From Haliclystus octoradiatus (taxonomy: Eukaryota; Cnidaria; Staurozoa; Stauromedusae; Haliclystidae), in NCBI GenBank assembly GCA_916610825.1, contig OU744453.1:14005469-14069468 (forward strand): a stretch of DNA of 64,000 nucleotides, in the 5' to 3' direction. Shown here piece after piece: positions 1 to 64,000 of the stretch. The notes beneath the pieces were generated by a model that saw only the letters and a list, made by a program, of their open reading frames with translations, had not been told where the DNA came from and did no database searches. A program made the position numbers and the translations under genes. Every line of letters starts with the position of its first letter. Position 1 is the first letter of the stretch.

Positions 1-600
1 TGAGAGGGTGACTGCGTTGGTACTAGCACCACTTTCCCAACAGGAGCCCTGTACAATCGTTACTGATTACCGTGCTGTATTGGTCATCTTGAGAGCTAGG
101 TTATCTGATTTTGATAAGGGATTACTCATCTCGAGTCCCTTCAGATAAAATTAAACTAATTAGACTATTAGGGCGTTGTCTAGTTAGTCTCTCCGATTGG
201 TCGTTTGCCTGCTATTATAGCTGTTGTTGTTGCAGTTTGTAGCATTTTTGATGTTGACGAGACCATAACTCCGAGGGCTATCTGTTATACAACGACTTTT
301 GCCATTAAGACCGCTGTTTTGTATATCATATCACATTTTGACCATATCTGGAAACCGGGCTTTAGCAAGTTGTTTATATCTTTAAAATGTTATGGAGATA
401 TTTTATTTTATTTATATTATATTTTATATTTTATTTTATTTTGTTATGTTACTTATTTTATCCATGCTTTGGAATTTAATCGATTAGTAACCATGTGATA
501 TTTTGATAATTTATAATAAATAAATAGGGCTTGTTTTTGTGTGGTAGGTGAAAAAGTCTTAAAACATACATAAAAAGTTCAATTACAAAGTATTTATTAT

Positions 601-1570
601 CCTGCTCGCAGACTCACTGTCAAAATGTAAATTTGGTAATCAGTACAGTCTGCTAACTCGAGGTCAAAAGCTTGCCTTTGCTGAATCAGCACGGGGCGTG
701 GAAAGGTGTAAAAACTATTATTCTACAAGGGCTGTGATTCGACGAATCAGCGAAGAGTATTTCAAAGAGAGGCTTGGTGGGCTAGACTGCAATAACTCCC
801 CTTCCTTGTGATTTTTCAGTAAACTTCATGCCTTTCGAAATCGTTTGGAACATTTGCGATAAAATTCAATGCCCAGAATTGAGAATTAATATCATTTCCA
901 AGACGTGTTGGAACCATTAACTGTCGTAATTGCATCAATTATTTTTAGTTATATCTCTGATTATTCTCATAAATGTATGATTTGGACAGCGTTTTTATTC
1001 AAAGCTATTACAAGCGAAGAGGCGTGACACGAAATCATCATGGCAAGGAAAATTAATTCAACAAATAACAAACACTTTAGTTCAGCCGCAGTATTTAATT
1101 GCTATAGAAAGGAAGCTATTGATGAGCCACTGTTTTTCGTTGTCTTCTTATTTTCATTATGATTACTCTGTATTTGCTTCGTTCGTTCGACAAAATAAGT
1201 CTATCAGGCGACTCATTCAAATTCGTAGCGGCTCGAGTTTAATTCCGATGAAGCATGAATTAATGCAGTAGACCATTTGATCATTACTGATGTTAAAGTC
1301 GAATTTCAGATTTATTGATAACTAGATATCTTCCCTAAAATTAATTGTGAAATACTGACTGTAAATGAGTTTCAAGTAAATTAATAATAATATGATTGGA
1401 GTCGTTGGTCTTTTTCTGGGCTTGACTTTCGTGGCCAAGCATTCTTAGCGAAAGCGAGGTAGCCAATTTCCACGCCCCGTGCTGATTCAGCAAAGGCAAG
1501 CTTTTGTCCTCGAGTTAGCAGACTCTACTGTTTACCAAGTTTACATTTTGACAGTGAGTCTGCGAGCAGG
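601..1570. mobile_element. 970 bp element with ~103 bp terminal inverted repeats
   Basis: 601-704 and 1468-1570 are inverted copies of each other with few mismatches, beginning CCTGCTCGCAGACTCACTGT at the outer edge and ending near GGGGCGTGGAAA inside. The interior (705-1467) has no coding ORF I recognise, so this looks non-autonomous (MITE or foldback type). Flanks show no convincing target-site duplication. The second duplication copy keeps only the right inverted repeat (about 55635-55737), because the left one falls in its deletion. Superfamily not assigned. Confidence 0.8.
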
Positions 1571-1959
1571 CTAAGTATTTATAGGCTATTAGATCAGATA
1601 GATAAATACAGTACATGCGATTTCTTTCGATAATATGGAAAACAATCAAATAATGCAGAAGACTGATATTCTAATTACATAGAGTATTAAGTAATTCTTA
1701 AGCAAAATTTCAACAGCTAAATGTTTTTATTTTGAACAACGTTACCGTCAGTGTTTCTAACTGCCACGTAGTTTCAAGTTAAATGATATAAAAACTATCT
1801 AATATATATACCAAAAATTAACAATTAGTCTGTTATTTTAACATATTTTAAGACACCAGAGACTTAATTAAATCTGATTGTCTATTTAAAAAGGGTTTCA
1901 CTTAATAACTTCTTGTTTGTAAATTTCAAATATTTATGAAGTAAGGTTGACTAGTATCG

Positions 1960-2187
1960 ATGCGAGTTATGTCATTGAGCTCGGCGATGAGAAAGCATCT
2001 AAAATTCCACAAGAAATCTATCATTGAATCGGAATATCCAATTTCAGTGGGGAGAAAATGTTCAAATAAAGTTGACTATTTGGCCGATGAGATGCTAACA
2101 ATCCGTGAGCGAAAACCGACTCTAAACCCTCAGAGTGACTCTATCCGTTTCCTGCTTTATTTGTCATATACAAACAATACATTGTAA
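1960..2187 (+). pseudogene. C-terminal fragment of a retroelement RT protein
   Basis: The 75-codon frame has a stretch of type KVDYLADEMLTIRERKPTLN followed by QSDSIR. I recognise this as the tail seen after the GIY-YIG-like region of reverse-transcriptase proteins in many marine animal genomes (an EMLxI, KPSLN, QSDSIR pattern). No RT core or GIY-YIG motif is visible upstream, so this is a fragment. The same frame is preserved in duplication copy 2 at 56125-56352. Family-level assignment is from memory and moderate. Confidence 0.5.
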
Positions 2188-2395
2188 GTAATTGAATATA
2201 TTTCCTTCCTTTTGCATTGTTTAATAATTAGCAACAGTAAATGTTTTTGACCAAGCATCTGCAGGTAATCATCGGCTGGGATATAGGTTGGGGACAGCAT
2301 AGTTGAGAAGTCAGCTTTCGATTGATACTATTTTTAACTGAAATATTGAAATTCCAAGCATTCAAGCATGGGGAGAAGGGATTGTTCGCTTTTCT

Positions 2396-3729
2396 TGGTA
2401 TGGCAGGCTTTTTTGACATCTTACAATATCCAAATTCATATAAACGAAGGAGACTGAACATTTCTAAATCAAGAACCAGTTAAGCATAAAATAAATGAAT
2501 ATTTATCTTTCTTTAATATGTTTTGACGTCAGTAAACAGCAGCCCCGTCTTCGCGTTAGAAATACCATTCAATTCAATTCAAAAACTTTATTTGAGTGTC
2601 AATGTCTTTAGCTTTACAAACTAATTGGGGACACTATAATATTTAAAGTAACAAATTTATATATATATATATAACTAAATAAATAAATAAATAAATAGAA
2701 AAAAACATAGAAAAAAAAAAAAAGTAAATTGAGTAATAACAATAATAACTTAAATTGATTAACAACTAGAACATACATAGTAAGAACTTGCAAAGATTAT
2801 ATTTACAATATACATAAGGATGGTGACTGAGTCAAAGAAATGGTTCAGAAAACGGTGGTGAAGTATAAAGCTGTTGTTGCACTGTTGAAGTAAAAAAACA
2901 CTATCTCTGTTGACCAGGCAGCTCTTAAGCGACGTACGAATAATCATTTTTAACCAAGAAAGCCAGCAATATCAAGGAAATCAAAAATTTCATCTTTCTC
3001 CGTCCCTGGAAAGCAAGGTCGCAATGGAAGAGTTCCATTGGTAATATTTTTAACTGATCTTTGAGATTTCGAGCTGCCAAACACGGGAGAGATGCAATTT
3101 ATTAATTTCAATTTCCAAAAAACATCACTTATAATTAATTCAAATAACATTTAGTCACAAACAATGATTCTCATATGGGGTCAGTTATTCTTTGAAATAC
3201 TCAATTCACCTAGCGCGGTAACGCGATCCAAATATCAAGCATAGGTTGATACAAGCTGCAAGCTCTCAATCCGTACCCTACAAACACTTGCTCTTTCTGA
3301 TATACTGTTATGATGATCAAGACTTCTTTTCTATCGATTTTGGAAGATTTTAGAAATTTAGATTACTAAATTTTTTACCGTACCACCACATATTTTTGAT
3401 AGTGTTAAATTCTATTCTCGTTTGATTTACAGGCTTTTTAAGTAAGAAGAGTTTTACAGAAAATATCGAAGCCTTCTAGTCTGCTTGAAACTGTGATCCC
3501 ACATACTACTTAGGGAAAACAATAGCAGCGCTTGGTGAATCTGCGAGGAAACTAAATTTTGGCGTAAGAACGTTTTCATGCTACCAAGTGGAGCTGTACG
3601 AAGGAAGTTTGTCTCAGAAATGACAATGCTTTTCAACCTTTGGAATAGTGGAACTCAAATGAGAGATATTGTTATGAAAATTATAATGATTTTGCTAGCT
3701 CTATTGTTACACAAACCAAGTTTAAAATC
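2396..3729. other. No gene seen; AT-rich, possible LINE 3' tail
   Basis: 2571-2600 reads as the reverse complement of a retroelement 3' end: an ATTCA-type short tandem followed by ACTTTATTTG, which on the minus strand is an AATAAA-like signal followed by ATTGA repeats. Next come AT and AAAT simple repeats and a poly-A run near 2712. Short minus-strand frames at 2759-3150 and 3454-3636 have no recognisable domains. Confidence 0.4.
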
Positions 3730-5627
3730 CAAAGTATAAGAACACGGTCAATGTCTAAATAGGAGAATCATGGCAAGCTGGTCAGATGTTGGGTTTGAAA
3801 GCCATCTAGAAGAAGCCCACGTAATCCAGCGGATTCCATTCCTGAATCAATCTAAAACTTTAGATCAACTTTCAAAAACATTTGCCAATTAAATGATGCA
3901 GGGAAAAGTTAATGCAGCACTGAGAATGGTGGATCGGAACACTGCAAAATGAATATTGAAATTAGCTCCCGAAACAATTGCTGAAATCAAGGTAAAGCAC
4001 CCTGCAGCTAAACCTACAGATGAGTCAATACTAATCAACGGTGACATATCATTTCTAGATAATGCCATGTTCAATAACATTGATGATCAGGAATTTATTT
4101 CAAGATCAGCTTTATAAACAAAGGGTTCTTGTGGTCCATCAGGTATAGATGCTGATGGTTGAAGAAGAATCCTTGCTTGAATCCCGCATGTCACCTCATC
4201 CCATTAGATAAAGATCTTGGAGTACAACCAATAGATTTATAGGAGGTTTTTTGTCGAACAAATCCAGTGCATGTAATGTCCAACTATGCCCGGGACAGTC
4301 AGCAGGCTGTGAGCAGCAGTACATGCATTGTCTGATATTTTTGCTGAAGAAGAAACAGATGAATTATTGCTAGTAGATACCAGCAACGCTTTCAATGCCC
4401 TAAATAGAAATGTCCTTCTCCGCATCACCAAATACATATGCCCTCCGATTTCTACGTATGTACTTAATTGCTATCAAGCACCATCTCCAGTGTTTGTTTA
4501 TGGTGGCTATGAGATTGCTTCTGCAGAGTGGACCACTCAAGGAGACCCGATGGCCATGCCAGTCTACGCACTTGGTATAACTCCATTGTTATCGTTTATC
4601 AGACCATTACCTACAAGCTAGTTATGCGATGTTGCCTTTGCTGATGATCTTGGAAGATCAGGCACTTTCAACGAATTACCTATATATGGTAGGATAAAAT
4701 CCTAGAATATGGTCACAAACTTGCATACTATCCTAACCCCAAACGGTCATGGCTAATTGTGCAATCTCTAGAGAAAGCTGAAACAGCCAAATCAATGGTC
4801 GAGTGATGACAAATCAATATGAAGCTAAACGGGCAGATACATCTGGGTGGATTTATTGGAAATGAAGAAGGAACATCTGCATACACTTCTGAGCTTGTAC
4901 AAAAAATGATATGAACATATAGTGGGCCTGTCTATGATACTAAAGAGTCAACTTCAAGCTTTATAAACTGCCTTTGTTGGTGGATTTCGTCATAAGCTAG
5001 CATTTCACATTAGAACTATCACAGAGCTTCAATACGAACTTCCCTTTTTAGATCATGCAATTGACACTCTTTCAATCCCATCAATTTGCGATGGACATGT
5101 CTCCACACAGGATGAGAGAAATTTACTAGTGATCTTTACTATCTTTACTATCTTTACTATCTTTACCAGTGAAAATGGGGGGCCTGGCTTTACCAATTGT
5201 CTCTACCCTTTCTGCTAAAGAATACATCAACTCCCGGCTAGTAGCAGATCAATTATCCAGCAGCATCAAAGACCAAAGTAATGAGAGCAGCATAGCTCAA
5301 ATAAGATCGTCAGTTAGACAACAATGTCATCAACAATAGAAACGTCAACCGTCAAACTCTACTTGAAGACCTACACGCAAGAATGGGCAGTACGGGTCAT
5401 TGTGAAAACCAGCTTGCTAGTGTGAAAGGGTTATCATATTGGTTAGATATATTACCTTTGAAGTCAGAAGGATTTTCACTAAGTAAATGTCAATCTTTTG
5501 ATGTAATTTGCTTTCGATATCGTTGGCCAATGAAGCATGTCCCCTCAGACTGTCCATGTGGGAAAAAAGACACCATCAAACATGCTCTATCTTACCCGAA
5601 ATGTAGTATATGTTTCAACGCCATGAT
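3730..5627 (+). pseudogene. RT-A: decayed non-LTR-type reverse transcriptase, 5' part
   Basis: Reading across several frames gives the ordered motifs of one RT family: a KHPAAKPTDE stretch near 4000, TKGSCGPSGIDADG near 4120, PGQSAG near 4295, catalytic motif A LLVDTSNAFNALNR near 4365, motif B TQGDPMAM near 4540, and catalytic motif C FADDLG near 4640, which sits in a different frame. Further on come a C-terminal region with CPCG and HAL (a CCHC-type zinc motif) near 5550-5600. Many stops and frameshifts make it dead. The coding region is cut at 5627 by BEL-1 and resumes at 12113. The zinc motif followed by a conserved acidic block suggests an R2-like layout with a restriction-like endonuclease, but the clade is my inference. 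The 5' end is approximate. Confidence 0.8.
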
Positions 5628-5901
5628 TGTTTTGTTCTAGTTCAATTTGCCATTTGTGAGAGGCGAGTCGAATACGAAGTAGTAAATAAACATTAACATA
5701 ACCAAACAAGTCATATAATTTCAATCACTTTCATAATAATATTCACATTCTAAAAACACGTCTACTTTACATCATTTCGAACGTGATCCTCTGTGTCATC
5801 ACAAATTCTCACGCCATATATATCACACCACGATCACACCATGATCAATCATATTTCTTTATTTAATACAAATTAACATACAACTGATTTATTAATTTCC
5901 A
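5628..5901 (-). repeat. BEL-1 3' LTR (in element orientation)
   Basis: 274 bp, bounded by TG and CA on the plus strand. Nearly identical to 11834-12107; visible differences lie near the start (gcc/gtc), in the middle (cga/tga) and near the end (atg/ggt context). Confidence 0.95.
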
Positions 5902-5913
5902 CTTCCCCCAAAT
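5902..5913 (-). promoter_or_regulatory. BEL-1 polypurine tract
   Basis: On the minus strand this reads as a G- and A-rich run ending GGGGGAAG directly next to the 3' LTR, where plus-strand cDNA synthesis is primed in LTR retrotransposons. It fixes the element's orientation independently of the coding frame. Confidence 0.75.
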
Positions 5914-6045
5914 TTGAAATATTTATTTCAAATGAAAACAAAATTAATCTATATTCTATATCTTTTTATGGTGAATTTATACTAATTGTCAATGTTCTCA
6001 TTGTCTATAAATCAAATTGTTTTATTTAATTGTAATTTTCATATT

Positions 6046-7218
6046 TTATTCTTTATTGATCAAGTCTTTCTCATTCAAACATCTTTCTTTCAGCTCTTCA
6101 TTGGTTGCAATAAGACATAATTTGCTGATTGGTCTGTTGTATTCACCTGTTTTAGTTTTGATCTTTACTTTTCTAACAAGTTTATCTAGACCTGGGTATA
6201 CAGCTGTAACAACACCAAGCGGCCAGATTGCTCTTGGGCTTAAACTTACTCCAGATATGCGTTTCTCGATAATTAAATCACCAATTTGTAAATTTCGATT
6301 CTTTTTAAACCATTTGTTTCTGCACAATAATTGTGTAGGCATGTTTCGTAACCAGACGTCCCAGAATATTTGTATGCGACGTTCAATGACAGCTACTCTA
6401 TCTTTTGGATGTGGTTCTTTTTCTTCACTAAATTGTGGTATAATCATATTTTGACCATAAAGATGGCTGTTCGATGTAATCAGTCCACTAATATCTAAAG
6501 GATCCACACTAGAATTGGGCCACAGTGGTCTGGAATTCAATAAATACGTAACTTCTGCCAGAGCGGTTTCCCATTCATCAGGATAAAGAGATTTGACATA
6601 ACAGTCTGTCATCGCATCTAGAGCTTTTCTTATCGATTTGACAAATGCTTCCACTACTCCGTTCTGGTGGGAAGCCGTCGGACAATTCCATTTCCAGATA
6701 AAACCACGTCCTTCTAAGCAATTTTTTTCTAATTTGACATCCCATTTCTTCTCTAAATTTTCAATTGATTTTGAGGCTGCTACCAAATTAGGTCCTTGGT
6801 CGCTGTACATCTGGCGAGGCTGGATACCTCTTAAACAAGCAAATCTTCGAAATGCCATTATAAATTTTTCAGAAGACATTCCTTCACCTCCTTGTAAGTC
6901 ATATACAAACTCAAGATGGATAGCCCTAGTGACAGTGCAAGTGAACAATGCAACATGTCCATTCTTTGTTACACCACGTCTTAGTTTGGTCTTAAGGGGT
7001 CCAAAAAAGTCAACCGCGGTAGTCCAAAATGCAGGATAACTTGCGCTTAGTCGAAAATCTGGTAATTGTCCCATTTGTTGTGTGAGTAGAGGTGCTTTCC
7101 TCTGGCGACAAAATAAACATGATTTCATCATTGTTCTTATCAATCGAACCACTCCAATGATCCAGAGACCACTTTGTTCAATTGCAGCTCTTGTCATGTT
7201 AACTCCTGCATGACCCAC
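6046..7218 (-). CDS. BEL-1 pol, 3' part: integrase core and DUF5641-like C-terminus (frameshifted)
   Basis: 390-codon frame that continues pol in another frame. It starts inside the integrase zinc region (GHAG, then CLFCRQRKA, the second half of the HHCC motif). The catalytic core follows, with the first Asp in TTAVDFFGPL (about residue 69), the second in YSDQGPN (about 139) and the Glu in QNGVVEAFVKS (about 188). The C-terminal 70 residues (IGDLIIEK ... WPLGVV ... RPISKLCL) are the DUF5641 type that ends BEL/Pao polyproteins. It overlaps the upstream frame by 25 bp. It probably belongs to one gag-pol protein and was separated by a one-base indel near 7225-7290. It acts in the nucleus, joining cDNA to chromosomal DNA. 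Confidence 0.93.
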   Translation of the reverse strand: MGHAGVNMTRAAIEQSGLWIIGVVRLIRTMMKSCLFCRQRKAPLLTQQMGQLPDFRLSASYPAFWTTAVDFFGPLKTKLRRGVTKNGHVALFTCTVTRAIHLEFVYDLQGGEGMSSEKFIMAFRRFACLRGIQPRQMYSDQGPNLVAASKSIENLEKKWDVKLEKNCLEGRGFIWKWNCPTASHQNGVVEAFVKSIRKALDAMTDCYVKSLYPDEWETALAEVTYLLNSRPLWPNSSVDPLDISGLITSNSHLYGQNMIIPQFSEEKEPHPKDRVAVIERRIQIFWDVWLRNMPTQLLCRNKWFKKNRNLQIGDLIIEKRISGVSLSPRAIWPLGVVTAVYPGLDKLVRKVKIKTKTGEYNRPISKLCLIATNEELKERCLNEKDLINKE

Positions 7219-10200
7219 TTTTTCATGGTGATGATTTTCAAAAGAACAGTATTTTTCATAACTCCCTTTTCTTCAGATGCAGCTTTCTTTGATGTTGGGC
7301 TTCTTTTCAAAATTATTGGAGCAACTAATTTTGGTTCAAAGTTTTTCATGTGTTCAAGACGTCCACCTAATCTGTATATCTTTTCATCTGAGTCAAAGAA
7401 GGGACATAATTTTTGAAATTCTTTTCCACTCCAATTTTCGTCACTTTGCAAAGCACGGTACAGTCTTGTTGTTGTGCTGACTGAATCTTCATCCTTCTCC
7501 TTTATTGCTTCAAGTGCTCCTTCTAATGTTTCTGACTTCTCTGCTTTTGAAATAATCATTTCACTTTCTTCATTACTGATGAGTTCAGGTTTTCCTACTT
7601 TGAAACATGAATTGACCTTTCGTGGTCTTTTTTTCTTCTTTTGACGTTTTCGTTTGATCTCATTTAAATCTTTCTCTGTTTTGATTTCTTCAGTAATGGC
7701 AACTGTTTCAAAATCTGTTAGTTCTCTTCTTAAAAACTCAGGGCCTTTGTACCACTCTTGTAGATCAATATGTGTCTCCTTTGTCAAGACATCAGCTGCA
7801 TTTTCTTTTGAAGGTACATATGCAAGTTGTTCAGACTTTGCATTTTCCAAAATTTCTCCGATACGTGATTCTACGAATGCTTTAAACTGATCTTGATTTG
7901 CTTTCAACCAATGTAACACAACAGTCGAATCAGTCCAGTATGTCACTGAATGTGGTTTCTCTTTCAATGCACCAATCACATTTTTAACCAATCGAGTCAT
8001 GATTAAAGCAGCTACAAGCTCTGTCCTAGGTATTGTCAAGCCCCGTATTGGTGTTACTAAAGATTTTGCTGCGACGAAGTTTACTTCAAAATTCCCATTC
8101 TCATTTTTCTGTCTTAAATACACACACGTACCGTAAGCGTTTGATCCACCATCTGAGAATGCATGTATTTCTAACTTTTCTTTTGTACTTTGAGTTTTCA
8201 AGCATCTTCTAGCTTTTGTTTGAAGGTTACTCTCTAAAAGTCGAAATATTTCGTGCCATTCATTTGTTTCTTCTTCATTAAAGGGTGTGTCCCAGTTCAA
8301 ATTTCTTCTCCAGAGATCTTGAAAGGGGATTCTCAGATGAACCATTACCGGTGCTAAAAGGCCTAACGGGTCCCAAACTTTTGCTATCAATTGTAGAACA
8401 CGTCTCTTTGTTAGTTTGATGTAATCTGGATTACTTGAAATGATCATGTTACATACTTTTAACGACAATAAGTCATTCTGTTTGTCCCAAACATGTCCTA
8501 AAATTGTTGTTTCGTTATCACTTTGTTCTGGTGTTGGAGCTGTGTCTACGTTCATTGTTTTAGACATTATTTCACATATTTTCTTTTCTAGAACCTTATG
8601 ATTTGTGTGCCAATGTTTTATTTGAAATTGTGCTTTCCCAAGAATCTTGCTTGTTTCTACCATAGCTTTTTCTGCTTCATTGTCTGTACATCTTGAGTCT
8701 GCTACATCGTCCATGTAAATGTGGTTCTTCAAAATTTCACTCCCAGTTGGTAACACATCTTCATAGGTTGATGCTAGGAAATGTAAACTTAGCTGTGACA
8801 GATTTGGGCTTGGAGGGTCTCCAAATATTAGCCGCTCCCATTCATACACTGTTGGTTGTTCTTCTTCTTCGTGAATCCATAAAAAGCGATGGAATTTCCT
8901 ATCCTGAGGAGATATCATGACCATATTGAACATTTTTCTGATATCCCCTATAAATCCTATCTCGTTTTCTCTGAATCCAACAATAGTTCTAAATAATGAG
9001 TTAAGAAGATCTGGACCTTTTTCTAGTGCATCTGAGATGGATATACCATTGAATTTCTTTGCTGTGTTCCATACTATTCTCTTTGGTGTTGATACACTAT
9101 CTTCTCTGGTGACTAAGCGGTGTTTTAAATAATGCGCAATTTCATTTTCTTGATGAACAGTCTTTTTGACAAAACCAGAATTAATAACTTCTTCGATAGC
9201 TTTGGCATAATCCTTATGTCTGTCTTGCTTCTTTAGTTGGTTGATTTTCTTTTTTAGGTTCTCCGCAACTGCTGTGTAGTTAAGTGGCAGAGCTTCTGGG
9301 TAGCTCTTCTTCCAAGGTAATTTGACTTCAATCCTTCCATTTTCATCAAATCTAGTATGTTCTTCTGCAATTCTAATAAATCTTGCTTCGTCAATTTCTT
9401 TTTCTTCACATACACAACGTTCACTGGAATTGACCCCTGCCATATCTGATACAAATAGATTCTTGACATCTTCTAAATCTATGACATCTAGCACTTGCAA
9501 TGAATGAACTCTCTTTGATTTGATTTTGCTTTCTTGATTTGAACTTGATCCTCCTACAACCGTCCAACCTAATGGATACTCAATACCGATTGGTGAATGC
9601 AATTGTTCATCTGTTGCTGCTAACCTTGAAATTTCTAAATGACAGCCTTGTGCATCTCTTCCGAGTAATATATCAATGTCACCTCCTTCAATGTCTATTT
9701 GGTCTTTAATCTTGCATAAATGTTTATTTTCATTAAAAAAATTGTGTTGAATCTTACTACATGAGCCACATGCTCTTTTAACACCATATGCCTTGACCTT
9801 TCCAATTTCTTGTATGGGATCTATTCTTCCCACTGTTATATCATATGTCATGGTGTTTTCTCTATAGCTTTTACCTCCTGCTACTTCATATGAAATATTC
9901 GTTTTAGTCCCTTCCATTCCGAGACTTAAAGCAAACGATTGTTTTATTAGAGTCGTATCTGAGCCCCCATCTATGAGGCATCTAGCAGTTTTAAGCTTTG
10001 TGGTACCGTCACGGTTTTTCATGCCAGTTTTGACCCATATCTTAAGGACAGGCAACCTAATATCTATGCTTGACGATGTCGCACCTATCGTGGAAGTAGT
10101 TGCTACTCTTTGATGATCTTCTTCTTGGATATTGTCTGATGATGTTGTTGATTGTGCACTTTCTTTTTTCTTTTTATGATGCAATAGTGTGTGATGATCT

Positions 10201-11792
10201 TGCTCACATGTTTCACATATTTTTTCTGAATCACAGTTCGGTTTAATATGATTGGGTGTTACGCATCTAAACCCTTTACGTTTACAGTGATCTGCTCGTT
10301 CTTGTGTTGATAGTTTCTTGAATTTCTTAAAATTTTCAAGATCATGTGTTTCTGTGCATTGTAATCTGCAGTCGTCCTTTTTGATGTTAGAAATGCTACT
10401 TATTTTCCCTGTCTTTGTTCCTGTAGTAGAATTCTTTGACTTCTCTTGGTATCTCCTGGTGCTGTGATGACTTTTGATGCGTCTCTCCAAAAAGTCTAAT
10501 ATATACTCAGCGGACAATTCTTCTTCGGGCAAATTCATTTTTTTTGCAATCCGGTTTTCAGTTGAAATTTGATCTTCTAACATAAATTCAAATTCTTTTC
10601 CAGTTTTCCTTTTTAAATCTTTAATGAACTCTTCGTCTTTAATGCGATGTCCTTTTCCAAAGTCATTCATGTACATAATGTGCGTACGAATAGTATTTAC
10701 GAATGTCTGTAATGTATTACTTTCTTGGTCTAGTATTGGCTTTAATCTGCGGAAGTTCCATGTTAGTTCTTCAGATATCTTTTTGTCTGTAATGACAAGT
10801 TCCGATGAATTCCATGCTTCTATCAACAATGGTCTTCCTTCTATAAGATTTTGATAATATTCTGGTAATAACTTTTCCAACCATTGTAATTGTACATTAT
10901 CATCATCTATTTTTGCATTACTCATAGCAGATTTAAACCGCTTTTTAAATGTAGGAAATGACTTCGCGTCACCATTCCAAGTATTTGGCGTAAAGCCTGC
11001 TAACTTAATTGTGGCATAATTACTACTATGTGAATTCCTATTATTATCTTTAGAATTCACTGCTTTAATTGCTGCTATAGTTGCAGCTTCAGCAACTGAT
11101 TGTGTGATTTCCTTAATTGATTCTATGCTAATCATAGACATATTAGATTTAAAACTATTATTAGATTCAGTATCATTTCTGATTTCTGAATTATTTCTAA
11201 TTTGGCTAGAATTATCTGTAGTAGCTCCTTCAACTTCACTATTAATAATATTTTCTTCATTAATAATATTTTCTTCAATAATAATATTTTCTTCATTAAT
11301 AATATTTTCTTCATTATTTACGTTGTCTTCGTTGCTAACGTCGTCCGAAGTGTTGTTAACCATGACGTCATCTTGAGGCGTTATGTCTCTCGAACCATTT
11401 CCGCTATTTTCGAAATGGCGTTCATCCCCCGTGGTTGTGATTTGGGTGTTGTCTTTTACTTCGCTTGATGCTTTTGCTGTAAGTTCTTTCTTAAGTTTTT
11501 CAATATTAATTAATATATCATATACTTTTTTTTTCATATCATCTAACTTTGATTGCCATGATTGTTCTGTTTCTTCTTCTAACGCTTCGTTAGAATCTAA
11601 ATAATCGATATAGTTTTCAACTATTTCTTCATATTCTCCGTGCAGTTGTCCTATTCTTTTGGCAATTTTATTCAAGATATCAATATTTAACTCATTAATA
11701 TCACATAGTTCATTGTAAAGCTCAAACTCTTTTGCCAAAGCTTTAAACTTTCTTTCCGCTTTTCGCCTCATCGTTTCGGCGTCGGCAGCCAT
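7194..11792 (-). CDS. BEL-1 gag-pol polyprotein (gag, protease, RT, RNase H, start of integrase)
   Basis: 1532 codons, starting 41 bp inside the 5' LTR. Order: a charged coiled-coil N-terminus (about 1-100); a low-complexity run of NEENII-like repeats (about 160-180); a DUF1759-type gag domain (about 255-400, FxGD-like GDAKSFPTF); Cys/His zinc-knuckle region (CKRKGFRC ... CETCEQDHHTLLHH, about 520-560); aspartic protease with DGGSDTTL (about 615; the usual form is DSGS or DEGS); RT with DIRKMFNMV and the catalytic YMDD (about 1010); and RNase H with FSDGGSNAYG and YWTDSTVVLHW. The last residues run into the integrase zinc domain and stop early because of a frameshift. All catalytic motifs are visible. 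Confidence 0.94.
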   Translation of the reverse strand: MAADAETMRRKAERKFKALAKEFELYNELCDINELNIDILNKIAKRIGQLHGEYEEIVENYIDYLDSNEALEEETEQSWQSKLDDMKKKVYDILINIEKLKKELTAKASSEVKDNTQITTTGDERHFENSGNGSRDITPQDDVMVNNTSDDVSNEDNVNNEENIINEENIIIEENIINEENIINSEVEGATTDNSSQIRNNSEIRNDTESNNSFKSNMSMISIESIKEITQSVAEAATIAAIKAVNSKDNNRNSHSSNYATIKLAGFTPNTWNGDAKSFPTFKKRFKSAMSNAKIDDDNVQLQWLEKLLPEYYQNLIEGRPLLIEAWNSSELVITDKKISEELTWNFRRLKPILDQESNTLQTFVNTIRTHIMYMNDFGKGHRIKDEEFIKDLKRKTGKEFEFMLEDQISTENRIAKKMNLPEEELSAEYILDFLERRIKSHHSTRRYQEKSKNSTTGTKTGKISSISNIKKDDCRLQCTETHDLENFKKFKKLSTQERADHCKRKGFRCVTPNHIKPNCDSEKICETCEQDHHTLLHHKKKKESAQSTTSSDNIQEEDHQRVATTSTIGATSSSIDIRLPVLKIWVKTGMKNRDGTTKLKTARCLIDGGSDTTLIKQSFALSLGMEGTKTNISYEVAGGKSYRENTMTYDITVGRIDPIQEIGKVKAYGVKRACGSCSKIQHNFFNENKHLCKIKDQIDIEGGDIDILLGRDAQGCHLEISRLAATDEQLHSPIGIEYPLGWTVVGGSSSNQESKIKSKRVHSLQVLDVIDLEDVKNLFVSDMAGVNSSERCVCEEKEIDEARFIRIAEEHTRFDENGRIEVKLPWKKSYPEALPLNYTAVAENLKKKINQLKKQDRHKDYAKAIEEVINSGFVKKTVHQENEIAHYLKHRLVTREDSVSTPKRIVWNTAKKFNGISISDALEKGPDLLNSLFRTIVGFRENEIGFIGDIRKMFNMVMISPQDRKFHRFLWIHEEEEQPTVYEWERLIFGDPPSPNLSQLSLHFLASTYEDVLPTGSEILKNHIYMDDVADSRCTDNEAEKAMVETSKILGKAQFQIKHWHTNHKVLEKKICEIMSKTMNVDTAPTPEQSDNETTILGHVWDKQNDLLSLKVCNMIISSNPDYIKLTKRRVLQLIAKVWDPLGLLAPVMVHLRIPFQDLWRRNLNWDTPFNEEETNEWHEIFRLLESNLQTKARRCLKTQSTKEKLEIHAFSDGGSNAYGTCVYLRQKNENGNFEVNFVAAKSLVTPIRGLTIPRTELVAALIMTRLVKNVIGALKEKPHSVTYWTDSTVVLHWLKANQDQFKAFVESRIGEILENAKSEQLAYVPSKENAADVLTKETHIDLQEWYKGPEFLRRELTDFETVAITEEIKTEKDLNEIKRKRQKKKKRPRKVNSCFKVGKPELISNEESEMIISKAEKSETLEGALEAIKEKDEDSVSTTTRLYRALQSDENWSGKEFQKLCPFFDSDEKIYRLGGRLEHMKNFEPKLVAPIILKRSPTSKKAASEEKGVMKNTVLLKIITMKKWVMQELT

Positions 11793-11833
11793 CTTTGTTT
11801 ACCTTTCTAGATTCGACTACAATAGTTCGAAAC

Positions 11834-12107
11834 TGTTTTGTTCTAGTTCAATTTGTCATTTGTGAGAGGCGAGTCGAATACGAAGTAGTAAATAAACATT
11901 AACATAACCAAACAAGTCATATAATTTCAATCACTTTCATAATAATATTCACATTCTAAAAACACGTCTACTTTACATCATTTTGAACGTGATCCTCTGT
12001 GTCATCACAAATTCTCACGCCATATATATCACACCACGATCACACCATGGTCAATCATATTTCTTTATTTAATACAAATTAACATACAACTGATTTATTA
12101 ATTTCCA
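11834..12107 (-). repeat. BEL-1 5' LTR (in element orientation)
   Basis: 274 bp twin of 5628-5901. In element orientation it would hold the promoter. It sits 41 bp upstream of the gag-pol start codon, an unusually short leader. Confidence 0.95.
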
Positions 12108-12430
12108 ATGATAACATTAGAGACACCTTGAGAAAAGTTTTAGAGGAAACATGTCGAGATGTTGTAATTGAGCCACATCTGCCCCTTTAATGAGATAAAA
12201 TCTATCACCATCTGCAATAACAGGAGACGAAGCCCACCTAGATATCTGCGCTAGACCTTTTGGATTAAAGGTCAAAGAGCATTTTTGACGTAAGGGTGTT
12301 CAATCCCTTTCCTCCTACCATTCTAAACCAAAACCTCAAACAAAGTTTTCAAAACGAAGGAAAAAAGGAAAGTACAACAGAAGAACCATTGATGTTGAGC
12401 ACGGTTCTTTCACCTCTGATCTTTTAATAA
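12108..12430 (+). pseudogene. RT-A, 3' part after the BEL-1 insertion
   Basis: Begins with the duplicated ATGAT and then continues the sequence that broke off at 5627. Uninterrupted relatives at 59248-59700 and 63000-63330 show that the junction is simply an insertion. Decayed frames match the C-terminal block (RDxL, then ARLDI, then a phenylalanine-rich DVRVFN-like stretch and EHGSF) common to this RT family, which may be a restriction-like endonuclease. Stops are frequent. Confidence 0.8.
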
Positions 12431-13393
12431 TAATAATAATAATAACAATCATAATTCGATCTCAAATTTTTGCATTCGGGGTTCAAAAACATTCAAGTGA
12501 ACACTATTCACAAACACCCTACAAGATGCCAATATAACGGATGAGGTAGGATCCATCAACTAATGACGGGCCCACATAATATCAAGTAGCAATAAATCAA
12601 ATAAAATAAAAAATTAATTTGAATATAACTATAATTTGTAAACCTCTCCTTTGTATGTTTTCATAAAAATTTTGTTTTGATTGTTAAAGTGTCTTACTCT
12701 GATTGTCTACGCATTCTGCAGCTTGATCCATTAGAGTTGCAACAAGTCAGAATAGTCATGATAAAGCTATATATAATATCACGTGACTTAGTAGGTTTAA
12801 ACTTGAACCTTATCATTGTACATTATGACAAATCCAACACACATCATACGCGGACATAGATTGGAATTGAAATTCAACAATCCATCACTTCTTGAGTACA
12901 GCAACAAATAACTTTTTCTTCGTACAAACCAATTATGGAATTTGTTTGTGTAATGGTATTAAAATACTATTTGAGGGGGTGTCGGCAAATAATTTGCCAA
13001 CTGCAACCGAGTCCAATCCGGATGTGTAACCATAAATTCGAAGCAAATTATTGTGCTTATCTTAAGTTGAATCTGTCACATAAAATTTTACCCTGCATGC
13101 TCAAATTATACATTGATCTAAGGTCATCATCAAAATACTTCCCGAAAGTAATGATGAAAACTTTTGGGCCATGTTTTTAAGACATTCTATCTAGCCCAAA
13201 TTTCTCTCGTCTGTCCTGAATCAAACACTAAAATTTGAAGATATTAATCTCTTTATAAAGTATTCATAATTTTTGTGGGCATGAGCTAGTCAAGAATTAA
13301 AAAAAAATTATTACTTCTACTCTTAGAAAGTATACATCACGGTAAACCTTTGCCATTGCTTCCCTCTTTTGCTGACAGGAGAAATGAATATAT
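12431..13393 (+). repeat. Shared 3' region of the RT-A repeat family
   Basis: After a short TAA run (12427-12447), 12460-13385 aligns colinearly with 63350-63970 near the right end of the window, including runs near TGCATTCGGGGTTCAAAAAC and CCAATCCGGATGTGTAACCAT. It follows the RT C-terminus in both places, so it is probably the element's 3' part. No conserved coding frame seen. BEL-2 inserted at its right edge. Confidence 0.65.
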
Positions 13394-13600
13394 TGTTGTT
13401 TTTGTAAAGAGAGAAGAAGCCAAGTCAAGAATAGTAAATTTAATAAACTTAAACATTAAAGAACAATTTCATTACTAAATAAAAGAAGAACGAATATCAA
13501 AAGAAATATATAAGAGAATTACTTTATTTGGTTGTGTTTGTCTCAGTGTTTATGCTTTATTTATTTACAAGTCAAAACAACAAAGAGAATGTTGTTAACA
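13394..13600 (+). repeat. BEL-2 5' LTR
   Basis: 207 bp, TG...CA. Matches the split 3' LTR with about five differences, so this element is older than BEL-1. It preserves the empty site (ACTTTATTTGG) that the Academ-type element later hit in the 3' LTR. Confidence 0.92.
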
Positions 13601-13888
13601 ATCCTTTAATATGGGTATAAGAAGTTTCAAGTTATTTAAAGTTATGTATATATGTTTAAATTCAAGTTATTCAAGTTATTTAAAGTTATCCAAGTTTTTC
13701 AAGTTTATTTATCATTTTTAATACAATTTACAATATTCGCTTATCAATATATATATATGGAAAGGCAAGATGTTGAAAGACCAATATTCAATTATTGAAT
13801 ACTAACCTACTTTGTATATATATATATAATAAAGTAATTGTGTGGGCAAAACATCAATTTGAGTGCTCAATGCTAAAAGCAGAGCAAT
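13601..13888 (+). other. BEL-2 leader, no gene seen
   Basis: AT-rich sequence with short CAAGTTATTT-type tandem repeats (13628-13700) and AT dinucleotide runs. A primer-binding site cannot be identified confidently. Confidence 0.5.
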
Positions 13889-13920
13889 ATAAATAGTAGA
13901 TCAAAGATCACGAGTTTATT

Positions 13921-13960
13921 CCGTTACTCTGAGTTTCGCGTAAAGACGCTCTTCAGACGG
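13921..13960 (-). ncRNA. Hammerhead ribozyme motif (left arm)
   Basis: Exact inverted copy of the 16764-16803 motif. On the minus strand: stem I CCGT/ACGG, core CTGAAGA, stem II GCGT/ACGC with a 4 nt loop, core GAAA, very short stem III CTC/GAG, then GTA as the cleavage triplet. It lies downstream of the minus-strand ORF. Confidence 0.8.
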
Positions 13961-14080
13961 TTTTATTAAATGAAAAATCATTACGGTGTGCTCAAGTATA
14001 TACATGACTTAATGAAGCGTTTCTATTGTTTAAATATATTTATTACATTCTATTGTATTATCGATGCTATTGTTAAATAT

Positions 14081-15415
14081 CTACTTGTTATTCTTATAGT
14101 TTCTTAAATAATATTTGTTCTCGTGTCGGCACTTAGAAATGAGTTCCGTTCTTTTATTTTGTAAATTGTCATGTTTATAATAAATTATATGGAATTTCTC
14201 CGTTAGGCATAGGTTACATTTTTTAGTTTTGTTACTATAGGCAGCCGCTGTGGCTAGTATTGACCATTTTATGCTGTAATTGATATGCTTCTCTTTGAGC
14301 TTCCAAATGTGTTTGGATAACTCTGTGCTGTTTGCATATTTCTTTGTTTTGAAGGACATCTTATGTTGGGCTGCGCGCTGCTTGAAAGTGCCTTCCGTCA
14401 AACCGATGTAGTTTTGGCCTACGCTGTCATGTGCCGTTGTGACGTTGGCCTTGTAAACGAGACTTGAGGATAGGCATTTTTTGTCCAATGGGCAATTGTC
14501 TTTGTTGCGGCAGTTGCAAGTCTTTTTAGGTTTAGTGCTGCCATTGTCACTTAGGACTTTATTGTTATGGCTTCTAATTATAGTTTCGACATTAGCCATA
14601 CAGCTGTAGGATACCTTGACATTATTTCTATTAAAAATTTTGTGGAGTCTATGGGCCTTCGGAAAGTATTTGTCAATCATCGCTAAAAATTTCTTTGCAA
14701 TGTTGGTATCCACATTTTGGCTGAACGGCGGGTTAAACCAGATTATGTTCCTTTTTCTGTTAATGGCCGGCGGTGTTGAAGGGCTGCGTTGCTTGTAGGT
14801 GAACTCTGGGTTATGCCCGCTGGATTTCAATGCAGATACGTATGGGCCTTTACAATTATCGAAGACATCCTGATTGATGGATAGATCGGAGATTCTTTGA
14901 CTTACTGCTATCGGTATCTGCTTGATAATGCTGCGGGGATGATTAGATTCTGCGTTAATGTAGGACGGATGGTTGTTTGGTTTTGTGTAGGGCTTGTAAG
15001 ATCCATTACTCAAGTCGAGGGTAACATCTAAAAAATCTATTGTTTTCAAGTTTGTGTGGATAGTAATGCCTAGTCCGTTACTTTTGAAGATTTTCACAAT
15101 ACCTTTTCTAGTTCTTTCCGCTTGTGGTCCTGACGTATTCTTTAATAATGCAATACCGTCATCTCTGTATAGGCCAACGTTTTTTATGCCATACTTTTTC
15201 GCAATTTTTTCTAATAAGAAAAGGCCGACTAGTTCGCAGATTTCAGCCCCATCGTAGCTACCCATCGTAACGTCAAATAAATTACCATTATTTTTCTTCA
15301 TCCAAGCCGTGTTGTTGTCAAATAGCAGTGACTTTCTCGCGTGCATTATAGTTTTTATATCCTCGGTAGTGATGTTAATAAACGCGAGAAAGTCACTGCT
15401 ATTTGACAACAACAC
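14081..15415 (-). CDS. Penelope-like RT (C-terminal part) with GIY-YIG endonuclease, left copy
   Basis: 444 codons, open throughout. The N-terminal residues come from the spacer and arm junction, so the true protein began further upstream in the RT and this copy is truncated. Visible: GSYDGAEICELVGLFLL, the RT catalytic motif YRDDG (about residue 83), and a Cys-rich region (CNCRNKDNC ... C) about 300-320. The GIY-YIG nuclease follows, with the YIG motif in GQNYIGLTEG and a downstream Arg/His (about 340-360). The tail is NKRTELISKCRHENK. In Penelope-like elements the endonuclease nicks target DNA for priming. Without RT motifs before motif C this copy should be inactive. Confidence 0.88.
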   Translation of the reverse strand: MLLSNSSDFLAFINITTEDIKTIMHARKSLLFDNNTAWMKKNNGNLFDVTMGSYDGAEICELVGLFLLEKIAKKYGIKNVGLYRDDGIALLKNTSGPQAERTRKGIVKIFKSNGLGITIHTNLKTIDFLDVTLDLSNGSYKPYTKPNNHPSYINAESNHPRSIIKQIPIAVSQRISDLSINQDVFDNCKGPYVSALKSSGHNPEFTYKQRSPSTPPAINRKRNIIWFNPPFSQNVDTNIAKKFLAMIDKYFPKAHRLHKIFNRNNVKVSYSCMANVETIIRSHNNKVLSDNGSTKPKKTCNCRNKDNCPLDKKCLSSSLVYKANVTTAHDSVGQNYIGLTEGTFKQRAAQHKMSFKTKKYANSTELSKHIWKLKEKHINYSIKWSILATAAAYSNKTKKCNLCLTEKFHIIYYKHDNLQNKRTELISKCRHENKYYLRNYKNNK

Positions 15416-16448
15416 TGCTTGGATGAAGAAAAGTAATGGTAATTTATTTGACGTTACGATGGGTAGCTACGATGGTGCTGAAATCTGCGAACTAGTCGGC
15501 CTTTTCTTATTAGAAAAAATTGCGAAAAAGTATGGCATAAAAAACGTTGGCCTATACAGAGATGACGGTATTGCATTATTAAAGAATACGTCAGGACCAC
15601 AAGCGGAAAGAACTAGAAAAGGTATTGTGAAAATCTTCAAAAGTAACGGACTAGGCATTACTATCCACACAAACTTGAAAACAATAGATTTTTTAGATGT
15701 TACCCTCGACTTGAGTAATGGATCTTACAAGCCCTACACAAAACCAAACAACCATCCGTCCTACATTAACGCAGAATCTAATCATCCCCGGAGCATTATC
15801 AAGCAGATACCGATAGCAGTAAGTCAAAGAATCTCCGATCTATCCATCAATCAGGATGTCTTCGATAATTGTAAAGGCCCATACGTATCTGCATTGAAAT
15901 CCAGCGGGCATAACCCAGAGTTCACCTACAAGCAACGCAGCCCTTCAACAACGCCGGCAATTAACAGAAAAAGGAACATAATCTGGTTTAACCCGCCGTT
16001 TAGCCAAAATGTGGATACCAACATTGCAAAGAAATTTTTAGCGATGATTGACAAATACTTTCCGAAGGCCCATAGACTCCACAAAATTTTTAATAGAAAT
16101 AATGTCAAGGTATCCTACAGCTGTATGGCTAATGTCGAAACTATAATTAGAAGCCATAACAATAAAGTCCTAAGTGACAATGGCAGCACTAAACCTAAAA
16201 AGACTTGCAACTGCCGCAACAAAGACAATTGCCCATTGGACAAAAAATGCCTATCCTCAAGTCTCGTTTACAAGGCCAACGTCACAACGGCACATGACAG
16301 CGTAGGCCAAAACTACATCGGTTTGACGGAAGGCACTTTCAAGCAGCGCGCAGCCCAACATAAGATGTCCTTCAAAACAAAGAAATATGCAAACAGCACA
16401 GAGTTATCCAAACACATTTGGAAGCTCAAAGAGAAGCATATCAATTAA
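15309..16448 (+). pseudogene. Penelope-like RT/GIY-YIG, right copy with early stop
   Basis: Inverted twin of the 14081-15415 frame, differing at few residues. A nonsense change (TAA at 16446-16448, after KEKHIN) ends it about 65 codons short. The remaining frame is still readable to about 16643 and ends with the same NKRTELISKCRH motif. RT motif YRDDG and the YIG motif are intact. Confidence 0.88.
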
Positions 16449-16763
16449 AGCATAAAATGGTCAATACTAGCCACAGCGGCTGCCTATAGTAACAAAACTA
16501 AAAAATGTAACCTATGCCTAACGGAGAAATTCCATATAATTTATTATAAACATGACAATTTACTAAATAAAAGAACGGAACTCATTTCTAAGTGCCGACA
16601 CGAGAACAAATATTATTTAAGAAACTATAAGAATAACAAGTAGATATTTAACAATAGCATCGATAATACAATAGAATGTAATAAATATATTTAAACAATA
16701 GAAACGCTTCATTAAGTCATGTATATACTTGAGCACACCGTAATGATTTTTCATTTAATAAAA

Positions 16764-16803
16764 CCGTCTGAAGAGCGTCTTTACGCGAAACTCAGAGTAA
16801 CGG
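16764..16803 (+). ncRNA. Hammerhead ribozyme motif (right arm)
   Basis: All invariant hammerhead core positions are present in order: stem I CCGT, CTGAAGA, stem II GCGT-CTTT-ACGC, GAAA, a three-pair stem III (CTC A GAG), U-A, then stem I ACGG. Predicted self-cleavage is after A16799 (GUA). Very short stem III loops are typical of hammerheads carried by Penelope-like elements, which are thought to cleave better as dimers. Activity is not proven. Confidence 0.82.
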
Positions 16804-16857
16804 AATAAACTGGTGATCTTTGATCTACTATTTATATATATATATATATAGTCATTA

Positions 16858-18470
16858 TGGCTACTAATGGATCTGGTGTAGACAAAAACCCATTAAAAGT
16901 GAGAAGTGGACATTTGAGTTACTTTTCCAAATTTTATAGTGAAATAAATGAACTTACATCACATGCTAGAAATTTTAACAAAGTACTCGAATTACACCGT
17001 AAAATAATAGAACAATTTGCTAAATGTTGAATAGTGCACAAAGAATATTTATCTCTGATATTTGATAATCAACATCGAGAAATCTTAAATAAAAGTAATG
17101 AAAATGCTATTAAGAATTATAACGAGATTTTGAATCATACCTCAATCTACCTTAATGCAGCTGAAGGAACATCAAGTTCAAAATCGATTACTAAGGAAAA
17201 AGATACAACAACATCATCTAGGAGCTCAAAGTCTAGCAGCAGTGAGTGAAGTCAGAGTGTAGCTGATGCCAAAATAAAATTTCAGGTAGAAAAATTGAAA
17301 CTGCAACAAGCTAAAGAGAAAGAAGAAATGTTAAAAAGCCAGCAAAAGGCTGAGAGAAAAGCAATATTACAGACAGCTGAACATGAACTACAGCAAAGTA
17401 CCCTAGAGGCGAAACTATACGAAGAAGCCTTGGTTGATGAACTCCTTGGTGATGTTGTAGACCAGAATCCAATTCCTGAAGAAGAGTTATTATTTAAAAA
17501 TGAAGTAAGCCTGGACAATAAATTTAAATATTCAATACAAAATGGTACTGTCTTGCCAAATGTCTACACAAATGATCAAACTCAAATTTCAGAACTTTTA
17601 TCACAAATGGTCATATCATCGCAACTTCTAAGTCCAGAAATAATCCCATTTGATGGTGATTCCAAAGAATACACAGCATTTATTACGAATTTTAAAGCTA
17701 ACATTGCCTCAAAAGTTTCAGATTCAACAATGAAGCTAACCTATATCTAATTCAATACTGCACTGGTGAAGCTAGAAAGGTAATAAAAAATTGTATACTA
17801 TTGCCACCAAAGGAAAGATATACGAAAGCCTTATGTCTGCTAAAAATAAATTTTGGACAAAATCATGTAATTGCTCGGTCTTATATTGATAGTTTGATAA
17901 AGGGTTCAAACGTTAAACAAAATGATATTGATAGTCTTGTGAAGCTGTCGAGAGAAATGAGTGATTGTGCTATTGTGTTTGAGCAATTAAGTTTCACAAG
18001 TGATCTTAACTCAAGCGAAACAATATGACGCATCGTCTCAAGATTACCATGTTCTTTTCAAGCCAAGTGGGTAGACAAAGCTGTAGAAATCATTAACAGA
18101 AAGAAGAGAGAACCAAATTTCAACGATATATGCAAGAAAGCAATGAACAAAGCAAGTGGTCATTTTAACAAAACACCTCAAAATGTATCTACCCTGGCTA
18201 CTCAATGGTGCGATGATGACGACAATAATCCAAGTCCAGGATCAAATCAAGATAACAATAGTTTTATGAAATGTGAATTTTGCAACATGTTAAATCATAG
18301 TATTGACAAATGTTGGAAATTTAAACAAAATGTGCTTTCCGAAAGACTAACATTTATAAAAGATAATAGATTATGTTTCCGTTGTCTTAAAAGGGGTCAC
18401 ATGTCAAAAGAATGTAATGTTAATTGTGAAAGGTGCAACCGAAATCATAACACATTATTACACGATGACA
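16858..18470 (+). pseudogene. BEL-2 gag
   Basis: Decayed gag in several frames from ATG at 16858. It begins as a helical N-terminus, then has stops at about 17027 and 17247, a Lys/Glu/Gln-rich coiled coil (17290-17430), and a DUF1759-like part (PFDGDSKEYTAFITNFKANI, near 17650). Zinc knuckles lie at 18268-18460 (CEFCNMLNHSIDKC and CFRCLKRGHMSKEC, then CERCNRNHNTLLH). Frame breaks occur near 17750 and 18028. A hAT element interrupts it at 18473 just after the knuckles. Confidence 0.85.
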
Positions 18471-18472
18471 GT

Positions 18473-20047
18473 CAGGCGCGGATAGAGGGTAAGTCTAAAA
18501 AGTCCCAAGACTTACCCTTTTTCTCTTGCAAATTCATTTTATTTACTAAATTTTGGATTGAAATGTTTCGTGACTTTATTCGACTTTTCTAGCTGCACGC
18601 AGTCCAGACACCACATTTTACTTGTTGTTCATTGGTTTGTTTGGTATTGAGGTTTCATATACACAAAAGGACTTACCCTGAAGCCTCGATTACATTTTTG
18701 CAAATTTTGAATATTTTTCTGATGTATTCATTGGTCTGCCGAAATTTTTCTTGCGTGTGATTGGAGCGGCTCGTAGAGGAGCTTCAAAAGGACTTACCCC
18801 GAGACTTGTGAAATGGCCTCGCAGACCGTTGTCTGACGTAGGCAGAGCAATAGTTAGCAGAGTTTTGACCGTGATTTTTGAGACTTACCCACCATGCCTC
18901 GATTTAGTCAGAGACTTCTGCGCCTTATCGATTTCTTGTTGGACAAGTCTGAGAAAGTCTGGAGCTTTAACTACAAATCTTCATGTTGCTTGTGGCACAC
19001 ACATTTTGCTACGAAGTTAAATTTGGCTGGATATACCCTGCACATATGAAAGGCTGGTAATTTGGACAATATCAACAACAGTCAGCAACGTCTTATGGCG
19101 AAGTTGTCTTCTTTTTCGCTATTTTCTTTGCTAAAATCTTATTTTATAATGTTTTTATCGTAAATTCGGAAATCTACATGCTGAAAGATATTTACATTTA
19201 CATTTACTGTTTACATTTCTGCTAATTACTAAGAATCCAAGAAGGAGCTAGGCGCTGCTTTAAGGTACGTATTATTTTGTTTGGTTATGTTGTTAATTTA
19301 TTGTTAAAGGTTCTGACACGGATTAGAATGGCTATGTAAAGTTTGTGTTTGTTTATTCATACAGCCTTAGACTGAGCATGGTGGTTTATATGTTCAATTA
19401 ACATGTACATGATAATGTGCAAATAGGGGAAGGCAGACCGTCAAAGCCTTGCGAATTGAAATATCGTGCTGTTTGTCTTTTTTTAATACACATATTCTTC
19501 TATATGTTAAAGGTCCGAGATTTCGAGAAAGGACTTGATTATGCTGAATAACGGAGGTTAATATTTGATACATATAACTAAGCTCACATGCCGTCAATGT
19601 TGAGTCTCTCAGTCTCATTCTCACACATGGTTCACGTCAACATAGTTTTCTTTTTGTAATTTCAGGTATACCAATTATACATGTAAAAAATTTAGACTGT
19701 AATAGCTTAGCTACATTATCAATATACTCTGAAGACTGTATTAAATCAAAGCCTTGTATAATCTTAATCTTGACCTTATAAAAAAATATTTGAAAAATAT
19801 ACGAAATCGAAAATCATCAATCAAAAAATTGAAATGTGTTTTGTCTTGAATGACCAGTGTTTTAGTAATGCTTCAATATAGTAAAGTTGAGACCAAACTG
19901 CTTTTAGAGAGCTCCTAAGAGCTTGAAATTACAAAAAAATTTCCGGGGGACATGCCCCCGCACTCCCCTAGATGGACGGGGCTTCGCCCCTTTATTGTCC
20001 GATTTCAGTTTCGAGACTCACCCTATTTTAAAACTGATCCGCCCCTG
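18473..20047. mobile_element. Non-autonomous hAT-type element, 1575 bp
   Basis: 8 bp target-site duplication ATGACAGT at 18465-18472 and 20048-20055. Termini CAGG(C/G)GCGGAT in inverted orientation. The right end holds a GC-rich subterminal block (CCGGGGGACATGCCCCCG, then GGGGCTTCGCCCC) shared with the element at 30470-32868, so the two are related. The interior has repeats of AGGACTTACCC and one GATTGGAGCGG, but no transposase. It splits BEL-2 between gag and protease. Confidence 0.88.
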
Positions 20048-20055
20048 ATGACAGT

Positions 20056-22814
20056 AGAAGTGATAATTATACATCAAAGCAAAACAACAAACCCAATGAA
20101 GCATCAGTATCAGTAAATTCAACTGCAATTAAGAAATCAAAGATTTGTTTAGGTATTCTACCGATTATTGTCAAAGGTAATGGGATTTTAATAAACACGT
20201 ATGCCTTAATAGATTCTGGGTCAAACACTACATTATGTAAACGAGAACTGTTTTATAAATTGATATTAAAGGAGAAAAAACTAACTTTAACTTACAAACA
20301 ATAATAGTAACTCAGTTGCATGTCAACTAAAAGCTTCAATCAAAATTACTAACATTGATTCTACAGAAGAAGTAGAACTTAATGTGTTAACTGTCAACAA
20401 AATGCCGATATCAACAGTATTCCTGATTCAGCAGATGTAAAAAATTGGGAACATTTGAAAGGGATAGATGTACCTAATATAGATGCAAATGATGTAAGCA
20501 TTCTCATTGGTACCGATTGCCCAGAAATGTTTTGGTCATTAGATGAAAAGCGTGGAAGTAGACAGTAGCCGGTAGCGATACAAACCTTACTTGGATGGAT
20601 AATCCTTGGTCCAGTTAATCAAATGTCATATACAACTGAAGAAAATTGTGAAGTTAACTTTATAAAAACAAATCTACTGCAAGAGCAGCTGAATAGACAA
20701 TGGGATGCTGATTTTAAAGATTTGGCTGAAGTTCAAACGGATGAAATGTCAGAAGATGACAAAAAAGCTTTAGAGATAATGAATAGCTCTATTCAATTAG
20801 TTAATGGTAAATATAAATTATCTATTCCATGGGAGATTGATCCCACTGATCTACCAAACAACAAATTAATGGCAGAAAAAAAGATTAAAATATTTAAAGC
20901 AAAAGTTTATGGACCATTCATTACACATCAACAATATAATGACACAGTTGAAAAATATATAAATGATGGACATGCAAAGCTATTACAAGATGATAATGAT
21001 ATCAAAGAGAGTGCTCAATGGTATTTACCACATCATCCTGTGTCCAAGAAAACAAATCCAAGCAAATGTAGAGTTGTGTTTGATTGTGCAGCTCAGGGCC
21101 CAAACATGTTTAATAACTGGTCAGGAATTCTGATCAGATTTAGGAAAGAAGCTGTAGCACTTGTTGCTGACATTGAAGCAATGTTTCATCAATGTTTTGT
21201 ATCTGATGAAGACCAAGATTTCCTCAAATTTCTATGATGGGAAAATGGAAATTTCAGCAAAACTACAAGAACTTATGCTATGCTGGTACACTTGTTTGGT
21301 GCAAGTTCAAGTCCAAGTATTGCATCATTCTGCATGAAAAAAAACAGCCGATGAAAATGCAACAAAATACTCTCAAAGTGCCATCAACACATTGAGACGT
21401 TCGTTTTACGTAGACGATATGTTAAATTTGAGCAAATCAACATCAGAAGTAGAGCTAGAGATAAAACAATTGTTTGCATATGAAGCTGTGAAAGATATGA
21501 GTGAATTTTTGGAGACATTTTCTTCTTACACACGTCTCTTAAAATCAGTAGCATGGCTGAAAAAATTCTGCAATTATTTGAAAATTAAACACAAAAAAAG
21601 AGATCAAATAGTCCAGAATAAGAGTTTGCAAGTTCAAGACATCATCGAAGCAGAACGGAGTGTTATTCTATACATATAGCGTCAAGAACTAAACGAGGAA
21701 TTAGAGTTGTTGACTAAAAACAAACCAGTAAAGCAATCAAGTCAAACAAGTTGTTTAAACCCTTTTATTGAAAACGGGACAATAAAAGTAGGAATATTAT
21801 GTTTAGAAAGGTTACAGTACTATCAAGCGTGTCATTAACTCCTGCTTTCAATGTAATCGCCAAAGAAAAAAAAACTTTCAACAGCAGATGGCAAATTTAC
21901 CAAAAGAAAGAACCATAGTAAATCATCTACCATTTACTCACAGCGGAATAGACTATTTTGGCCCAATGTTAGTAAAGCATGGTAGAGGAACAGTTGAAAG
22001 ATATTGATGTCTTTTCACATGTCTCGTTACTAGAGCAGTACACCTTGAAATTTCTCATTCTTTAGAAAGAAACTCTTTTTTAATGGCATTGCACAGATTC
22101 ATGGCAAGGAGAGGAAATCCAAGTGAAGTCTGATTGGACAATGGAACCATCATTTCAGCTGCTGAAAAGGAGCTTAAAGAAAGTGTCCAAAAGTTAAACA
22201 CGAAGAAAGTCCATAACGAAATGCTACTGAAAGCAATAGAATGACATTTTATTCCTTCTTATTCGGCTCATTGGGGTGGTGTTTGGGAGCGCCTAGTTAA
22301 AACGGTGAAGGTAGTTATAATATCCCTTGTTAACAAGCAGCTGTTAACAGATGAAGAGTTGCTTTCATTCATGTGTGAAGTGGAGAAAATACTCAACGAT
22401 CGGCCTATTACAAAACTAAGTCTAGATTCAAATGATAAATTGCCATTAACTCCAAGTCGTCTACTTTTATTGAGAAGAAACATGTGCACATCACCAGCAA
22501 ATGATAACCTTATTCGGCGTAGATGGGAAACAATACAAAAAATTGCAAATAAGTTCTATCAGAGATTTGTAACAGAGTATCTACCATTGCTTCAAGAACG
22601 ACACAAATGGCAAATTATTAAAGAATGCATACATGTCAATGATGTTGTGCTAGTGATGAATGAGGTGTTACCCAGAGGTAAATGGCCACTTGGTCTTGTA
22701 GTAGAAGTAAATACGGGTAGAGATGGATTAATCAGAGCAGCAAAGGTGAAGATTGGCAACACATTAAAAGTACGCCCAATTACAAAGCTAGTGATATTGG
22801 AACATCACTATTGA
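20056..22814 (+). pseudogene. BEL-2 pol: protease, RT, integrase, DUF5641-like
   Basis: Visible in order: protease with IDSGSNTTL near 20215; the end of the DUF1758-type region (LLGWIILGPV near 20590); RT from 20623 (WYLPHHPV, CRVVFDCAA, DIEAMFHQ) with stop at 21235; the catalytic YVDDML near 21408; the second half of the integrase zinc motif near 21850; catalytic integrase residues in GIDYFGP (21945), LDNGT (22136) and WGGVWERLVK (22270); and DUF5641-like WPLGLVVEV to RPITKLVIL at the end. The RNase H region and parts of the RT palm are deleted and several stops occur, so it is dead. Confidence 0.87.
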
Positions 22815-23119
22815 TACGATAATACGCATTTGAGTTTATAATTTATGTTTATACTTATTGATATCAAAGTAATAAAGCTTCTTCATCTGCAGAACTTTAT
22901 CGAGGGTAGTGTTAAAAGTATAAACGTTTATTTGTGTTTAGATTGTTTGCGTTTTGTCAAGTGTTATTTTCAGGCTTAATGGTTCTCTTGTTTTGTAATT
23001 GTATGGTTTACTGTTAGTGGTGTATTGAAAGTGTTATTTTAAAAGGCCTAGTGATTCTGTTGTTTATAATTGTAAGGTGTATTGCGTAAATTCTTCCTGT
23101 CCTGTAGAAGGGAAAATAT
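22815..23119 (+). other. BEL-2 3' untranslated region and polypurine tract
   Basis: Non-coding T-rich stretch with two diverged copies of a GTTATTTTCAGGCTTAATGG / GTTATTTTAAAAGGCCTAG-type unit, ending in a purine tract (about 23107-23117) right before the 3' LTR. Confidence 0.55.
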
Positions 23120-23252
23120 TGTGTTTTTTGTAAAGAGAGAAGAAGCCAAGTCAAGAATAGTAAATTTAATAAACTCAAACATTAAAGAACAATTTAATTA
23201 CTAAATAAAAGAAGAACGAATATCAAAAGAAATATATAAGAGAATTACTTTA
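23120..23252 (+). repeat. BEL-2 3' LTR, first 133 bp
   Basis: Matches 13394-13526. Broken after ACTTTA by the TIR transposon; the last three bases, TTA, are its target site. Confidence 0.92.
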
Positions 23253-26200
23253 TAGGCGGTAACGAAAATACCAAAATATTGAGCTCTTGCAGTGCAAACA
23301 CTTGGATCTACACAAACTATACGCAATATACCATTTTCAAGTGCACTGATTACGAATCCAAACTCTTCCCACGCCCTCAACCCGTATCTTCTGAGTAAAA
23401 TCGTAAATAAAATAAGGCAAAATCGTATTCTGCTTTCGTTTGAAAGCCGCCATTTTTGAACGAAAGCAGACTGGGGATAATAGACTTTTGGCGCATTTTC
23501 AAAACACGCAGTGGTCAAAAATCAAAGATTAGCATGGAGTTTTGCTGTTTTCTATCAAGAAAACCTTAGTAAGATGGATGAAACGATAATATACAGTACA
23601 TTTTTTTTTCATTTCCACACACTTTAGTATATATTGTACAAGAAAAGCTTAAAAGACTTGATATGACTTCGAACACCCTCTAAATGATTCCTTCAGAAAG
23701 CCGAAGATGGAGCAGGTAAGGGTACGCTTTGTTTACTTATTTGTTTACTATTTTATTGTTTTATTGATATAGAAAAACTGGAATAATGTTCTATTTCATA
23801 TACAAACTAATGCTCATATTGATTATAGCGGTAACATAAAATAACATTTAAAAGCTTTAGTTGAGGGATATGCCATATTCCCAAACGTTTTATTTCATTT
23901 TATGAATTGACCTTAAAATCCTGTTCTAAACTAGCCTAAGTGTTTATAAGTTACTATTGTTTATTCATCGACGTCTTCGTCACTTGAATCACTATCATCA
24001 ACACAATGACCTGTATCAGAATTACTGTTTTCATTGTCATTGACATCTTCAGTGGTTAAATTTTCACATGTGCTACATTTACATAGGCTTGTGCAGCTAA
24101 GGCCTGCTTTTTTACAGCTACATCTGTTTGTAGCACATCCAGTTTTGCAGCCACAATTCACAAAACATAGTAAGCTGTCCGGTGCTGGATTTTGTGAAAG
24201 CCATTTTATGTCTATCAAATTGTTTTCTATTTTCCAACCATGATCTATAACTGATGGGGAATTTATTATTTTACTAGTTGCACGGCGCCAAATGTACGCC
24301 TGGTAATTGCTTCGTTTGATGTGCAGCTCCAAAGAATCTCTATTTGGGGGGATAACTTCCTCTGAAAATCTGCCTGACTTGAATATGATAAATCGAAGCA
24401 GATTAACAGAGCTGTCGTCGATGTTACCCCCATATAATAAACAAACAAATTTTTCCAAATCAGACACTAGTTGGATGGATGGGCAAACTTCTCTACCTAG
24501 GTCAGAAAATGCAGAGAGGCTGGATTCATTTTCCTTTAAAATTTTTAAGGCGGTCTTTTTACCTTTGCCATAAAACGCACTTGTGCTATCGCAACCTATA
24601 AAATAAAAAAGCAAAATAGAATTCACTAAACTAATCTTAATCACAACAAGTTTTTTAAATATCTGAATGTTTTAAGAAGCTCATTACCTGTGGATACATG
24701 GAATCCAAGGAGTGACTGGCACCAGCTGATTCCCCAATGACTGGTAATGGTGTTTATAGATATTATTCTGCTTTTTTCACCAGCTCCAGTAGACAAAAAT
24801 AGTTTACAGCTAAATTCACTGCAAGAAGCAATTAAAATGATAAGGACATCAGTGTCAGGGCTTTGTATGATAACATTTTTTGCATGTGAGCTTGCATGCA
24901 GAGCATGGAGTACCAGCCTTGTATTTGATTTGGGTTTAATATTTTAATCTTTTGTTGACCTGATGCTGCTCTCTTTGCTCGTTCTTGTGATTTGATACTT
25001 ACCTGAGGGTAGCAGTCTGCCACAAAGTCAACACGAAAAGCATTGCTACTAGTACTAATCTTTGTAAAATTGAACGTGCTAAGTCGTAAAATGTCAATTC
25101 TGCGATTTTCAACTTCTGTAAAAATGCCATAGCATCAATTATAACAGCACAATCTCCGTAAACTTGATCAACATGGATATCCGGTGTATTTTGTTCAATT
25201 TCGTTCATGAGCTTGGATTTTTGTGTCTTCATTAACATGCCAGTTGCTGTTGCAATTGGCATTGGGTATGGTCGAAGAGAATAACTTAAAACTTCCTGCA
25301 AATCTATATCTCTTGTTGATGCTAATAACAGGAGCCTTGCAAACATGTCTTTGGTGTTTTTGAGAGCAATTATTTCACCTTTAGAAGTTCTCAGGTTAAC
25401 AGATTTGTACATGGATTGAAATGTTTTTACTGAAGACCTTGTGATAGTTGCATACAAATCAGGATTTTCAATTAATAGATTATCCTTTGTGAAACTCAGT
25501 AACTTTTTTTCACCATTTTGTGCAAGGTTTGATAATGATATTTCTACATCTTGAGAAGCAACCTCTCCATTGCAAATGTTAACCAAAGATGACGTTTCAA
25601 GAGTAAATGGGTTAGTCATGGAGTTGATAGTATCAATTAATGCATGCACAGTGCTTTCATCCTTGAATATTCTGGACCGATCAAGATCTTTTCGATTTCT
25701 GTAAATAATTAAAAATGAATAAAAATTGCTTGTATTTGCTGAAATGCTCTCTTTGGAATTTCATCCTAAAAGCAAATATTATTTCATGACTCGATGTAAA
25801 TTGTATACCTTTTAACGGTGTTTGAACCTGTTAAATTCCAGCACTGCTGTGTAATTGCTGCTCTATCTGCTTGAGATTAAATCCATTTGAAAACGGCATG
25901 TCTATTTCTTGATATTCCTACAAGTCCACCTAAACAGAAGGTTGTGGAAATTACATTTCAGAGTAATGTACTGTTTCTTTTGTGTTTCTATGATATCAAA
26001 CCTACCTTTGGTTTTGCAGTCACGGTTCATTGTTTGCTCAATGGTTTGATCACATGGAATAGCTGAAAATCCATACTTTTGCTGACGTTGGACAGTCCAG
26101 TTCTTTGCAACAAGATCAAAAAATTCTGAATATGACAAAAATGTATGAGAGTAATATATAGTCTTGAGGTCACATGGAATCCTAGGAAATCAACCTTTTA

Positions 26201-29200
26201 AAATAGTTGGACTAACCTTGATCTGTGTTGCGCAAGGAATCCATTTCAAGCCAGTAGCACAATGCATACCTGGAATAGTTCGTACGGTCAGAAATGAAAA
26301 ACCATGGTAACATTAAACGAACTCCTGAGAGATGCATTTCCCAGTTAGATGTGCGTGTTGCACGAATCAACATCATCAACAACTCTATCATGTCAATATA
26401 CTGAGACCAATAATGAAATGTACTATGTTTAAGGGACATCTCCTTGACAAATTCCATGTACCTGTAAAAACAGAGTCATTGTTGTTTTTTATTGTTTCTA
26501 TGTCACTGAACTTTGTATGCCTAAAATGATCCAAGATTTTAAATGTTTTAAATGTACCTTTCATAAATTTTACCAACCACACTACCATTGCTGTATGTAT
26601 CTGAGGTCTTAGCATGATATGTTGCTTTTGCTGTTTCGATGACTGCATTCACGTTTTCTTGTTCGTCAAATGGAAGGGAATCTAAAAATGCTTGGAACCG
26701 AAGGCGTTCAAGAGCTTCATACATCAATTTGTGTGTCCGTACACCTCTGTTGTAATGTTTTCCAGACATCACACCACGGACAGAACCAGCCGCAACGGCT
26801 TCTGCTTCAATAAGTATATCCTGTTAGAATCAAAAGAAAATTATGTACATTAGATGTGCACACTTAATGATCGGATTTAAATTTTCAGAGTCGAGTCTTA
26901 CTTACCTGCAAACCACCGTCCTGGAACAATTTGGAAATACCACTCATAAATGACATTATCATGTGAAAATCTCCTAAGTGTAACACCAAATTGTCGTTGA
27001 ACTCTGGAATTTTCCACCTAAAACGAATTTTGTTACACTTTCATGCATCCTTATTAACAAATTATGTGGGATTGATTCAACATACAAAAACATATTATAA
27101 TTTATAGAGTATTACTGACCTTATATGCTGTGCTTTGCAATAAACTCCTTCATCAAATACCACAACTGTTTTTTTCAACTCCAATTCATAGGCCATTTCC
27201 AGGCAACGTTTTAATACATCATAGACAGTCTGAATTTCAGTGACTGGCGCATTTATAACAGGAAGGTAAGTAATTTTGGAAGTATGATTTGGATAATTAG
27301 CAGTTTTGGTATTGAAACCTGTCCAACCTGGTAATAGCTCTTCACACAAAGCATGATTTAACTTGCACAAGATGTATACAAAATTATTTTTTAAAGGTGA
27401 AAGCTTTTCTTTACTGCAATTTTCATAACTAGTCTTGATATCTTCAAATGATTGATTTATTTTAGGGGAAACCCTTTTTCCTAGCACAAATGTGGATAGC
27501 TGAGGCGATGGTAGATTGACCTTTTTAAGCTTTTTGCTGAAGCGAATTGGTTCAATATTTTCCTCTTTATTCTTTGTTAGTCTTTGAATGCTGATACCAT
27601 TTGCTACATGCGTAGACCCAGCCCCACTTAAAGTTTGCTCATTGAAATCCGCATTATCATAGACAAACGTAGTAAATACTCCTTTTTCTAGACCATTTGG
27701 GATATCACCTTGACATTTAATAGCTTTTATAGTTAGCGCTGTTTCCAAATCCTTTACTGTTGTTTTTGAAACACAATGGCCAAACTTGTACAGCATCTCA
27801 ATCACTTTATTTGAACCTGATATCTGACGTATTGCAATTGCTAGACATAGTGCCTTGCGAGTTTGATTTCTCCCACGTGATGATATATAAACAATATCTT
27901 CAATTACTGACAGGATTTGTATTTTTATTTTTTCAGGCACCTTTACCTTTTCATCAAAGTTTGGATCCTCAGAAAATCCCATAATCCATGCAAAAAAATT
28001 GTAGAGCAATGCAGGAATGCTTTCATTTATTGCATGTTGTGAAAAATCATCTGCTGTTGGTGGCCATATGTCGGCCATGCCTTGGTAAGATTTAATGCAA
28101 TGACGTAATGTCATAGCTATATTGAAAATTGGTATTTTCATGCAATGTTCAACTTCAGTCGACTCATGCTTCAAGTCAATATGCTCTAAGTCAATATTCA
28201 TCCTCAAATTCCTCTGTACTGCTAATTTCATCACTATCGTCTAGTTTTGAATCTGCTTCATCTGTTATGGCATCAACCACCTCTCCTGTTGTCAATTCAT
28301 CAATAAATACTATCTCGCTTTTTGATCTTCTAAATGGTTTATGGAAAATTAAGTTTTCGTAGTTATCTTTTAGACGTAGATTCAAACGACATGACTGATA
28401 TGAACTTGCATCAAAATTGCCAATTCGATCAACATATTCTATAAATATCTGAAGCAGGGTTTTGAGGAACATCGCTTGCTTTTCTCGTATTAATTTGATT
28501 TCAATTATTACTTTGCAGAATGTTCTGAATGGTTTTTCATATGGAGAAAGTTTATTTCCTTTGCTATCCCTGCTAGCACGTGTCAAGAACCGAATATACT
28601 TTTGGTAGCAATTTCTATGGTACCGGACCTTTATAGCAACACAGTCGTAGCCCCGTATTTGACGTAAAATATTTTCATCATCTTTTTCCTGGGCAGCATC
28701 ACGCAGCAGACCAGCATCAAAAGTCTCTGCTAGAGATAATTTTTGTGAAACTCTCTTCTTGTTTTTCTATAATAAAAATAATTCACTTATCAGTACTACA
28801 TTACTTTTAAAATATTATTACTATACAAAACGATTGATGTAATTATATAGAATAGTATACTCACATGATCAGTTACCATACGTTTTTTTCGTTTGCATAT
28901 GATGCATATTTCAGGTAATAAATATTTGTTCCTTTTAGTCCCATCTGTTCAGCATAAATTTCTAGGTTTCAGCCCGCCTAATGACCTAGTGACCCTTTTC
29001 TTCTTTTCTGCTGGGCTGCTGGTAGCTGACACAACTGTTGGATGGTTTGGTTGCTTACTTGCCGTGTTTCCAGAAGGTGAACGTGCTCTCCGAAGCTTGG
29101 ATTTGTCAGTAAAATTTCGATAACACCTCATATGATAAAATAAACTACCATCTGCAGGTGCAGTGCTTTTTTCATTAGTAACCTCTGGCACAGTTTGGAA

Positions 29201-29876
29201 TGACATACTGGCAATTTTTGTTGAGGCATGATCTTTCAACATCCATTCCTGTCTTCTACAATAGAATGTTTCCAGTGTGGCTGCGGTGAACTGTATAAGA
29301 TCCCCATCTACACCATCATAATGAATAAGGCACTTTTGTTTTCCTTTGAATTGGTCCATCACCAAGAAGTTATATTATATGTTCACAAATCACAACATAA
29401 TTTTCGTTGAAAAACGATCAATTTCGCTGCATGCTTCCACATTTCAAAATTGTGGATAAAATATGCTTGAAATATGTGAAATGAGGTTAGATGATTGATC
29501 CTGTCGCTTTATTTTGCAATCGGTACACTTTTAACTGATTTATAATGTGTTTTTGATTATCTATTATTATGTTGTTTTGTTTTACGATATCATTTGTATC
29601 GCGTTGCTGTGGAAACTAATGTCTACCATTATGATTTTTGCATTAAAAAGAGGCTGCAAGCGTAAATGGCTTCCACAACGAAGCGGATTCAAAGAGATTA
29701 ATGTACCGTGTTTAACAGTGGATATATCAAAAGATACGCCGGGCAGGTTTGGGAACTTTATGAATTCTGGACTTGTATAGGGTATTCAACAATAATCCGA
29801 GATGTTTGAGTAGATCCAAGGTTTGCGTCACGAGGTGCTTGTTTTAGCAATATTAGAATATTCGCGTTACGGCCTA
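23253..29876 (-). mobile_element. 6.6 kb DNA transposon of probable AcademX type
   Basis: Termini are inverted repeats starting TAGGCGGTAACG (left) and TAGGCCGTAACG (right, reverse strand), with weaker similarity for about 30 bp (AATATTG shared). The target-site duplication is TTA (23250-23252 and 29877-29879). The insertion is proven by the host: joining the LTR pieces on either side rebuilds the 207 bp LTR seen intact at 13394-13600. The minus strand carries one nine-exon gene. A 3 bp duplication plus a transposase with an XPG-like nuclease and a Cys cluster matches what I know of the Academ superfamily, AcademX lineage. The name is inference. Confidence 0.88.
23961..29365 (-). pseudogene. 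Nine-exon transposase gene: zinc motifs, probable DDE core, XPG/FEN1-like nuclease, Cys cluster
   Basis: GT-AG boundaries in consistent phase give exons 29365-28865, 28766-27120, 27017-26906, 26820-26558, 26461-26217, 26125-26006, 25929-25809, 25698-24688 and 24595-23961 (about 1550 codons). Exons 1-2 have CIICKRKK and two YHxxCY motifs. Candidate catalytic acids are FDEGVYCKA (end of exon 2), GDFHM (exon 3) and RTHKLMYEAL (exon 4). Exons 5-6 read MLPWFF, NYSRY and DQTIEQTMNRD. Exon 8 has SIKSQER, LHALHA and SPDTDVLI, and exon 9 GCDSTSAFYGKGKKTAL, resembling FEN1/XPG nuclease motifs. The end has nine Cys in about 30 residues and an acidic tail. Lesions: in-frame TGA at 28949-28951, frameshift near 28195, in-frame TAA in exon 7 near 25885, frameshift near 25075, and a shift with probable deletion near 24935 that removes the acidic EAD-type motif expected there. 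Confidence 0.85.
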
Positions 29877-29879
29877 TTA

Positions 29880-29953
29880 TTTGGTTGTGTTTGTCTCAGT
29901 GTTTATGCTTTATTTATTTACAAGTCATAACAACAAAGAGAATGTTGTTAACA
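29880..29953 (+). repeat. BEL-2 3' LTR, last 74 bp
   Basis: Matches 13527-13600 with one or two differences and ends GTTGTTAACA like the 5' LTR. It follows the TTA duplication of the Academ-type element. Confidence 0.92.
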
Positions 29954-30469
29954 ACCCCCATACTAGGAACGGCCCTGAGGGTATAATGGGATAATTCCAA
30001 ACAATTCTATTGGCATAAATGGTTGATAGTCTTGATCATAGTATCGTATCATGAGCTGCGATAGAATTGGAAGGGGGTGGCATCATCAAACGCTTTGTAA
30101 CTGACATGATTTATCGAGTTTTGTACGGAGAAGTTTGATATCAAAAATTTATCAAGAAATTTGGGGTTTTGATTAGTTTGTTTCTAGTTTGCATTGACGG
30201 CACTAAAGTAAATGTTTTACCATGCATTTCTGCATACCCTCTTTGCTCAGTGAAATAAAACGAGTTAGTAGTCGGAAAACATTAGGAAATTTAACGATTT
30301 GTCGGAGAGTAAAATGAGTGGCTGTTTATTGCCATGTTAAAGAAGTTTTGTAAAATTGTTGATTCAAACATTTAACAAGTTAGGACTAATATAATGTAGC
30401 TGAAATGTCACTTCAAACTTGTGACTTTGAGAGCTAGGAGTTAGGTTTAATACGTTAAATAATAATAAC
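29954..30469. other. No gene seen
   Basis: Unremarkable intergenic sequence ending in a short AAT run and the hAT target site ATAATAAC (30462-30469). Confidence 0.6.
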
Positions 30470-30699
30470 CAGGGGCGGATCTAGGGGGGTGCAAAAGGAG
30501 CGCTTGCACCCCTTCATAATTTTCGAAATGACGTAAATACTATTTCAGTAGAAACCGAAAGAAAGCTAAAGTTTTCATTTTAAGCGAAAATTCGAGATAG
30601 GAGATCTGTTTTGTTTTTGGTAATCCTTTTATGAAAGATTCTAATCTTGTTTCATCCAAAGACGTGAATGTCTGACGAATCATTTTTATCAAACCTTTT

Positions 30700-31016
30700 G
30701 ATTGGAGCGGTTTTCATCAAATGCACCCCATCATATGCAAATCAGTTCGTCTTAATGCAAAAGAAGCCTTGAAACTCTGTCTACTGATTGGCGCGGCTTG
30801 GTAACTTCAAATGCACCCAATCATATGCAAATGAGCAAGCTGGATACAAAAGAAACAGGACTTTTCTGCCTCGTGATTGGCGCGGATAAGATCACTTGCA
30901 CCCCCTCATATGCAAATGAGTTCGCTTCAAACTATACACGTGATTAAATTTTACTTATTTCTGTATTCTGATTGGAGCGGTTTTGCAACATCAAATGCAC
31001 CCCCTCATATGCAAAT
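30700..31016 (+). promoter_or_regulatory. Four tandem CCAAT-box plus octamer cassettes
   Basis: Four units about 86-93 bp apart, each made of GATTGG(A/C)GCGG (an inverted CCAAT box) at about 30700, 30786, 30875 and 30970, followed about 25-35 bp later by TGCACCC and TCATATGCAAAT. ATGCAAAT is the canonical POU/Oct octamer. Spacing and order are kept in all four, and they end about 130 bp before an ATG. The motifs are seen; promoter function is inferred. Confidence 0.6.
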
Positions 31017-31144
31017 TAGCTTCATCCGGGACATATCAAAATAATCTCAACCAGGAAAGAAACTGAAATCCAGATTAATCGGATTTTCTTGTCAGTACAA
31101 CCACACTTTGGTGTTCTCAAACCATTCCAAATCGAGAAATCATC

Positions 31145-31318
31145 ATGGCGGACTTTCAACTAACATTGGAGCAAGCTATTTTAGCACTTTCTGATGAGAA
31201 TGAACAGGACCTGAAAGTTGTTTATGATGAAATTATGTGTGAAATGCGTTTTCTTTCTTCTGATGAACATTACGACTTGATAGATGATATAGGAATAGAA
31301 ACGCAGAAATATATATAG
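31145..31318 (+). CDS. 57-residue acidic ORF in the hAT element
   Basis: Starts ATGGCGGACTTTC in a fair Kozak context (ATCATGG) and ends TAG. The product begins MADFQLTLEQAILALSDENE and is acidic and probably helical. No family recognised. It lies downstream of the CCAAT/octamer cassettes, so it could be a first coding exon of a lost transposase or of a captured host gene. GT sites after the stop were not conclusive. Confidence 0.35.
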   Translation: MADFQLTLEQAILALSDENEQDLKVVYDEIMCEMRFLSSDEHYDLIDDIGIETQKYI

Positions 31319-31404
31319 CCTACCAAAGTCGTTGGAAAGCTGTGAAAGCAAGGATACGCCACATTTTGCTTTAAGGAATGAATTATGAAATGATATTTCA
31401 TGGA

Positions 31405-31800
31405 TAATTTACTTCATATTTTGTATTCCCTCGACCTTTTGTTCGACTGTTGGTTTGTTTAAACTTTCCTTGTGTTTATATATTTTGCTATGTAAGCCAG
31501 AACGCCACGTTTTGATTTAAGGTGTGAAATTCTACAAATATCTACTTTTAAATTTCATTTATGATTTACTTCATGTTTTGTATTCCCTCGACCTTTTCTT
31601 CGACTGTTGGGGCTTGTCTACACTTTCCTTGTGTTTATATATTGTGCTGTGTAAGCCAAACTGCCGCGTTTTGATTTAAGGTAGGCCTATGAATTATCAA
31701 ATTAAATGTCATGGTTGATTTACTTCATGTTTTGTATTCCCTCGACCTTTTCTTCGACTGTTGGCTTGTTTACACTTTCCTTGTGTTTATAATTTTATAG
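31405..31800 (+). repeat. Three-unit ~165 bp tandem repeat in the hAT element
   Basis: Three copies share TTTGTATTCCCTCGACCTTT, GTTCGACTGTTGG-like text and CTTTCCTTGTGTTTATA. The units begin near 31410, 31565 and 31720. Confidence 0.75.
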
Positions 31801-32876
31801 ATATCGTTGTGTAAGTTGGAATTTAGAACTTCTGATCTGATTATTAATTCAGGGTATAATACTGTGCTTGTGTTTTATTCAATCCTACAATAGTTTCATT
31901 AATTTCTTGTTGGTTTGTCTAACAGATCCGAAGCAAACGGCAACTGCCTTCACAGTTCAGCATCTTTGGTTCTTTACAGGTGACAATTCTCTAGTTAAAA
32001 TTCTGAGGAAACCGATCTTGGCATCATATTTTTTGTGTTACATGGTGGCTCAGTAGCTATTTTCAGATATTAAAACTGTGTAAAAGAATTCATCAAAGCC
32101 TGCTCAGTTTCTAATTACAACAATCTAAAACAATGATTTTATACATAAATCTATAATATCAGATTATATTATGTAAACTTTTATGATTGAGTAAATTACA
32201 TGCATGGATTATACCTAATATGCTTTTCATACTGTATAACCAAGGCTGTCTATGATATTATCTTCTGACAGTCTATTAACCATAGTGCCAAGCAACTTTA
32301 AGTCATGTGGTCTATGGAGGTAAATATTTTCCTGTTCCTGCCCCCATCGTATGGAAAAACTGAACTGGAATATTGGGAGACCTGCACATTGAATGAATTT
32401 GAAATCAAACTAACACAACTATTTTTGTATAGTTTATGGTAATTAGCAACTTAATCATTAGTATATTTTTTCAAGGTTTCACACCTATGTTAATATGATC
32501 TGTTAGTACTATTATTATAATTATTTCACTGCTGTAAATATTACATTTAATTATTGTGAAGCGCTTAGATAAATGCCTATATAGTCATTATTATATAACA
32601 TTATATTATTATTAGTATTATATATTTTGAGTCAATTCAATTGCTTATTGGTGGGTATCAAATCTGAATATATTGTCATTTGAAAATTGATTTTAAGACC
32701 AAGAAACTGCGTTTATAGGCAGTCTAAGAGCTTTAAATTTTCAAAAATTTTCCGGGGGGGCATGCCCCTGACCCCCCTAGATGGGCGGGGCTAAGCCCCG
32801 CCCCGTGGGCTGCGCCCCTAAACAATAAATTCTTGCACCCCATAGGATTTTTCCTGCATCCGCCCCTGATAATAAC

Positions 32877-33479
32877 CATGTAATACTTTGAACATGAACA
32901 TAAGTATAATAACATCAAATATGGCTATATATACTGGTTTAAAAAGAGTGACTCACTCCTCTCTTGAGCTCACAAATTTACATAAAAACATGTGCTACTA
33001 CAATATTGGATACCCCACGTAGCCCCTTTTTCAAACTGTTATTAAATAGGCTAGTCAACAAGGGCGAAATAAATGAAATATAAATGTTCACACTGTCACA
33101 ACAGTAGCCTTGACAAACGTGAATAGTCTGAGAGATTGTTTCAATTAAATTGTAGCTATAAATGATGTGTGCTTTGTTGTTACGTAAACATATAAATTAC
33201 TGATTATATTTCAATAATAATCCGTTACTGGTTATATGTTTTGCTTTAACAAGAAACCAGGGTGCCTCACAGTATCTAACGGATTGTTTAGATCAATGAA
33301 ACAAGTAAAAAACTTTTTTATTTTTCTGTATATTTTAAAATTTAAAGAATAATTATATGGCAAAACGTTATTTTTACGGGGAAAATGTCTAAGGTTCTTG
33401 TCAAGGATCAAGCAAAAAGTTTTGCAGGATACCAGTGAGACTAATATGCGAATATGTGATTAGATGAGTTACCCCTGTT
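32877..33479. other. No gene seen
   Basis: AT-rich intergenic DNA. The short frames are unremarkable and no repeats match the rest of the window. Confidence 0.6.
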
Positions 33480-34697
33480 CAGGGGCGTATCCAGCCAAGT
33501 GGTCCGGGGGCATACCCCGGAAAATATTTGAATTTTGAAACCTCTTATGATGTCTGTACCATCGTTTTTACATATCCTAATCGGACTTTCAAGTAGCTAC
33601 AAAAGTATGGTCTATCTCCTAGTTATTCCAATTTATCATAAAATGATGTAACCAATGAAAACATGAATAGATCCAAGTTAAATATATCAGCATTTGCAGG
33701 AAAATGGTAAATATAAGTTTTAACAATGTACCCTGGAGAGAGAAGAACATTGGCCTGTGCGGCCTTGGTGTAGTGGCTAGGGCGTTGGACCACGGCCAGC
33801 AGGGTCTCGGGTTCAATCCCTGTTCGGAGCACTATTGGTTGGCGTCAAGAAGGGCATCCGGCTATTAAGCGCACACAAGCTTCAAAATATTAACAAATTA
33901 ACCAACCACCCTGGTGAAAAAAAGCTACAAGCTTACCCGGTATGTGGAAAAATTATAAATTCCAAAAAAAAAACTGCAAACTGCAACTCTGAAAATTCAC
34001 AAACTTCTACATCTTTCAAATAAAATGACACCTTGAACTCATGTGAAATAATCTCCTTGGAGTATATGTTTTCAAACTGCTTCAGTTTTATTAGATGTTT
34101 ATCTTGAGAAAGATCGCCACTGTTTTCAACTTCCAACAATGATTATGAATTTTATCCTTCACTAAGCCCCATTGTGATTAAGTTAACAAAAGGAAGCTAG
34201 ATGGCCATGAATGATTCCGGGTTTTAAAAATAACAAAAATAGCAAAGAAAGTACAAGCAGAACAGGAAGCAAGACAAGCTTTCTTATTCATGGGTGCCGA
34301 GGGGGGCAAACTATGTCAGGAATGTGAAATAGAGCATTATCATTGGTTCATAGCTGAATTCTATGAAGGCTACGTCATCCGAGGGGTGTGAAAGCAAAGC
34401 AATCCATTGGATGTTCTACTTTCGCTGTAGCGAAATCAGTGTCGTTGATTGGTAGAATTAAGTTGACTTCCTTCTAGTCCAGTGTCCAATCATACGATTA
34501 TTATAACAATCGTACTGCTACTTCCAATCTGCTACGAAAAATATGAGGTACTGAAGATGAAATTTCAATTACAAGTCGTTTTCTCCGTTATTGTTTTCGT
34601 AAAGAATAAAAGCAAAACAACAGCCGCAGCACCATCACACAGTTTAAAAGTCTGACGGGTGCGCTTGCCCCTGTTGCACCCCCTGAATCCGACCCTG
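33480..34697. mobile_element. Decayed hAT-family element hosting a SINE
   Basis: Left end CAGGGGCGTATCCAG and right end CTGAATCCGACCCTG are inverted versions of the hAT termini seen elsewhere in the window. A subterminal CCGGGGGCATACCCCGG palindrome follows the left end. The flanking octamers CCCCTGTT and ACTTTGTT agree at five of eight positions, so the target duplication is decayed or the two ends are not from one copy. No transposase seen. A tRNA-like SINE sits inside. Confidence 0.6.
33758..33960 (+). mobile_element. tRNA-derived SINE
   Basis: The head has an A box (TGGTGTAGTGG near 33768) and a B box (GGTTCAATCCC near 33811), the RNA polymerase III internal promoter of tRNA genes, with tRNA-like spacing. 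It is followed by a body including GTCAAGAAGGGCATCCGGC, a motif common in SINEs and related LINE tails. The tRNA-like head does not fold into a clean acceptor stem, so I call it a SINE and not a tRNA gene. The 3' end is approximate. Confidence 0.72.
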
Positions 34698-35276
34698 ACT
34701 TTGTTCCCAGATTTGAATATTACAAAAATCAGAGACTCTTCCCTGCGTGGTTGGCCAGGTTGAAAATTATGATTAATTACATTAGTTAAGATGTGCGACT
34801 TCGTAGATCATTTCGTCTAAAAAATTCAATCACGCCACGATGTCGATAGGATGATTCATTTCGTATTAAAAATTTCAATGCGGATACACTCTCACTTCTA
34901 TCAATTTTCTTTTTGAAGTCTGTAAGTGAATTCATGAAAATAATTATGGTATAAACGTTGATAAACTTTAGAAAGTCTAACAAAGTTAACTACAAACAAA
35001 GTTTTCAAGCATAATAGAAATAGCTTTAAATGCTGCATATCATAAGTCAATTACGAGTATGACAGCATGTTATAAACGATTATCCCCTTGTGAATATAGA
35101 GTGTGAATATTTCGCCAATTTTATAAATATTTGTGCACGATAATTTGATTTATAATTCGTTACTTTAGATAGTATAATATCCCCATACCGTTTAATGTGC
35201 TGAGCTGAAAGCATTGAAACTGTATTGATTAACTGAGTAAAATCTAGTTTGATTGAAAAAGAATAGAATTTATAAT
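34698..35276. other. No gene seen
   Basis: AT-rich sequence without recognisable genes, leading into simple repeats. Confidence 0.55.
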
Positions 35277-35456
35277 AACAACAACAACAAAAACAACATC
35301 AACAACAATAACATCAACAATAACGGCAACGACGATGATGATGACAAACACAACGACAACAAAACAACAACAACAACAACAAAGACGATGACGACAACAA
35401 CAATAACAAACAACAAAAATATAAGCAACAAAAAAAGAAAATAATAAATCTATAAC
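35277..35456 (+). repeat. Imperfect AAC/ACG trinucleotide repeat
   Basis: CAACAA and GACGATG-type triplets. It is open in one frame only because simple triplets rarely make stops; the Asn/Thr/Asp runs are not a protein. Confidence 0.85.
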
Positions 35457-36065
<609 letters not shown>

Positions 36066-36071
36066 TTGATA

Positions 36072-39000
36072 TTACATTTTTCTTCTCATTTTTATTTCTG
36101 TCTTTGATAATGAGCGTTCATAGGTAGTTATACTTAGCCAATTTATACCTTTTGCATGTGCTGTTTCTCCATACTTTCCATTTAAATTTACAACATGGCA
36201 ATCATCGTACCACCATGCACCAGTGAATATAACAGCACAATTTGAATGAAAACTATCATTATCCTTATCTTTTGTAGTGAACATGTCGCCTCTGTGACGA
36301 GCCAAATTGTTAACAGCAACATTACCTTGAACCAAAAAATTATGAAACAATGAAATGTAATTTCATAAAATGTGATATGAATACATGCGCACACTTTATA
36401 TTTATCAGACTTGTTCAACAATTGAATGCTTACTCGATATACATAGAATAACTTCTATACATTGTAAAATTCGAAAAATGAATGCTTTTCTATCCCCATA
36501 CTTTTCATGATCAGGGGTTTGACCGTGAATCATAATAAATACGCTGATGTGATTTTCAAGGCTCGCGGAGAATCCTGCTGTTTTAGTTCTTCAGCATTCA
36601 GTCTATGCCGTTTACTTCTTTTCAGACTATCTATATCATAACGACAAATCCAAATTTCCGATAAAATTCACGATTTCATTTGAACGATATTCATATATCT
36701 AGGAAATATTATAGGAACAAGCGGTTACTTGCAAGCAAAATATATCCCTTATAGAAGTTTGCATATACATACGAGGATATGTATATTTTTGAGCTGTTAA
36801 GGTCTGCTGTATGGCAAATAATTTCCGTATCTGAATGGTAAATTTATTAGGCTTTTTGATTGGCTAAGACACCGGAGAGAAATGTATTCATTCAAAACAA
36901 AATATGATATTTAAAGTAAAAACAAGTCAAGATATTGAATTTCTCGGGATATTTTCTTTGACCAGTTGATATCAATATATCATTAACTAATACTCAATCA
37001 CAGCGCAGTAGGTTCGAGGGGAGTAAACAGCCAACAATTTGCCAAAATATATCCAAAGGTGATCATCACTTGAAGCTAACACAGAGACATCACCGCAAGA
37101 GAGATTTACGAAACACCACTGAATTTAGTCCAGATTGCGCTATTGTCTAGACACAAACAGGAAACCAAAGTGAAAATTAGTCCTTGGAAGACAAGGTTGA
37201 ACATAAGTCTGTTTCGTTTCGTGGTGATATGAGCTATATATAATGGCGCAAAAAATTATCCATGTTTTATGATAAAATAATTTTTAATAGAACTATTCAA
37301 TGAATATGTATACAAGATCAAGTCCTAAATAATATGGTTTCGAAATGAGTTTTTTACAAAATCTTCAATTCTGTTGAATTCAATTGGATATGACAATTAA
37401 AACGCATTTTAAATGACTTAAGTAAAAAAGCCGATCTATCTCGAGTAGAGATATAAATATAAACAATATAGATATCCAAATATAAGAAGTATAAATATCC
37501 TATTTGAACATAAAAACTGATAAGAAATACTGAAGTTACAAGAATTGATCCTAGATTCGAATTTTAATTTACCGTTTACTCCAGTGTAATCTAGTCTGTA
37601 GTTGTCTGTCTCGTCTGAAATCGTGGCTCCGTAGTATTCCATATAGTAATGTTTATCTCCATCCCATAAATCAAATCGGAGTGTTGTTTCTCCACCTTCA
37701 GTAAGTTTATGAGCTGCATCCAATCCAAGCCAAAACTCCCCACAAATATCACCGAATCCATTTTTATAAGAATTCCAATCACGATAAAAATCTATAGTGC
37801 CATCAAACCGTCTTTGAAACAAAGTCCAACCTAATGCGGTAGAAGTAAAACATATATTTACGTTAGAAAATATTATGCCATATGTTAATAAGTCGAGATA
37901 ACATATAAGATGCCCGATAAGCTGTCATAATTGACTATATTATGTTTGCCTCATATGAATAAGTTTCTACCTTCGATGATTAGACTGAACTATGTTGTCC
38001 CCTCTAGGTGTATATCAAAGTCTTATAGCAGATGATGATAACCTTCACGACATGAAATATCATTAGATTCTCAATACCAAAAACAGTTTTATATCCGCTT
38101 CTGGTGGTTCGCGCCACATAGATAGTGATAGCTTAACAACTAAGACTACCAACGTTCATTTTGTAACAATTATGTAAGGCGTAAGAGGGACTGCACATTC
38201 CTATAATGCTACAAAAAACTAAGAAATGTTTATTTTTTCATTTCTTATGAGCATATTCAAATTTGCTGTGGAAGTTCATTTATTGCCTTTCAGAACTTCA
38301 GAATTCGAAGTTTGCTATTTAATTTTTATATATTTAATCACAACATTTCGGTTGCAACTTGCAATTATTTTGAAAGAGACAAAAGGATTCCATAAGGTCA
38401 AAGATATTTTGATTTCTTTTATAGAAATTTCAATTGATCAATTATCTTGCTTTATTGTGTTAGGATTATCGATTATAAATGTACACATAGGATCATAAAA
38501 ATACGTTTTTTATAATATAAATTAGTGTACTTGAAAATGGTTGTAAGTTGTTACAAAGCGTTGTATTTAGATCCCAGGTTAACTAAATATACCTGATGTT
38601 ACCAATTATTTTTACTGTTAAAATCAAAACAGGAAAATCCATGTGCTTAAATCAAGAAAAAATTTTCTTGAAATAAGAATAAATGTACTTGTCCACATAG
38701 GAAGCAAATATTCCTACCCTAGAACAAATTTGCTTGTTATATTTTCTTATTTTAAGCACAAATTTACTTGACATTCAGTGTTCCCTTTACGTCTGCGTGT
38801 AGGCTCATTAGCGTCATAGCGATTTTTAGACTTTACGAATATTATAAAGTGCCTATAGAAAGCTTCCCAATATTTTCCATGTCAGAGACATTGTAGAATT
38901 ATCCCGAATTGGGTTCGAATAAATTATTTTCTGACGTATTGATTTGTTTATAAGAAACATGCATTGTTTAATATAAAATCTATACACATAGCACATAATT

Positions 39001-42000
39001 GGAATTTCAGCTAATCATTAAATTTTATCAACTTAGCATAATTGGAATTTCAGCTAATTATTGAATTTTTTCAAAATAAATCATATTTTCTATTTCACAT
39101 AAGCTAAACTAACTACCATGAGTAATTTTGTCAAATAATATGGAGAAGCTTTGAATTTATTAGTAATTAGCAGTGTGAATTATCGTGTTGATATTAACTG
39201 AATCGATACCCTTAACATAATTGGAATTTCAAGTAATCATTAAATTTTTTCAACATCAATCATATTATCTATTTCACCTAGGCTAAACTAACTACCATAA
39301 GCAATTTCGCTGAATGATGTTGAGAATTTTTGAATTTATTAGCAAATAGCATTGTGAATTATCGTGTTGATATTAACAAAATCAGTACCTTAGCATAATA
39401 GGAATTTCAGCTAATTATTTAATTTTTTCAAAATAAATCATATTTTCTATTTCACATAAGCGAAACTAACTACCATGAGTAATTTTGTCAAATAATATTG
39501 AGAAGCTTTGAATTTATTAGAAAATAGCAGTTTGAACTATTGTGTTGATATTAACTGAATTGATACCCTTAACATAGTTGGAATTTCAGCTAATCATTAA
39601 ATTTTTTCAACATCAATCATATTATCTATTTCACATAGGCTAAACTAACTGCAATAAGCAGTTTCGCTGAATAATGTTGAGAAGCTTTGAATTTATTAGC
39701 AATTAGCATAAATTATCGCGATGATATTAACAAAATCAGTACCCTTACCATAATTGAATTCCAGCTAATTATTGAATTTTTCCAAAATAAATCATATTAT
39801 CTATTTCACATAAGCTAAACTAACTGCCATGAGTAATTTTTACAAACTATATTGAGAATTTTTGAATTTATTAGCAAGTAGCATTGTGAATTATCGTGTT
39901 GATATTTAAAAAATCAGTACCATTAGCATAATTGGAATTTCAGATAATTATTGAATATTTTCAAAATAAATCACATTTTCTATTTCACATAAGCTAAACT
40001 AACTGCCATGAGTAATTTTGTCAAATAATATTGAGAAGCTTTGAATTTATTAGCAATTAGCAGTGTGAATTATCGTGTTGATATTAACTGAATCGATACC
40101 CTTAACATAATTGGAATTTCAAGTAATCATTAAATTTTTTCAACATCAATCATATTATCTATTTCACCTAGGCTAAACTAACTACCATACGCAATTTCGC
40201 TGAATAATGTTGAGAATTTTTGAATTTATTAGCAAATAGCATTGTGAATTATCGTGTTGATATTAACAAATTCAGTACCTTAGCATAATAGGAAATTCAG
40301 CTAATTGTTTAATTTTTTCAAAATAAATCATATTTTCTATTTCACATAAGCTAAACTAACTACCATGAGTAATTTTGTCAAATAATATTGAGAAGCTTTA
40401 GAAAATAGCAGTTGTAACTATTGTGTTGATATTAACTGAATTGATACCCTTGACATAATTGGAATTTCAGCTAATCATTAAATTTTTTCAACATCAATCA
40501 TATTATCTACTTCACATAGGCTAAACTAACTACAATAAGCAGTTTCGCTGAATAATGTTGAGAAGCTTTGAATTTATTAGCAATTAGCATTGTGAATTAT
40601 CGCGATGATATTAACAAAATCAGTATCCTTACCATAATTGAATTCCAGCTAATTATTGAATTTTTCCAAAATAAATCATATTTTCTATTTCACATAAGCT
40701 AAACTAACTACCATGAGTAATTTTGTCAAATAATATGGAGAAGCTTTGAATTTATTAGTAATTAGCAGTGTGAATTATTGTGTTGATATTAACTGAATCG
40801 ATACCCTTAACATAATTGGAATTTCAAGTAATCATTAAATTTTTTCAACATCAATCATATTATCTATTTCACCTAGGCTAAACTAACTACCATACGCAAT
40901 TTCGCTGAATAATGTTGAGAATTTTTGAATTTATTAGCAAATAGCATTGTGAATTATCGTGTTGATATTAACAAATTCAGTACCTTAGCATAATAGGAAA
41001 TTCAGCTAATTGTTTAATTTTTTCAAAATAAATCATATTTTCTATTTCACATAAGCTAAACTAACTACCATGAGTAATTTTGTCAAATAATATTGAGAAG
41101 CTTTAGAAAATAGCAGTTGTAACTATTGTGTTGATATTAACTGAATTGATACCCTTGACATAATTGGAATTTCAGCTAATCATTAAATTTTTTCAACATC
41201 AATCATATCATCTATTTCACCTAGGCTAAACTAACTACCATAAGCAATTTCGCTGAATAATGTTTAGAATTTTTGAATTTATTAGCAAATAGCATTGTGA
41301 ATTATCGTGTTGATATTAACAAGATCAGTACCTTAGCATAATAGGAATTTCAGCTAATTATTTAATTTTTTCAAAATAAATCATATTTTCTATTTCACAT
41401 AAGCGAAACTAAGGCCCTGTTTACAAGGAGGGCGAGTTACCCGGGTAGGCGAGTTACTCGCCTTACCGAGTTAAAATGTGTTGTGTGTTTACAAGGGTCA
41501 CCTGAGTAACCCGCCTACCCGAGTTAAATAATTTGAAGCCAATCTAAGCATGCGCGCTGAAATGGAACGATTAGAGAACAAAAGATGTCTACAGCGGAAA
41601 CGTTCGAAACAATAGAAAATTAAAGCTACCATTTTTAATTTTTTAACCCGCCTACCCGAGTTACTCGCCTATATCCGTTTACAAGTCAAAAAGTGACAGA
41701 AAGTTGTCTCGGGTAGGCGAGTTACCCGATCTGCCAAGGCGAGTAACTCGGGTAGGCGAGTTACTCGGGTGGGCGAGACAACTTTCTCACTTTGCTTGTA
41801 AACAGAACGCGCATAAACAATAGACCCGGGTAACTCGCCAACCCGAGTAACTCGCCTACCCGAGTAACTCGCCCTCCTTGTAAACAGGGCCTAACTACCA
41901 TAAGTAATTTTGTCAAATAATATTGAGAAGCTTTGAATTTATTAGAAAATAGCAGTTTGAACTATTGTGTTGATATTAACTGAATTGATACCCTTAACAT

Positions 42001-44477
42001 AATTGGAATTTCAGCTAATCATTAAATTTTTTCAACATCAATCATATTATCTATTTCACATAGGCTAAACTAACTACAATAAGCAGTTTCGCTGAATAAT
42101 GTTGAGAAGCTTTGAATTTATTAGCAAATAGCATTGTGAATTATTGTGTTGATATTTACAAAATCAGTACCATTAGCATATTTGGAATTTCAGCTAATTA
42201 TTGAATATTTTCAAAATACATCACATTTTCTATTTCACATAAGCTAAACTAACTGCCATGAGTAATTTTGTCAAATAATATTGAGAAGCTTTGAATTTAT
42301 TAGCAAATAGCAGTTTGAATTGTTGTGTTGATATTAACAAAATCAGTACCATTAGCATAATTGGAATTTATTTAAATTTTTCAAAATAAATCATATTTTC
42401 TATTTCACTCAAGCTAAACTAACTACCATGAGTAATTTTGTCAAACAATATTGAGAATTTTTGAATTTATTAGCAAATAACATTGTAAATTATCGTGTTG
42501 ATATTAACAAAATCAGTACCGTTAGCATAATTTGAATTTCAGCTAATTATTTAATTTTTTCAAAATAAATCATATTTTCTATTTCACTTAAGCTAAACTA
42601 ACTACCATGAGTAATTTTGTCAAACAATATTGAGAATTTTTGAATTTATTAGCAAATAACATTGTGAATTATCGTGTTGATATTAACAAAATCAGTACCC
42701 TTAGCATAATTGGAATTTCACCTAATTATTGAATTTTTTCAAAATAAATCATATTTTCTATTTTACTGCTAAACTAACTACCATGAGTAATTTTGTCAAA
42801 CAATATTGAGAATTTTTGAATTTATTAGCAAATAACATTGTGAATTATCGTGTTGATATTAACAAAATCAGTACCCTCAGCATAATTAGAACTTCAGCTG
42901 ATCATTAAATTTTTTAACATAAGTTATATTATCTATTTCACATAGGCTAACTACAATGAGTAGTTTTGTTAAATGATTTTTCAAAGTTTTGATTTTATGA
43001 GCAAAAAGCATTGTGAATTGTCGTGATCATATTTTGTGAACTATTCTGGATTGCTAGATTAATTTGGGCTAAATCTGTTATCTAAGACGAAAGATAATAG
43101 AAATTTCAATCAATTATAAAAGTTTGCTGTATATTATAATTTCTACTTCAAGATCCATTATCTAACTGTTAAACAGTGTAGAATATTGAATTTATGAGCC
43201 AAGAGCACAAAACAGTATGAATTTATAGGGCTAATTTTAACAGAATTGATACTCTATATTTTTATAAATCAAATACATGACAACAAGCAAATTTAAACTA
43301 GGCTAGCAAATTTCAATAATACAAGCAAATTTAGTCTAGGGTAGAAAAATTTTCTCGATTCAAGAAAATATATTCTTTATGAAATATTCACACCACTTAT
43401 TTTCTTGTTTTAAGAAAATGTGTTGCTTAAAACTAGAATAAAAGCCTACCCTAGTAAATGGATTTTCCTGTGTAATGAGTCCCGATTAAAGCTGAGGCTT
43501 AGAACAGAAATCAATCTGATTAAGTGGAAAGTGGAAAATGTAAGGCGAAATGATTGATTCCAAACGAAAAATGTAATATTTCGTATTGATTGTTATTCAG
43601 TGACCGCAAATACTCTACAAATGAACATTTTCGAGTACAACATTTAAGCAAAAGCCAATTTTTGCCTAGATGTACATCTATTCGATCCAACGCCTGATTT
43701 AGTCGTACCATGCTACCTTGGTCAGTTAAAAATTAATCATCTTACTTTTGTAGATCGTAGCCCGCTTTTTTAGGCTTGCCGTAACTATCTTTCATTCAGT
43801 ACTAAGCATGAGATGTTATTTTAATTATTTCCCCTTGGATTGCCAAGACTTACCTCCACCAGCAGTTTCCATATCACAGAAAGCCTGTGTGATTTTGATA
43901 TCCAATATTTTCAATAAATAGATGCCATTTTCATTTTCTCCGCGTGTCTGCACTTCCAAACAATCTTTTGCCTGAAGATATAAAAAGCAACCGCTGAATG
44001 CTTCTTGATTGTTATATTATCCTTGCATTACAAATGTCAGATTGTTTAGAATATTTAACTTTTTTAAACAAGTTAATATCTACATATTATAAAGAAGATA
44101 AAGGTTAGAGCTATAAAACTTACAGCAGATGTCCTTTCTCTTGTCTGATGAAATTTGATTTTGGGATAATTGAGGTCGTAATAAGTTGAATTTTTTGATT
44201 GAATAATTTCGCTTTCCTCGTTGTAAGTGGCAGCGCAAGTGAATAATTCACATTGCAAATTTTTTCCAGTCTCATTTTGAATAACATTGATAGATCGACA
44301 ATCCTGTGTAGCAGTACAAGAGACTTTGCAGTACAATGATGTGTTCACTGCAAACCGCTTAAATGGTTTTCTTAATCGTAAGAAACCAACGCTTGTATTA
44401 TAGCTTGAGCCAATAGTCTCGAAAGCGCAGATAAAGTTAAGCTCAAGAAGTGAAAATATAAAAATATACCACTTCAT
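36072..44477 (-). CDS. Secreted PAN/apple-like plus fibrinogen C-terminal domain protein, four exons
   Basis: Exons 44477-44124, 43971-43854, 37830-37573 and 36325-36072 total 984 bp, exactly 328 codons, with GT-AG introns in matching phase (0, 1, 1). Residues 1-18 are a signal peptide. About 30-95 are a Cys-rich PAN/apple-like region (SLYCKVSCTATQDC, CELFTC) with NxS/T glycosylation sites. From KDCLEV (about 120) runs a fibrinogen-related domain: AFCDMETAGGGWTLFQRR, FWLGLDAAH, LRFDLWDG, calcium-site DKDND, and the NCA ... GAWWYDDCH disulfide region. Such proteins act outside the cell as lectin-like recognition molecules (ficolin and tachylectin relatives) or matrix factors; ligand unknown. 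The third exon starts after a 6 kb intron filled with satellite. The stop abuts the TAA microsatellite. It appears intact. Confidence 0.9.
38980..42990. repeat. ~178 bp satellite arranged as ~357 bp dimers
   Basis: About twenty monomers sharing TTTATTAGCAAATAGCA, GTGTTGATATTAAC, CATAATTGGAATTTCAGCTA and CTAAACTAACTACCAT. Two monomer types alternate (one with TCAAAATAAATCATATTTTC and GAGTAATTTTGTCAAA, the other with TCAACATCAATCATATTATC and GCAATTTCGCTGAA), giving a dimer period near 357 bp. Longer near-identical stretches recur about 890 bp apart and about 710 bp apart, so local amplification was recent. Near 42350-42900 the array shifts to one monomer type. Confidence 0.92.
41413..41891. mobile_element. 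479 bp Harbinger-type MITE inserted in the satellite
   Basis: Perfect terminal inversion GGCCCTGTTTACAAGGAGGG, with target-site duplication TAA at 41410-41412 and 41892-41894, the size and sequence expected for PIF/Harbinger. Inside are many copies of a CGGGTAGGCGAGTTACTCG-like unit in both orientations, so it can fold extensively. The satellite sequence resumes exactly after the duplication. Confidence 0.9.
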
Positions 44478-45807
44478 GATATTAAGTGGACTATGGCGAA
44501 GCTAGTGAATAAGCTAGTGGTTATCGTGTCAAATTCGAAGGAACGTTGAATTTCCTGAGAAAAAAATCAATATTTACATCCTTTAGTGGAATTCTCAAAA
44601 TGCAATGGACATGGACTCATTTCTCATTGAGCACCTGCGTTGTAGGTTGACATAGAAACATGCAATCAAATCCATTGATTAATTAAGCATCTAATTCACC
44701 CTTTGAAAATCACAGAGGTGGCATGTCGTACAATGAAAATCATGAATATCCAATTCGCTTAAGCGCATATTTAGTTGAATATGTATATAATGAATTTTTT
44801 TTCAAATTCAACAAATTGCATATATAATGAAGTTCTGATTAATTAATACCTATATATGTATAAAAATATGTAAAATTGTTGTTAATGTGGTGAAAACTTC
44901 TCGAAAACATATTTGAATGTATAAATTTCATTTCACATGCATATTTTTTATTAGTCCTACATGATTTTACAATTGGCAAATCTTCTCATTATCATTTATT
45001 CAGAACGCGATATTTCATGCGTGGTGAAGTTCATTGAAATGTCAGTCTAATGTTTTTCAGCTATAAATTGATAGCAGCAGCTGTTACAGATCCATGCTCA
45101 TTATATTATTTTACAGTATTCGCTATAAATAAAGATGAAGTCATGTCATAATAATTTGAACTTGTTAATAACTCTACAGACAGAGGATATAGTGAGTACA
45201 ATGACGCTAATTTAGATGTTAACACACACTGTTAATACTACTATGGAAACGCGATAGTTTGAATGGAAGATATGGTTATTTCAATTTATGATTAAATATT
45301 TGATTGAAATCCGAGAAAACTGTGAAAAACCATCGCTAACACATATACAACAAGGCATTCTCATTTATAGGTATACATTATCAATGTCATTGCTGTACCA
45401 CAGCTTTTGGTGGGATCTCTTGATAAAAACTTGATCCAGAACTTGTCGACATATCTTAATATATTATAGAGAATTGCTTCAAACTCATGTACGCTAATGA
45501 CTCGGCTCTTTTCTCAATTATGTTTGAAAGTAATAGAAACTGGATCACCGTGTTCTTATCTATGTTTTCAAGTTGTTTGCTTTTATTCTGTTTTGTATCC
45601 TTCGTATCGAAGCAAGATGTATCTTTATACTTTGCGGCCTTCGCGGCTTTGCGTCATCGCTGCTATTGTTTGCGATATTTCTCCTCAATCCTTCTCAATC
45701 CAGCTCTGCCCTCATGAAACTGAAAAACTATTCATCCATGTCTGTAAAAGGGACTATGCAGACCGGCGGTCACTTTTGCGTTATTTCTTTGAGCATTATA
45801 CGGCTGT
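44478..45807. other. Upstream region of the fibrinogen-domain gene; nothing else seen
   Basis: AT-rich sequence. A promoter for the minus-strand gene should lie just right of 44477, but I see no element I can defend. Overlapping hydrophobic frames at 45487-45930 show no domain. Confidence 0.5.
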
Positions 45808-46151
45808 CAGGGGCGGATTCAGACTATTGGATCTGTCGCGCAATGGGTTCCTCGTCTAGTTTCCCTGTCCATTATCGCCATTCGACGAAAACGCTGATTA
45901 CTTGCTTTTTACGTTTAAAAATGGTTTAACGCAACTCCACGCGAGTCCCCTGTGGAATTATGTTGCTAGTCTCGACAGGGCAGCCAGACGAGCTCTCTTC
46001 ATATTTTTTGAGTGACACTGACAACGTCATTTTTCATGCAGCAGAATTCAAGCCAATGATATGAAATCATTAGATTAGATTAGGGATTGGAATTTGAAGT
46101 ACTCTGAATGAGACGATTGTTGCTTAGCACCATGTCACTGCAGTGAAGCAC
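45808..46151 (+). mobile_element. hAT-family 5' end fragment
   Basis: Begins CAGGGGCGGATTCAG, the same terminus as the hAT-type elements elsewhere in the window. A matching right end (GGATCTGCCCCTG) occurs at 51454-51466 beyond the Gypsy element, but the flanking octamers (ACGGCTGT and GGTATCAA) do not match, so one element spanning both is not shown. Confidence 0.45.
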
Positions 46152-46329
46152 TGTAATGATATTTGATTGACAGATGTCATTGACGTCATGTCGAGAGTTA
46201 GAATTTCGCGACACCATGAGAAAGGAGTCAGTCTGGGTTTGGTCCCCGTCGTTGACATACCAAAGTGTTTAATTATATGCGTTATTGTTTTTATTCACTT
46301 GACTCATGTTTTACCATTGATATACTACA
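46152..46329 (+). repeat. Gypsy 5' LTR
   Basis: 178 bp, TGTAATGATATTTG ... TACTACA. Contains TGACGTCA, a perfect CRE/ATF palindrome, near 46179, which is also kept in the 3' LTR. Confidence 0.93.
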
Positions 46330-46389
46330 AAGTTAACTTTAGTTTTCACAATTCACCATATCGAAATTTTTTAAAGGAAGTATTTTAAT

Positions 46390-46746
46390 ATGGGTGAAGA
46401 CAACGGATCAGGAGATGCTACAAGGGAAAGATTATTGTTCTTACCTGTGACTGCTCCGAAATTGAAGTCTTCTGACAGAGAAGATGTCACTGTATTTAAA
46501 AGAAAATACGACGAGTATTTAGAGTTGATAAAAGAGAGGAACGAGCATGGTGGAGAAGAGATCAAGCCTCTTACGGTAAGAGCTTGCATTAACACATCTT
46601 TATTGAGAGCCATAGCAACGTATGAACTCGAAAAAACTCTAGCAGAAGTGACCGAGAAGGACCTTGTCGATTATATTGGCGGAAAATTAGACGTAGGGCA
46701 GACGATAATATCCCTGACGTCGAACAGATTTTCAAAAAAGAATTAA
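46390..46746 (+). CDS. Gypsy gag, N-terminal part
   Basis: 118 codons starting MGEDNGSGDATRERLLFLPV, 60 bp after the LTR. Charged and helical; family clear only from position between LTR and zinc knuckle. Ends with a stop two bases before the next frame, so gag may be two frames because of a decay event. Confidence 0.6.
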   Translation: MGEDNGSGDATRERLLFLPVTAPKLKSSDREDVTVFKRKYDEYLELIKERNEHGGEEIKPLTVRACINTSLLRAIATYELEKTLAEVTEKDLVDYIGGKLDVGQTIISLTSNRFSKKN

Positions 46747-46748
46747 AA

Positions 46749-47279
46749 ATGGATTTAACTATAAAAGACTCAAAAGCGAGAGTGTTAAAACTTTTTCAAG
46801 ACGTAGATGAGATATTGGACAAATACGGAATTAAGACATTATTGGACACAGAAAGTAACAATAAACTAAAAATAAAATGCATTGTGAACGCTATCCAACC
46901 TTACAAGTTAAGAGAAACTTTGAAGAATGAACTGAAATATAGAAACAGCGAGTCAAAGAAAGACACAGCAAAACTTTTCAAATTGGTAAGGGATTTAACA
47001 ACAAAATTTGATGTGTTTAATATTAACGAAACCGAAAAAGAGATAAAACCGATGGACGCTAGTCACGCTACAAAAGAACATTATTTAGCTAAAAAGAAAT
47101 TGGAAAGCTGGACTTGCAAAGGAAACGACTCTCAAGCTAATTGTCCTAAACAAGAAGGTAAAGAGAGAAAAAAGAAAGATACAAAGTCACCGCCTACAAC
47201 CGGATGTCTAAAATGTAAAGGAAAGCATTGGCCAAAGGAATGCCCAGACGCAACAGCAAATGAATTTAGGATTTATTAG
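46749..47279 (+). CDS. Gypsy gag, C-terminal part with zinc knuckle
   Basis: 176 codons, Lys-rich, with a CLKCKGKHWPKEC knuckle near the end (CCHC type), which binds the element RNA in the particle. Ends TAG at 47277-47279. Confidence 0.7.
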   Translation: MDLTIKDSKARVLKLFQDVDEILDKYGIKTLLDTESNNKLKIKCIVNAIQPYKLRETLKNELKYRNSESKKDTAKLFKLVRDLTTKFDVFNINETEKEIKPMDASHATKEHYLAKKKLESWTCKGNDSQANCPKQEGKERKKKDTKSPPTTGCLKCKGKHWPKECPDATANEFRIY

Positions 47280-47341
47280 AAAAGCTATCTAAGACAAGAT
47301 CAGGAGCTGCATACAGTAAATCTCAAGATAAGAGTAAACCA

Positions 47342-49390
47342 GTCTCAAACAAATAATGTAAACAGATATTGAAAGCAGACAGTTGTCAAATAATTGTGCA
47401 ATTATAAACGAGGTGATAAACTGCAAATATGTGTTAGACACAGGGGTCTACAGAACATTTATCAGGCGTGATTTGGCGGAAATAATTGCTGCTAAAACAC
47501 CGACTATGATTAAATAAACCCCTCCTGTGGACATTCAATTTGCAAAAAAGGAGGTAACAGAAAAATTACTAGCACAATTAGTATAAACTTAACGCTTTTA
47601 ACAAAAGCTGGAAAATTAGTGCTGAGAGCAATTGATTGCATTGTAATTAATAATCTGCAAGATGATTTAATAATTGGTAAACCATTGTTAGAGTCAAAAG
47701 GAATCAACATAGAACAATTGATCGCAGATATTGCTAAGAATAAAAATGAATCTATTGATGTAAATAATTTGGAGGCCGATAGTGACGAAAATGAGACAGA
47801 TGATTTCCCTCTTTGGCAGCCTTACATTTCTCCAAATTGTCAAGTAGATGCAATTGAGGCAGTATTGGAACAGTTGAAGGGTGATACTGCAACCCAATAT
47901 GAATACGGAGAGCTGAAAAGATTAATCGAAACATTCAGTGAATTATGGAGATTAAATCTGGGACCAGATGCACCTGCAGACGTCCCACCAATGGAGGTAA
48001 AATTGAAAAAGGATGCCTCACCTATACAATGCAAAGGACGTCACTATGCACCTATGCACTCAGCCCATTTGAAGGGGCATATTGCGGAACTAGAAAAGTT
48101 TGGCTTAGTGAAAAGAAATCACAACGCCAGTTGGGCAACATCTGCATTTGTCGTAAATGATGAAAAGGGAAAGCCCCGCATGGTTGTGGATTTAAGAGCT
48201 GTGAATCATGTTACGGATCGCAAGGTATGGTCTATGCCCAATATAGAAGTGCAGTTACAAAGGTTAGAAGGTATGAAATATTTTGCAACCTTGGATTTAT
48301 TTAAGGGGTATTGGAAATATCCATTAGATGAACAATCACAAGAACTACATTCATTTATGACTGCTGAGGGCATATATACGCCAACCATAGTTATAATGGG
48401 GGCATGTGATAGCGTAGCATACTTTCAATCCACAGTGCAGAAGGTAGTTGATAGCTGTACACGCCCACAGAATTGTTTACTTTGGGTAAATGATATTTTG
48501 TGTTTTGGCAAAACCTTTGAGGAATTACAAGAAACATTAGCTACTGTTCTCAATGTTTTAAGTAAACATAAACTCAAGGTTAATGCTCGTAAAAGTATTT
48601 TATTACGCAGCAGTATTCGCTGGCGTGGCAGAATAATATCAGAGAGGGGAATCCACGTTGATCCATCCCGATTACAAGCAATTACTGAGATGTCACCACC
48701 TGTCACTGCCAGCAATTTGCAGCAGTTTATTTGTGCATTGAATTGGATACGATCATCATTGCCAAATTTTGCTGAAGTTATAGCACCTCCAAGAGATATA
48801 CTTGAAAAAGCATTTGATGCTTCTGGTTCACGTACAAATAGAGCAGCCCGTTCTGTCAAGTTATCTGACATTGGCTGGGGTAAGAATGAAATATTTGCAT
48901 TTAAGAATAGTAAAAAGTTAATAAGTCATGCTGTGACATTGGCTCATTTTCAGCCTGATTATGAACTATGTATTTTACTGATGCTAGTAATTATTTTTGG
49001 GCAATAGTTGCTACACAAGTGCCTGTTGCAGATTTAGTATTACCAATTGACGAGCAACGTCACGATCCACTTGTATTTCTCAGTGGTGAATTTAAAGGGG
49101 CTAGTGCACGTTGATCCATTAATGAAAAAGTGATACATCTATTACTGATACATCTGATTGACCAACAATTGAGGATGTTATTAGTCAATCGGATTGTAAT
49201 CTGGATAATCCACTAGTTATCAAAGATGTTCATGGAGTTTTACGTACTGAGGATGGTGTTATTTGGTTACCTGCTGATAGCAATTTATGCATACGACTAC
49301 TTGTTATAGCTCATTGTGGGTCAGCTGGTCATCGTGGCATCGATACAACTTATCGTACGTTATTATCACGTTTTATTTGGAAAGGGATGA
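47342..49390 (+). pseudogene. Gypsy protease, RT and RNase H
   Basis: The protease motif YVLDTGVYRTFI near 47430 is followed by a stop near 47515. RT is open at 47619-49007: VVDLRAVNHVTD, the first catalytic Asp in FATLDLFKGYW, and motif C as WVNDI instead of the usual VDD. The connection ends FICALNWIRSSLP. RNase H is shifted into another frame near 48975 (TDASNYFWAIVA). The Asn in motif C replaces a metal-binding Asp and would by itself disable the RT. Confidence 0.85.
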
Positions 49391-50561
49391 GAAAAGATGT
49401 TGAGAAGTTTTGTCTCAAGTGTTTACATTGTCTTGCATGTGATCCGCGTAAAGTTATACCTCGACCATATGGAGAAGTTTTGATAGGTGAGAAGACTAAT
49501 GATGTTATTCATTTTGATTATTTATTTGCAAGTAAAACTGATGAACATTGTCCTTTTGGATATATCTTGGTTTTGAAGGATGATTATTCTGGATTTGTTG
49601 AGCTAGTAACTGCTGCAAATGCTACATATGACCAGTTGTGGAATCATTAATGGATTGGTTTAAAAGATTTGGGATTGTTAGTCAATGGGTCAGTGATCAA
49701 GGTACACATTTTCTAACTGACGTCATGACAAAAGTTAGTCAACGATTGAATGTTAAACACAATTTTGTTACTGCATACACACCGTGGGCAAATGGTACAG
49801 TTGAACGAGTGAAACGTAATATCTTATTTGTATTACGCTGTCTATTATGCGAATTACGACTCAACAATAGTGATTGGCTGTGTTTATTACCAGTTATACA
49901 GATGGTTATTAATAATTCATTATCAAAGAGATTAGGTGGTTATGCACCTGTGACCGCATTCACAGGTATCACACCGTCATTGCCGTTAGATTTTATATTT
50001 GTGCCGAGATTGAAGGAAATGGTTTCAGTACCTACAACTGATACATATAAAGCTGGTATTGAATCGCTACGTGATTCACTTGAGATTATTCATGGAGAGG
50101 TTACCAAGGCAAAGAATAAAACTAGAGATGCTAATGCCAAGAGGAGAATATATGCTAAGTCTGTAAAAGCCATTAATTTCCGTGAGGGTGATTATGTCTT
50201 GGCAGCAAGTGTACTTCATAAATCTGGACAAAAGTTGAAAGTCCATTGGCAAGGACCAATGAAAATTATTACTCTAAAAAACCCTTGGGTTTATGAAATG
50301 GAACATCTAATTACTGGAGATATCAGAGTATGCCATGCATCACGACTGAAATATTATTGTGATAGTTCTTTAAAAGTTACTGAAGACTTAATTGAACAAA
50401 TAGCTCATAATGATTCTGGCTATGTGGTTGACGACTTACTTGAAGTCCGTCTTACTACTGATGGAAATTGGGAGTTATTGGTTCGTTGGTCGGGCTTCGA
50501 ACATTTAGAGGTTCATGGGAATCATTCGAAAATCTATTTATTGATGTTCCAAAACTTGTAA
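49387..50561 (+). pseudogene. Gypsy integrase with chromodomain-like C-terminus
   Basis: The zinc half-motif CLKCLHCLAC is followed by the catalytic core: first Asp in IHFDYLF, second in VSDQGTHF, and Glu in WANGTVERVKR. A one-base shift lies near 49630 between the first and second acids. The C-terminus has WQGPMKI and then YVVDDLLEVR ... WELLVRWSGFE, which resembles a chromodomain; in Gypsy chromoviruses this guides insertion to modified chromatin. The Glu/Trp end of the domain is decayed. Confidence 0.82.
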
Positions 50562-50682
50562 TAAAATTTGCTAATGATAGTTGTAGCAATAAAGACTTTA
50601 CAGAGTTTGTTAAAACTTTATAGACTAATTACTTGTTAAATTTGAACAACTTATCATAAAGCCTTTAAATTGAAGGAGGCAG

Positions 50683-50860
50683 TGTAATGATATTTGATTG
50701 ACAGGTGTCATTGACGTCATGTCGAGAGTTAGTATTTTTCGACACCATGAGAAAGGAGTCAGTCTTGTTTTGGTCCCTGTCGTTGACATACCAAAGTGTT
50801 TAATTATATGCGTTATTGTTTTTATTCACTTGACTCATGTTTTACCGTTGATATAATACA
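50683..50860 (+). repeat. Gypsy 3' LTR
   Basis: Twin of 46152-46329 and preceded by the polypurine tract GAAGGAGGCAG (about 50672-50682). Confidence 0.93.
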
Positions 50861-51359
50861 AGCACTAAAATCGATTATGATATAAAATTGACGCCGTGAT
50901 TATGCCGTGATTATGAACCATTTCGTGCACGGCAAACAAAATGGCCAACACATTTGCATGTGAGAAAGTATTGGTTACTAGTCGTAATGAAAAGTAAACG
51001 AGAACAAGCTCTTACGACTTAGTAGTTACTCTTTCGCTGATCTGAAGTCAACTTATTGTCAAGAACAAGACCATCGACTATCTCTTGCTACGAAACAATA
51101 TGTAGAAGCAACAAACCCGATGATTGATTTGATTTGTTGAAGCTATTACAGCATGCTCCTCTTTTTTTCTCTCTTAAACTTGAACATTCTTCCAATTTAA
51201 TATAATACTAATCAATTCTATTTTATTATAGTGCTTATATTTATTTACATGTTTGTTACTATTAGTTACTGTTTTGAATTACGATAGTTCACAGAGTAAT
51301 GCATTTTTCCTTCCGATTGTTGATTTATAATTGTCAAATTAAATACAAATTTATTTCGA

Positions 51360-51466
51360 ACAATATTTCCAGGGCAGCATGCTCCTGGACCCATCAGATA
51401 GGGAGGGGTTTGCCCATTTCTGAGCTCGAAAAGTGACAGTCAGCTTCTTTCCTGGATCTGCCCCTG
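51360..51466 (+). mobile_element. hAT-family 3' end fragment
   Basis: GC-rich subterminal text (GCAGCATGCTCCTGGACCC, GGGAGGGGTTTGCCC) and terminus GGATCTGCCCCTG match the right ends of the hAT-type elements at 20047 and 32868. Confidence 0.55.
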
Positions 51467-51639
51467 GGTATCAATACTTATCCTTATGTAAGTGATCTGC
51501 TTCTGTTTGGTGTTCAATGTATTATGAATAGCTGCAGGATGCCATCTTGCCTCGTATATCCGCTATTCTGGCTAGCTTTCAAATATAGTTTACTAAGCGT
51601 GGTCACGTGATTCATGTCAAGCTCCACAAATATCGAACA

Positions 51640-52335
51640 CGCGTAGTCCTAACCCCCCAACCAACCTCTTCAAATTTTGTCCAAATCATCATAAATTCTT
51701 TGATCAGTAGTTGATCAGTTGTTATCAGGTGTTTTAAGACTGATCAAACAAAAGCGTTACAGTTATTAACGATTTTGTTGTGGGGGGAGGCAGGATTACG
51801 CCAGCCCGCTTACCCCACCAAATTCGAAAATTTACATATCAAAAGTTTGATCAAGCTGTCATAAGTACTGACCAGGCATTTATATTGCTGATCAAACTAC
51901 GATCAACGAAATATTCACGTTTTAACCTGAATTTATAGGTGTAGTCCTGCCCACACCCCCATTTAACCACGCCCAATGTCAAAAGATTGATCACGATGTG
52001 ATCAGTGCTGATCAGACTATAGCTAAACTGAACAACTGAAGATCAGAGAGATATTCACGTTCCACTGTTCAAAATTACCATAATCTTGGCCCCCCACCCC
52101 CTGAAACCACCCCCAATTTCGGAAATTTTCATACCAAATTCATATCATTACTGATCAGGCATCTACTAAACTGACATTCACGTTTATCTTACTCCATTTT
52201 AAGCGTCACGCTCGCCCCCCCCCCACTTTTCTACCAAATCTCAATCAATTTTGAAAATTTTCACGCACAAGTTTGATCACGGCTTGATCAGCGCAGAACA
52301 GGCTATTATTTTACTGATCAGTCAAAAAATTGATA
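51640..52335. repeat. Degenerate ~150-170 bp tandem repeat rich in TGATCA
   Basis: About four to five units, each with a C-rich run (CCCCCCACC type), an AATTTTCA(T/C)A stretch, GTTTGATCA, one or more TGATCA palindromes in TACTGATCAGGC-like context, and ATTCACGTTT. Units are diverged. No ORF. Confidence 0.75.
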
Positions 52336-53736
52336 GATTACTTCAAAAAAGCTTCAATGCTAACCAGAAATATGGAAAAAGTGGTAGATGTGTATATTTT
52401 TTGATTCTGGTATGATGACTGTTGCGTAGCGAGATCTTCTAGTCATTTGCATTTACGCATGTGCGGCTTCTATCAACAATAGTTGTGTGAAATAAAACTT
52501 TCAATATCTCACCAGGGCTATACATACTGTGTTTCACAGCATAAAAACCTATCATTAACATGTTACAGCTTTTATCATTGTATACCGCTTTGTTATTAAA
52601 TTAAACACGTCGTGAAATATTAGCAAACATTCAAGTTGATAATAAACATAAAATATTTATTTCACCTTAAACGAATTATTGACATGTTTGACAATTTATT
52701 TTCACTAAAGTAATTATCCAAGCATTTAAAAACCTAAATCTGTACTGATTTCGACTCTTAAATTAATGACTTTATATTCATGCACACAAACTATCAACAC
52801 ATTTCCTTCTCCCCGAATGCCTATGCAAAGACAATAATAACATGAAATGTTGTGTTATTGGCCCCAAAAATAGGGGCATTAATCTAACCTCTGCTAAAAT
52901 GATCATTAATGAAGAACAGAGGCCATTTGAAAAGGCCACATCGTTCGAAAAATAACACGATTTACTTCTTATATCCATGTTATTGAACAAGTCATATTTA
53001 AAAGTCGCAATATGATTTTCACAATTTTAACATGGGGAATAAAGTCGTAAAATCCCATATTAATTACCGGCGAAACTAGAAGTTAGTTATTCTTTTGTTT
53101 TGCAATGGTGGTTTGATTTGTAACATTATAAATGATCATATGTACAGATTAAAGAGAAAAGCATGGGCATTCGAATCCTATAGTCACACGCTTCATAGAT
53201 ATTCTAAAAAATTAACTGTTCCAGAAATTGTCATAAATCTTTACAGCCTTTTTATGACCCCGTACTAAAAAGCCATTGAAGAATTTGAATTGCAAATGTT
53301 TACACTCGCTGTGCAATGGTCAACTTAATTAATCAGAAGGTAAGACATCGATTTATAGCTGTATTTTCATGTTAATCTTTCATATTAAAAGTCACGGGAT
53401 CAATAGCTATTGCAGAAATGAAGTTAGATCGATATTTTATCGCAAAATTGGTTTACATTTGCTCAAATCAGGTGACAAATTTGTGGCTCAAACGCCATTT
53501 GTCGCGATGCTCACGCTACGGGGTAGACCAAAACTTTCTGTCTGTAAATGATGTTCTTAGATTTTCACATATTGATACTCCTTAAACACCAAAATTCAGC
53601 TTAAACATATTAATCTACTAGATTTAATGCCAGAGAAATGTTGTTTCTCGCTACGGTGAATGAACAATATATTCAACAATGCCAATTAGCAAATACTTAA
53701 AAAAAATAGCACATGTGTGATGTATATGAAGTCTCA
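52336..53736. other. No gene seen
   Basis: AT-rich intergenic DNA. A small palindrome (GCCCCAAAAATAGGGGC at 52861-52877) is the only structure noticed. Confidence 0.5.
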
Positions 53737-53833
53737 TCGCGTTGTTATCTGCGTCACAGAACGTAATTCGTCAGGAAACCTCATTCTTTGTGGATGAATT
53801 GCGTTCTGAGCCGCAGATAACAATGCGACGCGA
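53737..53833. repeat. ~97 bp imperfect palindrome
   Basis: GCGTTGTTATCTGCG ... AGAACGTAATTCGTC on the left pairs with GATGAATTGCGTTCT ... CGCAGATAACAATGCG on the right around a loop of about 22 bp. Could be a tiny MITE or a foldback scar. No target duplication seen. Confidence 0.6.
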
Positions 53834-53930
53834 ACGTGTGAAATTTAGAAATTGAATGAAATTAAAAATAAAGAAAAAGTACTGTTAACCACTCAGACTC
53901 ATAATTTTCTCTGATCCATTAAGCCGGGTT

Positions 53931-54720
53931 TCCACTTGACCAAAAATGCGCTGCAGCGAAAAATTTGCGGCTACTTTCGCGGCTAAATTTTCGCTGGTTT
54001 GATTTCCACTTGAAATTTGTTTCGCGCGCCAAATTCTACATTTTATGAAAATCCATCATGACACCAGTCAATTTGGAAGTTGTATTGATTCCACGACTGC
54101 GAATTATTCAATTTTTCTGCTCAGAAGACGTAGAGTTTATGCAGGAAAATACAGTAAACCATTCTAGGTCCGGAAAATATTTGAAGAGAGGAAAGAGAAA
54201 GGAGAGTTTCATTTACTCGTAAAGGAAATGAAGCTCTACGACATCGAATATTTTTCCCGTACTCTTCGTAAATATGTCCTTCGAGGTTTGAACAAGTTTA
54301 TATAATGATTGGTCTAGAAATTGCAAAGAAGGATACTCACATGAGAAAAGCATGTGCTTGTTTACGTTATTTGGTGACTGGAGATTCACAATTGACAAAA
54401 ATACAGACTACAAATTTCAGGCAACAAAGCAATACAGGCTACAAGTTTCATCCTGCCTTCTTGTTTGCTGAAAATTTCATGACAACATCATTTTCATATG
54501 ATTTTCATTGGCTTGATTCACTTTTCGCGTTTTTAAGGAATGTGCAGTCAAACTTACAAATTCCCCGCGTTGAGAGGGTGACTGCGTTGGTACTAGTACC
54601 ACTTTCCCAACAGGAGCCCTGTACAATCGTTACTGATTACCGTGCTGTATTGGTCATCTTGAGAGCTAGGTTATCTGATTTTGATAAGGGATTACTCATC
54701 TCGAGTCCCTTCAGATAAAA
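53931..54720 (+). pseudogene. PIF/Harbinger transposase remnant, N-terminal part
   Basis: The left edge GGGTTTCCACTTG resembles Harbinger-type termini. Frames then give MKLYDIEYFSRTLRK and IAKKDTHMRKACACLRYLVTGDS, matching the helical region before the DDE core of HARBI1-like transposases (the LRYLATGDS signature). Frameshifts near 54245 and 54300 break it, and no DDE motifs follow. The right end runs into the segmental duplication. Confidence 0.65.
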
Positions 54721-56546
54721 TTAAACTAATTAGACTATTAGGGCGTTGTCTAGTTAGTCTCTCCGATTGGTCGTTTGCCTGCTATTATAGCTGTTGTTGT
54801 TGCAGTTTGTAGCATTTTTGATGTTGACGAGACCATAACTCCGAGGGCTATCTGTTATACAACGACTTTTGCCATTAAGACCGCTGTTTTGTATATCATA
54901 TCACATTTTGACCATATCTGGAAACCGGGCTTTAGAAAGTTGTTTAGATCTTTAAAAAAACTCCCCTTCCTTGTGATTTTTCAGTAAACTTCATGCCTTT
55001 CGAAATCGTTTGGAACATTTGCGATAAAATTCAATGCCCAGAATTGAGAATTAATATCATTTCCAAGACGTGTTGGAACCATTAACTGTCGTAATTGCAT
55101 CAATTATTTTTAGTTATATCTCTGATTATTCTCATAAATGTATGATTTGGACAGCGTTTTTATTCAAAGCTATTATAAGCGAAGAGGCGTGACACGAAAT
55201 CATCATGGCAAGGAAAATTAATTCAACAAATAACAAACACTTTAGTTCAGCCGCAGTATTTAATGGCTATAGAAAGGAAGCTATTGATGAGCCACTGTTT
55301 TTCGTTGTCTTCTTATTTTCATTATGATTACTCTGTATTTGCTTCGTTTGTTCGACAAAATAAGTCTATCAGGCGACTCATTCAAATTCGTAGCGGCTCG
55401 AGTTTAATTCCGATGAAGCATGAATTAATGCAGTAGACCATTTGATCATTACTGATGTTAAAGTCGAATTTCAGATTTATTGATAACTAGATATCTTCCC
55501 TAAAATTAATTGTGAAATACTGACTGTAAATGAGTATCAAGTAAATTAATAATAATATGATTGGAGTCGTTGGTCTTTTTCTGGGCTTGACTTTCGTGGC
55601 CAAGCATTCTTAGCGAAAGCGAGGTAGCCAATTTCCACGCCCCGTGCTGATTCAGCAAAGGCAAGCTTTTGTCCTCGAGTTAGCAGACTCTACTGTTTAC
55701 CAAGTTTACATTTTGACAGTGAGTCTGCGAGCAGGTTAAGTATTTATAGGCTATTAGATCAGATAGATAAATACAGTACATGCGATTTCTTTCGATAATA
55801 TGGAAAACAATCAAATAATGCAGAAGACTGATATTCTAATTACATAGAGTATTAAGTAATTCTTAAGCAAAAATTCAACAGCTAAATGTTTTTATTTTGA
55901 ACAACGTTACCGTCAGTGTTTCTAACTGCCACGTAGATTCAAGTTAAATGATATAAAAACTATCTAATATATATACCAAAAATTAACAATTAATCTGTTA
56001 TTTTAACATATTTTAAGACACCAGAGACTTAATTAAATCTGATTGTCTATTTAAAAAGGGTTTCACTTAATAACTTCTTGTTTGTAAATTTCAAATATTT
56101 ATGAAGTAAGGTTGACTAGTATCGATGCGAGTTATGTCATTGAGCTCGGCGATGAGAAAGCATCTAAAATTCCACAAGAAATCAATCATTGAATCGGAAT
56201 ATCCAATTTCAGTGGGGAGAAAATGTTCAAATAAAGTTGACTATTTGGCCGATGAGATGCTAACAATCCGTGAGCGAAAACCGACTCTAAACCCTCAGAG
56301 TGACTCTATCCGTTTCCTGCTTTATTTGTCATATACAAACAATACATTGTAAGTAATTGAATATATTTCCTTCCTTTTGCATTGTTTAATAATTAGCAAC
56401 AGTAAATGTTTTTGACCAAGCATCTGCAGGTAATCATCGGCTGGGATATAGGTTGGGGACAGCATAGTTGAGAAGTCAGCTTTCGATTGTTACTATTTTT
56501 AACTGAAATATTGAAATTCCAAGCATTCAAGCATGGGGAGAAGGGA
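54571..56546. repeat. Segmental duplication, copy 2
   Basis: Direct copy of 1-2395 lacking about 408 bp (388-795 of copy 1) at 54952-54960, where TTTAAAAAAACTCC marks the join. That deletion removed the left inverted repeat of the embedded TIR element but kept its interior and right arm (to about 55737). Confidence 0.93.
56125..56352 (+). pseudogene. RT-protein C-terminal fragment, duplicate
   Basis: Same 75-codon frame as 1960-2187, with no amino-acid change visible. See that entry for the motif basis. Confidence 0.5.
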
Positions 56547-56642
56547 TTGTTTTTCGCCTTTGAGTGTGACTGTGAGTAATAAACTCGTTTGATGATAATT
56601 GTTAATTGTTATGTTACATATTTTGGTCTGTAATCTGCAAAG

Positions 56643-58112
56643 TTAATCAAAAGGTACTATCGGTGGACATAGGTTTAAAAGTGCTGAACACACCCTGATA
56701 ATCCGGTCCAGTAGTGGGATGTCCCTATTTCCTGAACCGGAGTTCTTACAAATGAGATAAACAAGGGGAATGGTCGATTGCAAAATGGAAAACTTCTGCC
56801 GAAGCGAGCCAATAACTCTCTCGACATGTATTCGCACATTTGCTATTCCCCTGGTATTTTCAATATCGATAGGGTCCAGCTGATCTTTACCCTTCGTGAA
56901 AGTGGGGATGTTTAAATTTGCTTGACGATACCAAACAGCTTCGTGTAAGGTGAATCCTCTGTCCGCAAGCACAACATCACCAGGCAATATGTGGTTAAGT
57001 AGTCCACAATTCAGGGTGAGGTGTTTGTCCGATGTTCTTCCTCCCCATGACTTGGAAACAAATGAAATGGATCCCTGAGGGGTAATCCCAATCAGCACCT
57101 TAGCCGTGTTGTGGTGTTTGTAGTTGCTGAAAGTTTGAGCTCTTGCTAGAAGGTTGCTTGGACGATCAATAAAAACCTCAAAACAGTCGATGATGACAGA
57201 AACCTTACAACCGAACGACAACTGAAAACAAGCAGGCATGGTCCTCCACAAGCTTTCTCTTGAGGGCCACTTTATCAGGGGAGTTAAACAATCATCCATG
57301 ATGACAAGCCAGTAGGTTATAACCCTGGAGACAGTTGGTAAGGATACATTGAAACGGTATGCCAGATCTTGGTGAGGCACATTTAATCTTAGTTTGAGGA
57401 GGACCAAAATAAACTCCTGGAAAGGTAATAAAAGGCATCCTCTTCTTTTGACATGAGGGCTAATAAAATCAAAAGTAGCCTTCAAAACTGAAAACGATGG
57501 CAGACCAGTGTAGAATAAAACCTTTTTATCATCATCTTTGAAATAACCTTCATTAAATGAAATTTCTGCACTGGCCATACTACCTTGAGCTTGATATAAA
57601 TAGTCAAACTCCTCTGTTTGTGTTGATCTTGATGTAAAAGGAGATGAACCAATTGAGCTTTCACTACTAAATATGTGTTTGATTGATACCCCGGGTTGAT
57701 CTAATTTTTGTAATTTTGACCTACACTCCTGTTCTTTTGCAACACGAGAGTCGTCCTTCCTACGCTTTTCCCTAGCTCTCTCAGCACGCTGTTGCGAAGC
57801 AGCGATTTCACTTGGGTTTGGCATCGGTTTAATGTAACCCAGCTCGATAGTAGGGACCCAGTCAGTGTTGAATCTGTCCCATGGCTCAGCTGCCTTACCA
57901 GAAACGAAATGTTTAAAACAAACACGCTCATTTTGTAGAATTTTATCAGTTAGATCTTGGCGACTGATAGCAGCCAACCACTGAGTTCTTCTGTCACGGG
58001 TCAGATCTTCGTGTTGTTCTCCTTGAGTTGTAATAATGGCTGGAACTCTACAATAACAACCTTTAATTGTTTCACTCTTGTTACTACAGCCAACAATAAT
58101 GCAAAAAACCAT
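56643..58112 (-). CDS. THAP-domain DDE_Tnp_4 transposase, intact
   Basis: 489 codons, open from ATG to stop. Residues 4-90 form a THAP zinc finger: C4 and C9, then RRTQWLAAI, CFKHF and VPTI, the C2CH pattern plus conserved Trp and Pro, which reads specific DNA. After a basic linker comes a helix-turn-helix-like part (PHQDLAYRFNVSLPTVSRVI, about 245-265) and a Harbinger-type DDE core: Asp in VIIDCFEVF (about 315), Asp in VLADRGF (about 390) and Glu in IHVERVIGSLRQ (about 435). The layout fits ISL2EU/Harbinger-like transposons, which often encode a second nuclease protein; none is seen here. Candidate short ends TTTTCRCCT lie near 56550 and 58250. Confidence 0.9.
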   Translation of the reverse strand: MVFCIIVGCSNKSETIKGCYCRVPAIITTQGEQHEDLTRDRRTQWLAAISRQDLTDKILQNERVCFKHFVSGKAAEPWDRFNTDWVPTIELGYIKPMPNPSEIAASQQRAERAREKRRKDDSRVAKEQECRSKLQKLDQPGVSIKHIFSSESSIGSSPFTSRSTQTEEFDYLYQAQGSMASAEISFNEGYFKDDDKKVLFYTGLPSFSVLKATFDFISPHVKRRGCLLLPFQEFILVLLKLRLNVPHQDLAYRFNVSLPTVSRVITYWLVIMDDCLTPLIKWPSRESLWRTMPACFQLSFGCKVSVIIDCFEVFIDRPSNLLARAQTFSNYKHHNTAKVLIGITPQGSISFVSKSWGGRTSDKHLTLNCGLLNHILPGDVVLADRGFTLHEAVWYRQANLNIPTFTKGKDQLDPIDIENTRGIANVRIHVERVIGSLRQKFSILQSTIPLVYLICKNSGSGNRDIPLLDRIIRVCSALLNLCPPIVPFD

Positions 58113-58255
58113 ACTTAAACTATGTTTGATGTATAAATTTTCGAACTCAACGTACGAGAAAACACGGTAATCACACTACAAAATCAAGCTGCGAGTGAAC
58201 CAGCATGGCGGCCAACAAAATATTTTCACAGAATTGTGACGTAGGTGAAAACACT

Positions 58256-58650
58256 GTATAACTCCGTTGTTATCTTTATCAGACCACTGCCTACAAACCA
58301 GTTACACCATGTTGCCTTTGCTGAGGATCTCGGAAGAGCAGGCACTTTCAACGAATTACGTATAAGGTGGGATAAAATCATAGAAGATGGTCCCAAACTT
58401 GGATCACATCATAACCCCGAAAAGTTATGGCTGTTTGTGAAATCTCCAGAGAAAGCTGAAACAGCCAATCAGTGTTCGAGGGATCACAAATCAATATTAC
58501 GCTAACATATCCAAGCAAAAGCATCTTGGTGGATTTATTAGAAGTACAGAAGGAACATCTGCATACATTTCTGAGCTAGTAAGGAAATGGTATGAACAAA
58601 TAGTGGGATTTTCTCAGATAGCAAAGAGTCAACCTCAAGCTGTATACATG
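58256..58650 (+). pseudogene. RT-B: second copy of the RT-A family, RT motif C region
   Basis: Aligns with 4587-4975 of RT-A. FAEDLGRAGTFNEL replaces the catalytic FADD (Asp to Glu), followed by WDKIIEDGPK and KLWLFVKS. Interrupted by an inverted-repeat element and internally deleted. Confidence 0.8.
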
Positions 58651-59186
58651 AGCATGATAGTCAAATCTTTTGAAACCATTTTGAAATTTTTTATCTTGAA
58701 TAATTTTCGTATGAAAATGATGCAGAATTCTTTGGTATGATCATATAAGTCAATCCGGAAAGAAAAAACAATAAAAATATAATACCAGAACTAGTGCCAG
58801 GCTCTTTTCGTCAAAATAAATACAGCTGGAGCGTGACTGCTTTATGTGACTTCAAAACACCACAACTTTTTTGTTTCTTCACCAATAAAAAAGCACATGG
58901 TAGAATTCAAGCAAATATGTCAAGGTACGATTATCAGCAAAAATAATTTTTAAAATTTTAATTTTAAAAAGATTTCTGCAAAGCAATTTTACACGCGGCT
59001 TTTTTGAGAAGAGCCATTTTATTTGGACGAAAAGAGCCTGGCACTAGTTCCGGTGTTATATTTTTTATATTTTTTCTTTCAAAATTTACTTCTATGATCA
59101 TACCAAAGGATTCTGCGTCATTTTCATATCAAAAATATTTAAGATAAAAAATTTCAAAATGGCTACAAAAGATTTGACTACCATAT
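58651..59186. mobile_element. 536 bp inverted-repeat element with 12 bp target duplication
   Basis: Arms of about 165 bp (58651-58820 and 59020-59186) are inverted copies, sharing TAGTCAAATCTTTTG at the edge and GTGCCAGGCTCTTTTCG inside. Flanking GCTGTATACATG is present on both sides (58639-58650 and 59187-59198). No coding capacity. A duplication this long is unusual; Mutator-like elements come closest (about 8-11 bp). Confidence 0.8.
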
Positions 59187-59830
59187 GCTGTATACATGGC
59201 CTTTGTATAAATGGCCATGCTCTATCCTGCCCTAAATGGGGTACATATTTCAACGCCATGACAACATTAGGGACATTTTGGCAAAAGTTTTATGGAAAAT
59301 ATGTCGAGATGTTGCAATTGAGTCTCATTTTGCTCCTTTAACTGGAGAAAATCTATCACAATCTGCAATAACAAGAGACGAAGCCCGCTTAGATGTCTGC
59401 ACTAGTCATTTTTGGATTGGAGGTCCAAAGGCATTTTTTACGTAAGGGTGTTCAATAACTTTGCTTCTACCAATCTAAACAAAAATCTCAAACAAAGTTT
59501 CAAAACGCAGGGAAAAAAAGAAAGTTTACCAAAAGAATAATTGATTTTGAGCATGGTTCCTTCACAACTCTTATATTTTCTACGTATGGTGGCTGCAGTT
59601 CAGAATCTGAACGCTTCATAATTGAGTTATCTGTAAAACCGGCAGCGAGACAATTTGCGTAGTAAATAATTTGCGTAATCTTAGCGTAGTAAATAATTGG
59701 AGCAGAAACAATATCTCCTTCGCCCTTATTCGATCTGCAATTTTGTGCATTACGGTTCAACAACATTCACACAATTCCCAAACACCCTAAAATATGCAAA
59801 TATAATGGATGTGGTTAGATAATCCATCAA
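59187..59830 (+). pseudogene. RT-B C-terminal zinc and endonuclease-like part
   Basis: HALSCPKWG, then in the next frame RHDNIRDILAKVL, EARLDVCTSHFW and a decayed DVRVFN/EHGSFT block. Between the TIR element and HALSCP much of the finger region is deleted. It shows the uninterrupted sequence across the BEL-1 insertion site (near 59256). Confidence 0.8.
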
Positions 59831-60169
59831 CTAATTATGGATTAATTTCTTATGTTACAATGAAAGTGTTCAGGAATGATTTACTCTATATTAATAAAAT
59901 TCAACACTAGTCGCAAAAACAGTCTTACAAACAGAAGTATGCATTGTTAATAATTATTAGTCATGCTTAATTATTTTGAAAACTCCATCCCATTCCGTTT
60001 GTGATATATAAAATCCAGAACTCAGCTACACGCTTTATATATTAACGTCTAAAGAGATCAAGGCTGTTGTGACATTAGCTCTGTTACATTGACCCAATTT
60101 AATGTTTATGATGAATAATTATGAGGAGTCTTAGGTCAATTAAGGTGCACATCAAGTTATTTCTTATAT
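59831..60169. other. No gene seen
   Basis: AT-rich DNA between the RT-B remnant and a small hAT MITE. Confidence 0.5.
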
Positions 60170-60177
60170 CTCTTTAC

Positions 60178-60424
60178 CAGGGGGCACCAGAGGGGGGCAG
60201 GGGGCTACAGCCCTCCCGTCTGGGATGTTCATCCCCCCCCGTTGGGAAGACTAAATTTTCTCGCGGCGAATTTTTTTAACATATTTCGTAAAAAACAATA
60301 GGAATTAACTCCATTCCAGTATTAGAGACTATTGTCAAATTGTTTCTATGTAATGTGGAAATTTGGCATAGCCCCTGTCAGGGATGCCAGCCCCCTCGTC
60401 GGGGAAATCCTGGTGCCACCCCTG
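60178..60424. mobile_element. 247 bp hAT-type MITE
   Basis: 8 bp target-site duplication CTCTTTAC (60170-60177 and 60425-60432). Inverted ends CAGGGGGCACCAG and CTGGTGCCACCCCTG, with GC-rich subterminal runs. A family distinct from the CAGGGGCGGAT elements. Confidence 0.87.
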
Positions 60425-60432
60425 CTCTTTAC

Positions 60433-62639
60433 AATGAAATTATTCAGTCATTCGGTATTTCGGGTTATATGATGTTGAGTTATACATGATGCTTAAAATA
60501 TAAATAATCAGTAAACAATAATCCAAAGTCATAGTGATTAGTTAAACAAATCAATGAAGTGTCAAAGTATAAACCGAACAGTTCATCTAGCATCAGAATA
60601 TTTTCGGGTGCTTAATTCCTTTCGTAATTGCTTCCATAATTGTTTCATTATTGATGGTTGAAAACCATTTAAACTTCGTTAATTATTCAACGCAACGCTA
60701 AAACTTTCGCTATTAACTTGCAGAATTTGATTTCATACTCCTAGAAAATTTCCATCAGCTACAAAGATTACTATTTCAGAGCGGTTACTATTGGCTCATT
60801 ATCCGCCATAAAATAGGCATGTCATGAAATGGATAACCCACTGCTGCCGAGTTTTTATGGTGCTGAAAATACATTGTCATATGCAGCAAAACATGCTGCG
60901 CAAAAGGCGTCTATAACCAGTCTCAGGAAATAAAACTATAGGCCTAAAATAGGATGGCATACTATGAGCCAGGTTTGTTTGACTACAACTGTCTACTAAG
61001 ATCCACTATATAGGGAGATATGTACATTATTATTGACATCGTAAATGTTGCTGAAGGAGTGGAAAAGGCTTTTTGAGCTATACTGCTCTAGCATATATAC
61101 AATAAGGTAGCATCACTTTGTAGGCTACTAAAGCATATAATCATATATATAGTTGCTTAAAAAGAATCTAAAATTAATATGTTTCAATTTGATGACGGTA
61201 TTACGGGAGTTGTATGCCTATAATCCCCGCTATAATTCTGTCTTGTGATACACCTTCTGAAATTTTCATGTGAGTGAGAATCACCTCTTTGAGTGAGAAT
61301 CATTTTTCGGGTGAAGCCGTTTTTGCCCCCCTAATTGGAAACTCACCCATACGCCTCTGACCTTCGTGCATAAAATGATACCACTACGAAACATATACCA
61401 AATGGATGGAAGCTAGCTCTTGAGTCAAAATGCCAATTATATTTCTGCTTTCTATTGCGTCCGCATGTTACAGAAATTCCAATTGTGGTGCAGTCCTGTC
61501 GTCGAAACATAGCAGAAATTTGAGTAAAAGTAAATGGAATGATGACAATTAATTAATGCATTACTCAAAAAGTATAATTTCGATCTTATTTGTATAAATT
61601 CGAAGGATAAAGACGAACAATTAACTACGCATGCGCAGTAAGCTCACTATTTGGTTTTCTTTACATTGCTACTGTATCCTTATTTCGAGATAGTTGTTTT
61701 TCACACACTGATTAACATGTCGAATAACGATGAAGGAAAGTTTATTTACATTATTTTAATGATATTTACATAATTTGCTGTTATCAAGTAAAAATTAACG
61801 GAAAGAATGGATTTTCATTAATTCTGCTTGAAAACTACATTATCACAAGGCCAAAACGAACGCTATTGTATGTTTAACAATCTCATTCATTCCTTCATCC
61901 ATTCATTCATATCATAACTGTTGTATTGCATATATTATAAACTTCCAGATATGTATATAGCAATACCAGCAAATATAATTTCAGCAATAAAACTGTTGCT
62001 GGTAGATTATTAATTTCTACTTTAAATTACAGCATTCCCATGTGAACAGATCCGAGCATTAGTTGCTGTATCTATGTAATACTTCGTACATTGCATTACT
62101 AATTACTATATTACATTAGATTTAGACAACATTACATAAGAGTTATCCTCTATCAAAGCTTATAATTTTGTTACATATCTTGACAGTAAGGTAACAGCGT
62201 GGTTCAATCCTGATTCAACGTTGTGAATGTTTGTACATTCCTGTTTCTTGCCCAACCTATTTATTATCATTAATTAACCATAAATGCTCCCGCATAAACA
62301 GTTCTTTGTATATACTCATGAAAATGATATACTGTACTTGTATTGTTTTAATAATGCTTCAATAAATGTCCATTTCTTGTGACATCAAATATGTTGGAAT
62401 ACAGTTTGTTGTAAAATTAGATTATTTAATCAGGGCATTGCTGATGCACGATGATTGGCATCAGACATATGATTAAAGATGGATATAAATAACTTAAGCA
62501 GCTATTGGGTCTGGATGAACCAATGCGACCAAGAGGACTGTATTATAAATATTACTGGGTGTCAACACTCTTGTCCAGTTAGTAAAAAGGACAACTTGAA
62601 TGCAATCACGTAAATTTTAACGTCGCTTTAATATTATAA
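60433..62639. other. No gene seen
   Basis: About 2.2 kb of AT-rich intergenic DNA. A hAT-like right end (CCATACGCCTCTGA near 61365) is the only trace of an element; its left end was not found. Confidence 0.45.
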
Positions 62640-63340
62640 TACACCAACTCCCGACTGGTAACATATCAATCAGCCAGCAGCATCTAAGACCAAAGTAAGG
62701 AGAGCAGCATAGGCCCCGGGGCATAGGCATTGCTCAATTTAGATCGTCAATTAAACATGTCATCAACACAAGAAACATCAACCGCCAAACTCTACATGAA
62801 GACCTACATGCAAGAATGGGCAGTATGAGTGTTTGTGCAAATCAGCTTTTTAGTATGAATGGGCCATCAAATTGATTAAATACCTCGTTTGAAGTCAGAA
62901 GGAATTTTAAAAAGGTAAGCGTGAATTTTTTGACTTAATTTGTCTTCGACATCGCTGGCCAATGAAGCATGTCCCCTCAGACTGTCCATGTCCTTTAACG
63001 GGAGAAGATCTATCACAATCTGCAATAGCTGGAAACGAAGCCCACCTAGATAGATATCTGGGCGCTAGACGTTTTTGGATTAGAGGTCAAGAGCATATTT
63101 TGACGTAAGGGTGCTCAAACCCATTGGTCCTACCAATCTAAACCAAGTACAACAAAGAATCATTGAAGTTGAGCATGGTTCTTTTACACCTCTGATCTTT
63201 TCTGTATATGGTGGCTGCATTCCATAAACTGACCGCTTCAAAAGTGAGCTATCTGTAAAACTGGCAGAGAAACAAGGTAATGATCCTAGCGTAGTAAAAA
63301 ATTGGTTTGAAAGCAAACTTTCTTTCGCCCTTGTTCGATA
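62640..63340 (+). pseudogene. RT-C: third copy of the RT-A family, C-terminal part
   Basis: Aligns with 5222-5570 of RT-A and then, after an internal deletion at about 62992, with the endonuclease-like part of RT-B. WPMKHVPSDCPC is intact up to the deletion. Numerous stops. Confidence 0.78.
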
Positions 63341-64000
63341 TGCAATTTTGTGCATTCGGGGTTCAAAAACATTTAAGCGAACACCATTCACATGCACCCT
63401 ACAAGATGCAATATAACGGATGTGATACAGGATCTATTTACTAGGAAAAGACCCACATCATAATGAATAAAAATAAATAAATAAAAATAAAAAATTAATT
63501 TGAATATAGATATAATTTGAAAACCTCTCCATTGTATGTTTTCATAAAAATTTGTTTTGTTTGTTAATATGTCTTACTCTGATTGTCTACGTATTCTTGA
63601 TCCGTTAGAGTTTCAACAAGTCATAATATAAATTTACAAGTAAATTTGTCAACCTCACTGGAGTCCAATCCGGATGTGTAACCATGAATTGGAAGCAAGT
63701 TAAGGTGCAGTATCCAGAGTTGAATCCGCCACTCAAAATTTTGCCATGCTTGCTCAATTTACACATTGATCTAAAGTCATCATCGGAATACTTCCGGAGC
63801 GTAATGATGAAAAATTTTTGGGTTATAATTATCTTTCTATATAGTATTCATGACTCATGTGGGTATGAATTAGATAAGGATTAAAATAGCGCTGCTATTC
63901 CTATTCTCAGAGAGTGAACATCACGGTATTCCTTTGCAATTTCTTCCCTCTTTTGCCAACAGGAGACATTTCATTGAAGATTTGCCGACTGACCAATTCA
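63341..64000 (+). repeat. Shared 3' region of the RT-A family, second copy
   Basis: Colinear with 12460-13390, with small indels (for example AAAT repeats near 63473-63493). Runs to the window end. Confidence 0.65.

Follow-up and report, generated by a model that had tools for sequence, protein, structure and literature searches.

What kind of unit occupies positions 23253-29876 of the window (the whole 64,000-nucleotide stretch of Haliclystus octoradiatus DNA analysed here), where a spliced minus-strand gene lies between short inverted ends, and is that unit still intact? A host gene, a transposon of one or another superfamily, and a functional or a decayed copy all have to be considered. 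The 6624-bp segment, oriented on the minus strand, is best explained as a cut-and-paste DNA transposon of AcademX type that has become defective, a reading to which we assign a probability of about 0.85. The element adds a new but defective copy to an already known kind of transposon, and its interest rests on its relatives and their introns more than on the window copy.

An insertion fixed to the base by its empty site

The two terminal inverted repeats (TIRs) of the element, TAGGCGGTAACG from 23253 (23253-23264, plus strand) and CGTTACGGCCTA up to 29876 (29865-29876; TAGGCCGTAACG in the minus-strand reading), pair at 11 of 12 positions. Taken together, these ends (TAGGCSGTAACG) are bordered by TTA at each side, at 23250-23252 on the left and at 29877-29879 on the right, as the preliminary description of the sequence had reported. 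Further inside, a subterminal inverted repeat at 23301-23317 (plus strand) pairs at 94% with its partner at 29804-29820 (minus strand); the two are a possible binding site for the transposase. Because comparable pairs are about as common in shuffled sequence, the ends and the TTA repeats alone are weak evidence, and we dropped them as the only proof of an element: the window holds 59 pairs of 12-bp inverted ends with at least 11 matching positions, the same flanking 3-mer and a spacing of 1-12 kb, compared with 34, 52 and 38 in its three mononucleotide-shuffled versions. Genome-wide, the right-end pattern with up to two mismatches occurs 18 times versus 17 in the control, which is chance level; with no or one mismatch there are five informative matches, four of them copies known otherwise and the fifth at C4:7605907.

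The insertion is fixed by its empty site. At 13380-13601 (plus strand) the window carries a paralogue of the target without interruption and with no element inside, and it is identical at 214 of 222 positions (96%) to the flanks of the element joined with a single TTA. The insertion at 23253-29876 with a 3-bp duplication is therefore certain and, as had been claimed from the sequence, solved to the base. More copies of this repeat, which are partial, span the insertion point elsewhere in the 262-Mb host genome. Judged from its position, the 222-bp repeat is plausibly the long terminal repeat (LTR) of BEL-type remains at 17250-22814; flanks matching such an LTR were looked for and none was seen.

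A search of the host assembly (261.9 Mb in 33 contigs) for copies with these ends, which the preliminary description had proposed, recovered several. The sole copy found above 99% identity lies 88 kb downstream (L011; G000:C10:14115581-14125199) and is 99.83% identical over window positions 21753-31378, both flanks included. Because the identity spans both flanks, we ruled out L011 as a second insertion; it is a duplicate of the entire locus, either a recent segmental duplication or an uncollapsed haplotype, a point missing from that description. The repeat of the empty site is also duplicated, at the same spacing as the L011 pair. The independent copies are partial. L013 (96% identical) retains the right end and most of the gene, and L016 is a 55-bp right end; L012 corresponds to the left 1.5 kb (90%) and L014 to the left part (90-91%), both with an altered left end, and L015 covers 151 bp with no end.

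Exon structure, decay and relatives of the window copy

Nine exons make up the minus-strand gene; the eight introns between them are GT-AG and measure 76-110 nt. Exon 1 (28865-29359) encodes N-terminal Cys/His motifs (FYHMRCY and CIIC), and exon 2 (27120-28766) encodes a YHxxCY motif, the first Asp of the core in YDNADF (27638-27667) and the second in FDEGVY (27134-27163). Exon 3 (26906-27017) carries the GxFH-type motif, GDFHM, at 26954-26977, and beyond exons 4 (26558-26820) and 5 (26217-26461), exon 6 (26006-26125) contains the DQTIEQ motif (26022-26060), which holds a candidate third catalytic acid. Exon 7 (25809-25929) is followed by exon 8 (24688-25698) with XPG/EXO1-type motifs, namely VIIDAMAF at 25119-25145, VADCYPQVSIKSQER at 24979-25032 and SPDTDV at 24833-24871. 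The last exon (23961-24595) includes GCDSTSAFYGKGKKTAL at 24546-24593, the C-terminal Cys cluster at 24075-24155 and the stop codon. The comparative support for this model is strong and suggests that it holds for all nine exons and eight introns: L013 retains GT and AG at eight of eight introns, and in the sister family of L029 seven of the eight intron positions and phases recur, the missing one being intron 4, between exons 4 and 5.

The preliminary description had placed the nine exons in consistent phase, which is correct for the splice sites and fails for the reading frame, where stops, frameshifts and a deletion had been overlooked. Stop codons interrupt exon 1 (TGA within 28940-28960; the homologous exon of L029 is stop-free) and exon 7 (TAA within 25871-25891). 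Compared with L013, exon 2 has a net loss of 17 bp at 28170-28193, and exon 8 lacks 10 bp at 25045 as well as about 220 bp at 24924; frameshifts result in both exons. The larger deletion takes out the (E/D)-A-D of the nuclease, with two active-site acids that are kept by L013 and by all eight relatives compared. Divergence of the window copy from L013 is 2.8% at first, 1.6% at second and 2.4% at third codon positions, and 2.7% in the introns; as the codon positions diverge about as much as the introns, strong coding constraint is not visible. The gene of the window copy is thus dead, a fossil. The whole protein is beyond its coding capacity, and the copy could move only in trans.

The family to which this fossil belongs is widespread in the host. 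At least 153 matches to its last exon, its own included, were obtained genome-wide from the 150 of 262 candidates that were scored, and several dispersed sets of them have identical scores. Seven distinct relatives have a single open frame of 1424-1542 aa (L034 and L036 are cut at the edge of the stretch examined), and L028 is 99.9% identical to one of them. The sister family of L029 and L030 shares with the window element seven introns, a TAG-starting TIR, the 3-bp duplication and the domain order, but it is 7.2 kb long and the spliced product of L029 is open at 1611 aa. L029 and L030 are 99.7% identical, have the ends TAGACCGCGACAC and differ in their flanks, with duplications of TAG and TAC, respectively; a third copy of this family is flanked by AAA (AAAA fits too). 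The single-frame family of L032 has the ends TAGTAGGGGAGCC and duplications of TTT and CAC. A 3-bp duplication was found in six of six insertions with both ends read, which represent three families, and TAG...CTA termini are common to the three; for L023, the second end was not found within the sequence piece examined. Outside the host, exon 2 had no relatives in prokaryote contigs and exon 9 none in viral contigs, as expected.

Protein domains and probable kinship to AcademX

The open-frame relatives encode a single polypeptide that is roughly 1500-1600 aa long. In it, N-terminal Cys/His motifs are followed by a core in which three acids and a GxFH-type motif are conserved, then by a nuclease of the XPG/EXO1 family and a Cys-rich tail. 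The nuclease has the clearest homology. A profile of seven relatives, compared with 177,635 PDB sequences, gave five matches at E up to 10, all of them Exonuclease 1, the best at E 3.9e-5 with the acids in register, whereas a nuclease-only profile was weaker (EXO1 at E 0.0049). Seven acids of the nuclease, which we take to be the FEN1/EXO1 active site, are conserved in eight of eight relatives (as D or E at one position); not all of them are intact in the window copy. EXO1, a member of the XPG/FEN1 family, is a repair enzyme, whereas the nuclease described here is joined to a transposase-like core. In the tail, eight Cys columns are invariant across seven of seven relatives, and its match to Pfam TCR falls below the cut-off. 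Both the XPG-type motifs and the Cys cluster that had been noticed initially are present in the window copy.

The core region gave no match in the PDB profile search. Of the two folds for which a profile check had been suggested, XPG/FEN1 and RNase H, only the former was therefore recovered. An RNase H-type DDE domain is a putative reading of its conserved residues: Asp occupies four places in all eight relatives, two of them within DNxD; both the G and the H of the GxFH-type motif are likewise present in 8/8, and the Glu of DxxxE in 7/8. The preliminary description had composed the DDE core from FDEGVY, GDFHM and HKLMYEAL, of which the first two agree with this conservation, but just two of eight relatives keep the Glu of HKLMYEAL, which was rejected as a catalytic acid. 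Better candidates are the first D of YDNADF (8/8), the D of FDEGVY (8/8) and, from exon 6, the Glu of DQTIEQ (7/8). In a 1529-aa relative (L033, 346-4932), Lys replaces this proposed catalytic Glu (DLTIKQ), which is present in the other seven; despite the Lys in L033, the genome has three places at which 1529-aa open frames are listed.

AcademX elements carry an XPG-type nuclease and a Cys-rich finger in the transposase polypeptide. The element at 23253-29876 resembles them in its 12-bp TIRs (11 positions matching), its 3-bp duplication, and an XPG-family nuclease and Cys-rich tail joined to the core in one transposase polypeptide, and its many host relatives agree. The AcademX identity first proposed is thus well supported by this set of features, the comparison with known AcademX elements being one of described characters. 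Its differences from AcademX are the eight introns in the family of the element and the defects of the window copy. For target-site duplications, PMC10045372 gives 3 or 4 bp in AcademX and 9 or 10 bp in AcademH, and ties this difference to the presence of a nuclease versus a helicase. Unlike AcademH, which carries a helicase, the element has a 3-bp duplication and gave no helicase match in a Pfam scan of eight minus-strand ORFs (exons 1, 2, 4, 5, 8 and 9); its plus-strand ORFs do not exceed 88 aa. That the group is rarely described, as had been stated, is too strong, because curated consensus sequences of 100 autonomous Academ elements are listed in one study of bivalves (PMC10294476).

A link to AcademH is suggested by the Pfam family DUF6589, which matched two relatives weakly, both under the cut-off (E 0.0018 and 0.055). 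When the core was compared by hhalign to two DUF6589 proteins, the DxxxE motif aligned, also weakly (probability 9.9%, E 0.0032). Of the 55 DUF6589 matches in the genome, 12 are situated 1213-1382 bp upstream, on the same strand, of one of the last-exon matches (150 listed of the 153), and several of these 12 are closely similar copies from a single family. Within 5 kb, no such match was located downstream or on the opposite strand; in 200 random shifts the count averaged 0.08 and never exceeded 1. At the two strongest DUF6589 loci, which are the two that were scanned, a Helicase_C frame adjoins, as expected for AcademH. DUF6589 may thus be the AcademH transposase, in which case the core of our element would share a weak similarity with AcademH. 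At these two loci (L042, 1411-2514 and 3-1139; L043, 1297-2487 and 1-1008) the DUF6589 frame (E 3.4e-28 and 2.2e-23) is convergent to the Helicase_C frame, and such units are dispersed, several with identical scores. Because the boundaries of two copies (on C5 and C1) were read and showed no clear TIR or duplication, we refer to the unit only as AcademH-like. No use of the name DUF6589 was found in the open-access papers searched.

Other explanations of the locus differ in how much of this evidence they accommodate. The element could belong to another or unnamed superfamily in which an EXO1-like nuclease was fused independently of Academ, and some room for this is left by a kinship judged from shared features and by the lack of any curated Pfam family (seven relatives) or NCBIfam family (three of the seven) reaching the cut-off on the proteins. 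We regard it as improbable, as the XPG-type nuclease, the Cys-rich tail and the 3-bp duplication make up the AcademX set. The near-constant distance of 12 of the 55 DUF6589 matches upstream of a last-exon match, the Helicase_C frames beside the two strongest DUF6589 loci and the AcademX duplication length of 3-4 bp given in PMC10045372 likewise argue against it.

Whether the segment is an element at all, and whether this copy could still function, can be answered with more confidence. A host gene of several exons that encodes XPG-like and zinc motifs and is bounded by coincidental ends and TTA repeats would account for eight GT-AG introns, a large number compared with the single-frame relatives, and such ends with a 3-bp repeat are about as frequent in the window as by chance. 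However, the entire unit is missing to the base at the empty site, last-exon matches recur in dispersed sets with identical scores, L029 and L030 sit in different flanks, each with its own duplication, and the coding sequence is broken in the window copy; the empty site and the sister insertions combined refute a host gene, which can hardly be entertained. It is also highly improbable that the window copy is functional, with its stops and frameshifts bypassed by extra introns or recoding. Its eight splice-site pairs do look usable, but by-eye comparison shows neither a stop nor an intron at the site of the exon-1 stop in L029, the exon-8 deletion removes acids kept in every relative compared, and the similar divergence of codon positions and introns speaks against strong coding constraint. 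A defective AcademX copy therefore remains the preferred reading.

Intron history and a proposed transposition mechanism

The preliminary description considered the introns unusually many for a transposon, and in comparison with relatives from the same genome they are: seven relatives are single-frame, and among 21 last-exon rows the last intron occurs in one clade. These rows were chosen from the 153 matches, leaving out L013 and copies such as L023, L028 and L030, and the tree was rooted at the midpoint. A single branch (support 90/92) sets the eight rows with intron 8 apart from the rest, and the presence of this intron requires a single change in 94% of 200 bootstrap trees. The other 13 rows are labelled as being without intron 8, among them L055, whose match begins inside the exon. 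Because the single-frame relatives are on the other side of the branch, gain of intron 8 within AcademX appears to be the simpler reading, with loss as the alternative. Our searches of an open-access collection that does not include the original AcademH paper or Repbase turned up no description of AcademX clades with introns.

On this basis, we propose how an intact relative might transpose. The zinc-type parts of the protein would bind the TAG-starting ends, and the core, as a putative DDE domain, would cut and join the 3' ends over a 3-bp stagger. The nuclease may then process the other strand, or 5' flaps left at the donor or the target. An analogy for two nucleases is offered by Tn7, in which TnsB and TnsA split the strand roles. 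We can speculate that AcademX encodes a one-polypeptide, two-nuclease transposase, in which a DDE-type core acts on one strand and the fused EXO1/FEN1-type domain on the other, and that one clade gained at least seven introns while moving as DNA; this combined proposal is tentative and, taken as a whole, somewhat unlikely.

The host genome nevertheless offers suitable material for such questions. Several AcademX families in it have open frames and near-identical copies; some bear introns and others do not, and ends and duplications have been solved. These families could be used to probe the role of the nuclease in transposition, and the intron-bearing clade is a tractable case for how transposons gain introns.

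The window also contains other repeats and one possible host exon. A minus-strand BEL/Pao retrotransposon at 5628-12107 has terminal repeats that are 98.9% identical and an open frame of 1534 aa, and two similar frames in opposite orientation at 14081-16448, with no Pfam match, are Penelope-like by eye. Positions 39032-43033 and 35457-36065 hold a satellite array with a 179-bp unit, arranged in two blocks, and a run of (ATA)203. At 56643-58175, a minus-strand frame of 510 aa with THAP and DDE_Tnp_4 domains is PIF/Harbinger-like. Finally, a minus-strand Fibrinogen_C exon at 37436-37924 possibly belongs to a host gene.
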